Shown here: piece by piece, positions 1 through 64,000 of the stretch | Layout: each line of letters opens with the position of its first letter | Position numbering within the stretch: the first letter of the stretch is position 1 | Assembly (NCBI GenBank): GCA_014360495.1 | Contig: JACIXR010000006.1 | Coordinates: forward strand, 124,001-188,000 | Source of the DNA: a bacterium | Lineage (GTDB): Bacteria > Armatimonadota > JACIXR01 | DNA: 64,000 nt | Direction of reading: 5' to 3' | Translations under genes and position numbers: made by a program | The notes under the pieces: model-generated | What the model saw: only the letters and a program-made list of their open reading frames with translations | What the model was told of the DNA's origin: nothing | The model's database searches: none

Positions 1-17
1 CTAAGGAGGAGAAACAA

Positions 18-811
18 ATGAGGTATTACGAGAAAGGCAAAGCAACTATTGTCGGAGATAGGGCTATGGCTAATGAGGTGAGATATTATCCCGACTATGC
101 ATCAGCTTGGGGAGGGCAATGCGAATATGCAATAAAGAATCCCAAAACAAGCCCCGCCCTGATGGATAGACCAGCGAAAATCCCCGATAAATGTCTCCTA
201 TGAGGAAGCGGTTGTCGCCTATCTCGCCTGCGTTGCGAAGAAGGGCATAGATATGGTTGGTATAAGGGAAGGAGAAAGCGTTCTTATCATCGGAATGGGA
301 AATGTTGGCTTATCCGCTTTACAATTGGCAAAATTGTACGGGAGCGAGCAGAGTCATAGCGGGAGATGTGAGGGAAAGCAGATTGAGATTAGCTAAGAAA
401 TATACCCCCTATATTTTAAATCTCTCCCATCCCGATAGGGTAAAGAAGTTTTTAGAGCTGAACAATGGGAAATTGGCGGATGTCTTGATTGAATTCAGCG
501 GAAATCCCGCCCTCGTTGACACGATTCCCGATTATATAAAGCCGGGCGGGAGAATCCATCTTCTCGGTCAATATAGGGAGCCAGTGATAATCACAAGATA
601 CGCGAGATGGAACAACAAGGATTTGCGTATATCCTGCTCAATCGCTCTCAATCCCAGCGGTAAAGAGGAAATTCTCTCCCTCATCTCCCAAGGGGAATTT
701 GACGCTAAATCCCTCTATACAACCATCTATCACATTGATGATACGCCCAAAGCCTACAAGGAACTTGAGGAAAACAGGGATATCTTGAAGATTCTCCTCC
801 GATGGGAATGA
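18..811 (+). pseudogene. Zinc-type (MDR) alcohol dehydrogenase-like gene, truncated and twice frameshifted
   Basis: Three frames together read as the later part of a medium-chain dehydrogenase. Frame one (18-203, with AAGGAGG before the ATG) ends at IPDK. A second frame continues with NVSYEEAVVAYLA and the Rossmann motif GMGNVGLSALQLAKLYG. A third, from about 340, gives ASRVIAGDVRESR and runs to the stop at 811. Each shift looks like one extra base in a short homopolymer (AAA near 192, GGG near 340). Only about 260 residues can be assembled against roughly 340 for the family, so most of the N-terminal catalytic domain is missing. Such enzymes oxidise sugars or polyols with NAD(P). I infer a decayed gene; sequencing error is possible for the single-base shifts but not for the missing N-terminus. 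Confidence 0.7.
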
Positions 812-828
812 GAAAGGGGGTTTGAAAA

Positions 829-1263
829 ATGGAATATAAGTTCACATCTTCCTGTTGGGGATTTAGCTTTTGGGATTTCCCCAAGTATTGCCGATTTATG
901 AGGGAAATAGGCATCAGCGATATCTGTGCCATGTTCAAGGACGCAAACGATTTCCCCTTCGGCATCCCTAAGAACGAAAAAGCAGCGAAAGAGGCGCTGA
1001 AAATAGCGGAGGATAACGGCGTGAGGAATACAGTGGAAAATCAAGGAGAAGACCCGATTAGCGCTCTTGACGATGTCCTCCCCTTCATACGCTTCACCTA
1101 CTTTAAGAGCGTGAAATATCAGGACCACAGTTATAAAAAGATTTTTGCTAAACTCCTGCCCGTTTACGATGGCTATATCGGTCTTGAATACGAGGAGCCA
1201 AGCGATGTCGCAGAGGGAACGAGTGACGATTTGAACTATATAAAGAATCTCCTGAATCTTTAA
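829..1263 (+). pseudogene. Sugar-phosphate isomerase/epimerase-like protein with internal deletion
   Basis: The 144-residue product starts MEYKFTSSCWGFSFWDFPKY and ends with GYIGLEYEEPSDVAEGTSDD, both typical of xylose-isomerase-like TIM-barrel proteins that work on inositols and rare sugars. Those proteins are normally about 270 residues long. The N-terminal third (to about residue 65, ALKIAEDNGVR) joins directly to a late segment (VENQGEDPISALDD), so roughly half of the barrel is absent without a frameshift. A barrel this short is unlikely to fold. It follows the decayed dehydrogenase by 17 bases and precedes the arabinofuranosidase by 16, which suggests a former sugar-catabolic operon of which only the last gene is intact. 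Confidence 0.6.
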
Positions 1264-1279
1264 GAGGAGGTGGGATTCT

Positions 1280-3277
1280 ATGTTAATCTTCTTCAGCCTC
1301 ATCTTGGGGATTAGCTCATCCTTGCTCGCTCAGGGCAATGTTGCGACCATCCACATCAATCCCCAAAAAGAGCTCGGAAAGGTCAATCGCTTCGTTTTCG
1401 GAAACAATCAGATAGGATATCAATACGACGCCTGGGAATGGACATCTCCCGAATATTCCGATAGAGGCTCAGGGATATGGGACCCGGATAAAAACGAGCC
1501 CGTAAAGGAAATGGTCAAGTTCGCAAAGGATATCGGGATGACGATTGCTCGCTATCCGGGAGGCTGTGGCTCCCATAGATTCAATTGGAAGAAAACCATT
1601 GGTCCCTTAAGCGAGCGTCCAAACCAGAAATTCGGTCTACCCGAATTCCTGCGCTTCTGCTCCGCCATCAACGCAACCCCTATAATCACCGTTGCGGAAT
1701 ATTTCGGAACTCCACAGGACGCAGCCGACTTAGTTGAATACCTGAACGCTCCCGATGATGGGAAGCATCCTTGGGCGAGGAAGAGAGCGGAGGACGGTCA
1801 TAAGGAACCCTGGAATGTCCTATGGTTCGAGTTCGGGAACGAGAGCGACCACGGCGACCATAAAGGGAAAAGATATACAGCGGAGGAGTATGCTCGGCTC
1901 TTTAGAGAATATCGTTCAGCTATGAAGAAAGTGGACCCAAGAATAAAGCTGGGTGCAGTCCTCTTCAACGATGTGAAGACCCCGATCAATTCCTGGACGA
2001 AAGAGGTCGTCAAGCTCACTGGAGATATAGCCGATTTTTACATCCATCATGCCTACATCCCTCACTATTACAGGAACGACGGAGTTCCCGATGCGAAGAC
2101 CTTATTTCAAATCGCCCTCGCTGGTCCACGCCAGATAAAAGAATTTTATAGAGAGTTGAGGAAATTCATAAATGAGACGACGGGAAGGAATATCCCCCTT
2201 GCGATAACCGAATTCAATGGACATTTCGTTCAGGAGAAGCCCGTCCCCTATCGGCTGAGCCTCGGCTGTGCCCTCATCGTAGCGGAGCTTCTGCAGGTCT
2301 TCCTTCAACCGGAATTCAACATAGCCAATGCCCAGTATTGGCAGTTCGCAAACGAATATTGGGGGATGGTTAAGGGATACAATCCGCCCTATACCCTCCG
2401 TCCCGCCTATTGGGTCTTCTGGCTCTATAACCATCACTTTGGCGATATTTTGATAGATGCGAAAGTTGAATGCGATACCTACGATATCCCTGGTGGCTAC
2501 GGGGTGATTCCCCAGGTAGGCAAGCCGACGGCTTTCCGCCTTTATCCCGGAAACATCCTCCCCAAGCAGAAATGGGAGTTGAACGATGTCAAGGGAGTCA
2601 AACATTGGGAGGAAGAGGATGGGACCCTTGTCGTGGAGATACAAACTGATGAGGATTTGAATTACTATCACGCGAGGAAGAAGATGCCAGCTGAACCATT
2701 GATGGGCTATAGGGTAACTGCGGAAATAAGGACTGAGGGATTGGAGAATTCAAAGGGAGCGCAGATACAGGTGGGGGATGGAAGGGGCTGGGTGGCGACG
2801 CAATCGGCTCTTCTATCGGAGGAAGTGAAGAGCCACGAATGGAAGAGGGTGAGCGTTGATTACATAACGCTTCCCGATACGAAGGAGATAGAAATCCTTG
2901 CGAGGAGGCTTGAGGGAGGCGGGAGCAGGGGAAAGATTTGGGTGAGGAATGTTGAAGTGGAGAAGTTTCAGCCATTCAATTTGGGAGCTGTTCCCTATTT
3001 GAGCGTTATAGCGAGCAAGAGCGAGAAGGGAAAGAGGATTTATTTGGCTATAGTGAACAAGAAGATGGAGGGAACAATGGAGGCGAGGATAGAGGGAGTG
3101 AGAGCGAGGGGAGGGAAGGCTTTTTGTCTAACTGGACCAAGCGTTGATGCTACGAACGAGGAAAATCCGGAAAATGTGCGAGTTAAGGAGATAGGGGTGG
3201 AGATAAGAGGGGATAGTGTGAAATTATCGCTTCCTCCCCACTCTTTTACAGTAGTTGAGCTGGAGGCGGCTCAATAG
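1280..3277 (+). CDS. Secreted alpha-L-arabinofuranosidase-like glycoside hydrolase (GH51 type)
   Basis: A 665-residue protein with an N-terminal signal peptide (FFSLILGISSSLLAQ). The retaining (beta/alpha)8 catalytic domain carries RYPGG near residue 90, the acid/base motif WFEFGNESD (Glu188) and the nucleophile motif AITEFNG (Glu311), matching GH51 arabinofuranosidases. These release arabinose from arabinoxylan and arabinan. Residues of about 420-560 look like a carbohydrate-binding beta-sandwich, followed by the C-terminal beta domain typical of the family. The start is placed after AAGAGGAGGTG. It is the only intact gene of the three-gene cluster at the left edge. Exact substrate is inferred. 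Confidence 0.8.
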   Translation: MLIFFSLILGISSSLLAQGNVATIHINPQKELGKVNRFVFGNNQIGYQYDAWEWTSPEYSDRGSGIWDPDKNEPVKEMVKFAKDIGMTIARYPGGCGSHRFNWKKTIGPLSERPNQKFGLPEFLRFCSAINATPIITVAEYFGTPQDAADLVEYLNAPDDGKHPWARKRAEDGHKEPWNVLWFEFGNESDHGDHKGKRYTAEEYARLFREYRSAMKKVDPRIKLGAVLFNDVKTPINSWTKEVVKLTGDIADFYIHHAYIPHYYRNDGVPDAKTLFQIALAGPRQIKEFYRELRKFINETTGRNIPLAITEFNGHFVQEKPVPYRLSLGCALIVAELLQVFLQPEFNIANAQYWQFANEYWGMVKGYNPPYTLRPAYWVFWLYNHHFGDILIDAKVECDTYDIPGGYGVIPQVGKPTAFRLYPGNILPKQKWELNDVKGVKHWEEEDGTLVVEIQTDEDLNYYHARKKMPAEPLMGYRVTAEIRTEGLENSKGAQIQVGDGRGWVATQSALLSEEVKSHEWKRVSVDYITLPDTKEIEILARRLEGGGSRGKIWVRNVEVEKFQPFNLGAVPYLSVIASKSEKGKRIYLAIVNKKMEGTMEARIEGVRARGGKAFCLTGPSVDATNEENPENVRVKEIGVEIRGDSVKLSLPPHSFTVVELEAAQ

Positions 3278-3354
3278 AGGTAGATGAAAGCTGAGCGAAA
3301 AGGGCAAGGGTGTAATTTCCTCAAGTAATTAAGAGGAGATAGCCGAACAAAAGC

Positions 3355-3386
3355 GGGGGCGGGATGGCGTCAGCCATCCCGCCCCC
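3355..3386. other. Perfect 14-bp GC-rich inverted repeat
   Basis: Two 14-base arms (3355-3368 and 3373-3386) pair perfectly around a GTCA loop. This is 78 bases past the arabinofuranosidase stop, so it may terminate that transcript. However, the + strand continues with an A-rich tract rather than T residues, so it is not a textbook intrinsic terminator. The rest of the gap from 3278 to 3629 holds only the decayed CRISPR repeat at 3491-3520. Confidence 0.5.
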
Positions 3387-3490
3387 AAATAAAAAGGAGG
3401 TGGTTTTGGAGGGCCCCCACCACCCCAGTAATTCTATTTTAATCACCAAACTTCATATTGTCCAATTGGCACAATCAAAACCCCATCAAT

Positions 3491-3520
3491 AATCCAATCC
3501 CTCATAGGTAGGCTTCAAAC
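3491..3520 (-). repeat. Stranded, decayed CRISPR-1 repeat
   Basis: These 30 bases match the CRISPR-1 repeat at 26 of 30 positions, including a perfect run through TAGGTAGGCTTCAAAC. The mismatches lie at repeat positions 1, 2, 4 and 13. It is 3.35 kb left of the first repeat of CRISPR-1, on the side away from the leader, where old repeats decay. The AT-rich island starts immediately to its right. Confidence 0.8.
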
Positions 3521-3629
3521 GTTTAAAATTAGAAGATATTAACAAAAAATTTTGATATTCCAATAAAAAAGAGAAAAAAACAAGGAAGCAAAAATAATAT
3601 TTTAGACGATTTATTAAAAAGGTTAAAAT

Positions 3630-4153
3630 ATGAAAGCTAAATATTTTGAAGAAAAAGATTTTATTAAATTAAATAATAATTATTGGGAGATTTTAAAGAT
3701 AGAACATTCTCATCTTGGAAGAGGAAGAGCAAATTTAACATTTATTTTGAAAAACTTAGAAAATGGTTCGGTATTGACGAAAAATTTTAAACCTGATGAG
3801 GAAATTGAAGAAATAGATATTGAAAAGAGAAAAATCAAATATTTATTTATGAAAAATAATGAAGTTTATTTTTTAGATGAAGATGGAAAAAATTTAAACT
3901 CGATACTCAAAACTTAGGAAATAAAATTAATTTTTTGAAACAGGATCTTGATATCAAAGGAATTTTTGTTGATGATGAGCTAATAGGAGTTGAATTACCA
4001 ATAAAAGCTGTTTATGAAGTTGTATCAGCACCTCCAAATGTAAAAGGAAATTCAGAAAAAACAAATTCTAAAATTGTTACAATAGAAACAGGCGCACAAA
4101 TATCAGTTCCATTATTTATTAATGTTGGTGATAAAATAAGGTGTGTTAGTTAA
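3630..4153 (+). pseudogene. efp: Elongation factor P, frameshifted, foreign low-GC copy
   Basis: The first frame (3630-3917) encodes the KOW-like domain I: HSHLGRGRANLTFILKNLEN and FKPDEEIEEIDIEKRKIKYL align with EF-P. After a one-base shift at the A6 run near 3890 the second frame continues FKLDTQNLGNKINFLKQ and then DELIGVELPIKAVYEVV and ETGAQISVPLFINVGDKIR, the OB domains II and III. EF-P rescues ribosomes stalled at proline stretches. The tip residue that is Lys in E. coli is Arg here (Arg31). The gene ends without the usual last residues. Composition marks it as foreign, and it is unlikely to be the cell's only efp. The shift in a homopolymer could be a sequencing error. Confidence 0.8.
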
Positions 4154-4182
4154 TGTAAAAGAAAAATTCCAAAGGTTAGTGA

Positions 4183-5156
4183 AAAAGGGTTTCCGAGATA
4201 AATTTAAGCGAGAACAAGATACATTTTTATGAGTTTGGTAGGCTAAAAGATAGTTTTAAAATAGCATATCAATCAAAAGAAGGAGTTTGGTATCAAACCC
4301 CTACAGGATATTTTAGGATAGGAATAAAAACGAAGAAACATTTATCTTCAATATTTCCGGTTTATATGGATTATGCAGTTCAATTTTATGAAGATTTTTT
4401 ATCCACGGAATACCATATTATGAAAATGGGCAAAAAGTAAGTTCTCAATTTTCTGGAGGATGCATCAGGTTAGAAGATAATGATGCAAGAAGATTTTATA
4501 ATTTAGCGCAAAATGGCGATCTTGTGATAATTTTTCTAACATTAGATAATTTCGAAATAAATGATAAATTTCCTTCCCCAGTTAATAAAGATGAATATTG
4601 GATAAGACAAAGATTTAACAGTCCACTAAGATCAAGATATACAAGAAGCGCGGATAGGAAGATAGATTATATTCAACATGCTGGTATAGATTTAGCACCT
4701 AACCCAAATGCAAAAGATTTTAATGTTTACTCTATATATAACCGAAAGATTGTTAAAATTGTTAAAAATGGCGGTGATGACCATGGGTTAGGAAATCTTA
4801 TAATCATTGGACATGATATAAATAATTCAAAAATATATTCTCTTTATGCTCGTTTAAGAAAGATAAGAGATGGCTTAAAAGAGGGAGATTATATTAAGAA
4901 GGGAGAAATAATTGGAGAAATAGGTGCTACTGGTTATGGATGTAATTATTGGAGAATAGGAGAAGATGGGTGTGATAAATTAAGTAGATTAGACACATAT
5001 TTGCATTTTGAGATAAAGATTTTGTCAAAGTTAGAAAGCCCATTAGATGCTAAATGTTTTGTGAATAATAGTTTTAAAAATTGCTATGGTTATACACCAG
5101 ATAATCCAGAAAAATACGGCTACATAAACCCATTAAAATTTTTGTCATCAGAATAA
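4183..5156 (+). pseudogene. L,D-transpeptidase (YkuD) fused to M23 peptidase, frameshifted
   Basis: No start codon is visible; the reading frame opens after a TGA at 4180. It encodes INLSENKIHFYEFGRL, the usual beginning of a YkuD domain. A one-base shift in the T6 run near 4395-4400 leads into FIHGIPYYENG and the catalytic motif FSGGCIRLED (Cys codon at 4461). A LytM/M23-like domain follows, with HAGIDLA as the first zinc motif. The last motif is YLHFEI, where the usual HxH has Tyr in place of its first, catalytic His. The gene would act on peptidoglycan. It shares the AT-rich composition of the EF-P relic and probably arrived with it. Confidence 0.7.
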
Positions 5157-5400
5157 AACAAAAATCTTCTAAATTACATTAGCTTCTTCTTGTATTATTT
5201 TTAAATCTAATCTACTACCACATGATATAATCAAATATTTATTAGAAAATAAATCAATACCACATTTATATGGTAATTTTAATATTATTACAAAATGCAT
5301 ATTTATAATGTTTCAAAAAATTCTCAAATTTAAAAACTTTGCTTTTTAAAAAAATTTTTAGATAATTATAGTAGACATCTAAAAAGGAGGTGAAAAAAAA

Positions 5401-6678
5401 GTGCGAAAAGTTTTTTTGGTGGTGTTTAGTGTTAGTGTGCTCCTATTGATGGGATGTGCCAGAAGTGGAAGTGGTGGCATAATTCCTATTCCTAACCCTG
5501 TTCCTGATGAATACAGAGTAATAGTAGAGGTTACCCCCCAAGAAGTCTATGAGGGTGAGGAGGTTAGCTGTTTTGCAGATATTACCCCAGGAGATTATGG
5601 CGGAGTGATAACGTGGGAGCAAATCCCCTCTACTCCCAGCGGAATTTTTAACCCACCGACAGGGGAGACCACCAAATGGAAAGCACCAGATGTGGAAATG
5701 CGAACCGAATTTGAAATAAAAGCCTCAATAGTAGTAGGTCAAACAACCTATACTGGCAGGGCAACAGTTGTTGTCCTACCAAAAGAAGCCCCGCCGGTGT
5801 ATCCACCTCAGATTGTAATTGATTATCCCTTTGATAAGATCGTTGTAGGCAGCGAAACGATTATGACAATTCTAGGAAAACTCAAAGAAGGCAGCAATCC
5901 TATAGATAGAATCGAGGTAGAAATAACTGATGATAATGAAGTGGCAATTCTAGAAACATTTGGAAATGAAGTCATAGAAGATATAGGTGGTGGTATTAAG
6001 TGTTTCAGGTTAGATATAAAGCATTTCGGAGCTCCTGGATACAAGCAAGTCAAGGTTAGGGTAATAGATAAACAGGGAGTATTCGGAGAGTCTACTATAG
6101 AAGTCATAAACGATGATATCCTACTCGAAGAAAAGGCGTTGGAGTTTTTGAGAAAGTACAACTGCTTGTTTGATGGAGGAACCCAACGGTTCGGAAACTT
6201 GAATACCGGACCATATCACAGGCCGGTGAGGGTATATATAAACACGGTAGAGAAGTGGAAATCGTTAATCGAGCAGGGGTGCGAGTTCTGGACCAGATAT
6301 TCAGGCATTGAATTTGAGCTGTTGGTCAGCGAGGGAGAACCAGAAAAACCTGTTGTGATCATAAGCGATGAAACTACGCAGGATCTTGGCAATGTAGTTG
6401 CTATGACATATCTATACGGCCTCGATGATCACGAGACAACAACCAGCGTGATAAAACTGTATAAAGGCTTTTTAGAACTAAGCGATCCGATGAAGATAGG
6501 CATTATAGCCCATGAATTAGGACATGTCTTACTTACGTCGAAAGAAGTGACAGAATTTGGTTGTTATTTCACAATGTGGCCATATGGATGTCCTATAGAC
6601 CAACAGGTAATTCCTCCTGAAGTACAGAAAGCAATTAAGTTGTTATATACCCACGAGCCTGGCTGGATCCCTCAGTAA
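5401..6678 (+). CDS. Lipoprotein with Ig-like repeats and a C-terminal HExxH metalloprotease-like domain
   Basis: The 425-residue product starts at GTG after AAAGGAGGTG. A signal peptide ends in the lipobox LLLMGC, so the mature protein is probably lipid-anchored. Residues of about 40-130 and 135-245 look like two beta-sandwich (Ig/PKD-like) domains. The C-terminal domain contains IIAHELGHVLLTS with the zinc motif His371-Glu372-x-x-His375. The extended third-ligand pattern of metzincins (HExxHxxGxxH) is absent, so the third ligand is unclear; candidates lie in the Cys-rich tail FGCYFTMWPYGCPID. The specific family is not recognised. It has no cas-like features although it borders CRISPR-1, and a terminator follows it. 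Confidence 0.65.
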   Translation: MRKVFLVVFSVSVLLLMGCARSGSGGIIPIPNPVPDEYRVIVEVTPQEVYEGEEVSCFADITPGDYGGVITWEQIPSTPSGIFNPPTGETTKWKAPDVEMRTEFEIKASIVVGQTTYTGRATVVVLPKEAPPVYPPQIVIDYPFDKIVVGSETIMTILGKLKEGSNPIDRIEVEITDDNEVAILETFGNEVIEDIGGGIKCFRLDIKHFGAPGYKQVKVRVIDKQGVFGESTIEVINDDILLEEKALEFLRKYNCLFDGGTQRFGNLNTGPYHRPVRVYINTVEKWKSLIEQGCEFWTRYSGIEFELLVSEGEPEKPVVIISDETTQDLGNVVAMTYLYGLDDHETTTSVIKLYKGFLELSDPMKIGIIAHELGHVLLTSKEVTEFGCYFTMWPYGCPIDQQVIPPEVQKAIKLLYTHEPGWIPQ

Positions 6679-6686
6679 ATCCTAAA

Positions 6687-6720
6687 TTAAGAGGTTCCTG
6701 AAGAGGGGAACCTTATTAAT
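6687..6720 (+). terminator. Intrinsic terminator after the lipoprotein gene
   Basis: A stem AGGTTCC/GGAACCT (6692-6698 and 6707-6713) with an 8-base loop is followed by TATTAATCTTT. It begins a few bases beyond the stop codon at 6678. The weak T-tract limits confidence. Confidence 0.55.
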
Positions 6721-6869
6721 CTTTAAAACCGTTCTTTTATCAGCCTCATAGATTTTAGAGGGAATCTTGGGTGTATGTGGCGCCCCACCACCACAATTTT
6801 CCCAATTATACTTTGTAGGATTATCTTGAGTTTTTATACAACATTTAAAACTTCCTATATTAGAATCAA

Positions 6870-7961
6870 ATTTCAATCCCTTATAGGTAGGCTTCAAACG
6901 AAAGCATCCTGAGGTGGGGGTGGTAGCGGGAAGGAGTTTCAATCCCTTATAGGTAGGCTTCAAACCAGACCCTACGGTTCGGGCGGGGGTGGAATTCATT
7001 CGGTTTCAATCCCTTATAGGTAGGCTTCAAACAAGTCGGCATCCTTGAAATCTTCAAGATTGAAGCCCTGTTTCAATCCCTTATAGGTAGGCTTCAAACA
7101 TTTGGATATCCTCCGCAGGAAAACAAGGGAAGCGGGTTTCAATCCCTTATAGGTAGGCTTCAAACTCAAGCGCACCCAAGAGGTGCATCAGAATGTGCTC
7201 AAAGTTTCAATCCCTTATAGGTAGGCTTCAAACGTGGGTGGGGTGTTATGTTCGGGTCTACGACTGGCAGTTTCAATCCCTTATAGGTAGGCTTCAAACT
7301 AGAATGGTGAAGCAAAATTCCCCGCAGAGGAGAGGTTTCAATCCCTTATAGGTAGGCTTCAAACTACCCTCGGCAGCGCGTGAGTTATCATTGATTATGG
7401 GGTTTCAATCCCTTATAGGTAGGCTTCAAACGCTTTTGCGTAGTTGCCTGCGATGTCTTGAATTCTGTTTCAATCCCTTATAGGTAGGCTTCAAACAAAA
7501 ATTAAAAGAAGGGAGGTTTTGTATATGTTTCCTGTTTCAATCCCTTATAGGTAGGCTTCAAACAAAAATTAAAAGAAGGGAGGTTTTGTATATGTTTCCT
7601 GTTTCAATCCCTTATAGGTAGGCTTCAAACGTCCACTGGGTAGGGTTATCGGGTGCGTTCCTTGAGGTTTCAATCCCTTATAGGTAGGCTTCAAACTAAG
7701 CAACTGGTTCTCCATTTCCTTTTGGATACGGCGTTTCAATCCCTTATAGGTAGGCTTCAAACTCCCTCCTTCCCAATTAGAAATTGCATTGAGGTGGGGG
7801 TTTCAATCCCTTATAGGTAGGCTTCAAACTTCATAACCATCTTTATATTCTTTGTCAGCCTGGTCGTTTCAATCCCTTATAGGTAGGCTTCAAACGGAAC
7901 TTCGCCAGGTGGACAAAGCGGGTGGTTCACAGTTTCAATCCCTTATAGGTAGGCTTCAAAC
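6870..7961 (-). CRISPR. CRISPR-1: 17 repeats, distinct repeat family
   Basis: Seventeen 30-base repeats begin GTTTCAATCC and end GGCTTCAAAC on the + strand, with spacers of about 35-40 bases. Read on the - strand the repeat ends in ATTGAAAC, the normal 3' handle, so transcription runs leftward from a leader at 7962-8077. The leftmost repeat has an A at its first position, as expected at the old end. Two adjacent spacers (7497-7533 and 7564-7600) are identical. The array ends 117 bases from its own cas6. Its repeat is unrelated in sequence to the other three arrays. Confidence 0.97.
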
Positions 7962-7978
7962 CCGTTGGTTTGTCTATA

Positions 7979-8007
7979 TTTATAGTAAATATGCGATATT
8001 TTGGCAA
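7979..8007 (-). promoter_or_regulatory. CRISPR-1 leader promoter
   Basis: On the - strand TTGCCA (8007-8002) and TATAAA (7984-7979) are separated by 17 bases. Predicted transcription would start about 10 bases before the first repeat, within the AT-rich leader 7962-8077. Confidence 0.6.
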
Positions 8008-8077
8008 GTATTTTTGCTATTTTGAAAGCAATTTTGGGGAATTTCCCTATTATTTTTCCATCTCAAATTTTAAATTG

Positions 8078-8920
8078 TCAAGGATAATCGCTGAAATTGT
8101 CGTCGGTCTCCAAGGGTTTTCTCGCTACTCGCGACCGACGAAATCCCCCTTCCTCTCTCAATATCTCAAAACATCCAAATCCCTGTGAGTTCTTCGCCCC
8201 TAAACCCGCATCCCAACCAAGCTTTATCAACTCCGGCTCTCCCCTTATCTTGTATATCCCCATCCACCCCTTTATCCATGTCCCTTTGTAGTTTATTATC
8301 TTCTCGTCTCCCCTCCCCACCTTTATCGGCTCAATAATAAATTCCTCACTCCCTCTGTATTCTCCATATATAACTTTGTATTTCTTTATCAAATTCTCCT
8401 TTATTAGACGAGAAAACTCCTCCTCCCTTGGATTGTAATAGTATGTCTTCCGCCCTCCCGTGGCGGTCATAAGAGTGGAATAAACCGTCATAGGCGATAG
8501 CATCCTTATCGTCTCTTCCTCCCTTACCTGGGGCGTGAACTTGACCCCTACCCACTCTAAATACAGCTCGTTCCTAGCTAACCTCAGTGTGTGTAAACGC
8601 ACGAGCGTCTCCGCTAATCCCTCAAGCATCTCATGATAGGGTGATGAGATGACGAGATAAAGGGAGGGAGGAAAGATTAGTTTATCGCCTTCCCTCCGCG
8701 CCTTCGCTATTATGCGGGAGAAGGTGAAAAGACGAAAACAACGCTTCTCGTAGGGGAAACCCTCACTATGAAGTTTATCGGCTAATTTTGAGGGAAGATT
8801 GGCATATATGAAGGATTGAACTATGTAGTTGTAGTGAAGGGGAAGCTCCACTGACCTCTCAGATTGTAATAGTATTTCAAGACGCAAGTTGGTGGGAACA
8901 CCTCCGTTTTTTAAAACCAT
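8078..8920 (-). CDS. cas6: Cas6 endoribonuclease (CRISPR-1 associated)
   Basis: A 280-residue RAMP-fold protein that cuts pre-crRNA within repeats. It has the Cas6 N-terminal pattern LRLEILLQSERSVELPLHYN, the segment LSPMTVYSTL, and the C-terminal glycine-rich loop LGAKNSQGFGCFEI. It is transcribed towards CRISPR-1 and ends 117 bases before it, so CRISPR-1 repeats are its likely substrate. It is clearly different from the second Cas6 at 28083-28874, in line with the different repeat families. No ribosome-binding site is seen before the ATG; a TTGACA lies at 8953-8948. The C-terminal tail after the glycine loop is unusually long and charged. Confidence 0.9.
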   Translation of the reverse strand: MVLKNGGVPTNLRLEILLQSERSVELPLHYNYIVQSFIYANLPSKLADKLHSEGFPYEKRCFRLFTFSRIIAKARREGDKLIFPPSLYLVISSPYHEMLEGLAETLVRLHTLRLARNELYLEWVGVKFTPQVREEETIRMLSPMTVYSTLMTATGGRKTYYYNPREEEFSRLIKENLIKKYKVIYGEYRGSEEFIIEPIKVGRGDEKIINYKGTWIKGWMGIYKIRGEPELIKLGWDAGLGAKNSQGFGCFEILREEGGFRRSRVARKPLETDDNFSDYP

Positions 8921-9005
8921 TAGAAGTATGGGATATTAAATGTAATATGTCAATGTTATTCCGCTCCGAAGAAAGGCACTCTATTACAGGGGCGGAGATT
9001 GCCTC

Positions 9006-9022
9006 GCCCGCCTTTGGCGGGC
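9006..9022. other. Short GC-rich hairpin between cas6 and the BNR gene
   Basis: GCCCGCC and GGCGGGC pair around a TTT loop. It lies about 75 bases downstream of the BNR gene stop on the - strand and may help end that transcript, but no T-tract follows. Nothing else is evident between 8921 and 9096. Confidence 0.35.
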
Positions 9023-9096
9023 TCGCAGACTGATAAGGATGTTTTCCTACGGTAAGCTCTCACATCTGCGTTTCGTTTTTACCCGAACCCTTTCCA

Positions 9097-12000
9097 TTAA
9101 AAGGACGTCTTCTCAATTTCTAAACTGCCCAAGAATTTCCCATATTCCCCAAACAGCTCTATCGCTTTCGGGGCTATGCCCTTGGGCGAGAAGTAGTGGG
9201 GGATATCAAAGACAACGATTCTGTCTCCATAGGGAAACGCCATATCTATTTGGCGCTTAAATCTCTCCCAATCGCAGGCATTGTATCTTGAATCAAAAGC
9301 CTCAACTTCAATCCAAAGTTCTTTCCCCGCCAATCTGCAATTCTCCGCCAACCACTCCTGACAAGCCTGCGAGCTCTGAAAATCGCTCAATCCCGTCCCT
9401 ATCCCATCAATCAAAAGAAAGACATCCGCCCTTGCCTCCGATATTGTGGGTAGCCAAAAAGGGGCGAGGAGCTCAGGCATCGCCCTGCGCCATTTACCGC
9501 CCTCATAGAGCAGATACAGCCCCACGGGAACAATCAGCTTCAGGGAACGAGAACGAGAGAAATCTGCGAAACGATTGATTAAATCTATCCAATCCCTCAC
9601 GGCAATTCCAGATTTATAATGGACCTCGGGAGGGAGATAGATTCCTTTGAAGGAGCTATGCCTCCCATATCTTTTGACCAATTCCTCCATCAGCTTGAAG
9701 GATTCTTCCTCCCATCTCCTCAATTCCTCCTTGCTTGGCTTGTCTGTGAGTAGGGGGAAAAGCCCGAGATAGACCTCGCCTTTCGCCTCATCTCCCGCCT
9801 TAAGAATAGCCTCTATTGGGTCCCTTCCTCTCCACTCCTCCATTTGAGGATAGATTTTTGAGGGATAGAGAGTCTGAAAAGCACCCTCTACCTCCCAACC
9901 AGCATATTGGATTATTTGACACTTCATCCCCAATTTAGCCAATTCCCTAACATTTCTTCTGATATCATCATCCCTCAAGAACTGCTTTGCCTGAACTTTG
10001 CTTATCTGCCAGAATCCACCCTGAAGAGGAGGTTTAATGGCGAAATCCCTTCCTATAAAAGCCCCATTTCCGCCCGTGCCGACATAGAGGCGAGACGGGT
10101 CAAATGGGTCTATGGAGATGCAGGAGATGTTGAGATGGCTGAGCCCTTCGTTCACCTTCCGCCAGGTCTTGCCTCCATCCGAGCTTTTGAGGACGCCCTC
10201 CGCGACGCAATCGTCGTGGTAGGGATGGTCGGTTGTAGTGGCATAGATGATTTCGCTGTTGGTTGGGCTGACAATGGCTGAGGAAACGAAATGATAATCA
10301 AGTATTCTCTCCCATCGCTTCCCTCCGTCCACGCTCTTGAACAACCCTCCGGGGTACATTCTTTGTTCCGCCTGCTCGTAATGTTCCCTTACCGCAAGAT
10401 AGAGCTTTGAGAAATCCTTCGGGTCGGCGATTATCGCCTGAATATTGGCGAAAATCCTTTCTTCATTCAGAAGCTTCCAGCTCTTCCCGCCGTCCTTCGT
10501 CTCATAAACTCCGGCGAATTTCGGGGAGCCGCCACATGCTACGATGATATGTTTTCCATTCCTGGGGTCAAGGAGAATTCCCCTCGGCTGTTTGACCGCC
10601 TCGGGAGGGAGGTCTCCATTTATGCTATGCCAGCTTTCCCCTCCATCCGTTGACTCATAGAAACCATAGCCGTTGACGGTCGCGAGCAATCTTCTCTTTC
10701 CCACCGGGCTTTTCAAATCAAGGATAATCTGCTTAACTTGTCCATTCGGCAGACCATTTCCCACGACCTCCCAGCTATTCCCTCCGTCGTTGCTCTTGCA
10801 TAAATATCCCTCATTCCAAGCCCATTGACCTGTTCCCGCCCAAATGGTCTTCGGAGATTTAGGGTCAACGACTACTGTAAAGCAATTACCCTCTCCCTTC
10901 ATCCCCTTATAGCTTCTCTTGAAGCTCAATCCTCCGTCATCGCTTATAAGGAGCCCGATATCAGCATAGCAAAGATAGAGGCGATTGCGCCTCACGGGGT
11001 CGGGGACGATTGAATTGAGGCAGGTGACTTCCAATCCATTGCCCTTGAATCTGCCATCGGGGTAGGTGATGCAGTAAGCTTGATGCCAGGATTCGCCTCC
11101 ATCGTCTGAGAGGAAGAGATGACCGCTTGTTCCGAAGGCGAGGCGTTTGGGGTCGGCGGGCGAGATAGCGAGGCATTCAACGGAGGGACCCCAGAAATCT
11201 ATCCATCCATAATCCATATTTTTATTTGGTGGGGACGGGCGGGAGACCCACTCCCAGCTTTCACCTCCATCCCTACTTCTATAAACGCCGGGGCACCACC
11301 AGGACCTCCCGCCCACATAGACGATATCCCCGTTCTGGGGGTCAACTACGAGCTCGTTATAATTGCTCTGTTCGTAGAGCGATTTCCCCACAATCTTCTT
11401 CAATCCCGAATCGCATTCCCGCCAAGTTCTTCCCGCATCATCGCTTCTAAAGACGCCTCCGTTCCAATTCTCTCCCTCCCTTGCGGTCGTTAAGAGGGTC
11501 AGATAGACCCTGTTAGGTTGGGAGGGGGCGAAGGCAAGCTCTTGGACTAAGAGTTGAGGAAGCCCATCATTTGATGGCTTCCAGGTTTTCCCTCCGTCAT
11601 CGCTTCTAAAGACCCCCTTATTCGTCGCGACCAGAATCACCCTCCCATCATCCGGCTTTATCTCAATATCATTTATAACAGCATCTGAGGGAAGCTGTCC
11701 AGCGTCAATTCTTTTCCAACTTATGCCTCCGTCCTCGCTTTTATAGATGGCGCCCTGTCCCTGAGCATTTCCGCCCTCCCTTGCTTGGCGAGGGCGTCCT
11801 ACTCCCGCGTATACGATGTTTGGATTTTGGTGGTCAAAGGCGATAGCTGATATGGGGGAGGAATAGGAATAGCGTTGGGGTGGAGGGAAGCCCTGGGTGA
11901 TTTTCTTCCAGGATTTTCCTTTATCGGTTGAGCGGAAGATACCTCCCTGCGTGCCGATGAGGATGATGTTGGGATTTTGGGGATTGGGGGCGATGCATTC

Positions 12001-12279
12001 AACGAAGTAATCCGTTAAGCCTTTGTTTTGGATTTTGAAATGTTTGCCGAAGTCAGTGGAGATATAGAAACCGCCGACATCGCAGCCGAGGAAAATTGTA
12101 TTGGGGTCTTTAGGGTGGAAGGCGAGGGATTGAATCCAGCCTCCTCCACCGGGACCGAAGTTTTTCCAGAGAATCTCCTGACTTTCCCTTGCTTCGCTTG
12201 CTTTTTGCTGAGCGAGAAGGGTAGGGAGGAGAGAGATGAAAAGATGTAAGAGGATGGCGAGCGATTTACTCATCATCAT
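9097..12279 (-). CDS. Secreted BNR/sortilin-type beta-propeller with C-terminal DUF4434 TIM-barrel
   Basis: A 1060-residue protein with a signal peptide (LAILLHLFISLLPTLLAQ). Residues of about 35-760 consist of many BNR/Asp-box repeats (STDKGKSW, SEDGGISW, SDDGGKTW, SVDGGKRW), as in VPS10/sortilin-type propellers and GH74-like enzymes. The last 300 residues (RDDDIRRNVRELAKLGMKCQ onwards) resemble DUF4434, a glycoside-hydrolase-like barrel. It is probably extracellular and handles polysaccharide or glycan. It sits between CRISPR-1 and CRISPR-2 on the same strand but has no link to immunity that I can see. No clear ribosome-binding site precedes MMMSKS. Confidence 0.75.
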   Translation of the reverse strand: MMMSKSLAILLHLFISLLPTLLAQQKASEARESQEILWKNFGPGGGGWIQSLAFHPKDPNTIFLGCDVGGFYISTDFGKHFKIQNKGLTDYFVECIAPNPQNPNIILIGTQGGIFRSTDKGKSWKKITQGFPPPQRYSYSSPISAIAFDHQNPNIVYAGVGRPRQAREGGNAQGQGAIYKSEDGGISWKRIDAGQLPSDAVINDIEIKPDDGRVILVATNKGVFRSDDGGKTWKPSNDGLPQLLVQELAFAPSQPNRVYLTLLTTAREGENWNGGVFRSDDAGRTWRECDSGLKKIVGKSLYEQSNYNELVVDPQNGDIVYVGGRSWWCPGVYRSRDGGESWEWVSRPSPPNKNMDYGWIDFWGPSVECLAISPADPKRLAFGTSGHLFLSDDGGESWHQAYCITYPDGRFKGNGLEVTCLNSIVPDPVRRNRLYLCYADIGLLISDDGGLSFKRSYKGMKGEGNCFTVVVDPKSPKTIWAGTGQWAWNEGYLCKSNDGGNSWEVVGNGLPNGQVKQIILDLKSPVGKRRLLATVNGYGFYESTDGGESWHSINGDLPPEAVKQPRGILLDPRNGKHIIVACGGSPKFAGVYETKDGGKSWKLLNEERIFANIQAIIADPKDFSKLYLAVREHYEQAEQRMYPGGLFKSVDGGKRWERILDYHFVSSAIVSPTNSEIIYATTTDHPYHDDCVAEGVLKSSDGGKTWRKVNEGLSHLNISCISIDPFDPSRLYVGTGGNGAFIGRDFAIKPPLQGGFWQISKVQAKQFLRDDDIRRNVRELAKLGMKCQIIQYAGWEVEGAFQTLYPSKIYPQMEEWRGRDPIEAILKAGDEAKGEVYLGLFPLLTDKPSKEELRRWEEESFKLMEELVKRYGRHSSFKGIYLPPEVHYKSGIAVRDWIDLINRFADFSRSRSLKLIVPVGLYLLYEGGKWRRAMPELLAPFWLPTISEARADVFLLIDGIGTGLSDFQSSQACQEWLAENCRLAGKELWIEVEAFDSRYNACDWERFKRQIDMAFPYGDRIVVFDIPHYFSPKGIAPKAIELFGEYGKFLGSLEIEKTSF

Positions 12280-12370
12280 TCACGGGATAATTTTACAAAA
12301 CCGGACGACTTCCCGCAATCAGTGTTTCGAGAAGAGGGAAAAAGAATAAAGAGGAAATAATCAATTTTAC

Positions 12371-12400
12371 AAGAAAATTCCGCACTGGTTGGATTTTGAA
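12371..12400 (-). repeat. Highly decayed CRISPR-2 repeat at the old end
   Basis: About 18 of 30 positions match the repeat of CRISPR-2 (ATTCC, TGGTT and GGATT blocks in the right register). A spacer-sized gap of 39 bases separates it from the next repeat at 12440. I infer an older, mutated trailer repeat. The rest of 12280-12439 holds nothing recognisable. Confidence 0.5.
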
Positions 12401-12439
12401 AAACTAAAAATGCGCGAACGCCTACAATCCAAGCAACCC

Positions 12440-14037
12440 ATCACCATTCCACAATGGTTCGATTGAGACGAATGATTAAGAAACAAGGATTTATACAGTT
12501 TGAATAGTTTCCATTCCACTATGGTTCGATTGAGACTGTATACTTTGGTCTTTCTCATCGGATTTCAGCAATCCATTTTCCATTCCACTATGGTTCGATT
12601 GAGACTATCAGGAAAAATCCTTATAAAATAGAGCCTTTTACTATTTCCATTCCACTATGGTTCGATTGAGACTGACAAGATGATGACAATAGCAGTTGAC
12701 AAACTTGTAATTTCCATTCCACTATGGTTCGATTGAGACACACTCAAAGGCGTCCGAGTTTCCTTACTGTCCCCTTTGTTTCCATTCCACTATGGTTCGA
12801 TTGAGACTAGCAAGAAAGAAACTTGACAAGGTTGCCAAGGCAAAATTTCCATTCCACTATGGTTCGATTGAGACACTGAAGGTTGTTGGACACACACTGG
12901 GCAGACTTGCCCGATTTCCATTCCACTATGGTTCGATTGAGACTTCTTGTTAGAAAGGCGTGCGACTATGGTCAGGAGTATATTTCCATTCCACTATGGT
13001 TCGATTGAGACAATACCATCCCGTCTGCAACGCCATCGCCCACGGGTATTTCCATTCCACTATGGTTCGATTGAGACCGATTTCCCAGGTCCTAACCTGC
13101 TCAATGTTAACCTCGTTATTTCCATTCCACTATGGTTCGATTGAGACGAGGCAGAAGAAATAAAGGGGCAAATTTATGTGAGAATTAAAGACAATTTCCA
13201 TTCCACTATGGTTCGATTGAGACTAAAGGAGGTGTTTTTGATGCGTGTAGAGTATGACAGTTTCCATTCCACTATGGTTCGATTGAGACCTCCAGATGGG
13301 TGGACTATTTTGCCTCAGCGGGAGCAGGTTTCCATTCCACTATGGTTCGATTGAGACCTCTGCCACGGGGAAAATCTAAACTCATTATGCCTAATGACGT
13401 TTCCATTCCACTATGGTTCGATTGAGACAACATTGACTTACAATGCAACAGGTTCAATACCAGCATTTCCATTCCACTATGGTTCGATTGAGACTTATGA
13501 GGCTATCCAGACTTATTTGAACACTTTATCCATTTCCATTCCACTATGGTTCGATTGAGACCAAACAAGCAAAGAAGGAGGTGAACAAGAATGACCCAAC
13601 CTCTATTTCCATTCCACTATGGTTCGATTGAGACGAGATGGAACTAAAAGGTCTCTCACGCAAGGCGTGGGATTTCCATTCCACTATGGTTCGATTGAGA
13701 CTGTGCCAGCCTGTCGGCGTCTTCTGGCGTGTATCCGAGCATCATTTCCATTCCACTATGGTTCGATTGAGACTAGAACAGGGCACCCGTCTCCTAGGAG
13801 TGTTGGTCCTATTTCCATTCCATTATGGTTCGATTGACAGATTAATTGGGAGGAGTTTCAAGAGAAGAAGCTGGAATTTCCATTCCATTATGGTTCGATT
13901 GACCTGAAGAGGGCGAGAGGCGGTATATCCAGCTATGCGAATTTCCATTCCACTATGGTTCGATTGAGACGGTTCCTTCGGCTGGTGGAAGCCGCGAACG
14001 AAGTCTGATTTCCATTCCACTATGGTCCGATTGAGAC
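12440..14037 (-). CRISPR. CRISPR-2: about 24 repeats downstream of the type III-A operon
   Basis: The 30-base repeats begin ATTTCCATTCC and end GGTTCGATTGAGAC on the + strand; on the - strand the end is GGAATGGAAAT, the crRNA-handle side. Spacers are about 35-46 bases. The leftmost repeat (12440-12469) is degenerate. Near the leader, repeats at 13811 and 13876 share CATTATGG and lack two bases (GATTGAC), and the last repeat (14008-14037) has a T-to-C change. The leader lies at right, so transcription is leftward. Confidence 0.97.
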
Positions 14038-14431
14038 CCAGTTTTCACACTGTTATTTTTATTTATTTTCAATCTTCTTTTATTAATTATATCATCAAAT
14101 ATATATTATGCAACTATTTTCTTTTAGAAATTCTTCTCTTCAATCTTTTTCCCTCTCTCCCTTTACTTTTCTCTAACTCAATTTTTCCCTATTTTCCAAA
14201 AATCTCCGATAACGCATTTTCCCTTAGGAGGTCTTTGGAAATTGATTTTTAAAAAATCCCTTTAATATTTGCATATATCAACAAGTTGAAAGACAATTAC
14301 CTAATTAAAGCTATATTTTTGTCTTATATCATTAAATATCATCAAAAATCCTCTAAAATCACAAAATTGAGGTTTACATTTTTGAAATAAAACCAAATGG
14401 TGTTACGAATTTTCTCGCGATCTTTGGAAAT
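14038..14431 (-). promoter_or_regulatory. CRISPR-2 leader (394 bp, shared with CRISPR-4)
   Basis: An AT-rich block directly follows the last repeat. It is colinear and nearly identical (three differences seen) to 31267-31660; its first 191 bases also match 22374-22564. The motif TCTTTGGAAAT occurs as a direct repeat at about 14231 and 14421. The remaining 14432-14504 leads to the end of the CARF-HEPN gene with nothing recognisable. Confidence 0.85.
14086..14113 (-). promoter_or_regulatory. CRISPR-2 pre-crRNA promoter
   Basis: On the - strand TTGCAT (14113-14108) and TATAAT (14091-14086) are separated by 16 bases. Transcription would begin about 40 bases before the first repeat. The same elements occur at equal offset in the leaders of CRISPR-3 and CRISPR-4. 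Confidence 0.75.
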
Positions 14432-14504
14432 TTTTCTGCCTGCACATCGCTTATTTGTGGTCTTTACTTCTCTGGATATCTGTTATAATCCTCCCCTTTA
14501 AACC

Positions 14505-15797
14505 TCACACACCTGCTGAGGATAAAAGCCTATTTATCTCCTCTAAACTGTTCGGCAACTGCTTCGGCTCTTTGTATCCTCCTTTCAATATCTCTTTCAA
14601 ACAGTGCTTTATAAAGCCCTCTATCCTTGCCTTGATTATCGTATCATATTCCTCCTTTTTAATGCTCCTGAATCCGTGGGCGAGAATGCTCTGATTTCGC
14701 CACCTCAACGCATCCTTCAAATCATCCTCGCTTCCCTTGAAAAACTTTCCTACCTCATCACCTAACTCACAGAGCAACTCGTAATCCTCCACCAATCCGA
14801 GCTTTATCTTCCCGTCCTTTCTCTTTTTCTCATATGTTTCCTTCAATTTTTTTGGAATTTTCTCTATATCCACATCCCAAGCTTTTATCTCATGACACAG
14901 CAACAACCTAAGCTGAGCAAGCGCCTCCATAGCCCTGTAAAGCCTCGCAGTTGCATCATCAAATCTTCCCCTCACCGCACAGCGCTCCGCGTTCAAAAGC
15001 AAATCCTGAACAATAGCATATTGGGAATGCTTGTCCTTTGAATAGATGGTGATTTCCCTTTCCTCAACTTCCTTCTCGAAATCCTTCTCAAGCATCATCC
15101 TATCTGCAGCTACCCTATCCCAGAAGGAAACATAATCATTCCAAAACGCCTTCTTAAAGGGCTCAATACGTATAATAGCATTTATAGAATCATAAGCATC
15201 CCAGAGCCTAAACGCATTGATTATTCTCCGTTTCTTCTTTAAATCCTCTCGCAAATCAGTGGGAAAATGATAATTTACGAGGGCGGAACTAATGTTCTCC
15301 TCGGCGCTCGTATAATGGTAATATTTAAGAAGGGAATCAACTAGCGAGAGCAATTCCTCATAGTAAGGGAAGGAAAGATGGATTTTGCAAGTTGTTTCGC
15401 CTTCTTTTACCGCTACCAGGTTTCTTCTAATCCCCGTCGTCAAAAAAATTCCTAAATTCAAATGGGTGGCAACCCAGAAAAGAGAGGCGGACATCGTCTT
15501 CGTCCCTCCTGTGTAATCCACTACTATATCTGCTCCCGGTTTATCCCTTTTCAAATCTTCAATCTTGTTGAGCATCCTGCTTATACAACTCTCGGGGTCA
15601 TCTGGTTTGACCATTAGTATTTCGTGCTTGATTTCCCCCGTTTTACTTAAAATAGAGGGCAGGGTAGTATCAGAGCCTTGTGTTTGTCCATCAGCCTCAG
15701 TGCAGATGAACAAAACGAAATCGGGCTTTATCCTGTTAATGGCAGTGACCAAGGGTTCTGGGCTTCCGCCAACCGTCAAAACCAAAATCTTTTCCAT
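14505..15797 (-). CDS. csm6: CARF-HEPN CRISPR effector, Csm6-like (Cas02710/TIGR02710 type)
   Basis: A 430-residue protein that probably acts as a cyclic-oligoadenylate-activated RNase. The N-terminal CARF-like domain shows MEKILVLTVGGSPEPLVTAI and DYTGGTKTMSASLFWVATHL, the signature of the TIGR02710 family. The C-terminal half is helical and contains ALRWRNQSILAHGF with Arg-x6-His, the catalytic HEPN motif. It is the last gene of the III-A operon, starting 3 bases beyond csm5, so Cas10 would make its activator. It may be a Csm6 relative rather than a true orthologue. Confidence 0.85.
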   Translation of the reverse strand: MEKILVLTVGGSPEPLVTAINRIKPDFVLFICTEADGQTQGSDTTLPSILSKTGEIKHEILMVKPDDPESCISRMLNKIEDLKRDKPGADIVVDYTGGTKTMSASLFWVATHLNLGIFLTTGIRRNLVAVKEGETTCKIHLSFPYYEELLSLVDSLLKYYHYTSAEENISSALVNYHFPTDLREDLKKKRRIINAFRLWDAYDSINAIIRIEPFKKAFWNDYVSFWDRVAADRMMLEKDFEKEVEEREITIYSKDKHSQYAIVQDLLLNAERCAVRGRFDDATARLYRAMEALAQLRLLLCHEIKAWDVDIEKIPKKLKETYEKKRKDGKIKLGLVEDYELLCELGDEVGKFFKGSEDDLKDALRWRNQSILAHGFRSIKKEEYDTIIKARIEGFIKHCLKEILKGGYKEPKQLPNSLEEINRLLSSAGV

Positions 15798-15800
15798 TGT

Positions 15801-16901
15801 CTATCTCACTTCCTGCAAAAGCACCCAGCCGAACGGAGTATAAGTATATCTTTCTTTTTCTTTTCTCTTCAAGAACCTTCTCGTCATAGGAAACCTTTCC
15901 CTATGGCTCCTTTTGAAGAAATGTTGCCTTATATCTTCCCTTAAATCTTCTGGGAGAGCCAACCATATCGTCGTGGAGGGCAAGCCTCCACCCCATCCTA
16001 TCCTCAATAAATAACCCTTTCCCTTCGTATCCTTCAAAAGCCATTCATAGAAACCCTTTGAAACTTTCTCTCCCTCTTGCAATTCCGCCTCCGCAACCTT
16101 GCGATAGAAGGCGTCAACCTTTGAGAGGAAATCCTCAAAGCTATTGAACAAAGGATTTCCCGCCCTTTTGAATAGCTCAAAAAGCGATTCATCAAATGAG
16201 ATATTAAGCTTCGTCGCCTGCATCTTTCTCACGAATTCAAGGTAAGTAGATATCTTAGGGCGAGGCTTCCCCCTCGCGAGCGTCTCCTCTTCTCCCACAC
16301 ATAGAGAATCCCTTTCCCAAGGTTCCGCATCGCTCACTTTTATTACCCTTAAAATATCCGTATTGGGTGACCTCTGCTTGTTCTCCAAGCGATAATCTTC
16401 AAATATATCCTTATCCAATTCGTTATCCATCTCTTTTGCTTTTTTCCTTTCCTCCTTTAATGCTGACCGCACCTTCCACAACAAATCACTGTTTCTCACC
16501 ACAGCATCATACCACAACGAGGTTCTCATTGCTCCCTTTATAGCTGTTCCCGGTATAAACGGTCTCTGATAGGCATCCCTCGTGAAGGGACGCATCTGCC
16601 TCCCCGCCGGAAGATGACAGACGAGCTCACAGGAATATAGGGCAATCCTCTCTATAAGGGGAGGAGAAAGAAGCCCTTTGTGGGAAAGATAATTTGTTAG
16701 GGAAAAGCCAGGCTGTTCAAATCCTTTTAGGAAATCAGGCAAAAGCCCCTTTTCCTGCAAGAACTTACCCAACTCCCCCTCCCTAATGACGAACAATTTC
16801 CCATCGTGAATTATATAATCAAAGGGGAAGAGCGCCTGAAACCTCCCGCCGATATGGATTGGCGACAAAGGCAATAATTTAAATTTATGCACCCTGATCA
16901 T
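15801..16901 (-). CDS. csm5: Csm5, type III-A RAMP protein
   Basis: A 366-residue RAMP that caps the 3' end of the Csm complex on the crRNA. It begins with KFKLLPLSPIHIGG and contains the hallmark YQRPFIPGTAIKGAMRTSLW near residue 112, plus a C-terminal glycine-rich segment LLRIGWGGGL. Its ATG overlaps the csm4 stop by 4 bases. The segment CHLPAGRQM just before the hallmark is encoded by a short inverted repeat (about 16592-16616) and looks inserted compared with usual Csm5. Confidence 0.92.
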   Translation of the reverse strand: MIRVHKFKLLPLSPIHIGGRFQALFPFDYIIHDGKLFVIREGELGKFLQEKGLLPDFLKGFEQPGFSLTNYLSHKGLLSPPLIERIALYSCELVCHLPAGRQMRPFTRDAYQRPFIPGTAIKGAMRTSLWYDAVVRNSDLLWKVRSALKEERKKAKEMDNELDKDIFEDYRLENKQRSPNTDILRVIKVSDAEPWERDSLCVGEEETLARGKPRPKISTYLEFVRKMQATKLNISFDESLFELFKRAGNPLFNSFEDFLSKVDAFYRKVAEAELQEGEKVSKGFYEWLLKDTKGKGYLLRIGWGGGLPSTTIWLALPEDLREDIRQHFFKRSHRERFPMTRRFLKRKEKERYTYTPFGWVLLQEVR

Positions 16902-17806
16902 CTCATTATCACCCCCACGGGGAAAGCAAATGCATAGCGGTAGACTTTGTGAGAAAATCCGTTCGGCGTCAAATCAACCAATTGCCCTCTAATTGGCTTG
17001 TAGAAAACCGAGCCCTCGCTCAACATCCAAATCCTTTTCCTCCTTCCCTGCCTTCTCTCAAATATTGAAGATGTCCATCCGCCCCGCAGGGATAGATTAT
17101 ATCTACAATTAGCGAGGTCTATTTCCTCGCTCGGTGCGGGAACAACGGGGCTGAGGGTGAGGATGGCGGATGAATCGGGAGGTGGGAATAGGCTTTTCTC
17201 CTCAATTTCCACTTTGAAGTAGCCATAGCCAAGGGAACGCTCCCCGCCAATTCCCATATCTCCCAAGAGCTGAAGGGCGCCCTTGAATTTCTCCAGCATC
17301 TCCTCAGCGTGGAGGCGAAGGAGGAAGAAGAGCCCGCTTCCCTCTGGGAAGAAAAGGGCGGAGCGATGGTAAATCTGCGAGCTCATGTTTAACCTATCCA
17401 GCACCACGCTCGGCAGAACCTCAACCTCTGGCTCAAATTTCTCAAATGGGTAGGAGATTTCTTCCCCTTTTATCCATTGTGTAAATGTTTGCAAGGGGAT
17501 GAATTTGCGTTTCTTCAACTCTTTTCTGAACTTTTCTTGGATTCTTGGCGTGGTGAGGGGAGGTGGGAAGAAGAGGATGTCTTTGTTAAATGGGAAAGCG
17601 GAGGAGATGAGGAACGGTGGGGAGGAGAGGAAAGAATTTAAGAGGGATTCAAGCTGGTCCTTACCGAAGAGGGCGCCATATGCGTTGCAGAAGGCGGAGA
17701 ACAACAGGTCGGCAGGAACATAGGATTGGGTTGCCTCCAATCCTATCCCTGGCTCGCCTATATGGAAGGGGGAAATCGGCTTGAGCTTAACGAGATATTC
17801 TTTCAT
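16898..17806 (-). CDS. csm4: Csm4, type III-A RAMP protein
   Basis: A 302-residue RAMP that binds the 5' handle of the crRNA next to Cas10. It has KLKPISPFHIGEPGIGLE at the N-terminus, YVPADLLFSAFCNAY near residue 30 and the glycine-rich motif MGIGGERSLGYGYFKVE. The start overlaps csm3 by 20 bases and the end overlaps csm5 by 4, so the genes are translationally coupled. Confidence 0.92.
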   Translation of the reverse strand: MKEYLVKLKPISPFHIGEPGIGLEATQSYVPADLLFSAFCNAYGALFGKDQLESLLNSFLSSPPFLISSAFPFNKDILFFPPPLTTPRIQEKFRKELKKRKFIPLQTFTQWIKGEEISYPFEKFEPEVEVLPSVVLDRLNMSSQIYHRSALFFPEGSGLFFLLRLHAEEMLEKFKGALQLLGDMGIGGERSLGYGYFKVEIEEKSLFPPPDSSAILTLSPVVPAPSEEIDLANCRYNLSLRGGWTSSIFERRQGRRKRIWMLSEGSVFYKPIRGQLVDLTPNGFSHKVYRYAFAFPVGVIMR

Positions 17807-18596
17807 TATCAGAACTGGCTATAAAATCGGCTATCTCCTGAAGCTTAGAAAGCGCTCCATCTATATCTTCCACTTGCCATTGCTTTTTGAACTCCTCATT
17901 CCCCGTGGCATACCAATCTCCCTTGCGACATTCAATCGTTGAGAGCTTAAATTTGACTTTTCCATAGCCACGGGAGCCGTGTCCACCGAGATAATCGTCC
18001 TCCAAGAGGCGCATAGCGGTGAAGAGATTTTTCAAATCCTCCTTCAAGTCTTCCTTTTTCTCAATGGTATAGATGATTTCAAGCTTGAAGAAGGAGCCGG
18101 CGGGAACCCTCTCAATTTGGCGAGGATTGGCGGCGGAAGTTATCCTATCAATGGCGTTCTCAAATTTCCATTCGGTAAAGCGAAGCCCCGTTTCTATTTC
18201 CTCCAATTTCTCCTTGCTCTCATCTGTGAGGAAAAGGTCTCGCACGGCGAGGCGTGAGGGGATATTTTCTCCTTCATCCTTCATGGGAGTGGAGCCGAAG
18301 AGACGACATATCTCGCAGTTCTTATCTGAGCAGGCGTGTATCATCACTGGTTCATCATTAGGTCCAATATTTCTATTTATTGGCTTCTTCATTTTCCTCT
18401 CCAAGAGGGAACGCATCTTTCCCTTGAGGGAGCTTCCCGGGACATAGGGGAATTCACTGATGGGGTCGCGCACAACTGGCAAATCTACCCCGCCTATTTT
18501 CATAGCCTCCCTCCTCGCCCCTATGTGAAGCCCGGTTAAACATTTCATCTTACCTTCAATGACAACCTTGCCGAGAATCGGACGCTCTCCCTGCAT
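17787..18596 (-). CDS. csm3: Csm3, backbone RAMP and target-RNA nuclease
   Basis: A 269-residue RAMP forming the Csm filament backbone, which cuts target RNA every six bases. It carries CLTGLHIGARREAMKIGG followed by VDLPVVRDP, with Asp38 at the position of the known catalytic Asp, and FPYVPGSSLKGKMRSLLER. The Cys-rich segment CSDKNCEICRLFG is typical, and GGHGSRGYGKVKF is the C-terminal glycine loop. RNase activity is therefore expected. It starts 2 bases past csm2. Confidence 0.95.
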   Translation of the reverse strand: MQGERPILGKVVIEGKMKCLTGLHIGARREAMKIGGVDLPVVRDPISEFPYVPGSSLKGKMRSLLERKMKKPINRNIGPNDEPVMIHACSDKNCEICRLFGSTPMKDEGENIPSRLAVRDLFLTDESKEKLEEIETGLRFTEWKFENAIDRITSAANPRQIERVPAGSFFKLEIIYTIEKKEDLKEDLKNLFTAMRLLEDDYLGGHGSRGYGKVKFKLSTIECRKGDWYATGNEEFKKQWQVEDIDGALSKLQEIADFIASSDNERISR

Positions 18597-18598
18597 AG

Positions 18599-19030
18599 CT
18601 ACTCTTCACCTCCATGAAACTTATGGTAAGCAACAAGCCCCTCAATGAATTGAGAGAGCTTTTTAAAATCATCCAAATCCTGAACCTTGTCAATCGCCCT
18701 ACTTAGCACTTCATGAAGAGGCTTGAGTTTATTCTGCCTCCCTGCTGCATATGCAAGGTGAATCTTCAATAGCTGAACTTCCTGACTTATATCTATACTC
18801 CCCTTACGAGTCCTGACTGCTGACCTAATCTTTTCAAAGGCATCCAAAACCCTTCTCAGCTGGGACATCCTCACTTTTTTCGCTAAAACCTCGCCTATTT
18901 TGTTAACATGGTCCAGCAACTCCTTGTTTTGGGCTTCCTTCAAACTTGGAAGACGATGGAGGAATTCCTTACAGCTCTTATAAACTCTATGGTCTTTTTG
19001 CTGGGCTTCTTCCCTTCTCTCAGAATTCAT
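18599..19030 (-). CDS. csm2: Csm2, small subunit of the Csm complex
   Basis: A 143-residue, almost fully helical and basic protein of Csm2 size and position between cas10 and csm3. Csm2 lines the crRNA-target duplex. The C-terminal part (LLKIHLAYAAGRQNKLKPLH) resembles the conserved Csm2 segment KLAYAAGR. It starts immediately at the cas10 stop. Confidence 0.88.
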   Translation of the reverse strand: MNSERREEAQQKDHRVYKSCKEFLHRLPSLKEAQNKELLDHVNKIGEVLAKKVRMSQLRRVLDAFEKIRSAVRTRKGSIDISQEVQLLKIHLAYAAGRQNKLKPLHEVLSRAIDKVQDLDDFKKLSQFIEGLVAYHKFHGGEE

Positions 19031-21361
19031 TTAACTTGCACCTCCTTTTTCTCTTATCAATAAGTCTATCCAATAAACTAAATAAGGGAAGAAGGGCATG
19101 TTTTCCGCCTCCAACAAAGTGGAGACAGTGAATTTATGCCATTTATCTTCCAAATCGTTTTTCTTAAAGCTCTCCCTTATCCTTCCAACTATATAGACGA
19201 GATAAATATAGGGATATATGCTCTTTTCCTTTTCCCAGCTCCTGCTAATTTCCAAAAGCCTATATAGGAAGGAGCGGGGAAGCACGAGCTCATAATGACC
19301 ATCTTTTAATTCAGCGAAGTCTCTGAGAAATTCCTCCTTCCATCCCTTTATCTTAAAGCAATCCTCCCAAAGGGGCTCATTCTCTCTTTTCTGGAAGAAT
19401 GAGAACCTATTTCTTCCCGAATCCTTCGCCGATTCCTCCATATCCCCGCTCATCTTCGCAATTTGATAAAGTGGCTCCTTGGGGTCGCAAACGAGATAGC
19501 CTGCGGAAATTGTGAATGAGGGGTTTTGAGTGAAAGAGGAGAACTTTTCTTGAATTTCAAATGCGCTCTCTAAAACATCGTTCCAAGCTCCAACTATGAA
19601 CGCATCATCCCCGCCAGAATAAACAACCGCTACTTCCTTTCCCTTTAATATATCGTCAATATATGATTTAAAGAAAATGGTGAGAAAGCGGGAAAGCGTG
19701 GCAACTCGGGAGAAGGAATAGCGATTCTCTGGAATTCCAGCGCCGAAAATCATTCCCAAATGGTCAACATCTAACCTGAGTACGCCAATCCTTGAGGCAC
19801 CAATGCCTGCCTGAGCGAATCCATCAAAATCCCTAACATCGCCATTCTCGTCCTTACTGGCGTAACGCGCGAGGGTAAGGAAATAGGTATGGGGGTGGAA
19901 GGGCAAATTGTCCGGCTTGGCGTTTATCAAGAATATCCTATCGGCTCGAGAAAGATAGGAATTCAACTCTCTTCTATCAATCAACTTATAGCGGGCATCG
20001 GGTAAAGGGATATCGCCCTGAGGATGGGCGACGAAGCAGGGTTCTTTTATTTTAGGGATAGCGCCGCCAAGTTGGAAGAGGGTATAGCAGAGGGGACAGA
20101 GATGGACTCCTTCCTCTATTTCCTTGTATATCTCGGATGGAGCTTTACACACATCGCATTCGTAAAAGGTGCCCTCGCAAGCCTCACATTTACCTTTATT
20201 GACCTCAATGGGCTTAAAGAGCTCCTCTTTCAAATTGAAGAATTTACGGTTTTTATCCATTTCCAAGCGCGAGAAGAGCTCCTTTCTTTTTTGGAGCAAA
20301 GGTTGGCTATTCAAGTCCTGAGGGGAGAGGGGAACCCATTGGAGGGCTAAATAGAGCCTTCCAGCGAACATGTCCCACAGCCATTTGTTGAGGGAATTCC
20401 TAAGCTTTGAGAGGAGATTTTCCGCATCGGGTTTATTGGGGAGGAGGATTTCAAATTGAGCGCCTCCGCAGAAGATGAGGTTAGATGGGGGAAGGTTGAA
20501 CTGTTCCAAGAGCAGGGCGGCGATGTGGTGGGAGAGGAGCTCAATGTAGAGGGAGCGAGCCCTGAGGCTTTTGAGAGCTCCTTTTGATGTGATTGTATAG
20601 ATGAACTTTTGGACGCCGGATAAATCGCCTCTTAGGTAGAGGAAGCCATTATCTTGGGAGTCGTAGAGGGAGAGGGCGAGGGCGCAGGTGAGTTTAAGGT
20701 GGTCGTAGAGGGAGATATCGGGCTCATTTTCTGGGTTGATTTCGTCCTGGGACAATACAATTATCGTTTCTGAGGGGATGAAGGTTAGGAGTTCCTCTAA
20801 GAGGGATAGGAGAGAGGGGATGGAGGTGATGGTGGGGATTCTTGAATTGAGTTTATTGAGGATTAGCTTATATTGAGATGTTTCAGCGGAAGCTGCTTCT
20901 TTGTTTGTTTTAGGGTAGAGGAAAGAAGGTGTGAGGGGTTGGACAGACCAGTAGGAGGGGTTGGGAGATTGTTTGTCTTGGAGGTGGATTTCCGAGAGGA
21001 TGGAGCGGAGTGGAGTTTTCCTTTCCCATTTTCCTTGTTCACCAGCGGAGATGTCCTCTTTTTCTAGGCGTTCTTGGGCGCTCAGTTGGTCGGCTTGGCG
21101 GAGGAGGGAGAGGGTTTTCTCCAGGGCTGGGTAGGGGGAGGAGGAGTGGTGGTTATAGATAAGTCTTTCAACATAATTTTTAAGATTAGGGGGTAAGAGA
21201 CTTGGGTGGAAGTTGGTGGCGGAGAGCCAATCAGCGCCCCACTCTTCGTGTTTTTTAGCAGATGGTTCATCGTTAGCTCTTTGGACTAACTTACCGATGT
21301 CATGTAATAGGGAGGCGAGGGTGAGGGCAAGTCTTTCCTCCTCAGGCGATAAACTATTCAC
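19031..21361 (-). CDS. cas10: Cas10/Csm1, type III-A signature protein
   Basis: The 776-residue large subunit. The HD nuclease motif is SLLHDIGKL (His20-Asp21). A zinc-finger region has CEACEGTFYECDVC and CPLC. The palm domain carries VVYSGGDDAFIVG with GGDD at residues 583-586, so cyclic-oligoadenylate synthesis is expected. I chose the GTG at 21361 because GGAGGTG lies 5 bases before it; the longer ATG-initiated form lacks such a site and would begin inside the promoter region. It heads the III-A operon, 97 bases left of the CRISPR-3 old end. Confidence 0.95.
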   Translation of the reverse strand: MNSLSPEEERLALTLASLLHDIGKLVQRANDEPSAKKHEEWGADWLSATNFHPSLLPPNLKNYVERLIYNHHSSSPYPALEKTLSLLRQADQLSAQERLEKEDISAGEQGKWERKTPLRSILSEIHLQDKQSPNPSYWSVQPLTPSFLYPKTNKEAASAETSQYKLILNKLNSRIPTITSIPSLLSLLEELLTFIPSETIIVLSQDEINPENEPDISLYDHLKLTCALALSLYDSQDNGFLYLRGDLSGVQKFIYTITSKGALKSLRARSLYIELLSHHIAALLLEQFNLPPSNLIFCGGAQFEILLPNKPDAENLLSKLRNSLNKWLWDMFAGRLYLALQWVPLSPQDLNSQPLLQKRKELFSRLEMDKNRKFFNLKEELFKPIEVNKGKCEACEGTFYECDVCKAPSEIYKEIEEGVHLCPLCYTLFQLGGAIPKIKEPCFVAHPQGDIPLPDARYKLIDRRELNSYLSRADRIFLINAKPDNLPFHPHTYFLTLARYASKDENGDVRDFDGFAQAGIGASRIGVLRLDVDHLGMIFGAGIPENRYSFSRVATLSRFLTIFFKSYIDDILKGKEVAVVYSGGDDAFIVGAWNDVLESAFEIQEKFSSFTQNPSFTISAGYLVCDPKEPLYQIAKMSGDMEESAKDSGRNRFSFFQKRENEPLWEDCFKIKGWKEEFLRDFAELKDGHYELVLPRSFLYRLLEISRSWEKEKSIYPYIYLVYIVGRIRESFKKNDLEDKWHKFTVSTLLEAENMPFFPYLVYWIDLLIREKGGAS

Positions 21362-21388
21362 ACATTCACCTCCATAGATATTTTTTAG

Positions 21389-21418
21389 ATTATACCAAAA
21401 ACACAAAAAGTAGTGCAA
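21389..21418 (-). promoter_or_regulatory. Promoter of the type III-A operon
   Basis: On the - strand TTGCAC (21418-21413) and TATAAT (21394-21389) are separated by 18 bases. The start site would fall near 21382, giving a 20-base leader with GGAGGTG before the GTG of cas10. Confidence 0.7.
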
Positions 21419-21457
21419 CTTTTTTAAAACTTTACTCTCCAAAATTGTTCAAAAGAG

Positions 21458-22373
21458 CTTACCACTCCACTATGGTTCGATTGAGACGGCTGGATATCCG
21501 CTTTGATACTTCTCGCTCGTGAGATTTCCATTCCACTATGGTTCGATTGAGACGGGCAAAGGGTAAGGGTGGATGGGGTGAGAATTTACAAAGCAATCGG
21601 ATTTCCATTCCACTATGGTTCGATTGAGACTCTTCATTGCTACCATCGGTTCAGGCACCACGGTGGAATTTCCATTCCACTATGGTTCGATTGAGACTGG
21701 ACAAAGCGGAGAATGGGGTGGTATTTCCTATACCCCTATTTCCATTCCACTATGGTTCGATTGAGACCCTGGAGTACCAACTTGACTTGGTAGCAAGACG
21801 ATAATTTCCATTCCACTATGGTTCGATTGAGACCCTCCCCAGGTTGTGGAAATAATATTTTGGGATAAATTTCCATTCCACTATGGTTCGATTGAGACAC
21901 ACAGAGCCGTCTGCCGTCCCCGAGTGGTATAAGACATTTCCATTCCACTATGGTTCGATTGAGACAAGCCGTTTGCGAAGCTGATTCAGTTATTCGCAGA
22001 CAAAATTTCCATTCCACTATGGTTCGATTGAGACCGTTTCTTTCACATAATTTCGTCATTCTGGTGAGCTCATTTCCATTCCACTATGGTTCGATTGAGA
22101 CTTAAACTTAATTGGATTTATTTTAGTATTTGGGGCAATGGTAGAATTTCCATTCCACTATGGTTCGATTGAGACCGTGGATGCGACTCCGAACAGCCAT
22201 CCGGGGGGCTATTTCCATTCCACTATGGTTCGATTGAGACTTTTGTAAATTGCCAATTTTAGAATTTTTGATTATAAATTTCCATTCCACTATGGTTCGA
22301 TTGAGACTATACAGTTGGGTATGACGTTGGCGATGAGGCTACGATTTCCATTCCACTATGGTTCGATTGAGAC
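21458..22373 (-). CRISPR. CRISPR-3: 14 repeats between the III-A and I-B operons
   Basis: Repeats are the same 30-base unit as CRISPR-2 and CRISPR-4. The leftmost copy (21458-21487) is degenerate in its first half, marking the old end; the rest are uniform. Spacers are about 36-47 bases. The leader is at the right. Its transcript runs towards the cas10 promoter on the same strand. Confidence 0.97.
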
Positions 22374-22564
22374 CCAGTTTTCACACTGTTATTTTTATTT
22401 ATTTTCAATCTTCTTTTATTAATTATATCATCAAATATATATTATGCAACTATTTTCTTTTACAAATTCTTTTCTTCAATCTTTTTCCCTCTCTCCCTTT
22501 ACTTTTCTCTAACTCAATTTCTCCCTATTTTCCAAAAATCTCCGATAACGCATTTTCCCTTAGG
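22374..22564 (-). promoter_or_regulatory. CRISPR-3 leader (191 bp, truncated relative to the others)
   Basis: Nearly identical to the first 191 bases of the CRISPR-2 and CRISPR-4 leaders. The promoter elements recur at 22449-22444 (TTGCAT) and 22427-22422 (TATAAT) on the - strand. Homology stops at CCCTTAGG, where the cas4 relic begins, whereas the other leaders continue for another 200 bases. Confidence 0.85.
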
Positions 22565-22695
22565 TGAGTTAAGGTATGTTCCATCCTTATCCCCTTGCTG
22601 TATAGCCATAGTTTACGAGGGCATATCAATAAATAATTTACCATCAACCCACCTATCCTCAGTTCCTCTAATTCCTCTTGTGTTAATCCTTTCAA
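22565..22695 (-). pseudogene. cas4: cas4, N-terminal stub only
   Basis: Directly after cas3 an open frame starts at a TTG that overlaps the cas3 TGA (TTGA). It reads LKGLTQEELEELRIGGLMV, then NYLLICPRKLWLYSKGIRME and HT. This is the beginning of Cas4, including the first iron-sulphur-cluster Cys in LLICPRKLWLYSKGI. After about 40 codons it runs into the CRISPR-3 leader, so the RecB-like nuclease domain and the three C-terminal Cys are absent. In type I-B operons cas4 is normally followed by cas1 and cas2; neither is found. The stub is 131 bases long. Confidence 0.8.
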
Positions 22696-24938
22696 TCTAT
22701 CAATATTCCCTCCCTTCTTTCAAACTCTTTCAGTTCTTCCTCCGCGAATCCTATTTCCTCATTATAAGGCAGCCCGCAAACGAGAAAAATCTTCCCCCTC
22801 ACTTCTAATTTGTTGAACAATCCTTTCCCTTCCTTCTCGCTATAAGCTATCCACCAAATGGGAACGGGGACGAGATGCCGGAGAACAAAGCTTATGTCTA
22901 ATTCCCCTTTACATTGCGCGATGACATCCCAGGGAACAACATCAATAGTGGGACAATGTATATCTCGGGTTTTGAAAGCCCTTCCTTCCTCTTCATTGAA
23001 TCTGATCTCCTCAGGACTGTGCCCAAATACCACCGTCTCGCGAAACAGCTCGGGAAGTGGAGAGCGAATATTCAATTTTTCATCTTCGTATGCCATTGAT
23101 GTTATTTCAATAAGCTCCCCCTGAGAGAAAGCTTTCTCCTCCAACAGCTCCCAACTCCTCTCCATAATATTTTTCCTTTCTTTATAAGGATTGAAATCTG
23201 GAGGGCGAAAAACATAGAGATAGTAATCTCCCTTGTCCCCCCTTCTATTCAATCTTCCAGCCCTTTGAACAACGCCATCTATTGGAGCTAATTCTGTGAA
23301 CATCGCTTGGGATGAGATATCTAAACTCACCTCTATCACTTGAGTAGCTACCAACACGAAGGGCTCATCGCTCTTTAATCTTTTTATTATCTCTCGTTCC
23401 TTCCTTCTCCTGTGGGCATAGGTGAAGCGAGAATGGATGAGAAGGCAGGGTAAATCCTCATTTCTCAATTGACGATAGGCACTTTGAGCCCTTCTGACCG
23501 TGTTAAATATGAGAAATTGCTTTTCTCCACTTTCCGTCCTCTTTTTTATCTCCTCCAAGACACTGTCGTTGAGATTGCCTTCCTCGTCAATCAAAAAATC
23601 GTTCTTCTTTTTCAATGTGAAGCGAACGATTTCGTTTCCTTCCTCATCCTCAATTAACGGATAATCCTTCAGGTCCAATTCTTTGAGGAGGAATTCAGGA
23701 AGGGTGGCGCTCATTATGAGATGTGGTATTTGCATTTTCCTAAGAAGGCGGAAAGATTCCCTTAAATTGGCGAGCATCAAATAGTCGTAAGCATGGATTT
23801 CATCAAATACTATCGCTGATGTTTGAAGGTTTCCGAAGGCGAAATCGGATTGAGGAAATCCGTGAACAAAGGAGAAGAGTATATGGTCCACGGTGGTCAC
23901 GACTACTGGCTTCCCCATAACCTCACCCCAAAGATTTTCTTCCCTCAAAAATGGAAGGAGCTCTTCATTTAGGACCTCTTGTTCTGTTCCAAGCTTGAGT
24001 TTTTGCAGTTCAGCCTGCTCCAATAGGCTTCTTCCGTGATAGAGGGCTACAGCTTCATCGCCGAAGAGCTCTCCCAACCTTTCCCGCATAGCATTTGATG
24101 TAACTTGAGTAGGCATAGCGAAGATGAGTCGCTCAACCGTTCCGTTTTCCCAAAGGTTGCGAAACCAGAGGAGGGCAGCTTCCGTTTTGCCTCTCCCGCA
24201 GGGAGCACGCAAAACGATGTATTTCTCTTTGGAGGCAGATAATTTCTCTTGGAATGGATAAGCTCTTCTTCCTCTTAAGATTTCCTCAATGGAAGGGGGC
24301 TTAAAGGATGGCGCCTTTACCTCCTCTCCAAGGGAAAAAGCCTTGCTTGCAAGCCAATCGCTCAACTTGAGGAGGGAAAGAAAATAGGTGAAAACGCTTT
24401 TTATCTTCACCTCTCCCTCTTCCTTGCATTTTTTATTTATCATCTCCTGTAGGGCAAGGACCATCTTCTTGGCTTCTCCAAGACAAAAAGAGGGAACAGA
24501 TAGAGAGGGGTGGATTACTATTTTAATATCCGGCTCGGAGGAGAAGACATCGGAATGAAGGCAAGAATGATGGGCGAGAATGAGGCAAAGGATGAGTAGG
24601 GGTTCATCGCCTCCGAAAACATCTTTTAGGTTAGCCTTTTTCAACTTATCATACGCTATGGGGAGGGCGATGAGACGATGGGATACAGGTGATTGTTTGT
24701 TTTCTTTTATCGCCCGCTGAAACTGTTCACTCGCCTTACCGACATCGTGGAGACGCACTGCCCAACGCAGGTTGTCCTTGGCTAACTCAACATCAATTTT
24801 CCAGCGGTGGCAAAAGCTGGCGAATGTGGGACGATTTAGGAGCTCTTCCAAAATGCTCAAACAGGCATTTGTGTGCTCCTCAAGGGATTGAGAGGAGCCA
24901 TCCTCTCTCCTTTTGCCGAGAAGTTCTTTAGGATACAT
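22692..24938 (-). CDS. cas3: Cas3, HD nuclease-helicase of the type I-B system
   Basis: A 748-residue protein with an N-terminal HD nuclease (EEHT near residue 22, RLHDVGK with His64-Asp65, AHHSCLHSD). The SF2 helicase follows: Walker A APCGRGKTEAALLW, DEAD-box variant VFDEIHAYD, SATLPE, and motif VI QRAGRLNRRG. Cas3 is recruited by Cascade to degrade the target DNA strand. All core motifs are present. It starts one base past the cas5 stop and overlaps the cas4 stub by 4 bases. Confidence 0.95.
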   Translation of the reverse strand: MYPKELLGKRREDGSSQSLEEHTNACLSILEELLNRPTFASFCHRWKIDVELAKDNLRWAVRLHDVGKASEQFQRAIKENKQSPVSHRLIALPIAYDKLKKANLKDVFGGDEPLLILCLILAHHSCLHSDVFSSEPDIKIVIHPSLSVPSFCLGEAKKMVLALQEMINKKCKEEGEVKIKSVFTYFLSLLKLSDWLASKAFSLGEEVKAPSFKPPSIEEILRGRRAYPFQEKLSASKEKYIVLRAPCGRGKTEAALLWFRNLWENGTVERLIFAMPTQVTSNAMRERLGELFGDEAVALYHGRSLLEQAELQKLKLGTEQEVLNEELLPFLREENLWGEVMGKPVVVTTVDHILFSFVHGFPQSDFAFGNLQTSAIVFDEIHAYDYLMLANLRESFRLLRKMQIPHLIMSATLPEFLLKELDLKDYPLIEDEEGNEIVRFTLKKKNDFLIDEEGNLNDSVLEEIKKRTESGEKQFLIFNTVRRAQSAYRQLRNEDLPCLLIHSRFTYAHRRRKEREIIKRLKSDEPFVLVATQVIEVSLDISSQAMFTELAPIDGVVQRAGRLNRRGDKGDYYLYVFRPPDFNPYKERKNIMERSWELLEEKAFSQGELIEITSMAYEDEKLNIRSPLPELFRETVVFGHSPEEIRFNEEEGRAFKTRDIHCPTIDVVPWDVIAQCKGELDISFVLRHLVPVPIWWIAYSEKEGKGLFNKLEVRGKIFLVCGLPYNEEIGFAEEELKEFERREGILID

Positions 24939-25628
24939 TTATCGGGATTGGATGGCTACTCTATTGTATAGGGGGACGCCTTCGTTATTGAAGAAATAGA
25001 GCTCCAAAGGGAAGTTGAGGGTGAAAGGGAAGCGTTGGGGAAGGGAGAAGATGGGAGGTTTTTCTTTCTCCACATAGGTCAAAGGGTAGGCTATATATTC
25101 GCATCCCTCATATATGCCAAAAATCAAGCCCCAAACTTCTCTTCCTTCCCCCTTTTTCACTTCTCCCTCCCATACCACATCCACGATAACCATATCGTCG
25201 GATTGACCAAGGTAGAGGGGGCGGAATGGATTGCGGAGGGAGGAGAGCAAATCCCGAAGGAAGTCTTCTTTTTCGCTCGCTATGTAGAGCATATAAGAGG
25301 GGCGGACGAGGAAGTAGCGATACATAGGGGAGGAGGGGAAGGAGGTTATCCTTCCCGCTCTCCTTTCCTCTTTTTTCAATTTGAGGAGCTTAGCCAACTC
25401 TCTTTGGCATTTGTCCAATTCCAGTGGTCTTATGTTCATCAGGAGGAGCTTTTCCGCTTCCTCGGCGAATTGGGGATACTCCGTCAGGTAGATTCCCTTG
25501 GCGTTACCCAGCATTCCTATGATGGTGGTGAAAGGAGGAATTGGGTGGGTGAGGACGAGGGATGTGGATTTTGGATGGCGGAAGCAGGCGAAATAGGGAA
25601 GGGTTAGCTCTACCTTAGCGCCCAGCAT
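24939..25628 (-). CDS. cas5: Cas5, type I-B Cascade subunit
   Basis: A 229-residue RAMP that caps the crRNA 5' handle. The N-terminus (ELTLPYFACFRHPKSTSLVL, then THPIPPFTTIIGMLGNAKGI) is the Cas5 signature; the final segment LYNRVAIQSR is also typical. It lies between cas7 and cas3 with one-base gaps. Confidence 0.9.
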   Translation of the reverse strand: MLGAKVELTLPYFACFRHPKSTSLVLTHPIPPFTTIIGMLGNAKGIYLTEYPQFAEEAEKLLLMNIRPLELDKCQRELAKLLKLKKEERRAGRITSFPSSPMYRYFLVRPSYMLYIASEKEDFLRDLLSSLRNPFRPLYLGQSDDMVIVDVVWEGEVKKGEGREVWGLIFGIYEGCEYIAYPLTYVEKEKPPIFSLPQRFPFTLNFPLELYFFNNEGVPLYNRVAIQSR

Positions 25629-25629
25629 C

Positions 25630-26571
25630 CTAGAGAATGAAATTCTTCAGGCTTTCCAAAGCTTCCCTTGGTGTATCCAGTAGCTCAACGCCTTCTTCTT
25701 TAAGGAGCTCTTTTACCTCGTCTCCGTTGGTTATTACACCGTCAAGAAGACCGGCGAAAATCTTCAGACTTTCCTTCTTGACTTCTCTGATTATCTGCTG
25801 GAGCACAGTGAGGTTTAGTTTGCAGTCATTCTCAAGGGAGAGTGCTTTCTGCAGGCGATGGGAGTAGTTGTTTTGAGCGGCGGCAAGTAGGATATCGGGA
25901 GTGAAGTCGGTGAGGAGGCGAGCCTGCTTTGAATAATCGGAGAAATCCGCGATTGCTGAAAGCAAGAGGCTTAGGCGTTGTTTCCTTTCCTCCTCTGGGA
26001 CGACTTCCTTGAATTCAATTCTATTTATGTCGTCTTCTCCTCTTTTCAGTTCCTCTATTCTACCCAGCCTGAGCAAATCAACGCAGACGCCTGCCTTATA
26101 GATGTTGACGGCAAGTTCAACATTAACGATGTCCCCCTCAAGTTGACCTTCTTGCAGTCTATGCCTGCGGGTGAGGAAATCAACAACTGCGTTTTCATCA
26201 TAGGGGAGGAGACCCATTGCTGGGGATACTTTGACGGGTGAAAGGCGAATGTCCGCTCCTCCTCTCTTGCCTGCTTCTCTTCTTATAACCCCCATATAGC
26301 CGAAGAGGTCGCAGAGGATGCAATTTCTTACATCTCTGCAGGTTTCCCCTATATCGTTGGGCGTGCAAACGGAGGAAGAAGGGACTTCTCGGCGAATTGC
26401 TTCCTTCAGATAGAAGCGCATCGCCTGACCGCTGACATAGGGATACTCTTTTCCTTGCCAGCGATATCTCTTGATGTCAATCAGCTGGCTCCCGCCCTCG
26501 CCGGAGTTGAGGTTGGTCAAGCCGGTCTTGGAGAGCCACACCAAACTTACCGCTTTCAAATCATTTCTCAT
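25630..26571 (-). CDS. cas7: Cas7, type I-B backbone subunit (Cst2/DevR type)
   Basis: A 313-residue RAMP that polymerises along the crRNA. The motif TGLTNLNSGEGGSQLIDIKR and the following YPYVSGQAMRFYLKEAIRRE are characteristic of the Cst2/DevR branch of Cas7. A Cys-rich segment (CRDVRNCILCDLFGYMG) and the DIRLSPVKVSPAMGL loop are also present. It overlaps cas8 by 11 bases. Confidence 0.92.
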   Translation of the reverse strand: MRNDLKAVSLVWLSKTGLTNLNSGEGGSQLIDIKRYRWQGKEYPYVSGQAMRFYLKEAIRREVPSSSVCTPNDIGETCRDVRNCILCDLFGYMGVIRREAGKRGGADIRLSPVKVSPAMGLLPYDENAVVDFLTRRHRLQEGQLEGDIVNVELAVNIYKAGVCVDLLRLGRIEELKRGEDDINRIEFKEVVPEEERKQRLSLLLSAIADFSDYSKQARLLTDFTPDILLAAAQNNYSHRLQKALSLENDCKLNLTVLQQIIREVKKESLKIFAGLLDGVITNGDEVKELLKEEGVELLDTPREALESLKNFIL

Positions 26572-28117
26572 CTTGTGTCTTCCTCCTTTCTTGTAATTTC
26601 ATTTTGGCATATTCCACGCTTATGAATATGCCAAGCGTGCTTAGTAGGTCTTGAAATATCGTTTCCTTTTTGTTCACCATATTAACCAGCTCGCTAAGGG
26701 AATCGGGGGAAAGAAATTGTGCCTTAGTTTCAGCGAAGTCTATTCCAGCGAGTAGATGCCCTATTTCTTTCAAGGAGCTGAGCAAATCGGAGCTGGTTCT
26801 AACCCTATCCAAAAAGTTATAGAGGACGGAGGGCTTGTTGCGGAGGTCGCTTATAAGGGCTATCGTTCGCCCTGCTTTCCGCAGAATCTCCAATTCATGT
26901 TCAGTGAGCATTTCATTACACCTCCATATTTTTATAAAATTGAATAAATTAGTCTCAAGATTTTTGGGAACGAAGGGTATCCAGCGAGGATTGGGCTGTA
27001 GGCGGCGCGCGAAGGAAGTGTAATCATCCTGAAGAAAACTGCGGGAAAGTTCTTCCCTCAAGTTATTCGTGAGTTTCCCATTTTCCGTATTAAATTTACC
27101 TTCTCCTACATTCCTCAACACAATCAAACCTAACAAATCGCTATAGGGTTTGAGGTCAGATTGAACGCACTCAACCAAGGCATCTTTTACCTTCTTTGAG
27201 ATGTAAAAACCTTGAAAGTCCACATTCTTCATTCCACTTCCTTCCGGGATACGAAGCAGCCACCATTCCTCTGGGATGATTAGCGCCACTTCTTGCAGGC
27301 TCTTTACTTCTCTTTCGGCAACCTTCTGCAGTAAGTTCTCAAGGAAAGTGAGGAGAAGGGAGAAGCGAGAGGGTGGGGAATGAAGGGTTGGGAGCTTGAC
27401 ATTGGAAGTCTCTTCAGAACGGGCGAGCTCGGTTGATAGGCGGTTTTTAAGGCTTTGGAGCTTGTAGGGAGAGGAAGCGGGATAAGGAAGCCAGAGGAAG
27501 GAAACAGTTTGTTTAGGGGCAATCTCAACCCTGCTTCTATAAGGGAGGGAAGGGTCAGCCCAGCCGAGGCTGGCTATCAGATAGCAGAGGGGGCAAACGG
27601 AATAATAGGTCTTTTTGCCTCGCTTAACGAGATAAACGGAAGTGGTGAGGGAGGCTGCTTTAGTAACGAAAGGATAAATCCCCTGCGTGAGTTCAACTTG
27701 GGCGGGGAATCCCCCGCAGAGAAAACAGGTATTTTTGCCCCGAGGTTGTTCGGAGGGGAAAGCCTTCTCTAAGAGTTCCCTTCTTTCCTCTTCCCTATAT
27801 GTGAGGGGGAATTGGGCAGGAGGTTGTGGGCGGAAGGGAAGGTAATGCTTCCATTTTTGAACCTTTGTTCCACCTCGTTTGTCTTCCCGAGTGAATTGAA
27901 GATTTGTTTCTGTTATCTGCTTGATTGAATTTTCCAAAACTTCTATGAAACGCTCTCTGTTAAGGACAGCGATATCCAAGCCATAAGCGTTGAGTTGGGT
28001 ATCAACGGCATCGGGAAATTGTTGATGAAGGTCATCTAAGAGCTTATGGAAGTAAAGGAGGGCGTTATCAAGGTAGGGGTCGTTATAAAATGGGATGGTG
28101 ATTTGCAAGGGATTCAC
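26561..28117 (-). CDS. cas8: Cas8, type I-B large subunit (Cst1 type)
   Basis: A 518-residue protein in the large-subunit position. It shows the Cst1-type zinc-binding pairs CFLCGG (about residue 133) and CPLCYLIASLGWADPSLPY (about residue 175), plus a helical C-terminal region that may serve as the small subunit. Cas8 recognises the PAM and recruits Cas3. It is the most divergent gene of the operon, but position, length and the two CxxC pairs agree. Its start overlaps cas6 by 35 bases. Confidence 0.85.
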   Translation of the reverse strand: MNPLQITIPFYNDPYLDNALLYFHKLLDDLHQQFPDAVDTQLNAYGLDIAVLNRERFIEVLENSIKQITETNLQFTREDKRGGTKVQKWKHYLPFRPQPPAQFPLTYREEERRELLEKAFPSEQPRGKNTCFLCGGFPAQVELTQGIYPFVTKAASLTTSVYLVKRGKKTYYSVCPLCYLIASLGWADPSLPYRSRVEIAPKQTVSFLWLPYPASSPYKLQSLKNRLSTELARSEETSNVKLPTLHSPPSRFSLLLTFLENLLQKVAEREVKSLQEVALIIPEEWWLLRIPEGSGMKNVDFQGFYISKKVKDALVECVQSDLKPYSDLLGLIVLRNVGEGKFNTENGKLTNNLREELSRSFLQDDYTSFARRLQPNPRWIPFVPKNLETNLFNFIKIWRCNEMLTEHELEILRKAGRTIALISDLRNKPSVLYNFLDRVRTSSDLLSSLKEIGHLLAGIDFAETKAQFLSPDSLSELVNMVNKKETIFQDLLSTLGIFISVEYAKMKLQERRKTQDEK

Positions 28118-28874
28118 CCCCTGGTAAATCTTGTTTAAAGGAGAGCATACCGAAACCGCAGGCGTTGTGCTCTCCTAAGCCGACATCATAGGCGAGATTA
28201 ATGAGGTGGTTATCTCCTCTAATGATTAGTTCCATATCCCAGCCGCGCACATCTATTCCCTTGATTTTGAAGAGACGGGAGCGGAAGGGGGGCTTAACTT
28301 CAATATCAAGCTCACCTGGAGGGAGCCAAAAGGCTTCTGCTTTGTTTAAGAGGTTATCTTTAAGGAGTTTGGGGAAGAGTTCCTCATCTGGGGAGAGGTA
28401 TCTTTTGAGGAATTTCTCACCTTGTTTAAATCCTGTGGAGACGGAGATAGGGGAGAGGGTGGAGAAATGGGAGGTTTGGGGGAAGGAGGGGTTGGAGATG
28501 GAGAGGACTTGGAGGATTTCAACTTCATGTGGTCCGAGTTTAATGGAGGGGAAGTGGAGGAGTTGTTCGGCAAGGAGTTGGCATATGAGTTGGACCGGGG
28601 AGGAGATGAACCATTTGATTTCCCCTTTAACAAGGAGCCCTTTTTTGATAGCTTTTTTATTTGATGGGTAGAGGAGGGAGAAGTTGAAGGGTTTATAGCG
28701 TTTATTTTTCAGGCTAACACCTTCTTGGTGGAGCCAAGAGGCGAAGTTTTGGCTTTTAGCGCCGATGAGGCGATAGATGAGACCTCTGAGCCAATCTAAG
28801 TAATTCCAAGGGAGGAGAATCTCCCTAGGGGTAGAGAAGACAACCATCAATCTCATATTTGAAAGTTTTACCAT
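28083..28874 (-). CDS. cas6: Cas6 endoribonuclease of the type I-B operon
   Basis: A 263-residue Cas6 heading the I-B operon. It has MRLMVVFSTPREILLPWNYL, the mid-protein LSPISVSTGF and the glycine-rich loop DVGLGEHNACGFGMLSF. It probably processes the repeat shared by CRISPR-2, -3 and -4, and by necessity may also supply crRNAs to the III-A complex, which has no cas6. The start could also be the ATG six codons later (MRLMVV). It begins about 150 bases left of decayed CRISPR-4 repeats. Confidence 0.9.
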   Translation of the reverse strand: MVKLSNMRLMVVFSTPREILLPWNYLDWLRGLIYRLIGAKSQNFASWLHQEGVSLKNKRYKPFNFSLLYPSNKKAIKKGLLVKGEIKWFISSPVQLICQLLAEQLLHFPSIKLGPHEVEILQVLSISNPSFPQTSHFSTLSPISVSTGFKQGEKFLKRYLSPDEELFPKLLKDNLLNKAEAFWLPPGELDIEVKPPFRSRLFKIKGIDVRGWDMELIIRGDNHLINLAYDVGLGEHNACGFGMLSFKQDLPGGESLANHHPIL

Positions 28875-29024
28875 TTTTTAAGAATTTAATCAATATCTTA
28901 CGAAAACACAGTTCGCTAATAAAGAAATAAAAGCGAGGGTTGGGCAGGGATTTCGTGAGCTTTGAGAGCCTTTTCCTCTTTCACTACACGGAAAGCGATA
29001 AGGGGAAAGGGGAAAAAGGGAATG

Positions 29025-29054
29025 GTTCATATTCCAAAATGGTTCGATTAAGCC
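29025..29054 (-). repeat. Decayed CRISPR-4 repeat, outermost
   Basis: About 20 of 30 positions match the shared repeat, best in ATTCCA and ATGGTTCGATT. It is followed by CCCCTCTATATAT, a motif that recurs after the next decayed repeat. It marks an old end of CRISPR-4 that has been mutating. Apart from the decayed repeats, 28875-29225 contains no gene. Confidence 0.6.
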
Positions 29055-29157
29055 CCCTCTATATATTTATACCATATCCCGGCGATACTTACTTCCACAC
29101 CACCGCAATCCCATTAATACCCCTCTAATAAATAATTATAACATTTTCGTGCCAACA

Positions 29158-29187
29158 CTGACCACTCCACCATCGTTTAACTGAGTT
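29158..29187 (-). repeat. Decayed CRISPR-4 repeat, second
   Basis: The pattern CCAcTCCACcATcGTTtaAcTGAG keeps register with the shared repeat with several substitutions. A 39-base interval separates it from the first good repeat of CRISPR-4 at 29226, the normal spacer size. Confidence 0.6.
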
Positions 29188-29225
29188 CCCCTCTATATAT
29201 ATTATACCATAATGAGGTCACACTA

Positions 29226-31266
29226 ATCTCCATTCCACAATGGTTCGATTGAGACGGGGAGTGTGAAGAGACCCCTAAGTTGGTAGAGGTTGTTTATTAT
29301 TTCCATTCCACTATGGTTCGATTGAGACCTGGTTTCAGTCAGTGCTGTGGAGTTTGTCCTTGATGATTTCCATTCCACTATGGTTCGATTGAGACACGGC
29401 GTCAGGCACCCGATCATCCGTGCAGATACCAGATTTCCATTCCACAATGGTTCGATTGAGACCAACAAGATGAAATCCCCATAAGACCATTTGAGATTGA
29501 TTTTCCATTCCACTATGGTTCGATTGAGACAGAGCGAGTATCTGGTGCTGGAGATTTCTAACTGCGTTTATTTCCATTCCACTATGGTTCGATTGAGACA
29601 CAAGTGCCAAGAGAATGTTGAGACAGATGATTGAGCAATTTCCATTCCACTATGGTTCGATTGAGACCCGGACAATTTCTGCTGAGGAAGTCGCACCCGA
29701 GGTATTTCCATTCCACAATGATTCGATTGAGACGAAAAGTTGAGGGGGTATACTGGCAATTGTGTAGAGTTTTCCATTCCACTATGGTTCGATTGAGACG
29801 AGGAAAAGGAAAAAAAGACTTGACGCTGACTTGCTTTTTTTCCATTCCACTATGGTTCGATTGAGACCAAACCTCCCTTTTCTTTTTTTTCGTCCACTTA
29901 AAGTTTTCCATTCCACTATGGTTCGATTGAGACATGGACAAAGGCGGAGGGGAGGTTTGAGTGGCATTGATTTCCATTCCACTATGGTTCGATTGAGACT
30001 TTGCTGGGTGTCCAAATCTTCAAGCTGAAGGATTACTGTAAAGGATTTCCATTCCACTATGGTTCGATTGAGACCGACATCAAACGTGCACTCGCTCAGG
30101 CGAAGGGGATATAATTTCCATTCCACTATGGTTCGATTGAGACAATGGAAATGCATACCTTTCCAAGTCTATTTCATCTTCCTTTTCAAATTTCCATTCC
30201 ACTATGGTTCGATTGAGACGCAAATATTCCCTATCCACCCCCCTCAGACTTTTCCCTATTTCCATTCCACTATGGTTCGATTGAGACTTTGAGCATATTG
30301 ACCATCACATTGTGGCGGATATGTATATCGCAGATTTCCATTCCACTATGGTTCGATTGAGACCAAATCTGCGCTTGCGATAATCCACCACCCGGAGGTG
30401 GCTCAATTTCCATTCCACTATGGTTCGATTGAGACGGAGCGGGCGCACTGGGGGCGCTTGCGGGCATCCTACCTATTTCCATTCCACTATGGTTCGATTG
30501 AGACTGGGGACAAGTTTCATTGTTATGGGTGTGGCTTTGGAATTTCCATTCCACTATGGTTCGATTGAGACTTGTCAGGAGGAGTTGATTAGCCAACACA
30601 ACTACTGATTTCCATTCCACTATGGTTCGATTGAGACCGTAATCCAATTGCAAAAGTTTATATGGAATTGGATGGTTGATTTCCATTCCACTATGGTTCG
30701 ATTGAGACGAGGAACCACATCAGTGGTGAGCGACTTTCTACCCCATTTCCATTCCACTATGGTTCGATTGAGACCGGAGTATGAGCCATTCCAAGCCTCG
30801 ACCAGCAAGGATGTCATAGATTTCCATTCCACTATGGTTCGATTGAGACGCGGGGCGAGACGCAATTTATTCCATATATAAGTGCAGATTTCCATTCCAC
30901 TATGGTTCGATTGAGACGCTACGAGAAGGACCAACTTGATTATGAGATGGACCTATTTCCATTCCACTATGGTTCGATTGAGACAAGTATGGGAAGTGGT
31001 ATATGAAGTGTCTTTTTGAATACGATGATTTCCATTCCACTATGGTTCGATTGAGACACTTTGACCTTAGCAAAGGAATAGAGGAAAAGAAAATCATTTC
31101 CATTCCACTATGGTTCGATTGAGACTCGTTGTAAAAGGCAATGTCCACATAGGGAAGAGCGTATCAATTTCCATTCCACTATGGTTCGATTGAGACAGTT
31201 TCCTTACTGTCCCCTTTCGGGGCAGTTTGAGGAGTGATTTCCATTCCACTATGGTTCGATTGAGAC
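29226..31266 (-). CRISPR. CRISPR-4: 30 repeats upstream of the type I-B operon
   Basis: Thirty repeats of the same unit as CRISPR-2 and -3, with spacers of about 35-46 bases. Variants cluster at the left (CACAATGG at 29226, 29433 and 29704), as expected for the old end; repeats near the leader are uniform. The leader and promoter are at right. The leader-proximal spacer (31197-31236) overlaps in sequence with a CRISPR-2 spacer. Confidence 0.97.
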
Positions 31267-31660
31267 CCAGTTTTCACACTGTTATTTTTATTTATTTTCA
31301 ATCTTCTTTTATTAATTATATCATCAAATATATATTATGCAACTATTTTCTTTTAGAAATTCTTTTCTTCAATCTTTTTCCCTCTCTCCCTTTACTTTTC
31401 TCTAACTCAATTTTTCCCTATTTTCCAAAAATCCCCGATAACGCATTTTCCCTTAGGAGGTCTTTGGAAATTGATTTTTAAAAAATCCCTTTAATATTTG
31501 CAAATATCAACAAGTTGAAAGACAATTACCTAATTAAAGCTATATTTTTGTCTTATATCATTAAATATCATCAAAAATCCTCTAAAATCACAAAATTGAG
31601 GTTTACATTTTTGAAATAAAACCAAATGGTGTTACGAATTTTCTCGCGATCTTTGGAAAT
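31267..31660 (-). promoter_or_regulatory. CRISPR-4 leader with promoter
   Basis: The same 394-bp block as the CRISPR-2 leader, equal in length, with only three differences seen. The promoter on the - strand is TTGCAT (31342-31337) and TATAAT (31320-31315). Its right boundary ends at TCTTTGGAAAT, the same point as in CRISPR-2, after which the sequences differ completely. Confidence 0.85.
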
Positions 31661-31678
31661 CTTCAGCTCATTGCCCTG

Positions 31679-32617
31679 TTACTTGCTCAATGTCTCTACG
31701 AAGAGATTGAGAAATCTCTCTACATCCACATCTACGCAAACTTCGGCGTTGGGCTCCCCGCTCGTCCCCACTATCATCCCCTTCGTATAACCCCCCTCCA
31801 GCTCTACCGCTAAGCTCCTTTCCTCTTTCTTGACTAAGCTCTCATCCAAGATAATGGCGCAGGCAAGGGGGTCATGGAGAATGGGCGTTCCGTCAGCCCA
31901 TCCCGCTTTTCGGAGAAAATCCTCCACTAACTCGCCAAGAAATGGATGCTTCGCTTTTATCTTCGCTTGCCCCTCCCTGCTTAATGGACAACGCATGGTA
32001 ACATCTAAGCCAACGAATACCGGCTTTATCCCCGATTCCATTATCACTTCCCCAGCATAAGGGTCCCTTATAACATTGTATTCCACATAGGGTTTATTAA
32101 AACATCCCGCCATTGCAACATATTTTTTCAGTTTCTTGAATGTTTGGGGGTCGGAAAGATAGGCTACGGCAGCGTTTGACATGGCTCCAATCGTGAGGAG
32201 AACGAGATTGCCATCGTATTTCTTTATTGCGGAAAGGATTCCCTGGGGAGCATTATCCCTCACTTCTCCCTTGTATTTCCCATCCGGCTCACGCGGATAT
32301 GTCAGGCTTGCATCGCCCCTGCGCGGTCCTCCTCCCCATAATATCGGCTTCCCCCAGCCTCTATATATCGGTATGTCCTCCCTGCCCCACTTCTGAAGAA
32401 GCCATTGGAGAGTGGCAACTCTCTTCTCATTGGGGTCGTCAACGACGCTTATCCCCACGATGTTGAACTCGGGACGACATATAGCGAAGGATATGGCTAA
32501 GGCGTCATCTATGTCGCTTCCTATGTCGGTGTCTATCCAGAGGTTTATCTTCTCTCCCTGGGAAAGGGAGGGAAGGACGAGAAGTGATGAGGCAAGGAAG
32601 AATAAGTTCTTTTTCAT
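31679..32617 (-). CDS. Secreted nucleoside hydrolase (inosine-uridine type)
   Basis: A 312-residue protein with a signal peptide (LFFLASSLLVLPSLSQG). The calcium-binding motif LWIDTDIGSDIDDALAISFA is the hallmark of nucleoside hydrolases, which split the N-glycosidic bond of ribonucleosides; ILHDPLACAIIL near residue 245 supplies the conserved His-Asp. Export suggests salvage of extracellular nucleosides or a related glycoside. GGAGGA precedes the ATG. It is the first gene to the right of the CRISPR region, in convergent arrangement with none. Confidence 0.85.
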   Translation of the reverse strand: MKKNLFFLASSLLVLPSLSQGEKINLWIDTDIGSDIDDALAISFAICRPEFNIVGISVVDDPNEKRVATLQWLLQKWGREDIPIYRGWGKPILWGGGPRRGDASLTYPREPDGKYKGEVRDNAPQGILSAIKKYDGNLVLLTIGAMSNAAVAYLSDPQTFKKLKKYVAMAGCFNKPYVEYNVIRDPYAGEVIMESGIKPVFVGLDVTMRCPLSREGQAKIKAKHPFLGELVEDFLRKAGWADGTPILHDPLACAIILDESLVKKEERSLAVELEGGYTKGMIVGTSGEPNAEVCVDVDVERFLNLFVETLSK

Positions 32618-32743
32618 TTCAGTCCTCCTTTCAGGGAAATCTTTTATTTATTAAAAGATAAAGGTGGATTGAGGTCAAGGGGTTTTGGTGATTGTTTAGT
32701 CGCTTCGCTCCTTGCGATGAGAGAAAAGTTGCCTCATTACTCC

Positions 32744-32772
32744 TTGCGTTAATCCCTGCTAATTTTTATAAT
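32744..32772 (+). promoter_or_regulatory. Promoter of the alpha/beta hydrolase gene, apparently leaderless
   Basis: TTGCGT (32744-32749) and TATAAT (32767-32772) have 17-base spacing. The ATG at 32782 lies only 9 bases beyond the -10 box and has no ribosome-binding site, which suggests a leaderless mRNA. Confidence 0.65.
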
Positions 32773-32781
32773 GTCATTACT

Positions 32782-33552
32782 ATGAGGGAAGAGTTCGTTT
32801 CCTTCTATAACAAGAATGAGCGCATTGTTGGTATGTTGCACATCGCGGGAGAGAAGACTCCTGCTGTTGTGATGTGCCATGGCTTCACCGGTCAGAGGAT
32901 GGAAGCCCATTTTCTCTTCGTGAAAACGGCGAGGAGATTAGCGGAAAATGGTATCTCTGTCCTGCGTTTTGACTTCCGAGGCTCGGGAGAAAGCGAAGGT
33001 AAATTTGAGGATATGACGATTGAGGAGGAAATCTCCGACGCATATACCGCCCTTCATTTCCTTCTTATGCAGGATTTCGTGGACTACAATAGAGTTGGCA
33101 TCGTGGGGCTAAGTATGGGAGGTTGCGTTTCCGCCTGCCTTGCGGGTAGGGTAAAGAATCTCCTCAAATCGGTTGTTCTCTGGTCCGCGGCTTATAAGCC
33201 GAAACAGGACCTCTCGGCAATTCTCACACCGGATGTCAAGGAATCCTTGGAGAAGTTCGGCTACATAAACATGGGAGGAAATAAGGTTGGGAGGAGATTC
33301 TTTGAGATACTCCCTCAAATCGACCCCATAGAGGAAATAGTAAAATTCCCTGGCGCTGTTCTTCTCGTTCACGGAGAGGCTGATTTCATCCCCTACTCCC
33401 AAGCGGAGGAATGCTATGAGAGATTGAAAGAGCGTAAGGAAGGAAAGGCGAAGCTTCATATCGTCAAGGGCGCTGACCACACCTTCTCCTCGCCGGAATG
33501 GGAAGACGAGGTCATAAACCTCACGGTGGAATGGTTTAAGGAAACACTTTGA
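32782..33552 (+). CDS. Alpha/beta hydrolase (serine esterase/peptidase S33-like)
   Basis: About 256 residues from the ATG at 32782; an upstream in-frame ATG at 32692 would overlap the promoter. The fold signatures are VVMCHGFTGQRMEAHF (oxyanion region), RFDFRGSGESEG, the nucleophile elbow GLSMGG, VHGEADFIPY with the acid residue, and GADHTF with the catalytic His. Related enzymes hydrolyse feruloyl or acetyl esters on plant polysaccharides or act on small esters. No signal peptide, so cytoplasmic. Substrate unknown. Confidence 0.8.
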   Translation: MREEFVSFYNKNERIVGMLHIAGEKTPAVVMCHGFTGQRMEAHFLFVKTARRLAENGISVLRFDFRGSGESEGKFEDMTIEEEISDAYTALHFLLMQDFVDYNRVGIVGLSMGGCVSACLAGRVKNLLKSVVLWSAAYKPKQDLSAILTPDVKESLEKFGYINMGGNKVGRRFFEILPQIDPIEEIVKFPGAVLLVHGEADFIPYSQAEECYERLKERKEGKAKLHIVKGADHTFSSPEWEDEVINLTVEWFKETL

Positions 33553-33576
33553 GTTTGAAGGAGGAATAAAGCCTCT

Positions 33577-34692
33577 TTGCCGACGATATTCCTTAAAAGA
33601 GGGAAGGTTCTCTCAATCATAAAAGAGAGGGAGAATCTTCAAGAGATAGAGGTTGAGATAGGGAAAAGAAAGGAGAAAGCGTATAATTTTCCCCATTTAA
33701 TGGGAACTGTTAAAGTGGGGGATAGGGTTCTTTTGAACACGACGGCTGTGGAGCTTGCCCTTGGGACTGGTGGTTATCATTTCGTCGTCGCCAATCTGAG
33801 CAAGCCCTCCTTTACCCATCAGGATAAGGGACACATAATGAAGCTTCGCTATACTCCTCTTCAGTTCGCTGTTTTATCAACGGAGGAAGAAGGGAATCCA
33901 ATGAGGGAGGCGTTTGATTCCTTCAAGAGCCTCCGACACATTCCTGTGGTTTGTTGCATCCTTCATAGCCAGATAGCGGGTGTTGCCGCTGGGGCGAGGT
34001 ATAAACATCCACAGGCTAAAATCGCCTACATAATGACGGATTCCGCTTGCCTCCCACTTCCCTTGAGCGACCTGGTTTATGCTTTAAAGAAGGAGGGATT
34101 CATAGACGCAACTATAACCTGTGGGCAAGCCTTCGGTGGGGATTATGAGGCGGTCAATATATATTCCGCTTTAGCGATTGCCCATAAAGTGGCGGGAGCC
34201 AACATCGTGATAGTTTCTCAGGGACCGGGCAATGTGGGAACGCGGACGCGGCTCGGCTTCTCGGGAATAGACCAGGTGATAGCTCTGAACGCGGCTTATA
34301 CTCTGGGCGGGATGCCAATCGCTTGTTTGAGGATAAGTTTCGCCGAGGAGAGATTGAGGCATTTCGGTCTCTCCCATCATTCGCGTGCCATCCTCGGTGA
34401 TTTGTCTTTGGTTTCCGCTATCGTCCCTCTTCCCATCTTGCCCAAGGATAAGATGCTTCTCTTGAAGGATTATCTCACGGGTTCAAATATCATTGGGAGG
34501 CATAGAGTTGTTGTTGAGGATGGAGAGCCTGCCCTAACGCTTTTAAGGGAGCATGAGATAAGCGTTAAGACGATGGGTAGGGGATTGGAGGAGGATAGGG
34601 AATTCTTCCTTGCAGCTGGTGCGGCGGGGATAGTGGCTGCGAAACTTCTCAGGAAGGAGTCTCTCACTTACTGGGAAAGTTATGGATTGTGA
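33577..34692 (+). CDS. DUF3866 family protein
   Basis: A 371-residue protein starting at TTG, 11 bases after GGAGGA. Segments such as GDRVLLNTTAVELALGTGGYHFVVAN, split here between VELALGTGG and YHFVVAN, and the QGPGNVGTRTRLGFSGIDQ region are typical of DUF3866, a family without an established function found in Actinobacteria, Chloroflexi-like and thermophilic lineages. It contains glycine-rich loops suggestive of nucleotide or cofactor binding. It follows the hydrolase by 24 bases and probably shares its transcript. Confidence 0.75.
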   Translation: MPTIFLKRGKVLSIIKERENLQEIEVEIGKRKEKAYNFPHLMGTVKVGDRVLLNTTAVELALGTGGYHFVVANLSKPSFTHQDKGHIMKLRYTPLQFAVLSTEEEGNPMREAFDSFKSLRHIPVVCCILHSQIAGVAAGARYKHPQAKIAYIMTDSACLPLPLSDLVYALKKEGFIDATITCGQAFGGDYEAVNIYSALAIAHKVAGANIVIVSQGPGNVGTRTRLGFSGIDQVIALNAAYTLGGMPIACLRISFAEERLRHFGLSHHSRAILGDLSLVSAIVPLPILPKDKMLLLKDYLTGSNIIGRHRVVVEDGEPALTLLREHEISVKTMGRGLEEDREFFLAAGAAGIVAAKLLRKESLTYWESYGL

Positions 34693-34710
34693 AAGCTTGG
34701 AGGTGAAAAG

Positions 34711-36018
34711 ATGAAAAGGATAAACTTCTTGTTTATATCTTTTATTCTCTCGTTGACAGTTATTCCCTCTTACCCCAGGGGAGCTTTATCCATTCTTCCC
34801 CAAAATCCCCATTATTTCGCTGACCCAAAGGGAAAGCCCCTTCTTTTAACCGGTCTTTATGTTTGGGATATCTTTTCTGACCCCACATTTGATTATAAAT
34901 CCTTCTTCCGTCGTCTTAAAGATAATTCCCTCAATTTCGCCCGTGTTTGGGTTATGTGGGGATGGGAGGAGGAGAATTGGCTCTGCCCCTATGAACGGAC
35001 GGGTCCGGGGTTGGCTAAGGATGGGAGACCGAAGTTCAACCTTGATAAATTCAATCAATTTTTCTTCAAACATCTAAAAGATGTTTTGGAGTCAGCGAGG
35101 AAGGAGGGGATTTATCTTCAGCTGGTGATATTTGATGCTTGGTGTTTAAAGAACTCAGGGGGGCACTGGGATAGGCACTGCTTCAATGGGGCGAATAATG
35201 TGAATGGGGTGAATGCAGATAAGAACGGCGATGGGAAGGGGTTGGAATTCTGTAGCTTGAAAGATGAGAAGATAGTGGCTTATCAGAGAAGGTTCATTGA
35301 TAAGCTGCTGGAGGTTTGCGCGCCTTATGAGAACATCTTCTTTGAGGTAGCGAATGAGAACTATTATGACAGGGAGTGGGAGGAGGAGATGGGGAGATAT
35401 ATCAAGGAGAAGGAAAAGGGGCGGAGGATAAGGCATTTGGTTATGCCATTGGATATGCCTAATCACGATGGCGCGGGGATAAAGGTTTGGAATCTTAAAG
35501 CTTTGAAAGATGGTTTTAGGAAGGCTTATGAGAAGTTCAATCAGCCTCTCATTATGGATACGGATGGGATAGGGGAACCGGAGGAGGATGTGATAAGGAG
35601 GGCTTTTTGGACTGCTTTCGTAAGCGGTGGGCATTTTGATTTCCTGGATAGCGCCTTATCACCGCAAACAGGTGGAGGGGCGTTGAATCCTCTTAGGGAA
35701 AGGGTTTATAAGCAGATGGGATATATAGCTCAGATAGGGAAGGGAGTGGAGTTTTGGAAAATGAAGCCGATGGACGAGGTGGTGGTAAAGGGGATGGCTT
35801 TCGCTTTAGGTGAGGCTGGTGAAAGCTATGTCGTTTACTTGCCCTATGGAGGAAGGATTCGGTTGAAGTTGGGAAGTTCGGGTCTTTTCCGCTATCGCTG
35901 GTTTAATCCGAGGGAGGGGATTTTTAAAGGTGAGGGGATGTTCAAAGGGGATAGAGCCCATTATTTCACTTCGCCAGGCGATGGCGACTGGGTGCTTCTG
36001 ATAGAGAAGGGGAAGTGA
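34711..36018 (+). CDS. Secreted TIM-barrel glycoside hydrolase-like protein
   Basis: A 435-residue protein with a signal peptide (INFLFISFILSLTVIPSYP) and AGGTG before the ATG. The barrel shows ARVWVMWGWEEENW and the motif FFEVANENYY, where Glu216 in ANE fits the acid/base residue of clan GH-A enzymes. The C-terminal 70 residues (YVVYLPYGGRIRLKLGSSGL onwards) form a small beta domain resembling the putative collagen-binding domain that follows DUF4038-type hydrolases. Substrate unknown; cell-wall polysaccharide is likely. Confidence 0.7.
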   Translation: MKRINFLFISFILSLTVIPSYPRGALSILPQNPHYFADPKGKPLLLTGLYVWDIFSDPTFDYKSFFRRLKDNSLNFARVWVMWGWEEENWLCPYERTGPGLAKDGRPKFNLDKFNQFFFKHLKDVLESARKEGIYLQLVIFDAWCLKNSGGHWDRHCFNGANNVNGVNADKNGDGKGLEFCSLKDEKIVAYQRRFIDKLLEVCAPYENIFFEVANENYYDREWEEEMGRYIKEKEKGRRIRHLVMPLDMPNHDGAGIKVWNLKALKDGFRKAYEKFNQPLIMDTDGIGEPEEDVIRRAFWTAFVSGGHFDFLDSALSPQTGGGALNPLRERVYKQMGYIAQIGKGVEFWKMKPMDEVVVKGMAFALGEAGESYVVYLPYGGRIRLKLGSSGLFRYRWFNPREGIFKGEGMFKGDRAHYFTSPGDGDWVLLIEKGK

Positions 36019-36087
36019 TATGGGAAAATTTTCCCCGGCGGCGAGGCGAAACAGTCGCTCTTTCGCTTATTTTCTTTGTAAATTCAG

Positions 36088-36972
36088 TTAGAGATAGATT
36101 ATCTCGCCTTTCTTCTGGGCAGATTGGCGCGCGAGGACGAGCGTCTTTATTATCTCCAGCGTCTCCTCTGGTGGGAAGGGAGGTTCCTTCGTTTCAACCA
36201 TTCTGAGGAATGCCCTCAGCATATTTGAGTAGAAATAGTCGCTATCCTCAACCCTTACCTCTCGCCAACCCTTCGTTCCATATAGATTCATCTGGAATAG
36301 ATAAGATATCTCCTTATAAACCGTTAGCACGAACTTCCTGCCATCTTCTTTCGTTATTATCACTATGTCTTTTCCTTCCTCACCGACATTCTGAACGCTC
36401 TTTATTCCCTGTCCAATGCACACATATAACTGCTCCATCGCGTGGATTCCGTAGAAGATTAAATCGCCGCTACAAATGCTATTTCCCGTTAAAATCTCAC
36501 CTATCTCTTCCTTTTTAGCGAGGAATTCCTCCACTTCCTTGGCGTATCTCAAAGCCGAGCAGGACATAAAGGGAGCTTTATATTCTCTCGCGAGATTGAT
36601 AATCTCTTCCGCTTCCTCAATTGAGGGTGAAAGGGGTTTGTCTACGAATGTAGGCAAGCCAGCTTTTAGGAAGGGAATAGCCCTTCTCTGATGCTTCATC
36701 GTTGTATCGTCAGCGATTATCACGCCATCTATTCCACCAATCATTTCCTCCATATCCTCCACGACATTCTCTATTCCGCAGATTTTCGCTATGAGTTCAG
36801 CTGATTCCCTATCTGGGTCCCAAATATGGGTTACCCTTGCTCCCTCCAATTTAGTTTTATAAAGGGGGAAATTATGCTTGCGAGCTAAATCCTCATCATA
36901 GCCATTGAACATCTCGGAGAAGCTTCTCGCGTGCCAAGCTTTCGCTCCTCCTACCATTCCGATTTTAAGCAT
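36088..36972 (-). CDS. Gfo/Idh/MocA family oxidoreductase
   Basis: A 294-residue NAD(P)-dependent oxidoreductase. It has LKIGMVGGAKAWHARSFSEM at the Rossmann start and KAGLPTFVDKPLSPSIEEAE, containing the catalytic-region DKP motif (usually EKP). Family members oxidise sugars or inositols. TAGGAGGCG precedes the ATG. It lies 12 bases downstream of a second Gfo/Idh/MocA gene, so the two are probably co-transcribed. Specific substrate cannot be read from the sequence. Confidence 0.85.
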   Translation of the reverse strand: MLKIGMVGGAKAWHARSFSEMFNGYDEDLARKHNFPLYKTKLEGARVTHIWDPDRESAELIAKICGIENVVEDMEEMIGGIDGVIIADDTTMKHQRRAIPFLKAGLPTFVDKPLSPSIEEAEEIINLAREYKAPFMSCSALRYAKEVEEFLAKKEEIGEILTGNSICSGDLIFYGIHAMEQLYVCIGQGIKSVQNVGEEGKDIVIITKEDGRKFVLTVYKEISYLFQMNLYGTKGWREVRVEDSDYFYSNMLRAFLRMVETKEPPFPPEETLEIIKTLVLARQSAQKKGEIIYL

Positions 36973-36984
36973 TTCATTCGCCTC

Positions 36985-38028
36985 CTATTTTAAGTTTAAT
37001 TTCACTGGTTTATTTAAATTGGCGCTTTCCCAAACCGCCTCGGAAATTTTCAGGTCCTTTGCACCATCCCAAAGGGTGCTTTTAGGCTTTCCCTCTCCCA
37101 AACATGCAAGGGCGAACGCCTCTATCTCACCCCTATAACCAAAGGCTCCCTCAGCTTTCGTAGCCAACAATTCCGTCCACTCGGGATTCCATTCAATAGT
37201 TTGGGTTCTTCCGCCGACGGTAAATTCTTTAAAGGGGAGATTTTTCGGACGGTAGCGAAGATGGAGCATATCCGTTACCTCAAGCAAGCAGCCGTTTCCC
37301 GAGAGAGCGAGCCTCTCGCTTATCTTCCAATCGCTCGCCTCAAGGGCGTTTAAATTCATAACGAAGGGGACCCCGCTCTCAAATTCACCGGATATAGCAT
37401 AAGCGAACATATTCGGCGTCAGGAGATAAAGCTTAGCATACAGCTCTCGCATCTCGCCACAGAAGAAGCGGGCGAGGTTGAAGATGTGAACCACTTGCCC
37501 TATTAGGAAGGCTTTAGCGGGGTCCTCTATTCCCCAAATAGCGGGATAGGGACCATTTGAGAATCTTGCCTCAAGGAAATGGATACCTCCGAATTCCTCG
37601 CTCTCCGCTATAGCCTTCGCCATCTGATAGCAGACCGCATAGCGTTTCATATAAGCGACCGCACCCCATAATCCCTTCTCATCTGCATACTTGGCTAAGT
37701 CAACGGCGTCCTCATAGGAGACGGCTGAGGGTTTCTCAACGAAGATTGGTATTCCTGCATCAAGGCACTTCTTACCGATTTCGCAATGCATTTGAGGTGT
37801 TCCGACAATAATCGCGCCATCAAGTTCCTCTTTAGAGAGCATCTCGTCAACATCCGTATACCAGCGAAGGGCACCGAAATAGCGAGCATTTCGCCTCGCC
37901 AGTTCTTCCTTCAAATCGCAGACCGCTACAAGGTCTATAATCGGGATAGTATGGATTGTGGGGTAGAGGGAGGATGTCGCGTGTCCTCCGCAGCCGATGA
38001 AAGCTATCTTCGCTTTCCTCTCCGACAT
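36985..38028 (-). CDS. Gfo/Idh/MocA family oxidoreductase
   Basis: A 347-residue dehydrogenase with KIAFIGCGGHATSSLYPTI at the N-terminus and GIPIFVEKPSAVSYEDAVDL carrying the EKP motif. The C-terminal alpha/beta domain is complete. AAGGAGG precedes the ATG. It is only distantly similar to its neighbour at 36088-36972, so the pair is not a recent duplication. Together with the upstream hydrolase-like gene at 38059-40479 it suggests a small carbohydrate-processing operon. Confidence 0.87.
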   Translation of the reverse strand: MSERKAKIAFIGCGGHATSSLYPTIHTIPIIDLVAVCDLKEELARRNARYFGALRWYTDVDEMLSKEELDGAIIVGTPQMHCEIGKKCLDAGIPIFVEKPSAVSYEDAVDLAKYADEKGLWGAVAYMKRYAVCYQMAKAIAESEEFGGIHFLEARFSNGPYPAIWGIEDPAKAFLIGQVVHIFNLARFFCGEMRELYAKLYLLTPNMFAYAISGEFESGVPFVMNLNALEASDWKISERLALSGNGCLLEVTDMLHLRYRPKNLPFKEFTVGGRTQTIEWNPEWTELLATKAEGAFGYRGEIEAFALACLGEGKPKSTLWDGAKDLKISEAVWESANLNKPVKLNLK

Positions 38029-38058
38029 AAGCTTGTCCTCCTTTCAAATTGTTGGAAT

Positions 38059-40479
38059 TTAAGGAGTTTCCGTTGCTCCCTTGCTTAAGAACGGGAGATA
38101 TTCAACCAATCTTGCATCGTAATTGAATATAATGAATCCGTCGGCGCCCAAATTCCTCGCGATTTCAATCTGCTGCAAGACCTGCTCAACCGGGATGATG
38201 AAGGCACCTATCCCGGGGTAGAGGGGAATCTTGCCTTTAATTATCTCCTTTTGATTTTTTACCAGGGTTTCAAATTTAGCATTGGAATCCGTATAATCCA
38301 TTGGACAGACGAAATCAAGATAACCAGATTCAACCCACAGCTTCCAATCCTGCCCTACATATTCCCTGCAGTTGGGATAATCCTGAAAGACAGCAGCCGA
38401 TATCTTAATTGAGGGCTTGATTTTCCTTGCTTCCTCGCTAACCGCCTTAACAAGCTTTGTTATTTGCTCCCTCCTCCAATCAGCAAAAAGCTCCTTCAGG
38501 GGACCAGTTATCACATCCTGAGGCCAATTCTCAACTTTTACACCTTTTTCCTCCTCAAATCTCATTCTACATCCCTCGCAGTAGCAGGAGTTCGCGTTTG
38601 GATATCGGATGTAATCAAAGTGAATTCCATCAACATCGTATTTTCTAACTACTTCAAGCATAGACTCCAGCTCCAATTTGAAGTTCTCGGGGTGTGAGGG
38701 GCAGAGCCACAAAACCTCCTTTCCTTCCTTATCCACTTGTAGCCTTCCTTCTTGTCTCAGCTTCTCAACGAATTCCTTGGGGGCATTTGCCAGATTGAAG
38801 TTCACCTTCCAGATGTGGCATTCAATTCCGTATTTCCTGCAGGCGGAGAGGCATTCGGCGATTTGGTCTCCTCTTTCCTTAATTGCATCCGCTACTGGGA
38901 GAACCTCGCTGGGATAATAGGCGAGACCGCCCCAAAGCATATTTGGGAAAATCGCCTTGATATTGTTCTCCTTGAGAAACCTAATCGCTTCATCCCAGCT
39001 CCAGCCCTCCACCCCGAAAGCGGAGTGGCACCAAACCGCCCTGAATTCTCCTTTTCTGCTCTCAAAACAACGAGAGTATGCTTCCTTCATATTACTCGTC
39101 ACCGCCTTCCACAGTTTGAAAATCTCGCTTAAATTAGAAGCTTTTTGAAGCCTACCGAAATCTTCCTCCGCTCTGCGGAGGAAGTTCAAGACATCGTTCG
39201 CCTTCACTTCGGGCAATGCCTCAGCTTTCTTCTCAATAAATTCCTTAGCCTCCGCAAAGTTCCCAAAGCCATAAATTTTTCCAGCATTTGCGATTACCGT
39301 CTTTCTTATTAGAGGGGAGAGGTCAGGCGATAAGTTCGCCAAAATAGCTAAAATCATTTGCTTTCCCTCTTCTTTATTCAGAAGTATATGCCCGAGATAA
39401 AATCCCCTTGGCGAGAGTATTGCTGCGGGAAGCCCTGTAGGATAGCCTTTAGCATCAATCCATTCGCCGATTATTTTCGCATCCTCGCTTAGCTTTGTGG
39501 GAATATTTGCGTTCCAGGAGCCCTGCCTCATCTCCTCTGGCAGACCATCAACCTCTTCTGTTGAGAACCTCACGCGAGAGAACTCGCCAGCAAAGCTTGC
39601 GGGACGATAAACATATTCTTCTATCCCTATTGTCTTTGCTATATTGGAGGGAAGACTGTAAAATATGATGACTTTCCCACCTTCATTAATGAATTTTACT
39701 ATCTCCTCCGCTTCATTATCCGTTATGTCGGGATTATAGGGGAAGATAAGGATTTTGAATTTGTTTAAATCTATCCCCTTTTCAACTTCGCTATCGCTTG
39801 TGGTGGAATAATCCAAGTCGAGACCCTCAAAAATAGAGACCATTCTCTCAAAACATTCCCTAACACTTCCCCCTTCCCGGCTTCCGCTTTTCATCGTTGC
39901 GTCACCGTAAACTATTGCTACTTTAGAGGTGGAAGGGAGGGCTTTTATGCTTGCGAGGTAGACATTTGTTGTTTTGGGTTCCAGCTTCGCGGGTTTCCAG
40001 AAGGAGATTCTAATTCCCGTGATATTATTCCATCCCTTGGGACTTTCCTCTTGGGAAAATTGAGATTTGCGAAGGACGATTTCTTGCCATCCTTTCCTTT
40101 CTATCCTAAATCCGCAGGCATACCAACCTCCTTCGCTTTGAAGGTAAAGTGTGCATCCGCCGAGCTCTGAAGGGTCATCCGCCTTTATCTCCAATATTAT
40201 CTTTTCGCAATCGCTCAAATCGAGATTGAGGTTTCTATCCCAGTAGCACCTATCCCTAACTTCCGGGAAATTCAGCTCAAATTTGATAACTTTTCTTTCG
40301 TTTTCAACGGCTAATGAAACTTGCGGACTATTTTCTTGGGGAATCCATACTGAATTAATCTCCTCATCGCTCGCGTAGCGGACGCTTTCAATGAAGATTT
40401 CTTCCCCTGCTGAGGAGTGGATAAGGGAGGAAAGACAGAGAAAAAAGGAAAGCATTAAAAGATGTTTGACGCTCTTCAT
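38059..40479 (-). CDS. Secreted GHL10/DUF187-type glycosyl hydrolase-like protein
   Basis: About 806 residues from the ATG preceded by GGGAGAG; a GTG three codons upstream is also possible. A signal peptide (HLLMLSFFLCLSSLIHSSAG) leads into a carbohydrate-binding-like beta-sandwich (residues about 30-190), a Rossmann-like ThuA/trimerisation-type domain (about 195-390), a helical linker, and a C-terminal barrel. The barrel begins GEFRAVWCHSAFGVEGWSWD and includes YDVDGIHFDYIRYPN, diagnostic of GHL10 (PF02638). It probably attacks an extracellular polysaccharide. Confidence 0.8.
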   Translation of the reverse strand: MKSVKHLLMLSFFLCLSSLIHSSAGEEIFIESVRYASDEEINSVWIPQENSPQVSLAVENERKVIKFELNFPEVRDRCYWDRNLNLDLSDCEKIILEIKADDPSELGGCTLYLQSEGGWYACGFRIERKGWQEIVLRKSQFSQEESPKGWNNITGIRISFWKPAKLEPKTTNVYLASIKALPSTSKVAIVYGDATMKSGSREGGSVRECFERMVSIFEGLDLDYSTTSDSEVEKGIDLNKFKILIFPYNPDITDNEAEEIVKFINEGGKVIIFYSLPSNIAKTIGIEEYVYRPASFAGEFSRVRFSTEEVDGLPEEMRQGSWNANIPTKLSEDAKIIGEWIDAKGYPTGLPAAILSPRGFYLGHILLNKEEGKQMILAILANLSPDLSPLIRKTVIANAGKIYGFGNFAEAKEFIEKKAEALPEVKANDVLNFLRRAEEDFGRLQKASNLSEIFKLWKAVTSNMKEAYSRCFESRKGEFRAVWCHSAFGVEGWSWDEAIRFLKENNIKAIFPNMLWGGLAYYPSEVLPVADAIKERGDQIAECLSACRKYGIECHIWKVNFNLANAPKEFVEKLRQEGRLQVDKEGKEVLWLCPSHPENFKLELESMLEVVRKYDVDGIHFDYIRYPNANSCYCEGCRMRFEEEKGVKVENWPQDVITGPLKELFADWRREQITKLVKAVSEEARKIKPSIKISAAVFQDYPNCREYVGQDWKLWVESGYLDFVCPMDYTDSNAKFETLVKNQKEIIKGKIPLYPGIGAFIIPVEQVLQQIEIARNLGADGFIIFNYDARLVEYLPFLSKGATETP

Positions 40480-40494
40480 AATAACCACTCTCCC

Positions 40495-41133
40495 TTACGA
40501 GTTTTTGAGGATGCGAACTCTTCGTCCCTCAATTTTTAGACGTCCTTCTGCGAAAAGCTTTATCGCCAAGGGATAAGCTCTATGTTCTCTTTTCAAGACC
40601 CTTTCGGAGAGGGTTTCCGGCGTATCATCTTCCCGAACCATAACCGGTATCTGGACTATTATTGGTCCCAAATCCACCTCTTCAGTGACGAAATGCACAG
40701 TGCATCCTGTGACCTTCACTCCGAAATCCAAAACAGCTTGATGAACCTTCAGTCCATACATTCCCTTTCCGCAGAAAGAGGGAATCAAGGCGGGATGGAT
40801 GTTCATTATCCTATTGCGGAATTCCTCTATGAAGGGAGGGGTAAGAATTCTCATAAAACCCGCGAGGCAGACAAGGTCTACATTATGCTCTTTAAGGGTT
40901 TGGGCAAGCGCCTTATCGTAATCTTCTCTGGTGGGATAATTGGATGGGTCAAGGAAGATGGCGGGGATGCCTTCCCTTCTCGCTCTTTCCAGAGCGAATG
41001 CATCCTTTTTATCGGAGATGACGCAGACCACATCTCCGGGGATGTAGCCGCTTTTGCAGGCATCTATTATCGCTTGCAAGTTGGAGCCTCTTCCCGAGGC
41101 GAGAACACCTATTCTTATTTTAGTTCTTTCCAT
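40495..41133 (-). CDS. purN: Phosphoribosylglycinamide formyltransferase
   Basis: About 212 residues from the ATG giving MERTKIRIGV. PurN transfers the formyl group of 10-formyl-THF to GAR in step three of purine synthesis. It shows IGVLASGRGSNLQAIIDACK (phosphate-binding loop), LAGFMRILTPPFIEEFRNRI, the catalytic NIHPALIPSF with Asn and His, and TGCTVHFVTEEVDLGPII with the catalytic Asp. It follows the propeller gene and purF on the same strand. The purH gene is not in the window. Confidence 0.95.
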   Translation of the reverse strand: MERTKIRIGVLASGRGSNLQAIIDACKSGYIPGDVVCVISDKKDAFALERARREGIPAIFLDPSNYPTREDYDKALAQTLKEHNVDLVCLAGFMRILTPPFIEEFRNRIMNIHPALIPSFCGKGMYGLKVHQAVLDFGVKVTGCTVHFVTEEVDLGPIIVQIPVMVREDDTPETLSERVLKREHRAYPLAIKLFAEGRLKIEGRRVRILKNS

Positions 41134-41166
41134 ATAGGGCACATCCCCTTTCTTCGTGATTTTCAA

Positions 41167-42201
41167 TCAGGAATGGCTAAATGCATAGAGGATGCCATTG
41201 TCCGAGCCAATGAAGACGCCTTCTTGAGAAGCGGCGAAGGAAGAATGAACTTCGCTTCCCGTTTTCATTTCCCATTTTATCTCGCCCGTTTGCGTATCTA
41301 TACCATAAAAGATGCCGTTGAGGGTGGCGAAAAGGACGGCATTATTAAAGCAGAGCGGACTAGACCTTATCGGACTGCCAAGCTTTAATCGGAAGAGGGT
41401 GCGTCCTGATTGGGCATCAAAGGAGTAGAAGTAGCCGTCATCCGAGCCAACATATACTCTATCGTTTAATACTGCGGGGGAACTCTCTATGGCGTCATAT
41501 GCGCGAGCTGACCAAATAATCTCCCCGGTCTCCGCATCAAGGCAGAAGAGACGCCCATTTCCAGAGCCGACGAATACCCTTCCCTTATCTATTGCGGGAG
41601 TGGACCTTATCAATCCACCAATTCTCGTCTGCCAGGCAAGCTTTCCATCCTCAGTTATCGCGTAAAAGATGCCGTTTTGTGCCCCGAAAAAGATTTTCCC
41701 CTCTGCTGCCGCTGGGGACGAGAATATCCACATACCGGCGGAAAAGCGCCAAAGGACCTCTCCCTTTTGCGCGGAGACGCAGTATAGATACTTGTCATCG
41801 CTACCGAAATAGACTCTTCCCCTAAGATATAAGGGGGAAGAATCAACCGCACCACCCACGCTTAGGCTCCAAAGGACCTTTCCACTTAGCTCATCAATGG
41901 CGTGAAAAGAGCGCAAGGAGGTGCCGACGAAAACCTTTCCACCACCCACACAGGGAGTGGAGAAGATGGGACCATGAAAATCAACACGCCATAGAGGTGT
42001 GCCTTTCTTGATATCCAAAGCGATTACCTCCCCATTCCACAAAGCTATGAAGACCTTATCTCCCGAAACAACAGGAGAGGAGCGAATGCGATAACCACCA
42101 TTGAAACGCCAGAGCGGGGTGAGAGGGAGGAAACATTGCCCTTCATACCTGCCCTGCCTCAATAGGTTACCCTTGAAGAGAGGCCATTCTTGTTTAGTCA
42201 T
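41167..42201 (-). CDS. PQQ-like (BamB-type) beta-propeller protein
   Basis: A 344-residue protein made of about eight repeats of the type GKVFVGTSLRSFHAIDELSG, each with the outward motif FxGSxDGxLYALDAxTG. This is the PQQ/BamB propeller fold. No signal peptide is visible, so it may be cytoplasmic or secreted by another route. It is sandwiched between purF and purN, 14 bases from purF, probably co-transcribed, but a role in purine synthesis is not known. AAGGGGG precedes the ATG. Confidence 0.75.
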   Translation of the reverse strand: MTKQEWPLFKGNLLRQGRYEGQCFLPLTPLWRFNGGYRIRSSPVVSGDKVFIALWNGEVIALDIKKGTPLWRVDFHGPIFSTPCVGGGKVFVGTSLRSFHAIDELSGKVLWSLSVGGAVDSSPLYLRGRVYFGSDDKYLYCVSAQKGEVLWRFSAGMWIFSSPAAAEGKIFFGAQNGIFYAITEDGKLAWQTRIGGLIRSTPAIDKGRVFVGSGNGRLFCLDAETGEIIWSARAYDAIESSPAVLNDRVYVGSDDGYFYSFDAQSGRTLFRLKLGSPIRSSPLCFNNAVLFATLNGIFYGIDTQTGEIKWEMKTGSEVHSSFAASQEGVFIGSDNGILYAFSHS

Positions 42202-42215
42202 AAAGATTCCCCCTT

Positions 42216-43604
42216 TTATCTTTGCTCCAAAAGTAGTTTATGGAAATGGGCGGGGATTTCCTCGGGATACTCTCCGGTTAAGCAGGCGGTGCAGAAATTT
42301 TCCTTGGGGAGTCCGATAGCGCGAATTAAGCCTTCAAGGGAGAGATATTTCAGGGAGGTAGCGCCTATGTAATCCCTTATTTCCTTAATTGATAGACGGG
42401 AAGCGATAAGCTCGGAGCGAACCGCTGTATCTATGCCGAAGAAACAGGGATAGGCAATGGGAGGAGAGGAGATGCGCACGTGGACCTCTTTAGCTCCCGC
42501 CTCAAAGAGCATTCTTATAATCTTTCCTGTTGTGGTACCTCTAACAATTGAATCATCAACGAGAACTACCCTTTTATTTTTTATCGTTTCAACGATAGGG
42601 GTAAGCTTCAACTTTATTCCCACATCCCTTATCCTCTGGTCGGGAAGGATGAATGTTCTTCCAATATATTTATTTTTCAAAAGCCCCTCGCCATAGGGGA
42701 TGCCCGATGCTTCACTGAAGCCTATCGCGGCAGCGGTCCCCGTATCAGGGACCCCGATAACCACATCAGCTTCAACAGCGCCTTCCTCAAAGAGAATCCT
42801 TCCCATTCTCCGTCGTGCCAAGTGAATATTAACTCCCTCTATATAAGAATCGGGACGAGCGAAGTAGATAAATTCAAAGATGCAGAAAGCCTTGCGAGTA
42901 GAGGGAATCGCCTTATAGCTCTTGAGTCCTTCCTCACTCGCAACGACTATCTCCCCGGGTTCCACTTCTCTAACGAAGCTCGCCTCAACCAAGGAAAGCG
43001 CACAGCTTTCCGAGGCGAAAACCCACTTCTCACCATTGAGTTTGCCGATACAAAGAGGTCTTATCCCATAGGGGTCGCGAATCGCTATCACTTTATTGGG
43101 GGTTAGTATCGTAAGGGAGTAGGCTCCCTTGATGGATTTCATCGCTTTGGATATCTTCTCAACGATATCGTCTCCATCTTGAATTGCGATGAGAAGACCG
43201 ATTAGCTCGCTATCGGAGGAGGAGTTGATGGTCAATCCGAGGTCGGTTAGTTGGGCGGAAAGGAGGAGGGAATTAGTGATGTTGCCGTTGTGGGCGAGGG
43301 CTAATTTGACTCCTTTATGAGAGATGAAGATTGGTTGGGCGTTTAGAATGATGTTGGAGCCGGTTGTGGAGTAGCGGGTATGACCGATGGCGCAGTGTCC
43401 CTCCAGGGCTTGGAGCATCTCCTCTGTGAAGATATTATTGAGGAGTCCCAAACCTTTATGGAGGAAGATTCTCTCGCCGTTTGCTACCGCTATTCCTCCT
43501 GCTTCCTGTCCTCTATGTTGGAGGGCGAAGAGACCGAAATAGGTGAGGCGTGCCACATCCTCACCGGGAGCATATATCCCGAAAATTCCGCAGCTTTCTT
43601 TCAT
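42216..43604 (-). CDS. purF: Amidophosphoribosyltransferase
   Basis: About 462 residues. PurF commits PRPP and glutamine to purine synthesis. MKESCGIFG implies a short propeptide removed to expose the catalytic N-terminal Cys, as in Bacillus. The four iron-sulphur Cys of the Bacillus type are visible in KAFCIFEF, AYPCFFGID and NFCTACLTGEYP. The PRPP loop is VVLVDDSIVRGTTTGKII. I prefer the ATG at 43604 over the TTG two codons upstream. No ribosome-binding site is present. Confidence 0.95.
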   Translation of the reverse strand: MKESCGIFGIYAPGEDVARLTYFGLFALQHRGQEAGGIAVANGERIFLHKGLGLLNNIFTEEMLQALEGHCAIGHTRYSTTGSNIILNAQPIFISHKGVKLALAHNGNITNSLLLSAQLTDLGLTINSSSDSELIGLLIAIQDGDDIVEKISKAMKSIKGAYSLTILTPNKVIAIRDPYGIRPLCIGKLNGEKWVFASESCALSLVEASFVREVEPGEIVVASEEGLKSYKAIPSTRKAFCIFEFIYFARPDSYIEGVNIHLARRRMGRILFEEGAVEADVVIGVPDTGTAAAIGFSEASGIPYGEGLLKNKYIGRTFILPDQRIRDVGIKLKLTPIVETIKNKRVVLVDDSIVRGTTTGKIIRMLFEAGAKEVHVRISSPPIAYPCFFGIDTAVRSELIASRLSIKEIRDYIGATSLKYLSLEGLIRAIGLPKENFCTACLTGEYPEEIPAHFHKLLLEQR

Positions 43605-43617
43605 CGCCAATTTAAAA

Positions 43618-43645
43618 ATTATAAGTCTTTTATAGGAAAAGTAAA
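43618..43645 (-). promoter_or_regulatory. purF promoter, near-leaderless
   Basis: On the - strand TTTACT (43645-43640) and TATAAT (43623-43618) are separated by 16 bases. The predicted start lies within a few bases of the purF start codon. Confidence 0.5.
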
Positions 43646-43739
43646 GATTTTTGAGTCCTTAGAAAGAAAAAATCTCGCTTGCATAATTTTTGATGTTGTC
43701 TTAACTTTAAGCAATAGCAACGGATAGGGTTAAAAGTTA

Positions 43740-43768
43740 TTGACAGGATGGGGGAATTAGATTAAAAT
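43740..43768 (+). promoter_or_regulatory. Promoter of the large surface protein gene
   Basis: A consensus TTGACA (43740-43745), 17-base spacer and TAAAAT (43763-43768). The ATG at 43807 is preceded by AGAAGGGGG. Confidence 0.75.
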
Positions 43769-43806
43769 TAAGCGATTAGCATTTTAAAGAAGGGGGTTTA
43801 GAGCAC

Positions 43807-46800
43807 ATGGTCCGGAGTGACAGGTTAGCAAGGCATTGGCGTTGGACATTGGAAAGAGCGACTGCTGTTTTCTTGCTCTTTCTATTGTCTAACACTTATG
43901 CATATTGTGCCTCTTCTCCTGCCAATTCCCGCCAAGTTCACTCTCTTAGAGCTTTAACAAGAGGGGAGGAGGTCCAGATAACAAATGACCTCCATGACCA
44001 GTGGAATCCAGCTATATATGGTGATAAGATTGTTTGGCAGGATTATAGGAACGGCAACTGGGATATCTATATGTATGACTTATCCACAAAGAAGGAGGTC
44101 CAGATAACAAATGACCCCCATGACCAGTGGTGGCCAGCTATATATGGTGATAAGATTGTTTGGCAGGATTGGAGGAACGGCAACTTAGACATCTATATGT
44201 ATGACTTAAGCATTGGGCAGGAGGTGCCAATATGCACGAATGGTGCTGGCCAGTATGCCCCAGCTATATATGGTGATAAGATTGTTTGGCAGGATTATAG
44301 GAACGGCAACTGGGATATCTATATGTATGACTTATCCACAAAGAAGGAGGTCCAGATAACAAATGACCCCCATGACCAGTGGAATCCAGCTATATATGGT
44401 GATAAGATTGTTTGGGAGGTTTGGAGGTATGGCAAGCCAGACATCTATATGTATGACTTAAGCACTGGACAGGAGGTACCCATATGCACTAATAACTCTG
44501 ACCAGTATGCCCCAGCTATATATGGTGATAAGATTGTTTGGGAGGATTGGAGGAACGGCGACTCAGACATCTATATGTATGACTTAAGCGCTGGACGGGA
44601 GATTCCAATCTGCACGAATAGTGCTCTCCAGTATGCCCCAGCTATATATGGTGATAAGATTGTTTGGGAGGATTGGAGGAACGGCAACTGCGACATCTAT
44701 ATGTATGACTTAAGCATTGGACAGGAGGTACCAATATGCACGAATGGTGCTGGCCAGGATGACCCAGCTATATATGGTGATAAGATTGTTTGGGAAGATG
44801 AGAGGAACGGCAACTGCGACATCTATATGTATGACTTATCTGTGGATACCACCCCACCAACTGCTCCAAAAAATCTCACAGCTACTGTGGTGGGCTTAGA
44901 GGAGATAGACCTCAGCTGGGAAGCCTCAACTGATAGTGGAGGTTCTGGATTGGATGGCTATGAAGTTATGAGACGAGAATCGGGCGGTACCTTTTCGCGC
45001 ATTGCAAGGGTTGATGCTAATACCCTAACCTACAAGGATAAAAATGTCTTTATTAACATAACTTATGAATATAGAGTGCGTGCGTATGATAAAGCGGGAA
45101 ATTATAGCGATTTCTCCAACATCGCTACAGCTACAATCACTCTCCCCTTCACATTTACTAAAACCGTTGATAAAACAACTGCAAATATTGGTGATACCCT
45201 GAAGTATACACTCACTTATAAAAACGATAGCTCATATACATTGAGTAACCTCAAGATAAAGGATTCCCTATCCTCAAACGTTGATTATGTTTCCGGAAGC
45301 GCAACTGGTGGGGGAAGTTACGATGCCAGCAATAGGACACTTGAGTGGCAAATAGGTAGCTTACAACCGGGAGGACAGGGGAGCGTTCAATTCCAGGTGC
45401 AGGTGCTTGGTGGAACAGAGATAGTCAATAAAGCGGAGATAAGTTTTGCGGGAGGGAAGATTGAGAGCAACACTGTTACAACGACTATATCCCTTCCTTC
45501 CCACAACATTACTGAGGATGTCAACTTCTCTTTTTCCGCTAGCTTATTTGCTGGTTTATACGGGGAGATAGGTGTTAGTTTAAGCTCACTTGGGTTAAAG
45601 GGAGCAGAGTTAGCTGGAGGTGCATTAAGAGGATTGGACATAGGATTTACGATTACACCTGTCAACAATGTTTATGCTCTCAAGATAGAGAACAATAGTT
45701 CAACTGGCGCGAAGATAGAGGGAAGTTTGGGCAAGGCTGAGGCGGGAATAGTCAGTGCGACAGCCGTAGAGGCGGGACTAACAGCCAACATACTCAATGG
45801 GATTGAAGATCTCATCCCTAACCCTCTTAATGATGCCCAGCAATCCGCGTACTCTCTTTCTATAATTTTCACTTCTGCCGCTTCCGTTGCTGCTAAGTCT
45901 TCCCAACTTGCGCTTTTACCAGGTGTAGGTAAGTTTGTTGAAGCCCTGGCTGATTATATTACCGAAGCCGACCCTTATAAGACGGAAAGTTCGGAGGCTA
46001 TAGAATTAGTTGGGGAGTCTGGTTTGCTTGATGTGAGCTTAGGTGCAGGGGCGGAGTCAAAAGGCAAAGCGGAGATAGGCAACGATGTTGTTGGTGGCTC
46101 TATCGCTGGGAAAATGGAAAAAGTCACTAATCTCAGGCAACAAGATGACTGGAAGCATCAGTATTCGTTCACAATAAGCTCGGGAGCGAGCCTTGCTTGC
46201 CCCTTCATAGCTGGAGTAACCGGTCAACAGGAGTTCACGGCGGGATTTAAGGAGAACGAAAGCAACGACATCACTTCCCTTTTCTACGGAGGTTCTGTAG
46301 ATCCGGGAGTGGGTGTGGCGTTTACTGAACTACACTATATAAAAACATATCGGGCGGAAATTTCTCCCTCCCTTTTCTCAAGAATTTATAACGAGTGCCA
46401 GAATAACCAGATAGCCTTATTTTTGAACGGAGTGAAGTGTGCCCTTATGCCCGGCTCGCTCATAGATTCCAGTTCGGAATTTGAAAGCATGATTTCCCAG
46501 TATGCCCAAAAGGGAGAGGCAACTTATGAGTTAGGTGAGGAGGAGAAGAAGCAAGTTGGGTTGGAACTATCGGTGGATATCGGAGCCGCTTTGGGAGTTG
46601 GAGGAGGGATACAGATAGGTTTTGCTGGGGAAATCGTTTATTCAAATTCCTTCCCAACCGAAAAAGGCTATCTAATGAATGGTGGCAGAGTAGCGATAGA
46701 AAAATATAACCGTGTACCATCACAGTATAGAGAAGTTCAAGGCATTGCTTCCTTCATCCAAAAAATGGTGCAAAATGTGCTGAATGTAAGTGCGTTTATA

Positions 46801-48864
46801 AATGAACTAGAATCAGCCTTTACAACCCTCATCCAGACAATTCAGTCGGGCGTTGACACAGTAGTTGACTGGATAGAAGGGGGAGTAAATTGGGTTTTAT
46901 CCGGTGTGGAATCGTTTTCCTTGTCGGGCAGGGGTCAACCCCAGGCAGAGTTAGTTGGTTATGAGATAAAGACGCCGATATTCGCTGAGACGAGAGAGGG
47001 AATCTCCATCTCCTTTATCCCCTACAAAGCGAGGAAAGTGAGGATGTTATCACGCCAAGATGTGCAGGAAGTGACGATGATGAAATATGGCGTTAACTTG
47101 AATGTTAAGAATGCGGATGGGACCTATCTAACTTCTTTCCCAGCAAACTCCAATACCCTCAGGATAACAGTTGGGGATGACCAATTGAGGGAGAGGGGCT
47201 TTGACCCCGCCCAGGATTATCAAAACCTGAAAATCTTTTGGTTCAATCCCGATGATAACACTTGGATTGAAATGCCGACTACAATTACGAGAAACGCTGA
47301 TTCCACAACATTGGAAGCCAAGCCGGAGAAACCAGGTACATATGCGGGAGGGATAGCTTCTCTACCTCCCGATAGGGAGCCGCCCCAGATAACCATCATA
47401 TCACCCCAAAATGGGGCGACCACATCTCTCACACCAATCCTCTGCGCCTCCATAACCGACCCAAATCTCAAAGCTGATACGATAAAATTCAAGATAGATG
47501 GTGAGGAGGTTGAACCTGTTTATAGGTATGCTGACCCATCGGTTAGCCAATACCTCGCCCTTCCTTCCCAACCCCTAACTCAAGCTTCCCATAGGCTTGA
47601 GGTCTATGCGGAAGACAAATCGGGCAATCATAGAAGCGTAGATGTTAGTTTCACGGCTTCCTCCTCAACGCCTAAATTGAATATCAGCTTTATCTCCCTC
47701 CCCTTCGCACCCAAGGATATCCTCTCAAGGATGGTTGATTTCCAGCAAGTCGCTGTTTGGACAGGGACAAATTACTATATCTCCAACGAGCTTGCCCCGG
47801 AAATCGCGAGGGGCTTTTGGTTGAAGACTTCCCAGAATTTTGAGCCATCAACTCTCAAGCCCCTTGGCTATGCTATACCGACTGATAGGGAGTTCAGCCT
47901 TCCTTTGAATAGGGGCTGGCAAGCCTTCGGGCTCCCTTGGATTTATCCCCTGCCGATAAGTGGGCTACTAATTGAGGATATGAACGGGAATAGGAAGCCA
48001 TTCTCCGAGGCGGGCAATCTCGTTGGACCGATACTTTTCCGCTGGGACGGGACAAAATATGTTAACGCTGGGCTCCAACAGGGTATGGAGAAAACTCTCT
48101 ATCCCTGGTTCAGCTACTGGGTCAGGGTAAAGGAAGATTGCAAGCTTATTTTCCCCAAGGAGCCCTGGAATGTTAAGGCGCAGAGGGGTTCAAATCTTGA
48201 GGGCTTCTGCCTGCCTATAAAAGCTGTCTTCTCCGATGGAGCAAGCGAAGATGTATACATAGGTATGGGCAAGCAGGAGATAACATCTCCCTTCCCACCT
48301 CCCGCTCCCTATTTTCAGGGTCAGAAGAGGATAGCAATTATAAAAAATGGAGAGCTTCTTTACATAGACATTCGCAAGGAGGGAGGGAAGCAGGAGTGGA
48401 GATTGGCTGTGAAGGGAGATGCTACCCTGTTCTTCCCCAATCTCTCCTATCTTCCCAAGGGTTGGCAGGTTATTCTCACTGATGGGGATAAAAGATATTA
48501 CCTGAAGACGACATCGGCGATTAAAGTGGAGGGTGATAAGGAGCTGAAGGTGGAGATAGGAGAGGGATTGATAACACCGCTTCTCATAAATATGTTGGAT
48601 GCGAGGTCGGTGAGGGGAGGAGTCAATATAAGCTGGAGTGTCAATTTGCCCTGTCAGGTTAAGGTAGCGATTAAGGGAGCGGATGGAAGGATATTGAGGG
48701 ATTTGGGGATGAGGGCGTCATCCTCCGGGCTGAATTCCCTATTCTGGGATGGAAAGGGGCAGGATGGGAAGCCTTTGCCGGCGGGAATTTACATAATAGA
48801 GCTCACCGCGAGGGATGAGCTCAATCAATTTGTTAGAGCGATAAGGATGGTGAACTTGAGATGA
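43807..48864 (+). CDS. Giant multidomain surface protein with seven-bladed propeller
   Basis: A 1685-residue exported protein; the hydrophobic segment TAVFLLFLLSNTYAYCAS lies after a basic N-terminus. Residues 55-348 are seven 42-residue repeats (each with AIYGDKIVW and DIYMYDLS), a TolB/WD-like propeller. A fibronectin III domain follows (about 352-445), then a DUF11 domain (KTVDKTTANIGDTLKYTLTY). A long beta/helical region to about 1100, an Ig-like segment (PPQITIISPQNGATT) and a C-terminal FlgD-like Ig fold (GLNSLFWDGKGQDGKPLPAG) complete it. The last type often serves as a secretion or anchoring tail. Function is probably adhesion or substrate binding. Confidence 0.75.
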   Translation: MVRSDRLARHWRWTLERATAVFLLFLLSNTYAYCASSPANSRQVHSLRALTRGEEVQITNDLHDQWNPAIYGDKIVWQDYRNGNWDIYMYDLSTKKEVQITNDPHDQWWPAIYGDKIVWQDWRNGNLDIYMYDLSIGQEVPICTNGAGQYAPAIYGDKIVWQDYRNGNWDIYMYDLSTKKEVQITNDPHDQWNPAIYGDKIVWEVWRYGKPDIYMYDLSTGQEVPICTNNSDQYAPAIYGDKIVWEDWRNGDSDIYMYDLSAGREIPICTNSALQYAPAIYGDKIVWEDWRNGNCDIYMYDLSIGQEVPICTNGAGQDDPAIYGDKIVWEDERNGNCDIYMYDLSVDTTPPTAPKNLTATVVGLEEIDLSWEASTDSGGSGLDGYEVMRRESGGTFSRIARVDANTLTYKDKNVFINITYEYRVRAYDKAGNYSDFSNIATATITLPFTFTKTVDKTTANIGDTLKYTLTYKNDSSYTLSNLKIKDSLSSNVDYVSGSATGGGSYDASNRTLEWQIGSLQPGGQGSVQFQVQVLGGTEIVNKAEISFAGGKIESNTVTTTISLPSHNITEDVNFSFSASLFAGLYGEIGVSLSSLGLKGAELAGGALRGLDIGFTITPVNNVYALKIENNSSTGAKIEGSLGKAEAGIVSATAVEAGLTANILNGIEDLIPNPLNDAQQSAYSLSIIFTSAASVAAKSSQLALLPGVGKFVEALADYITEADPYKTESSEAIELVGESGLLDVSLGAGAESKGKAEIGNDVVGGSIAGKMEKVTNLRQQDDWKHQYSFTISSGASLACPFIAGVTGQQEFTAGFKENESNDITSLFYGGSVDPGVGVAFTELHYIKTYRAEISPSLFSRIYNECQNNQIALFLNGVKCALMPGSLIDSSSEFESMISQYAQKGEATYELGEEEKKQVGLELSVDIGAALGVGGGIQIGFAGEIVYSNSFPTEKGYLMNGGRVAIEKYNRVPSQYREVQGIASFIQKMVQNVLNVSAFINELESAFTTLIQTIQSGVDTVVDWIEGGVNWVLSGVESFSLSGRGQPQAELVGYEIKTPIFAETREGISISFIPYKARKVRMLSRQDVQEVTMMKYGVNLNVKNADGTYLTSFPANSNTLRITVGDDQLRERGFDPAQDYQNLKIFWFNPDDNTWIEMPTTITRNADSTTLEAKPEKPGTYAGGIASLPPDREPPQITIISPQNGATTSLTPILCASITDPNLKADTIKFKIDGEEVEPVYRYADPSVSQYLALPSQPLTQASHRLEVYAEDKSGNHRSVDVSFTASSSTPKLNISFISLPFAPKDILSRMVDFQQVAVWTGTNYYISNELAPEIARGFWLKTSQNFEPSTLKPLGYAIPTDREFSLPLNRGWQAFGLPWIYPLPISGLLIEDMNGNRKPFSEAGNLVGPILFRWDGTKYVNAGLQQGMEKTLYPWFSYWVRVKEDCKLIFPKEPWNVKAQRGSNLEGFCLPIKAVFSDGASEDVYIGMGKQEITSPFPPPAPYFQGQKRIAIIKNGELLYIDIRKEGGKQEWRLAVKGDATLFFPNLSYLPKGWQVILTDGDKRYYLKTTSAIKVEGDKELKVEIGEGLITPLLINMLDARSVRGGVNISWSVNLPCQVKVAIKGADGRILRDLGMRASSSGLNSLFWDGKGQDGKPLPAGIYIIELTARDELNQFVRAIRMVNLR
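43969..44850 (+). repeat. Seven tandem 126-bp coding repeats
   Basis: Seven units begin at 43969, 44095, 44221, 44347, 44473, 44599 and 44725 with no length change. Long stretches are identical in DNA (for example CCAGCTATATATGGTGATAA in most units). Units alternate between a QITNDPHDQW type and a PICTN type. This points to recent amplification or gene conversion. Confidence 0.9.
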
Positions 48865-49268
48865 TGAGAAAATTATTCTTGCTGTTCACGATAGTCCCAA
48901 TAGTAGTGCTTCTTACGGGCTGTGGCGGAGGCGGTGGAGGAGGTGTTTCAAAGCCTCCTGCCCCTGAAAACTTCGTAGCCGATAGAGTTTGGGTTAAAAA
49001 CGGAACCAACTTGACCCAGAAGGTAACTCTATCTTGGGAGCTTGTTGATGGAGCACAGTTGTATAAAGTTTACATACAAGTTGAAGGTCAAACAGCGCCA
49101 ACATTTCTCAAAGAAATTTCCTCATCCGAGGTGCCTTACACATACAACCTTCCCTCGGATTTATATGTCTTAGATATAGACTTTTTAGTATCCGCCGTTG
49201 TAAATGGTGTTGAGGGAGAGCTTGCCCGAGCTTCAGCACCTGCTCCACCTCCTCCCAGCCCGTTTTAG
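48861..49268 (+). CDS. Small lipoprotein with a fibronectin-like domain
   Basis: A 135-residue protein whose ATG overlaps the stop of the surface-protein gene (ATGATGA), so the two are translationally coupled. The signal peptide ends in the lipobox VVLLTGC, followed by seven glycines as a flexible linker. The rest (PPAPENFVADRVWVKNGT and following) resembles one fibronectin III sandwich, ending in a proline-rich tail. It may anchor or chaperone the giant protein at the membrane; that is inference from coupling only. Confidence 0.7.
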   Translation: MMRKLFLLFTIVPIVVLLTGCGGGGGGGVSKPPAPENFVADRVWVKNGTNLTQKVTLSWELVDGAQLYKVYIQVEGQTAPTFLKEISSSEVPYTYNLPSDLYVLDIDFLVSAVVNGVEGELARASAPAPPPPSPF

Positions 49269-49284
49269 CTTATAGGGAAAGCTT

Positions 49285-51969
49285 TCATCCCGCAACGAAC
49301 CTATTTATTGCGGACCGGTATACCTCCTCTATGTCTTTAAGAGATAGGCTTATCAATTCGTCCCCTGACATTCTTTCAATATGAAGTCTCTTCCCGCCTA
49401 CCTTTCCGATGATGGTTATTGGGACCCCGAGCTCATCTGCCAAGCCCTCAAGAAGCGGGAGCTTTTCTGGTGATAGGGAAAGGACAAAACGGGCTTGGCT
49501 TTCGCTGAAAAGGAAGTGGGAGGGAGGTAATGAGAAAGAAGGTATTTCAACTGTGGCGCCGATTTTCCCCAAAATACAAGCTTCCGCGAGGGCAACAGCC
49601 AATCCTCCCTCCGCTACATCGTGGGCAGAGGAAAGGAGTCCCAGTTTCGCTGCCTCTTGGCATAGCTTGTTTGCTCTCCATTCCCTCTCCAAATCAACCG
49701 TTGGAGGTTCTCCCGCTATCTTACCGAAAATCTCCTTTAGATATTCGGAACCCCCTAACTCGGGGAATGTTTCGCCCACGAGAACGACAAGGTCGCCCTC
49801 GTTACGAAAACCCGCTTGAACTCTCTTTTCTATATCCTCAATCAAGCCAAGCATTCCCACAACAGGAGTGGGGAAGACCCTCCGATTCGGGCTTTCATTA
49901 TAGAAGGAAACATTTCCCGATATGATGGGAATATTCAAATATGAGGCTGCTTTCGCCATCCCTTTTATCGTCTCGCTGAACTGCCAAATTACTTCTCCTT
50001 TTTCCGGCGAACCGAAATTGAGGCAATCGGTTATGGCGAGTGGTTGGGCACCCGTGGCAGAGATATTCCGAGCTGATTCCGCTACCGCTATCATCCCTCC
50101 TTTGTAGGGATTAAGATAGACATACCTGCCATTCCCATCGGTCTTAACGGCTATTCCCTTATTTGTCCCCTTCACTCTTAGGAGGGCGGCATCCCCTCCA
50201 GGGTAAATTACAGTGTTTATCAAAACCATATGGTCATATTGCTCATATACCCATTCCTTGCTTGCGATGTTTGGAGAAGAAAGAAGGCGAAGGAGAACTT
50301 GATTGTAGTCATCGGGTTCAGGCAAATCAAGGGGATTGAAGGAAGCGAGCTCATCTATATAAGAGGGTTTAATCGGCTTTGGACGATAGCGAGGTGCTTC
50401 CGCCAAAAGCTTTGCCGGCACCTCCGCTACGACCTCGCCTTTGTGTTTCACCCTTAGAATTCCATCATCCGTTACAACCCCTATGGGAGCGTAATTCAAT
50501 CCCCATTTCTCTATGACTTTCCTGACTTTATCTTCCTCGTTATTCTTAACGATTAGGAGCATCCTCTCCTGGGATTCGGAGAGCATTATCTCAAAGGGGG
50601 TCATGCCAGTTTCCCGAAGGGGAACCCTGTCCAAGTCCAACTCCATTCCCGTTCCTGCCCGCGCGGCGGTCTCGCTTGTTGAGGAGGTTATTCCTGCCGC
50701 TCCCATATCCTGAACACCTACCACAGCGCCGGTCTTTATAGCCTCTAAAACCGCTTCTATGAGCAACTTTTCGCTGAAGGGGTCGCCAATCTGAACCTGT
50801 GGTCTTTTGCTTTCCGATTCCGGTCCGAGCTCAACGGAGGCGAAAGCTGCGCCAGCGATTCCATCTCTTCCCGTGCTTGAACCTACCAAAACGGCTATGT
50901 TGCCCACCCCCTCTGCCCTTCCCTTCTGGAGTTCCTCAATCCTACCCAAACCGACACACATCACATTGACGAGGGGATTGTCTTCATAGGAATCCTCAAA
51001 ATAAATCTCTCCCGCAACGGTGGGAACGCCGATGCAGTTATGAACGGCGAACCCTCCCTGAGTTATGAATATATGCGTATCCTCTACCTCAACATCAAAC
51101 ACCCATCTCTCTTCCTTTATATCTCTAACCCCGACGACCTTCGTGGGGCGGGGATAGGAAAGGTCTTGGAAGAGAAGGAGGGTATCTCCCTTTTCCAGTT
51201 CCCCAGCATTGATAAACCTAACTCCACCCTTGAAAGTAAGGAGAGGATGGTCGTGGGTGGCAAGGAGCTTTCTTCCAGAGGCGGTGATAATTTCCAGGAA
51301 AGAAGTAGCTTTTCTTCGGAAGACTTTAAGTGCTTTCTTCCAGCATACGGATAGGCTCTTGGGGTCATATGAGAGGATTTGCACATCTTCAATCTCGGCG
51401 GCTTGGGGGAAATCCTCCTTTTTGGGGATGAACCTATCCGCTAATTCCTCTAACGATATACATTCCATATTTCCCTTAAGCTTCAATACGACCTTCTCTT
51501 CTGCAGGTAGGCAATTTCCATAGAACGATATGCCCGAAACAACCCCTTGGAATAGATATTTAACCCTTGGGGATGTAAGGGAGCCGAAGCGGAGGGAATC
51601 AAGGAGAGCTATTGGACGGGTGCCCATGGCTAAAATATCCCTTACTATTCCACCTATGCCAGTAGCTGCTCCTTGGAAAGGTTCAACAGCGGAGGGATGG
51701 TTATGGGACTCCATCTTCATTGATACGCATAAGCCGTCTCCTATATCAACTACCCCGGCGTTCTCTCCAGGTCCCTGAATTACCCATGGAGCGGAAGTAG
51801 GGAAAAGTTTGAGGAATTTCTTTGAGTGTTTATATCCGCAATGCTCGGACCAAAGAACGGAGAACATTCCCAACTCAACGATGTTTGGTTCCCGTCCAAG
51901 TGCCTTCTTGATTCTCTCGTATTCGTATCTTGTGAGTCCGAGCTCTTTATAGATAGGTTTTCTTCTCAT
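49285..51969 (-). CDS. purL: Phosphoribosylformylglycinamidine synthase II, interrupted by an intein
   Basis: The 894-residue precursor would splice to about 735 residues, the normal length of the small PurL. PurL uses ATP to convert FGAR to FGAM with ammonia from PurQ. N-terminal landmarks are YKELGLTRYEYERIKKALGR, LWSEHCGYKHSK and MKMESHNHPSAVEPFQGAAT. The C-extein resumes at CIGVPTVAGEIYFEDSYEDN and keeps VQDMGAAGITSS, DCLNFGSPEKGEV and SSAHDVAEGGLAVALAEA. The intein splits the conserved GN-CIGVPT motif. It lies downstream of purQ in the purB-S-Q-L cluster. Confidence 0.95.
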   Translation of the reverse strand: MRRKPIYKELGLTRYEYERIKKALGREPNIVELGMFSVLWSEHCGYKHSKKFLKLFPTSAPWVIQGPGENAGVVDIGDGLCVSMKMESHNHPSAVEPFQGAATGIGGIVRDILAMGTRPIALLDSLRFGSLTSPRVKYLFQGVVSGISFYGNCLPAEEKVVLKLKGNMECISLEELADRFIPKKEDFPQAAEIEDVQILSYDPKSLSVCWKKALKVFRRKATSFLEIITASGRKLLATHDHPLLTFKGGVRFINAGELEKGDTLLLFQDLSYPRPTKVVGVRDIKEERWVFDVEVEDTHIFITQGGFAVHNCIGVPTVAGEIYFEDSYEDNPLVNVMCVGLGRIEELQKGRAEGVGNIAVLVGSSTGRDGIAGAAFASVELGPESESKRPQVQIGDPFSEKLLIEAVLEAIKTGAVVGVQDMGAAGITSSTSETAARAGTGMELDLDRVPLRETGMTPFEIMLSESQERMLLIVKNNEEDKVRKVIEKWGLNYAPIGVVTDDGILRVKHKGEVVAEVPAKLLAEAPRYRPKPIKPSYIDELASFNPLDLPEPDDYNQVLLRLLSSPNIASKEWVYEQYDHMVLINTVIYPGGDAALLRVKGTNKGIAVKTDGNGRYVYLNPYKGGMIAVAESARNISATGAQPLAITDCLNFGSPEKGEVIWQFSETIKGMAKAASYLNIPIISGNVSFYNESPNRRVFPTPVVGMLGLIEDIEKRVQAGFRNEGDLVVLVGETFPELGGSEYLKEIFGKIAGEPPTVDLEREWRANKLCQEAAKLGLLSSAHDVAEGGLAVALAEACILGKIGATVEIPSFSLPPSHFLFSESQARFVLSLSPEKLPLLEGLADELGVPITIIGKVGGKRLHIERMSGDELISLSLKDIEEVYRSAINRFVAG
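51037..51513 (-). other. Mini-intein in PurL (159 residues, no homing endonuclease)
   Basis: PurL residues 153-311. The first residue is Cys (CLPAEEKVVLKLKG, block A). GRKLLATHDHPLLTF is block B with the TxxH motif. WVFDVEVEDTHIFITQGG is block F. FAVHN followed by Cys of the C-extein is block G, with the penultimate His and terminal Asn needed for splicing. The roughly 80 residues between blocks B and F leave no room for a LAGLIDADG endonuclease. All splicing residues are present, so activity is expected. Confidence 0.93.
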
Positions 51970-51998
51970 AGAATCCTTTTAACCTCCTCAATAAGCTT

Positions 51999-52706
51999 TC
52001 AAAGATTTGTTTTAGCCCATTCAGCCATTGATTTGAAGATGCGGAATCCATCTGCAGAGGAAAGAATTTGCTCGGAGCACCTCTCGGGGTGAGGCATTAG
52101 TCCGAGGACGTTTCCCTTCCCGTTAACGATTCCCGCTATGAAGTTCATGGAGCCATTTGGATTCGCCTCATCGGAGAGGTTTCCTTCTGGGTCGCAATAG
52201 CGTAAGACGACTTGCTTATTATCCTCAATGGATTTCAGAACATCTGGGGGAGCGAAAAATCTTCCTTCAAAATGGGCTATCGGCATCCGAAGGACTTCTC
52301 CCTCCCTATAGAGGTGTGTGAACGGGGTTCGGTTATTTTCAACGCGGAGATGGACGAACTTGCAAAGGAAACGCAGATTGGTGTTTTTGAGAAGAGCGCC
52401 GGGGAGAAGCCCTGCCTCAACGAGGATTTGAAACCCGTTGCATATTCCTATAACGAGCTTTCCTTTCTCAGCTTCCTTTCTCACGGCTTCCATAATTGGA
52501 GATAGCTTCGCTATAGCGCCGGTGCGAAGATAGTCTCCATAGGAGAAACCGCCGGGAAGGATTATGCAGTGATAGTCCGAGAGGTCGCTTTGGGTATGCC
52601 AAACATAGTCAACATCCTCCCCTAGGACTTCTTTAACGACGTAATAGCAATCCATTTCACAGTTAGTGCCGGGGAAGACCACTGTTGCGAACTTTATTTT
52701 AGCCAT
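51999..52706 (-). CDS. purQ: Phosphoribosylformylglycinamidine synthase I (glutaminase subunit)
   Basis: A 235-residue class I glutamine amidotransferase that feeds ammonia to PurL. It shows VVFPGTNCEMDCYYV, LPGGFSYGDYLRTGAIA, the nucleophile elbow VIGICNGFQILVEAGLLPG and the His-Glu end motif LMPHPERCSE. AGAGGGAAAGGA precedes the ATG. The upstream 44-codon ORF overlaps its first 13 bases. Confidence 0.95.
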   Translation of the reverse strand: MAKIKFATVVFPGTNCEMDCYYVVKEVLGEDVDYVWHTQSDLSDYHCIILPGGFSYGDYLRTGAIAKLSPIMEAVRKEAEKGKLVIGICNGFQILVEAGLLPGALLKNTNLRFLCKFVHLRVENNRTPFTHLYREGEVLRMPIAHFEGRFFAPPDVLKSIEDNKQVVLRYCDPEGNLSDEANPNGSMNFIAGIVNGKGNVLGLMPHPERCSEQILSSADGFRIFKSMAEWAKTNL

Positions 52707-52828
52707 AATCCTTTCCCTCTTTCTCCTATTAAGTCTTTAATTAAAGAGTTAACATCTTCTGCTCCACCTTTGGACAGTCTGGCAATAAGCCTGTTCGTCT
52801 CCCGTTCCTCCCTTCCAGCGCCGCTCAT
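52694..52828 (-). CDS. Unrecognised 44-residue protein between purS and purQ
   Basis: An ATG overlaps the purS stop in ATGA, and the frame ends 13 bases inside purQ, so it is wedged and probably translationally coupled. The peptide starts MSGAGREERETNRLIARLSK and continues GGAEDVNSLIKDLIGERGKG. It is charged and predicted helical, without Cys or membrane segments. GAGG lies 7 bases before the ATG. I do not recognise a family. It may be a real small subunit or regulator of the FGAM synthase complex, or a chance frame that couples purS to purQ. Confidence 0.5.
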   Translation of the reverse strand: MSGAGREERETNRLIARLSKGGAEDVNSLIKDLIGERGKGLWLK

Positions 52829-53061
52829 CTCTTATCCTCAATAACTATTTCATAATCCTCCACAACGGGATTTGCAAGCATTCGCTCGCACATCTCCTTT
52901 ATCCTCTCCTCTGATGGATTGTTTATTTCCATCTCTATCAACTTACCTATCCTAACATTCTCAACCTCGTCAAAACCGAGATTGCGAAGCGCCCGCAGGA
53001 CTACTTGCCCTTGCACATCTAAAACTCCTTCTTTCAAGCGTATGTAAACTTTAGCCTTCAT
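52825..53061 (-). CDS. purS: Phosphoribosylformylglycinamidine synthase subunit
   Basis: A 78-residue PurS that bridges PurQ and PurL in the three-part FGAM synthase of Bacillus and archaea. Typical motifs are KVYIRLKEGVLDVQGQVVLR and RNLGFDEVENVRIGKLIEME, and the C-terminus NPVVEDYEIVIED. It overlaps the purB stop by 11 bases, and GGAGGGC lies before its ATG. Confidence 0.95.
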   Translation of the reverse strand: MKAKVYIRLKEGVLDVQGQVVLRALRNLGFDEVENVRIGKLIEMEINNPSEERIKEMCERMLANPVVEDYEIVIEDKR

Positions 53062-54352
53062 CTATTCCTGCCCTCCTAAATATATAATCTATCCATTTCA
53101 AATGCTCGTTAAGGTCAAAACATCTCTCTATTTCCTCAGGTGAAAGAAGATTTCTAACTCTGTCATCGCTCAAAGAGACATCCCGAAGCTCTTTCCCTTC
53201 CTCCATAGCTTTGAAAGAGAGCTTTTGAACGAGCTCATACGCTTCATCCCTCGTCAGCCCTTTATCAATGAGCCTCAACATTAGGCTTTCCGACCCCCAA
53301 GTGCCGAGCGTTTTCCCTATATTCTCTCTCATTTTTCCCTCATTCACCACGAGTCCCTTCAGAACGCCTCTGAATTTCACGAGGATGTAGTGAGTGAGGG
53401 TTGTTGCTTGAGGGAAGATTATCCTCTCGGAAGCGGAGTTGGTCAAATCCCTCTCTCCCCATAAGGGTATATTTTCCAAGCTGGTGATGAGATAGGCTCT
53501 TATCACCCTGGCAAGACTGCAAATCCTCTCGCATATGATGGGGTTTTTCTTGTGGGGCATAGCAGATGAACCCCTTTGTCCTCTTCCAAATGGTTCCTGC
53601 AATTCCTCAATATTGCTTCTTTGAAGGTTTCTTATCTCTGTTGCGAACTTCTCAAGGGAGGAAGCTATGGAAGCGAGGGCAAAAAGATATTGGGAATGTC
53701 TATCCCTTTGAAGAATCTGGGTGGAAACGGGAGCGGGTTTAAGCCCTAATTCACTCAAGGCTATTTCTTCTATTTCGGGAGATGAATTGCCGAAAATACC
53801 CACAGCACCGGAGATTTTCCCATAGGAGATGATTTCCTTCGCTTCCTCCATTCTCTTTAAATTTCTCTCCATCTCACAGAACCAGAGGGCGAATTTGAAA
53901 CCCAAGGTTATTGGCTCGGCGAACATTCCGTGCGTCCTTCCCATCATGGGCGTGAACTTGTGTTCCAAAGCTTTTTGCTTTAAAAGCTCAATGACTGAAC
54001 GAATCTCTTCAATTATCACATCTGCGGATTCCCTAAGCAAAAGGGATAGAGCTGTATCAACGACATCATAGGAAGTTGCCCCATAATGGAAGAAGCGTTT
54101 CGCATCCTTTGAGAGGTTCTCTGTGGCTGCCTTAACGAAGGCGATGACATCGTGTCCAACTTCCTCCTCAATTTCTTTCATCCTTTTCAAATCGACCTTT
54201 GCCTTTTCTACTTCCTCCACCACCGAGCTTGGAACCTTTCCCTGTTTAGCCCATGCCTTCAAAATCGTTGTTTCAACCTGGAGCCACTTGGAGACCTTAT
54301 ATTCCTCGCTCCAGATTTTATCCATTGGGGGGAGGGTGTATCTCTCTATCAT
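53051..54352 (-). CDS. purB: Adenylosuccinate lyase
   Basis: A 433-residue fumarase-superfamily enzyme that removes fumarate from SAICAR and adenylosuccinate. It has GHDVIAFVKAATENL, FHYGATSYDVVDTALSLLLR, MGRTHGMFAEPITLGFKFA and the signature GSSAMPHKKNPIICERICSL. First gene of the purB-purS-orf44-purQ-purL cluster. No ribosome-binding site precedes the ATG, which sits 10 bases from the -10 box. Confidence 0.96.
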   Translation of the reverse strand: MIERYTLPPMDKIWSEEYKVSKWLQVETTILKAWAKQGKVPSSVVEEVEKAKVDLKRMKEIEEEVGHDVIAFVKAATENLSKDAKRFFHYGATSYDVVDTALSLLLRESADVIIEEIRSVIELLKQKALEHKFTPMMGRTHGMFAEPITLGFKFALWFCEMERNLKRMEEAKEIISYGKISGAVGIFGNSSPEIEEIALSELGLKPAPVSTQILQRDRHSQYLFALASIASSLEKFATEIRNLQRSNIEELQEPFGRGQRGSSAMPHKKNPIICERICSLARVIRAYLITSLENIPLWGERDLTNSASERIIFPQATTLTHYILVKFRGVLKGLVVNEGKMRENIGKTLGTWGSESLMLRLIDKGLTRDEAYELVQKLSFKAMEEGKELRDVSLSDDRVRNLLSPEEIERCFDLNEHLKWIDYIFRRAGIDEG

Positions 54353-54362
54353 TACGAAATAA

Positions 54363-54392
54363 ATAATACCCGAAAAGGATGGGAAAGGTCAA
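54363..54392 (-). promoter_or_regulatory. purB operon promoter, apparently leaderless
   Basis: On the - strand TTGACC (54392-54387) and TATTAT (54368-54363) are separated by 18 bases. The purB ATG (54352) lies 10 bases past the -10 box. I find no purine riboswitch signature in 54353-54697; the rest of that divergent gap holds no gene. Confidence 0.65.
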
Positions 54393-54645
54393 GAAACTTA
54401 TAGAAAATCAGGCTTTATTGCGGGAAAAATTACAGTGATGGGAACGCTTAAGAATGCGAAAAAAAACTATAAAAATTTGCGAATGTTTTGAGGGAGTTTC
54501 AGTATACAGACAGTAGTCCCTATGACTATATTAATTTTGCACGAAAAGATAAACTCAACATCGGTTTTGCAACGCCACTTTTTAATCTAATATAATCGGG
54601 TTACACAACGAATTCTGCAACAAAAACCTTAAGCTGATTAAATCT

Positions 54646-54674
54646 TTAACATTTAGCTGAAGGCATGTTATAAT
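54646..54674 (+). promoter_or_regulatory. Promoter of the 2-oxoacid oxidoreductase beta gene
   Basis: TTAACA (54646-54651), a 17-base spacer and TATAAT (54669-54674). AAAGGAGGG precedes the ATG at 54698. Confidence 0.75.
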
Positions 54675-54697
54675 TTATTAAAAACAAAGGAGGGATT

Positions 54698-55432
54698 ATG
54701 AAAAAGGTCTTCGCTCGCTCAAAGGTTCTCTCTGATGTTGATTTCACCTATTGTCCCGGCTGCACTCATGGAATTGCCCATCGCCTGATAGCGGAAGCCA
54801 TTGAAGAGCTGGGCATCTTGGAGAAAACCATAGGGATTTGCCCCGTGGGCTGTGCTGTTTTCGCTTACGAGTTCTTTGAATGTGACATGATTGAAGCTGC
54901 TCACGGAAGGGCGCCAGCGGTTGCAACTGGTGTCAAGAGGGCTCTACCAGATAGAATCGTCTTCACCTATCAAGGCGATGGGGACCTCGCATCAATCGGG
55001 ATGGCGGAAATAGTTCACGCTGCTGCGAGAGGGGAGAATATCAGCGTTTTCTTCATCAACAACGCCGTCTACGGGATGACCGGTGGGCAGATGGCACCCA
55101 CCACCATCCTCGGTCAGAGGACGACCACCTCCCCCTATGGTAGGCAACCCGAAAGGGAAGGTTATCCCATAAGGGTATGTGAACTCCTCTCAACCCTGGA
55201 TGGTCCCGCCTATATAACACGGGTAGCTCTCACGAATCCTCGCTATGTGCTTCAGGCTAAAAAAGCGGTTCTCAAAGCCTTTCAAACCCAAATAGAGGGA
55301 AAGGGCTTTTCCCTCGTGGAGATGCTCTCAGCTTGCCCTTCTATTCTCGGGCTCAAGCCAATTGACGCATTAAAGTGGGTGGAGGAAAATATGATTCCAA
55401 TCTATCCGCTTGGCGAGTTCGTTGTAAAGTGA
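54698..55432 (+). CDS. 2-oxoacid:ferredoxin oxidoreductase beta subunit, orphan
   Basis: A 244-residue thiamine-diphosphate-binding subunit. It begins [20 protein letters not shown] and carries [20 protein letters not shown] with the TPP-binding GDGD, and [19 protein letters not shown], as in VorB/KorB. Such enzymes oxidatively decarboxylate branched-chain 2-oxoacids or 2-oxoglutarate with ferredoxin. The alpha and gamma subunits that normally adjoin are not downstream, where a sugar kinase follows, and upstream is the divergent purB. They must lie elsewhere. Confidence 0.85.
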
Positions 55433-55437
55433 GGCTT

Positions 55438-56370
55438 ATGGAGTTCATAATTGGCGTAGATGGAGGAGGAACGAAAACCCTTTGTGCTCTTTGGGATGAG
55501 GAAGGGAATCTTTTAAATTGGTCCAAAGAGGGACCGTCAAATCCTTTATTCATAGGTTGGGACGAAGCCAAGAGGGCGATTGTTGAGGCAGTTACAAGAG
55601 TTGCGAGTTCGCTTCCCCCCAATGCCCGTGGCACGATAATAACGGGCGGTGGAGGAACGCCCAGCACGAGGGAAGAGCTTTCCAACCTCTTCCCTAATTG
55701 GAGAATACTGGAAACGGGCGATGTGGAAACGGCGCTTAGAGCAGCTTTACCGATGGGCAAAGAAGGAGTCGTTGCGAGGGCAGGAACGGGAAGCTTTGCG
55801 GTTGGGCAGGATTCTGCGGGTAATAGGAAAGTAATAGATGGGCTTGGTCCCCTTTTGGGAGACGAGGGCTCCGCAACAGATATAGGGTTGATGGCTTTGA
55901 GGGCAGTGGGAAGGCATTTTATGGGGAAAGTCCATTGCCCTCTTCTTGCGGAGAAGGTTCTCAGCAGCTTCTCAGCCAAGTCGCTTGGGGAACTTATCCA
56001 CCGCCTTCACGCCGAAAATGTCAAAAGGCATCAGATATCATCGCTGGCGAAGTTGGTGTGGGAGTGTAGGGAGGAAAGGGTATGCAGGGAAATTCTTTGG
56101 GAGGCAGGGAAACGTCTTGCCCTCTCTGCTCTCAAAGCTGCTGAGTATCTGAAATTGCGAAATCCCTCCTTTTTCGTTGGAGGGAGCGTCTTCAAAGCGA
56201 GGGAGGTATTCGTCTCTTTCAAAAGAGGGGTAAGGAGAGCTTATCCCAACGCTCCTGTTGATTACTCTCCCCTTGAGGCATTGGCTGGTGCCTTCATCAT
56301 AGCAAGGGGAGGAGAGGTTTCACCCCCAATTAGAGAAAAGTTGAAAGAGGTAAACAAACTATACTTATGA
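55438..56370 (+). CDS. BadF/BadG/BcrA-type ATPase, N-acetylglucosamine kinase-like
   Basis: About 310 residues from the ATG giving MEFIIGVDGGGTKTLCALWD, the phosphate-1 motif of the actin/hexokinase fold. ARAGTGSFAVGQD and GPLLGDEGSATDIGLMALRA are the adenosine and connecting motifs of GlcNAc-type kinases. It probably phosphorylates an amino sugar. It starts 5 bases past the previous stop and is followed by a SIS-domain protein, which fits amino-sugar or muropeptide metabolism. Confidence 0.8.
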   Translation: MEFIIGVDGGGTKTLCALWDEEGNLLNWSKEGPSNPLFIGWDEAKRAIVEAVTRVASSLPPNARGTIITGGGGTPSTREELSNLFPNWRILETGDVETALRAALPMGKEGVVARAGTGSFAVGQDSAGNRKVIDGLGPLLGDEGSATDIGLMALRAVGRHFMGKVHCPLLAEKVLSSFSAKSLGELIHRLHAENVKRHQISSLAKLVWECREERVCREILWEAGKRLALSALKAAEYLKLRNPSFFVGGSVFKAREVFVSFKRGVRRAYPNAPVDYSPLEALAGAFIIARGGEVSPPIREKLKEVNKLYL

Positions 56371-56388
56371 AAAGGAGGTCGTTAAATA

Positions 56389-57105
56389 ATGTCAAAAGGT
56401 TTAGAGTATCTTGAAAAAGTGAAGGAGCTCATAGAGAAGGTTAAGACGACGCAGGGTAAACACATTGAGGAAGCTGGGAAAGTAATCGCTGATGCGATAG
56501 CGAAGGGAGGGATAATCTATTTTTGCGGCTCCGGACACGCGAGGATGATAGCGCTTGAGGGAGTAGGGAGGGCTGGAGGCTTCATTCCCGCTGATGCAAT
56601 TCCCGAAGGGCCGGAACAAGAGGAGGGTGTGGGGAGGGAGATAATAAAGAAATTCAACTTTCCACCCCATTCCGTTATTGTTGTCATCTCCAATTCTGGA
56701 AGGAATCCTTTCACAATTGATGTAGCTCTTCAAGCGAAGGAAATGGGTTTAAAGGTGATAGCGATAACGAACCTGAATCATTCCCGCTCGGTGTCATCAC
56801 GACATTCAAGCGGGAAGCGCCTTTTCGAGGTGGCCGATATAGTGATAGATAACTGCGGCGAGCTCGGCGATGCGATAATGAAGGTGGAAGGAACGGATGT
56901 TCCTGCAGGAGCGACCTCAGGTGTTATCGGCTCGGCGATTGTGCAAGCGATGGTGGTGGAGGCGGCTGACCGTCTCGGGCAGATGGGGATAGAGCCTCCG
57001 CTTTATCTCAGCGCCAATATAGACGGAGGACCCGAACATAACAAGAGGATTGAAGAACTCTATAGGGAGAAGTTGCAGAGGGCAAGAGGTGAGCTCAAAG
57101 AGTAA
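56389..57105 (+). CDS. SIS-domain sugar isomerase-like protein
   Basis: A 238-residue phosphosugar-binding protein of the UPF0309 type. It shows GGIIYFCGSGHARMIALEGV, VIVVISNSGRNPFTIDVALQ with the Ser-rich phosphate-binding loop, and VAITNLNHSRSVSSRHSSGK variant as AITNLNHSRSVSSRHSSGK. AAAGGAGG precedes the ATG. With the kinase it suggests handling of amino-sugar phosphates. Confidence 0.82.
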   Translation: MSKGLEYLEKVKELIEKVKTTQGKHIEEAGKVIADAIAKGGIIYFCGSGHARMIALEGVGRAGGFIPADAIPEGPEQEEGVGREIIKKFNFPPHSVIVVISNSGRNPFTIDVALQAKEMGLKVIAITNLNHSRSVSSRHSSGKRLFEVADIVIDNCGELGDAIMKVEGTDVPAGATSGVIGSAIVQAMVVEAADRLGQMGIEPPLYLSANIDGGPEHNKRIEELYREKLQRARGELKE

Positions 57106-57111
57106 AAAGAA

Positions 57112-57201
57112 GTGCCGTTAAAAATCGGGTTAAAAGAAGAGAGGCAGAAAAAGTTAGAGAGGGAATTGGAGAGGATAATTCCCATCCTAATCCAAATTTA
57201 A
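57112..57201 (+). pseudogene. Relic of a minimal nucleotidyltransferase (MNT) N-terminus
   Basis: A GTG-initiated frame gives VPLKIGLKEERQKKLEREL and ERIIPILIQI before a stop. This resembles the N-terminal helix that precedes the GSF motif in small MNT-type nucleotidyltransferases (antitoxin partners of HEPN proteins). The catalytic GS-x10-DxD part is absent. Short, so the assignment rests largely on the adjoining HEPN relic. Confidence 0.4.
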
Positions 57202-57214
57202 GGAAAGGTTATGT

Positions 57215-57347
57215 ATGAGGTGTAGGAGCGAGAGATGGTTTGCGCAGGCGATATATGATTTATTTAGAGGATGTGAAGAGAGCGGTTTCCCTCTCGAAGA
57301 AAGCCATGGAGGTGGTGAGGGAAAAGATGGGGCATAAAAATAAGTGA
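57215..57347 (+). pseudogene. Relic of a HEPN-domain protein
   Basis: One frame gives SERWFAQAIYDL, like the start of HEPN proteins (W-x-x-QAxxDL). Another, open from 57261 to the TGA at 57347, gives YLEDVKRAVSLSKKAMEVVR and EKMG, like their C-terminal helix. The middle helices are missing and the frame shifts between the two parts. With the preceding MNT-like piece this looks like a dead MNT/HEPN toxin-antitoxin pair. Confidence 0.5.
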
Positions 57348-57372
57348 TTATTTTAAGAGGAGGTAGAGAGTT

Positions 57373-58551
57373 GTGAGAGTGTTGATGTTATCTTGGGAGT
57401 ATCCCCCTAATATTGTCGGTGGATTGGGGAGGCATATGGGAGGATTATGCCCTGCTCTGGCGAAAAAGGATGTGGAGGTCCATATAATCACATCATCTGC
57501 TCCCGACCTCCCATCCTATGAGGAGAAGGACGGAGTCCATATTTATAGGGTTGATGAGAATTTCATCTTTCCCTTGGATTTTTCCAATAAAATCCATCAA
57601 CTGAACTTCGCGGTGATTCAAGCTGCTATTCCTCTTTTGAATAAAAACAAATTCCATATAATACATACCCACGATTGGCTCAATTGTATGGCGGGGAGGG
57701 TTTTGAAGCACGCTTATAAGATTCCCCTTGTTGCGACTATTCACGCCACGGAATTCGGCAGGAGGGGAGGATTAACAGAGCCGATTTCCCGCTATATTCA
57801 CTCTCAGGAGTGGCTTCTCGGTTATGAGGCTTGGAAGGTCATAGTTTGCAGTGAGGCTATGAAGGAAGAGGTTATGAATGTTCTCTCCATTCCACCCGAT
57901 AAAATTGAGGTTATCCCAAATGGGATAGATTTAGAGAGGTTTGATGTAGAAGTGGAAGAGGGCTTTCGGGAGAAATTTCTTGCGCCCTATGAGAAGATGA
58001 TTCTCTTCGTGGGGAGATTGGTTTGGGAAAAGGGGGTTGATGTCTTGATTGATTCTGCTCCCTATGTTCTTGCTCGTTTCCCGCAGGTTAAGTTCATCGT
58101 CGTGGGTAAGGGAGATGTAGAAGGGTATAGGGATAGGGCAAGGAAGCTCGGAGTGGAATCCAAATTCTTCTTTACCGGCTTTTTGGATGATTTGAGTGTA
58201 GCGAAGCTTTATAAGTGTGCGGATATATGCGTTTATCCCAGCAGATATGAGCCTTTCGGAATCGTCGCGTTGGAGGCTATGGCGGTGGGGATACCGCCTG
58301 TGACTTCAAATGCGAAGGGATTTAGCGAGACCGTGAGAAATGGAGAGAATGGGATAATCACACAAGTGGGTGACCCTCTTTCCCTTGCTCAGGGAATTTT
58401 GTTGCTTTTGGAGAATCCCAAGTTAAAGAAGATGATGGGGGAAAGGGCAAGGCGCTTGGTTTTGAGAGAATTCAGGTGGGGAAAAAACGCGGAGAAAACA
58501 ATAGCCCTCTATAAAAAGGTGATAGAGGAAAGGAAAAGGGTTAAGTGGTAG
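57373..58551 (+). CDS. Glycosyltransferase family 4 (glycogen synthase-like)
   Basis: A 392-residue GT-B enzyme starting at GTG after GAGGAGG. The acceptor half begins MRVLMLSWEYPPNIVGGLGR, the pattern of starch/glycogen synthase-like GT4 and GT5 enzymes. The donor half contains FVGRLVWEKGVDVLIDSAPY and PSRYEPFGIVALEAMAVGIP with the E-x7-E motif. It transfers a sugar from a nucleotide donor, perhaps in glycogen or polysaccharide synthesis. Appears to be monocistronic. Confidence 0.85.
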   Translation: MRVLMLSWEYPPNIVGGLGRHMGGLCPALAKKDVEVHIITSSAPDLPSYEEKDGVHIYRVDENFIFPLDFSNKIHQLNFAVIQAAIPLLNKNKFHIIHTHDWLNCMAGRVLKHAYKIPLVATIHATEFGRRGGLTEPISRYIHSQEWLLGYEAWKVIVCSEAMKEEVMNVLSIPPDKIEVIPNGIDLERFDVEVEEGFREKFLAPYEKMILFVGRLVWEKGVDVLIDSAPYVLARFPQVKFIVVGKGDVEGYRDRARKLGVESKFFFTGFLDDLSVAKLYKCADICVYPSRYEPFGIVALEAMAVGIPPVTSNAKGFSETVRNGENGIITQVGDPLSLAQGILLLLENPKLKKMMGERARRLVLREFRWGKNAEKTIALYKKVIEERKRVKW

Positions 58552-58562
58552 GTTAAACTATC

Positions 58563-58609
58563 AATTGCGTCAATTTTTATTTTGCAAGTTTATAGAAAGC
58601 GGTTAAAAT
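58563..58609 (+). promoter_or_regulatory. Zinc operon promoter with an upstream palindrome
   Basis: TTGCAA (58582-58587), a 16-base spacer and TAAAAT (58604-58609) precede the ATG at 58617. A 13-base inverted repeat AATTGCGTCAATT lies at 58563-58575 just upstream of the -35 box and could be an operator. Whether it binds a Zur-type repressor is unknown. Confidence 0.5.
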
Positions 58610-58616
58610 TATATTT

Positions 58617-58931
58617 ATGAAGATGAGAGGAAGACTGGTTTTAACATGGTTGTTAATAGTGGTTTTCTCACTCACACCTCTCGTCTTTGCTCATTATCAT
58701 CCTATCCCTCAACATTTCAAATTCTTCTCATCCATAGAGGAAAGCGAAGGTATATCTAACGATATACCTTGTCCCATTTGTGAGTTTGAGACCGCCCTTC
58801 TTTCCCTTTGTTTCCTTCTTTCACTTGCCCTCTGCCTTTCACTTTTCGGCTTATCTTATGTTATCTTAACTCCTCTCCATCACGAGCGAGCCTCAAAGAG
58901 GAATTATTCAATCAGGGCTCCACCTCTTTAA
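58617..58931 (+). CDS. Small membrane protein with His and Cys motifs, first gene of the zinc operon
   Basis: A 104-residue protein with two hydrophobic segments: LVLTWLLIVVFSLTPLVF (about residues 7-24) and ALLSLCFLLSLALCLSLFGL (about 60-80). Between them lie HYHPIPQHF and CPICEFE, a metal-ligand-rich loop probably outside the cytoplasmic membrane. I do not recognise the family. It precedes the barrel, znuA, znuC and znuB genes, so a part in zinc sensing, delivery or uptake is likely by context. A second ATG at 58623 is an alternative start; the first lies 7 bases from the -10 box. Confidence 0.6.
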   Translation: MKMRGRLVLTWLLIVVFSLTPLVFAHYHPIPQHFKFFSSIEESEGISNDIPCPICEFETALLSLCFLLSLALCLSLFGLSYVILTPLHHERASKRNYSIRAPPL

Positions 58932-58996
58932 CCCCCTTAACCCATAATCACTCAAAGAATCACATTTCTCAACAATTCCCAAAGGAGGTGTTTAAT

Positions 58997-60067
58997 ATGC
59001 GTCTTATTCCTCTATTGTCCTTATTAGTTTTGGTTTTGATTCCCTTTACTTTTGCTCAGGATGAAAACACAACCGCAGAGGAGGAAACCCCTCCACCACC
59101 ACGAGGCAGCATAATGAAGGCTCTCCAGCTGCCGGAGATAAGCATTGTAGGTAATATCCATACGCTATTCTCTTCAAATAAAGATGATGAGGACAGAAAC
59201 AAGGTAAAGCTTGAGGAAGTGGAATTAGCGTTGCAAAGCTGGATTTACCCCACGATAAGAGGGGATGTGATAATAGCCATTCATGAGCATATAGAGCCTG
59301 CTACGGGCGAAAGACACTCCCATGCACATATTGAAGAGGGATATGTGAGTTTCCTTAATTTAGGGAAGGGGTTCACGCTTAAGGCGGGAAGAATGAGGGT
59401 AGGCTTGGGCAAGGAGAATCCCATACATCCCCATCATCGCCTTTATGTTGATAATCCCAGCATCCTCTCCACTTTATTTAGCGAGCATGGACTAATCTGT
59501 GATGGAGCCACTTTGAGTTATCTCTTCCCCACCAAGACTTTCACTCAACTTGACCTTTCTACCTGGCAGGTGGTCTTCCCTGAAGATGGAGAGGGAATGC
59601 CCGGGTTGGAAAAGACTCTTCACACAGCACGATTGTGGATATCTACTCCCTACAAAGATGGAGAGTTGGAAACTGGCTTTAGCCTTGGTAGAGGAGCGGG
59701 CGATGAGCCTATAAAGATATACGGATTGGATATGACCTTCAAGCGATGGCCTGGGTCCTTCGGAAGGGATTTGCTCCGAGCGGAGTTTTTCAAAGCTGAG
59801 CACGCAAAGGACAAGGTGAGCGGATGGTATCTTTTGGGCGCACATAAGTTCACGAAGTATTGGGAAGGGGCGCTGAGGCTTGATAACTCTCAGCTCGTGG
59901 ACGGAGGGAGAGAGAAGGCTTTATCTCTAATCATTAGCAACTATCTGACTGAAACGAGCATCCTTCGTGTTCAATACCAATACGCTGATAACCCGAAGGG
60001 AGCAGATAACCGCTTATGGGTTCAGGTAATCTTCGGTATGGGTCCTCATGCCCATCCCTTGGAGTAG
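58997..60067 (+). CDS. Outer-membrane beta-barrel of the zinc-uptake operon
   Basis: A 356-residue protein with AAAGGAGGTG before the ATG and a signal peptide (LIPLLSLLVLVLIPFTFAQ). Alternating strands ending in aromatic residues, AGRMRVGLGKENPIHPHHR and a C-terminal strand DNRLWVQVIFGMG suggest a porin-like barrel. His-rich loops (HEHIEPATGERHSHAHIEE) fit zinc binding. The position immediately before znuA is as in operons encoding zinc-regulated outer-membrane proteins. It implies a diderm cell. I cannot tell whether it is a porin or has another role. Confidence 0.7.
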   Translation: MRLIPLLSLLVLVLIPFTFAQDENTTAEEETPPPPRGSIMKALQLPEISIVGNIHTLFSSNKDDEDRNKVKLEEVELALQSWIYPTIRGDVIIAIHEHIEPATGERHSHAHIEEGYVSFLNLGKGFTLKAGRMRVGLGKENPIHPHHRLYVDNPSILSTLFSEHGLICDGATLSYLFPTKTFTQLDLSTWQVVFPEDGEGMPGLEKTLHTARLWISTPYKDGELETGFSLGRGAGDEPIKIYGLDMTFKRWPGSFGRDLLRAEFFKAEHAKDKVSGWYLLGAHKFTKYWEGALRLDNSQLVDGGREKALSLIISNYLTETSILRVQYQYADNPKGADNRLWVQVIFGMGPHAHPLE

Positions 60068-60079
60068 GAGGTGATAAGA

Positions 60080-60982
60080 ATGAGGAACATTTGGAGGATA
60101 TTTATTTTCTTATTTCTTCTCTCTCCAGCCTTCGCAAAGCTAAAAGTTGTCTGCACTTTGCCAACCCTCTCATCAATAACAAAGGAAATAGGCGGAGATA
60201 AGGTAGAAGTGATTACACTTGCTCCAGGCGATAGGGACCCCCATTATGTTGAGCCTCGTCCGAGCATGGTTGTGAACTTGCGGGATGCCGATTTGCTGGT
60301 GAAGGTTGGGATGGATTTGGACATGTGGGTGGATGCTCTCGTTGATGCTTCCCGTAACAAAAAGATTATGTGGGGCTCGCCCGGCTATGTGGATTGTTCC
60401 GTGGGGATAAAGAAGCTGGAGGTCCCCAAGGGGCGGGTTAGTATGAAGGAAGGAGAGATACATATTTATGGCAATCCCCACTACTGGCTCAGCCCGGATA
60501 ACGGCGAGAAAATAGCTAAGAACATCTTGGGAGGACTGCTCAGGGTTGCGTCAGCAGGCGACAAGGAATATTTCAAGAAGAGAGCGGATAGCTTCATATC
60601 TAGATTGAGGGAGAAGGCGAAGAAATGGAAAGGGGAGTTGAAACCTTACAAAGGGACGAAGTTCGTTTCCTATCACAGGAGCTTCTCCTATTTCGCAAAG
60701 TATTTTGAGCTGGATTACTTCGGCACCCTGGAGCCAAAGCCGGGAATTCCTCCCTCAACAGCCCATATAGCTAATCTGATAAAGGGTATGAAGAACGAGG
60801 GCGTGAAGATAATCTTCTTGGAGACGTATTATCCGCGAAAGTTTGCCGATATGGTGGCTAAGGAGACAGGAGCTAAGGTTGTGGTTGTTCCCACAGCGGT
60901 GGGCGCGTTGAAGGAAGCGGATGATTATTTTTCCCTCTTTGATGTGATTATCAGCAGGATAAAAGGAGCTTTAAGGGGGTGA
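60080..60982 (+). CDS. znuA: Periplasmic zinc-binding protein
   Basis: About 300 residues from the ATG that follows TAGGAGGTG. A signal peptide (IFIFLFLLSPAFA) leads into the cluster A-I metal-binding fold: VVCTLPTLSSITKEIGGDKV, APGDRDPHYVEPRPS (first His), GNPHYWLSPDNG (second His), FVSYHRSFSYFAKYF (third His) and FLETYYPRKFAD (Glu ligand). It lacks the long His-rich loop of many ZnuA proteins. It binds Zn (possibly Mn) for the ABC transporter encoded next. Confidence 0.92.
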   Translation: MRNIWRIFIFLFLLSPAFAKLKVVCTLPTLSSITKEIGGDKVEVITLAPGDRDPHYVEPRPSMVVNLRDADLLVKVGMDLDMWVDALVDASRNKKIMWGSPGYVDCSVGIKKLEVPKGRVSMKEGEIHIYGNPHYWLSPDNGEKIAKNILGGLLRVASAGDKEYFKKRADSFISRLREKAKKWKGELKPYKGTKFVSYHRSFSYFAKYFELDYFGTLEPKPGIPPSTAHIANLIKGMKNEGVKIIFLETYYPRKFADMVAKETGAKVVVVPTAVGALKEADDYFSLFDVIISRIKGALRG

Positions 60983-61698
60983 TGGGAATGGGGAAGCCAT
61001 TATTGGAATTCAAGGATGTTTATTTGGGCTACCGAGGGGAGGTTATCCTTCCCTCGGTTAACCTCCTCATAGAGGAAGGAGATTTCCTGGGGATTGTGGG
61101 TCCGAATGGGGCGGGGAAGACTACGCTTTTAAGGGCGATAGCGGGAGTCTTGAAACCTATGAGGGGGCAGGTGATTCTCTATAAGCCAAACCTCTCGATC
61201 GGCTATGTCCCCCAGCGCTCACTTTTGGACGAAGTTCATCCTTTAACCGCTTTGGAAATAGCGTTAATGGGGCTTTACAGAAAGGTAGGAGTATTGAGGA
61301 GGGTTAAGAGATACGAGGAGAAGGCAAGGGAAGCTTTGAGGATTGTGGGATTGGAGGGTATGGAGAAGAAACTTTATAGGGAGTTGTCTGGGGGGCAAAA
61401 ACAGAAGGTTCTTTTGGCGAGGGCGCTCGTCAGCGAGCCAGAGGTTCTTCTTTTGGACGAGCCGATTACGGACCTTGATGTTGCATCACAAAAGGCGATG
61501 ATGGATTTCCTCTCCAATCTGAACAAGGAAAAGGGCATAACAATCCTACTCGTCAGCCATTTGTTGGACGTCGTGGCTGAAAGAGCTGATAAAATAGTGA
61601 TGCTTGGCGATGGCAAGGTAGTAAGCGGTAAGAGGGAGGAGATGCTCTCTCCTGAGAGGTTGAGAGAGTTTTTCGGACTTCCCATAGGAGGTGTTTGA
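60979..61698 (+). CDS. znuC: Zinc ABC transporter ATP-binding protein
   Basis: A 239-residue ABC ATPase overlapping znuA by 4 bases. Walker A is GIVGPNGAGKTTLLRAIAG, the signature is YRELSGGQKQKVLLARAL and Walker B is VLLLDEPITDLD. The last two acidic residues in Walker B are followed by Ile-Thr-Asp rather than the common Thr-Gly/Ala-x-Asp, still normal for the family. The true start could be the ATG at 60982 or 60988. Confidence 0.92.
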   Translation: MMGMGKPLLEFKDVYLGYRGEVILPSVNLLIEEGDFLGIVGPNGAGKTTLLRAIAGVLKPMRGQVILYKPNLSIGYVPQRSLLDEVHPLTALEIALMGLYRKVGVLRRVKRYEEKAREALRIVGLEGMEKKLYRELSGGQKQKVLLARALVSEPEVLLLDEPITDLDVASQKAMMDFLSNLNKEKGITILLVSHLLDVVAERADKIVMLGDGKVVSGKREEMLSPERLREFFGLPIGGV

Positions 61699-61699
61699 T

Positions 61700-62512
61700 A
61701 TGTGGCATTCGCTTGCGGAGGCTTTCTCTTTCCCATTTATGAGAAATGCTCTTTGGGGCTCTTTGTTAATCGGATTAATGAGTTCAATTGTTGGCCTATA
61801 TGTTGTTTTGCGGAGAATAGCTTTTCTGGGAATTGGGTTGGCGCAGGTTTCCTCCCTTGGAGTGGCGATAGCGACATTTTTCGGGATAAATAAGAATTTT
61901 CTCGCCTTAGTTTTCGTTCTCCTCTGTCTACTTCTCCTCGTTTTAGCCACGCGGGGGAGAGAGAAGGTGCCGAGGGAAGCAACGATAGGAGTGATTTATT
62001 CATTTTCTCTCGCCCTTTCACTTCTCTTTCTAGCGAAAAGCGCCAAAGGAGAGGCGGGAGTTCTGGAAAGCCTCTTCGGCAATCTCCTAGCGATTCGCGG
62101 TGCAGATATAAGGAACATCCTCATAGCTTTTATCCCCGTTGCCTTAGCCTATCTTCTTTTCAACAAGGAGATTACAGCTACATCTTTCGACCCCGAATCA
62201 GCGAGGGCAATGGGATTAAATACACAGCTTTGGAACTTCGTCTTCTATCTCACTGTTGGGGTAGTTATTGCCTATTCAACGAGGCTTTCCGGTGTTTTCT
62301 TCTCCTTTTCTATGTTGGTTATCCCTCCCTTTATCGCCCTCTTAGCCTCACGCGGGCTTCGGATGGCATTTCTCCTTTCTGTAGCTGTTGTCATTCCCTC
62401 GGTCATAATTGGGCTTTATCTCTCATACATCTGGGACTTCCCGCCTAGCGGAATGATTGTCGTGCTCCTGTTTTTCTTCCTCCTGATAGCGGGATTTATA
62501 AGGAGAAGTTGA
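61700..62512 (+). CDS. znuB: Zinc ABC transporter permease
   Basis: About 270 residues from the ATG after GGAGGTG; a GTG three codons earlier is less likely. It is highly hydrophobic with about eight or nine membrane segments, starting LWGSLLIGLMSSIVGLYVVL and including FLGIGLAQVSSLGVAIATFF, the pattern of ZnuB/MntB permeases. Its conserved DPESARAMGLNTQLWNFVFY loop contacts the ATPase. Last gene of the zinc operon. Confidence 0.93.
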   Translation: MWHSLAEAFSFPFMRNALWGSLLIGLMSSIVGLYVVLRRIAFLGIGLAQVSSLGVAIATFFGINKNFLALVFVLLCLLLLVLATRGREKVPREATIGVIYSFSLALSLLFLAKSAKGEAGVLESLFGNLLAIRGADIRNILIAFIPVALAYLLFNKEITATSFDPESARAMGLNTQLWNFVFYLTVGVVIAYSTRLSGVFFSFSMLVIPPFIALLASRGLRMAFLLSVAVVIPSVIIGLYLSYIWDFPPSGMIVVLLFFFLLIAGFIRRS

Positions 62513-62549
62513 TTGACTGATTACAGATATAGTAATTAAACTTCTCTTA

Positions 62550-64000
62550 ATGTGTATTCACAACCTCTTTGATAAAACATGTTTTTTAGCTGTGCTCTTT
62601 TTCTTGCTTTGTAATTGGGCATTTACCTCCTATGGCAAGGAAGGAACGCTAAAATTTCGGATGGAAAACATCCAAATACCCGCGAGGAAAACCGTCGTTT
62701 TCCGCATAGCTAAAGGGAAGATTTCCCTAATTGAGAATCCTGTAAAGTTAACTAAGCTGGGCGAAAGGGCTATCAGTGTGGTTCCCAATTGGCTAAAAAA
62801 AGATTTAGTCGACAATTTGAGTAGGCTTGAGCCATCTCTCCAAGATAGATATGCCGGACTGATTTTGAATTGTCCCGATAGGAAATATCTGGACGAAATC
62901 GCCTTCTCTATAGCCCACATCTCAAGCGAAGTTTTGAGGAATCCTTCCTTTGACTCCTCACTGATAGTTGAGAATGTTAGGGAGATTTATGAGGCGGATA
63001 AAATCCTTGAATATGTGGAGCTCGTTGAAAAGGAGGGATACACAACAGCAAAGTATAGGTTGAAAGTTGAGGGCAAACCGATTGAGTATGAGCTTCCTCG
63101 GGATTACTATTACTGGTTCGTCGTTCATCCCCAGTTCTTTTTAGAGATGCCAAGGAGGATTAAGGGTTATTTCTGGCGAGAATACTTTCTCAATAAAGCG
63201 GAAGAGGGTTATCCCAAGCTGAGGGATTTGCTTAAGGGGGTGAAGTTTCTCTGGGATAAAAAGCAATTGGGAATCCAGAAGAGCCAGCTGGAAAACAATG
63301 AGGGAATCCTCAGCTACGCCCTATCAAGGATAGGTTTGTGGGTAATGAAGCAGTTGCCCAATGGGGTACCATCAAGGAGGAGGTCCCTTCAGCCAATTGA
63401 GGTGTTGGATGGGCATAGGGGTTCCTGCACGGAGAACCAAACGGTTTTAGCTGCCGCGCTTCGCTCAGCCCTCATCCCCAGCGCCTATGCGAGGAATTTT
63501 TCCGAAGACCACGAGTGGGTGGAGTTCTTCATGCTGGGTAAATGGCATCCCATCCAAACCGATAAGGGTGGTGCCTCCCTTGAGATAGACTTACCCGCGG
63601 GGATATCCTACGATAAGGATTATGGGGCATCTAAGGAGCTCTCAAGTGTCTCTTTGGTGAGAGGGGATGGCTATATAATTGAGAGGGTTGCCGGTCATTC
63701 AAAGACGATAGAGGTGAGGTTGAAAGTGGTAGATAGCAAGGTAAAGCCGATAGATGATGCCTTGGTCAGCGCCTTCACTCCCTTCTATCCCAACACATCA
63801 GGAGAATGCAATGCCCTTGCCACATTTGGTTATACCGATATAAAAGGGGAATGTCGCTTAACTTTGGGGCAAAACAGAGATTATCTAATAATAGCCGAAG
63901 TAGGGGGAGAGAAAAGCGAAGGGTTCAGCATAGAGAAGGGGGAGGAGGGAAGGATTTACGAACGAACTCTTGTTTTGCCAATGGAGAAGGAGTCATTAAA
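62550..64000 (+). CDS. Transglutaminase-like protein, 3' end beyond the window
   Basis: An open frame of 483 codons from the ATG at 62550 without a stop. A signal peptide (LAVLFFLLCNWAFTSYG) suggests export. The core triad of transglutaminase-like cysteine proteases is visible: RGSCTENQTVLAAALRSA with Cys293, SEDHEWVEFF with His321 and WHPIQTDKGG with Asp338. A beta-sandwich with VRLKVVDSKVKPIDDALVSA, a carboxypeptidase-regulatory-like segment, follows. Such proteins cut or cross-link peptides at the cell surface. It starts 37 bases past znuB but has no obvious link to zinc. Confidence 0.75.
   Translation, partial: MCIHNLFDKTCFLAVLFFLLCNWAFTSYGKEGTLKFRMENIQIPARKTVVFRIAKGKISLIENPVKLTKLGERAISVVPNWLKKDLVDNLSRLEPSLQDRYAGLILNCPDRKYLDEIAFSIAHISSEVLRNPSFDSSLIVENVREIYEADKILEYVELVEKEGYTTAKYRLKVEGKPIEYELPRDYYYWFVVHPQFFLEMPRRIKGYFWREYFLNKAEEGYPKLRDLLKGVKFLWDKKQLGIQKSQLENNEGILSYALSRIGLWVMKQLPNGVPSRRRSLQPIEVLDGHRGSCTENQTVLAAALRSALIPSAYARNFSEDHEWVEFFMLGKWHPIQTDKGGASLEIDLPAGISYDKDYGASKELSSVSLVRGDGYIIERVAGHSKTIEVRLKVVDSKVKPIDDALVSAFTPFYPNTSGECNALATFGYTDIKGECRLTLGQNRDYLIIAEVGGEKSEGFSIEKGEEGRIYERTLVLPMEKESL

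Follow-up and report, generated by a model that had tools for sequence, protein, structure and literature searches.

Parcubacteria-like gene pieces and a stranded repeat in the tail of a CRISPR array

Within the window, the 64,000-nucleotide stretch of DNA analysed here, 3,349 bp lie between the array CRISPR-1 and a single degenerate repeat. These 3,349 bp are probably a real, resident and mosaic insertion of foreign DNA, which would have been joined to the old end of the array by break repair and would have decayed afterwards. Judged by homology, 3521-5156 is evidently Parcubacteria DNA acquired by horizontal transfer, with its nearest relatives, the Parcubacteria, outside the host phylum. 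The features of the locus are listed in Table 1.

Table 1. Features of the locus, with positions in the window
Feature	Position	Strand	Remarks
Stranded degenerate CRISPR-1 repeat (26/30)	3491..3520	.	last recognisable repeat at trailer end
Zinc-ribbon gene, 3' end	3521..3640	+	frame broken at A run near 3544; begins within 1-2 nt of repeat edge
EF-P pseudogene	3630..4141	+	lacks its C-terminal end; frame break near 3890
L,D-transpeptidase (YkuD) + M23 peptidase, pseudogene	4142..5156	+	lacks the N-terminal membrane/signal part; frame breaks near 4180, 4395
Very AT-rich non-coding stretch, ~18% GC	5157..5390	.	contains second internal joint
Lipoprotein gene, intact, 425 aa	5401..6678	+	orphan; host-atypical k-mers
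Non-coding, lipoprotein to array, GC 0.35	6679..6869	.	right edge of foreign DNA within or at 6869
CRISPR-1 array, 17 repeats	6870..7961	-	presumed minus-strand transcription; first repeat with one changed edge base
cas6	8078..8920	-	Pfam Cas6 C-terminal 3.3e-39; TIGR01877 4.1e-42

The stranded repeat and the array

The degenerate repeat lies on the same strand as the array, and under a uniform model a match in 26 of 30 bases has a chance of about 3e-7 across 128,000 sites. When its variant base was allowed, a whole-genome pattern search returned 18 matches, all on the contig of the window, namely the 17 array repeats and the stranded repeat, which is the only site of this type outside the array. 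The reversed-pattern control gave 0 matches in the genome. The two flanks are parts of a single array, since they share a repeat type that the rest of the genome lacks. The distance to the repeat at 6870-6899 compares with about 36 bp for one repeat-spacer unit, and the slot does not have the canonical length of a spacer (~36 bp). The sequence-only reading had described a lone decayed repeat 3.35 kb past the array and had placed it at the trailer end, and both statements held. The trailer end is indicated by the sense of the repeat, the complement of which ends in ATTGAAAC (which we take to be a handle-like end), by the position of cas6 on the opposite side, and by the degenerate repeats at the left. 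Further decayed repeats were found neither to the left of 3491 nor in 6679-6869 or the flanks, and no 9-mer of the slot 3521-6869 is shared with the repeat. A tail duplication was considered as the source of the stranded repeat and was rejected, as the alignment of 3331-3490 with 6680-6869 was no better than chance (p 0.07).

Origin of the intervening DNA

The strongly AT-rich segment that had been noted between the repeats was confirmed. The GC content of 3521-5390 (1.9 kb) is 0.26, and 7 of the 3,303 windows of 1.5 kb that covered 878,455 host bases were below 0.35, all of them at this locus. It is the sole stretch below 35% GC within the 34% of the genome (878 kb) that was sampled. Its foreign origin is established by homology to Parcubacteria and does not depend on composition alone. 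When the zinc-ribbon piece is read through its break, residues 2-39 of its 40 residues align to the gene that directly precedes EF-P in AT-rich Parcubacteria (E 1e-5 by tblastn against L118/L099). Read in two frames, the EF-P pseudogene matches the Pfam domains EFP_N (7.5e-12) and Elong-fact-P_C (4e-15), and it also matches NCBIfam efp. Its phylogeny, proposed earlier as a check, relates it to Parcubacteria, the nearest relative (G264) having 62% identity at the amino acid level, and the host's own EF-P is encoded at another locus and is distant from it in the tree. The third piece contains the Pfam domains M23 (2.3e-12) and YkuD (4.2e-7) and is 65% identical to its counterpart in G191 at the amino acid level; its M23 part had no match among viral contigs.

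All three pieces are nearest to one group of AT-rich Parcubacteria, with support of only 90/89 and 80/70 at the tree forks that contain the island. As in the donors, the zinc-ribbon gene is located immediately upstream of EF-P. EF-P adjoined the transpeptidase gene at 0 of 10 fetched donor loci, and here they form a fusion in which ends of both are lacking. The earlier proposal that foreign DNA is present at the trailer end of CRISPR-1 is thus upheld by the homology of the three pieces, and the "two broken genes" named at that time do exist, but three are damaged. The island was also sought as native sequence in relatives and was not found. For the minus-strand frame of 5157-5390, no homologue was found.

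The lipoprotein, which carries an HExxH motif, had been described as having an ordinary composition. This is correct for its GC content (0.426, near-ordinary for the host) but not for its tetranucleotides, which scored lower than those of all 611 host windows (0 of 611 as low). Among 291 genomes of the phylum the gene was found once, as itself, and was absent from the other 290. The protein had no match in Pfam or NCBIfam, none below E 0.3 in the PDB, and no relatives in viral contigs or plasmids; its predicted structure was unusable (mean pLDDT 39). The k-mers and the absence from 290 phylum genomes indicate that this gene is probably foreign as well. Its probable foreignness had escaped the sequence-only reading. 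As the lipoprotein has no relatives, the right edge of the insert can be narrowed only to 6679-6869.

Decay of the insert and competing explanations

In the transpeptidase/M23 gene, 13 of 114 otherwise invariant columns are broken, compared with 36 of 1,062 in nine relatives taken together, a pool that leaves out the divergent L075 (17 of 131 columns broken). Two conserved histidines of the M23 part, in LYAHL and HLH, are replaced, and unique second-position changes are in excess (18 of 205 versus 39 of 1,687, p ~1e-5). Broken frames and relaxed constraint thus mark it as a pseudogene. In the EF-P pseudogene the frame is broken, but none of 16 invariant columns is, so that missense decay is not seen there. 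No nonsense changes were found in the broken genes, and four frame breaks are located at A/T runs of 5-6, as expected of sequencing errors. Taken together, the broken frames, the lost M23 histidines and the second-position excess argue for resident decay and against contamination or a chimera. Nevertheless, an assembly or library chimera, in which Parcubacteria reads from the sample had been assembled into the contig of the host, would agree with the mosaic of unrelated pieces and with frame breaks that look like those of noisy reads, and the source genome consists of 18 contigs at 97% completeness. However, as one repeat type is present on both flanks, such a chimera would have had to return to its own locus, and an M23 part with lost histidines and relaxed second positions is unlike what a living Parcubacterium would carry. 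Nor are indel errors widespread in the host, where 84,037 codons in 478 kb lie in ORFs of 400 codons or longer. This long-ORF content was used instead of a frameshift rate from a genome-wide codon model, which lacked sensitivity, recovering 14 of 33 simulated breaks at the middle setting. Comparable gaps also exist in a separately assembled sister genome, and we consider a chimera improbable.

In a genome of the same genus, the corresponding end of the cognate array likewise has stranded repeats, with unrelated DNA of 375 bp and of 447 bp between them. On this ground, it is plausible that loss of function at the old end of an array costs little. The 375-bp stretch, in G002, is a gene fragment without a start or stop of its own that occupies one repeat-to-repeat slot, and it had no match among viral contigs. 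An empty-site allele was not found; in G001 and G002, the gene that lies left of the array here is next to other genes. In the tail of a third array, repeats that are still in register have simply decayed by point changes (29091, 29158); array tails therefore need not attract inserts.

A giant spacer, about 90 times too long, might instead have arisen if the CRISPR adaptation machinery, or repair after Cas1-linked cleavage of the array, had joined the long DNA to the repeat edge. The left joint, within 1-2 nt of the repeat edge and mid-gene in the donor, would fit this, as would the G002 fragment that likewise fills a slot and the Cas1-facilitated cleavage and repair to which a review ties array changes (PMC4390879, section 4.5). 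However, a random joint within 1 nt of the edge has a probability of about 0.09, so that a single resolved edge is weak, and three unlike pieces per slot do not fit a single capture. In addition, the insert is at the old end, not the leader end, and no cas1 was found among the 20 window ORFs scanned. We assign this route a small but appreciable chance, and the same holds for the wider reading that arrays of this genus take up long foreign DNA in their tails, at repeat edges, via adaptation-linked breakage and repair. If true, arrays would hold not only spacers but also entire gene pieces from neighbours, one of them an ultra-small bacterium possibly living on the host. When the 81 host spacers were compared with the insert and the fetched donor loci, the longest exact donor-locus match was 17 bases, AT-rich, and was judged to be due to chance. 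Integration of a mobile element or genomic island by its own enzyme would account for the foreign composition and the cargo genes, but is very unlikely, with no integrase or transposase among the slot ORFs (Pfam/NCBIfam) and with gene pieces cut off at the joints. Hardly any weight is given to the view that the gap is old array with repeats decayed past recognition: the tail of the third array shows such decay (29026, 29091, 29158), but the slot consists of homologous gene sequence and carries no repeat trace, and for 3521-5156 this view is refuted.

The favoured insertion by break repair would account for a patchwork in which an AT-rich Parcubacterium supplied two or more pieces (the zinc-ribbon end with EF-P, and transpeptidase/M23 minus its N-terminus) and the lipoprotein gene stems from a third source. 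A break in the array tail may have been mended by the joining of free or taken-up DNA fragments, presumably Ku-independently because no Ku was found. The insert would have decayed later, with its genes and the oldest repeats under little selection, and the leader-side repeats and spacers would have stayed functional. It would be cargo outside CRISPR function, and the intact lipoprotein may be retained for its own use. Both the route of DNA entry and the harmlessness of the insert are what we infer. These results suggest that an immune memory array can become, at its unused end, a graveyard for captured foreign genes.

Significance and comparison with known systems

The locus appears to be a physical record of Parcubacteria DNA that entered the chromosome of a bacterium from a different phylum and persisted there until decay had set in. 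To our knowledge, flow from Parcubacteria to another phylum has seldom been documented. The old end of a CRISPR array would have been the landing site, with an analogous, unrelated case in the same-genus genome. If repeat edges are preferred joints, adaptation that breaks arrays and captures long DNA becomes testable by a genome survey.

Within the literature searched on array tails and long inserts, one precedent was found, CRISPR locus F of Sulfolobus solfataricus, in which an 899-bp pNOB8-like plasmid fragment is located between two repeats (PMC4390879, section 4.5). The present case is similar in that long foreign DNA lies between two CRISPR repeats, but differs in that 3,349 bp of mosaic DNA with cellular Parcubacteria genes are decaying at the trailer end, in a bacterium. 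The same section describes IS insertion into CRISPR spacers for ISC1359. There, too, an array is interrupted by non-spacer DNA, inside a spacer, whereas here the joint is at a repeat edge and without a transposase. In the part of PMC12455944 drawn on here, gene transfer of Patescibacteria is counted as gene pairs and is mostly into Patescibacteria. As in those counts, patescibacterial genes cross phylum borders; unlike in them, the Patescibacteria would be the donor and a bacterium of another phylum the recipient. Finally, CRISPR-1 resembles the third array in the point decay of trailer-end repeats, whereby the oldest repeats lose their match, but its last repeat has also been cut off by foreign DNA.

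CRISPR-1, its stranded repeat and other array tails

The host genome (2.55 Mb, 18 contigs, 97% complete) carries a degenerate CRISPR-1 repeat that is separated from the array by a slot of 3,349 bp, as the sequence-only reading had proposed when it described a lone decayed repeat about 3.35 kb past the array. A pattern covering both repeat forms gave 18 matches genome-wide, all at the CRISPR-1 locus. No decayed repeats were detected in 3278-3490, 3521-3700 or 6600-6869, and no repeat 9-mers inside the slot. The complement of the repeat terminates in ATTGAAAC, which we take to be the usual crRNA handle. Three features place the trailer end on the left: this handle-like end, the cas6 gene to the right and the degenerate repeats to the left.

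Coordinates of CRISPR-1 features and cas genes
Feature	Position	Remark
Degenerate eighteenth CRISPR-1 repeat	3491-3520	
CRISPR-1	6870-7961	17 repeats
cas6	8078-8920	right of CRISPR-1
Type III-A effector genes	14505-21442	
Type I-B effector genes	22692-28874	

Among 31 genomes searched, the repeat was found in the host, in the same-genus genome G002 and in G005, a genome of another family, and was not found in the same-genus genome G001. In G002 (locus L117), 17 perfect repeats give way at the trailer end to two gaps, each closed by a degenerate repeat: 375 bp before a 3-mismatch repeat, then 447 bp before a 5-mismatch repeat. The 375-bp gap has a single frame open from repeat to repeat, and its reading had no match in the other 150 genomes searched. 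The 447-bp gap (L117 1523-1969) contains several REP-like units with the core GCGAAGCCGAAGAATC, none of which occurred in 478 kb of host DNA checked. The two arrays of G005 lacked a stranded repeat in the stretches fetched. At the third host array (29227), in-register remnants at 29091 (18/30) and 29158 (19/30) lie between a decayed repeat at 29026 and the array; this tail shows ordinary point decay, and inserts are therefore not the sole fate of array tails. An empty site was not found, and the gene left of CRISPR-1 adjoins different genes in G001 and G002.

Several further features were observed around the arrays. Region 1-1263, left of an arabinofuranosidase-like gene, holds further broken genes near the CRISPR-1 tail: one resembles a zinc-dependent dehydrogenase and is spread over three frames, and a short reading of 144 aa has no family match. 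A perfect GC-rich hairpin directly follows the arabinofuranosidase-like gene (3354-3388), and its core occurs once in 478 kb checked. Two arrays share a 222-bp stretch with 98% identity at their right ends (14007-14228 and 22343-22564), probably a duplicated leader. The adjacent CRISPR-1 spacers 7497-7533 and 7564-7600 are identical, and G002 also has a repeated neighboring spacer (near L117 190-290). Spacers 12740 and 31197, from different arrays, have an identical 21-base stretch in common, as though both had been acquired from a single target at shifted positions.

Composition and relatives of the insert

The GC content of 3521-5390 is 26% (18% in 5157-5390), compared to a host mean of 45.9%, in agreement with the AT-rich segment claimed earlier. 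Among 3,303 windows, each 1.5 kb long and sampled from 878,455 bases (34% of the host genome, window included), only 7 were below 35% GC, and all seven were at the insert locus. The lipoprotein gene (5401-6678) had been thought to be of ordinary composition; this holds for its GC content (42.6%), but its tetranucleotide score, which compares a host model with a Parcubacteria model, was below every one of 611 host windows. Nor did it prove to be native sequence shared with relatives, as no counterpart was found in the other 290 genomes of the host phylum. Viral contigs, plasmids, Pfam and NCBIfam likewise yielded no relative, and a PDB search gave nothing better than E 0.3.

Pfam analysis of the insert revealed EFP_N and Elong-fact-P_C in two frames, followed by YkuD and Peptidase_M23. 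With a 56-aa piece of the transpeptidase as query, 30 loci were matched in named genomes, 20 of which were titled Parcubacteria, Wolfebacteria, Nomurabacteria or other Patescibacteria groups; the remainder were eight bacteria without a group in the title, one Spirochaetia bin and one weak Sphingomonas match. Around one matched genome, 34 of 200 genomes had transpeptidase matches at E <= 1e-20 (top 65% aa identity). The surrounding DNA of the six best loci has 25-31% GC, and nucleotide identity of the insert to them reached 74%. EF-P was present in 11 of the 12 transpeptidase-bearing relatives searched (top 62% aa identity). In trees, both insert genes fell into the same genome group with moderate support (90/89 and 80/70). 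The host's single match above the EF-P cut-off sits on a different contig and is distant from the insert EF-P, which groups with the Parcubacteria relatives; homology to Parcubacteria supports the foreign origin proposed earlier.

Decay and joints of the insert

Frame breaks are located near 3544, 3890, 4141, 4180 and 4395, four of the five coincide with homopolymers of A or T (5-6 long), and the insert genes contain no nonsense changes. On their own, these breaks could reflect sequencing error. The transpeptidase/M23 gene departs at 13 of 114 columns invariant in ten relatives, including the LYAHL and HLHFE histidines; under the same test, nine relatives had 1-8 breaks each (36/1,062 pooled) and the divergent locus L075 had 17/131. 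Unique changes at second codon positions amounted to 18/205 versus 39/1,687 in a pool of eight relatives (p about 1e-5, with rows that are not independent), and third-position unique changes were also raised (0.24 versus 0.05-0.20 in relatives). EF-P had none of 16 invariant columns broken and no missense excess. From these alignments, we read the transpeptidase/M23 changes as resident decay, which argues against contamination.

The insert is a mosaic. EF-P lacks its last residues, the transpeptidase lacks its N-terminal membrane part, and the two are fused at about 4141. None of the 10 transpeptidase loci fetched from donors contained EF-P (L036 and L065 being the same genome, without overlap); on contigs that carry both genes, the distance between them is about 21 kb (G175), 35 kb (G204) and 11 kb (G104). 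The donors have a zinc-ribbon gene whose end overlaps the EF-P start. The insert has a 40-residue reading at the corresponding place that aligned from residue 2 to 39 with the donor gene (E 1e-5 versus L118/L099). Residue 2 is codon 3522-3524; therefore, the foreign sequence begins at most 1-2 nt from the last base of the repeat, and the joint interrupts the donor zinc-ribbon gene. The chance of a random joint falling so near the repeat edge is about 0.09. Beside the joint, the donor sequence of a single relative (L122) is similar to the end of the repeat across six positions, a possible small microhomology.

Possible mechanism and precedent

Most likely, a tail break in CRISPR-1 would have been repaired with foreign fragments via a Ku-independent route; Ku was not found in the host, with a control that was positive in 1 of 14 genomes. 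A bold alternative is adaptation-linked capture of foreign DNA. No cas1 was found among the 20 window ORFs scanned, and a review suggests that array changes may arise by Cas1-linked cleavage and repair (PMC4390879).

The same review describes two repeats at locus F of Sulfolobus solfataricus that flank a plasmid fragment of 899 bp (PMC4390879), and therefore long foreign DNA between repeats is of a known kind. In contrast to that fragment, the present insert, of a type for which no published case was found in the literature searched, is a kilobase-scale, decaying patchwork of cellular Parcubacteria DNA at the tail of a bacterial array.

Follow-up and report, generated by a model that had tools for sequence, protein, structure and literature searches.

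Why does a type I-B CRISPR-Cas operon run from cas3 into a fragment of cas4 and from there directly into a CRISPR leader, and can such a locus still acquire spacers? The window, that is the whole stretch of 64,000 nucleotides analysed here, lies on contig 6 of a draft genome of 2.55 Mb in 18 contigs, estimated as 97.2% complete. The arrangement very probably goes back to a recent illegitimate deletion that removed the adaptation module from a combined I-B/III-A locus, with the effectors left intact and acquisition lost. The order on the minus strand is L3-A3, cas6-cas8b-cas7-cas5-cas3, the cas4 stub, L2-A2, cas10-csm2-csm3-csm4-csm5-csx1 and L1-A1, where L denotes a leader and A its array. The features are given below in window coordinates; G001 is a MAG of the same genus (CALITO01).

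31267..31660, minus strand: full-length leader L3 of array A3, 394 bp, 99% identical to L1
29226..31266, minus strand: CRISPR array A3, 30 repeats, of which the 19 nearest the leader are identical
28083..28874, minus strand: cas6 (Pfam Cas_Cas6_C E=6e-24; TIGR01877 E=1.9e-32)
26561..28117, minus strand: cas8b (PADLOC Cas8b E=5.9e-78)
25630..26571, minus strand: cas7, type I-B (PADLOC Cas7b E=3e-33)
24939..25628, minus strand: cas5, type I-B (PADLOC Cas5 E=2e-16)
22692..24938, minus strand: cas3, HD and helicase, intact (TIGR01587 E=1.4e-87; TIGR01596 E=2.6e-14; 62% identical to G001)
22573..22695, minus strand: cas4 stub, the first ~41 codons from the TTG start to ...MEHT (PF01930; alignment with G001 Cas4)
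22565..22572, minus strand: junction filler of 8 nt, TTAACTCA, matching neither cas4 nor leader (alignment with L1/L3 and G001 cas4)
22374..22564, minus strand: truncated leader L2, the 191 bp array-proximal half, with the extended -10 promoter-like element TGATATAAT (alignment with L1 and L3)
21458..22373, minus strand: CRISPR array A2, 14 repeats, all perfect but the trailer-end one
19031..21442, minus strand: cas10/csm1, HD and GGDD, intact (PADLOC Cas10 E=2.2e-147)
15801..19030, minus strand: csm2, csm3, csm4 and csm5, type III-A, intact (PADLOC)
14505..15797, minus strand: csx1/csm6-like CARF-HEPN effector, intact (PADLOC CARF_HEPN E=2.7e-107)
14038..14431, minus strand: full-length leader L1 of array A1, 394 bp
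12440..14037, minus strand: CRISPR array A1, 24 repeats, the leader-end repeat mutated and repeats 3-4 altered in their first three bases

Effector operons and the cas4 stub

Each effector gene has its full length and a matching frame, and the locus holds both the type I-B set (cas8b, cas7, cas5, cas3 and cas6) and the type III-A set (cas10 with csm2, csm3, csm4 and csm5). The cas4-cas1-cas2 module, which follows cas3 in G001, is represented by the cas4 stub only; by gene content the effector module is classed as type I-B and the whole is not classed as a complete I-B system. Interference should persist, since the domains and motifs of cas3 and cas10, the CARF-HEPN match of Csx1 and two Cas6 proteins are all present. 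The second Cas6 is divergent and is encoded just past A1 (8078-8920, minus strand, TIGR01877 E=4e-42); a divergent Cas6 is also kept in G002, a genome of a third species of the genus. No terminator-like site was found between cas3 and array A2, and transcription of the I-B operon may consequently now continue into A2 and into the III-A operon.

The start codon of the stub is the TTG at 22695, which lies within an ATTGA overlap with the TGA stop codon of cas3; the same overlap is found in the intact operon of G001. The initial annotation had read here the first 40 residues of Cas4, and the profile search agrees: the residues GLTQEELEELRIGGLMVNYLLICPRKLWLYSKGIRMEHT match the Cas4 N-terminus (Pfam Cas_Cas4, PF01930, E=7e-7, over the cut-off), the match (GLT...EHT) covering only N-terminal positions 2-26 or 2-30 of 160, and 32 of 39 residues are identical to the intact G001 Cas4. 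After about 41 codons the frame departs from cas4 and meets a stop 15 codons on, inside leader sequence. It retains only the first of the cluster cysteines and lacks both the C-terminal ones and the RecB-type nuclease motifs of Cas4 (PF01930); judged by these missing parts the frame is a remnant, not a Cas4. Compared with G001 cas4, 17 of the 39 codons carry silent differences and 7 encode another residue (pS 0.75, pN 0.09). Prolonged free drift would have erased the protein sequence of the stub, and by this measure the deletion is young compared with the split from G001.

The probable ancestral locus and the deletion junction

The intact order cas3-cas4-cas1-cas2-leader, suggested as something to look for in related genomes, is found in G001, one of two same-genus genomes compared. 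Its contig 27 (8254 bp) carries cas6-cas8b-cas7-cas5-cas3-cas4-cas1-cas2 plus a further 206 bp, and encodes a Cas4 of 175 aa, a Cas1 of 338 aa (TIGR03641, type I-B) and a Cas2 of 87 aa. Contig 33 opens with the last repeat of an array, followed by cas10-csm2-csm3-csm4-csm5-csx1. The Cas proteins of the window and G001 are 56-77% identical and stand in the same order, with repeats differing at two bases; in gene content the two differ only in the remainder of cas4, cas1 and cas2, which G001 keeps and the window lacks. No other related I-B locus was found in GTDB genome contigs. The I-B and III-A pieces of G001 sit on separate contigs, the former ending in leader-like sequence and the latter beginning with a terminal repeat, and because of these ends I-B/array/III-A is most likely the ancestral order, with the adjacency read across the assembly gap. 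The proposal that the deletion itself had joined the I-B operon to the array and the III-A module is therefore disfavoured.

L1 and L3 are 99% identical across 394 bp and have only the 191 bp nearest the array in common with L2. L3 also aligns end to end with the leader of G002 (L057:5148-5545), and since L1, L3 and the G002 leader all align in this way, the long leader is ancestral and L2 cut. In G001 the 206 bp that lie beyond cas2 align to the distal leader with a score of 50, a modest similarity that is reached by 0, 1 and 3 per 1000 dinucleotide shuffles against the leaders of G002, L1 and L3, respectively; this suggests that a long leader once followed cas2. The full leaders hold an inverted repeat, TTTCCAAAGATCTCC ... 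GGAGATCTTTGGAAA in G002 and less perfect in L1, the left arm of which is missing from L2. Conserved in the long leaders of G002, L1 and L3 are a distal-end motif, TTTCCAAAGATC, and this mid-leader inverted repeat, both possible protein-binding sites. Read by eye from the sequence, L2 retains TTGCAT-16-TATAAT with an extended -10, the counterpart in G002 being TTGACA-17-TATTAT. The consensus promoter scan did not list this element, as its -35 matches at 3 of 6 positions only. Since L2 keeps a promoter-like element matched in G002, array A2 is probably still transcribed.

Alignment with the L1 and L3 leaders and G001 cas4 places the last recognisable Cas4 base at 22573 and the onset of leader homology at 22564. 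The frame does leave cas4 for the leader as first described, although not at one exact base, the 8-nt filler lying in between. The proximal leader of A2 is still in place, no insertion sequence is present at the junction, and at the cas4 endpoint a few bases at most agree with the leader. Because the endpoints are without extended homology and are separated by the filler, the junction looks like the product of an illegitimate deletion and not of recombination between leaders. Adding the missing distal leader to the 1666 bp that separate the end of stub homology from the cas2 stop in G001, the comparison shows an estimated deletion of ~1.9 kb that took away cas1 and cas2 in full, the larger part of cas4 and the distal leader half. 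A short inverted repeat, CCTTA...TAAGG, surrounds the junction; fold-back templating from it was considered and set aside, as the repeat is too short to count.

The loss of cas4-cas1-cas2 had originally been ascribed to homologous recombination between leader copies, which would at the same time have brought the I-B operon next to A2 and the III-A module. Three leader copies do occur in the window and the junction lies inside one of them, but an exchange between leaders cannot yield a junction whose cas4 endpoint is without leader homology, and the contig ends of G001 point to the same order of modules before the deletion. The loss thus stands and the leader-recombination route is rejected as scarcely credible. 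A misassembly, in which near-identical leaders made the assembler skip a true cas4-cas1-cas2 segment, has in its favour the three leader copies of ~99% identity, the difficulty of assembling arrays, and the fact that contigs of both G001 and G002 do end at arrays. The skipped segment would however have to be absent assembly-wide, with Cas1 and Cas2 on no contig, and the cas4 endpoint is not a repeat and is followed by the filler. L2 moreover carries two private SNPs in its 191 bp, 90 and 148 bp away from the array; the second of them lies only 43 bp from the junction, and L2 is on this account not a borrowed copy of L1 or L3. An assembly error is consequently considered very unlikely.

Adaptation genes and the state of the arrays

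The absence of cas1 and cas2 reported for the locus extends from the window to the whole assembly, where the recommended search of the remaining contigs recovered neither gene. Whole-genome profile searches gave no match to Cas1 (PF01867) or Cas2 (PF09827) at E<=1e-3 in any contig, while among 14 control genomes the same profiles hit their targets in 9 (Cas1) and 7 (Cas2), and tblastn with the concatenated G001 Cas4, Cas1 and Cas2 as query returned only the stub. No Cas4 apart from the stub was found in the assembly; a PF01930 match on contig 10 was discarded as a second Cas4, being below the cut-off and limited to the C-terminal part, in a 468-aa frame. Among 41 sampled genomes, drawn from the present one, its congeners and further members of the phylum, 21 have Cas3 over the curated cut-off, and Cas1 is missing in only two of these, the present genome and G003; the genomes are drafts. 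G002 (L079, L057) is likewise without Cas1 or an I-B operon, which may in part be an artefact of its fragmented assembly; it retains arrays and a III-A cas10 adjoining a hisG-like gene.

The leader ends of the arrays, described earlier as uniform, are so in A2 and A3. In A1, by contrast, the first repeat is mutated and two others start differently, and since the mutation of the first repeat is not found in the second, A1 has probably not grown since it arose. No copy of the repeat was found in the genome outside the three arrays. Nearly all of their repeats differ at two bases from the repeat common to G001 and G002, and because this derived repeat fills all three arrays, they would have been filled after the change, which places active acquisition in this lineage after the genus diverged and before the deletion.

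The arrays show further irregularities. In repeats 3 and 4 of A1 (13811-13905) the initial GTC is replaced by AGG and CTG, and both carry the same internal G-to-A change, as if two integrations in succession had occurred 3 nt within the repeat; their neighbouring repeat on the leader side is normal. At its final position the repeat has T, C or A, partly in runs (A1 12507-13428, A3 29501-29933), as if this base were not always copied from the first repeat. Spacer 19 of A1 (12740-12777) and the newest spacer of A3 (31197-31236) overlap by 21 nt, AAAGGGGACAGTAAGGAAACT, on the same strand, from which it seems that a single invader locus was sampled on two separate occasions. Protospacer searches with array A3 in phages, and with two spacer cores in viral contigs, gave no match.

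Two alternatives accept the deletion and concern what followed. Adaptation genes on an unassembled replicon or contig might serve the three arrays in trans. Acquisition in trans between types has been demonstrated in Flavobacterium columnare (PMC8092290), two of the three leader ends are uniform, and with 2.8% of the genome possibly missing a second cas1-cas2 pair could lie in the absent ~3% of the draft. Against such a supply stand the lack of Cas1 and Cas2 of any subtype in the assembly and the probable stasis of A1, and we regard it as very unlikely. That the leader ends are uniform in A2 and A3 is also compatible with arrays kept current without a canonical integrase of their own, by inter-array exchange or conversion or by an integrase borrowed from a mobile element, a reading that seems more improbable still.

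The favoured explanation remains a recent illegitimate deletion. The ancestor would have carried cas6-cas8b-cas7-cas5-cas3-cas4-cas1-cas2, a ~394-bp leader, an array and the III-A genes cas10-csm2-5-csx1, and its single Cas4-Cas1-Cas2 set would have fed spacers to three arrays with one repeat and one leader. A ~1.9 kb deletion from about codon 41 of cas4 to mid-leader would then have taken the adaptation module in full together with the distal half of L2, sparing the array-proximal promoter and both effector operons. The cell is predicted still to transcribe its arrays, to make crRNAs with Cas6 and to interfere through Cascade-Cas3 and Csm/Csx1, and with Cas1 and Cas2 absent no new spacers would enter any of the three arrays. 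Old memories are probably usable and new ones not made.

Comparison with known systems

Loss of adaptation with interference retained is usually seen either as borrowing of Cas1 in trans or in decayed loci. A single deletion would here have cut off two effector types and three arrays together from new spacers, and so recently that the effector genes, the stub and the leader promoter are all still intact; a same-genus relative is available as the ancestral state. The species would thus be a natural adaptation knockout, in which it could be asked how long interference stays selected once the memory cannot be updated.

Type III and some type I loci without cas1-cas2 are served in trans by a different locus (PMC5294841; PMC8092290). 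The present locus resembles these in having effectors and arrays without local adaptation genes, but differs in that no second, supplying locus is found, Cas1 and Cas2 being missing assembly-wide. In the Mycobacterium tuberculosis Beijing deletion RD207, cas2, cas1 and more are taken from the CRISPR region, csm6, csm5 and most spacers are also removed and csm4 is truncated, while cas10, csm2 and csm3 stay; deletions of this region in M. tuberculosis are linked to IS6110 (PMC5310062). An intact relative and a unique junction removing cas1-cas2 place the present deletion in the same kind of event, and in both cases a deletion at a CRISPR region leaves a lineage without cas1. Loss of the adaptation module is thus already known as an event, of which this locus is a clean and recent instance; it differs from RD207 in that effectors and arrays are intact, no insertion sequence lies at the junction and the lost module was shared by two effector types.
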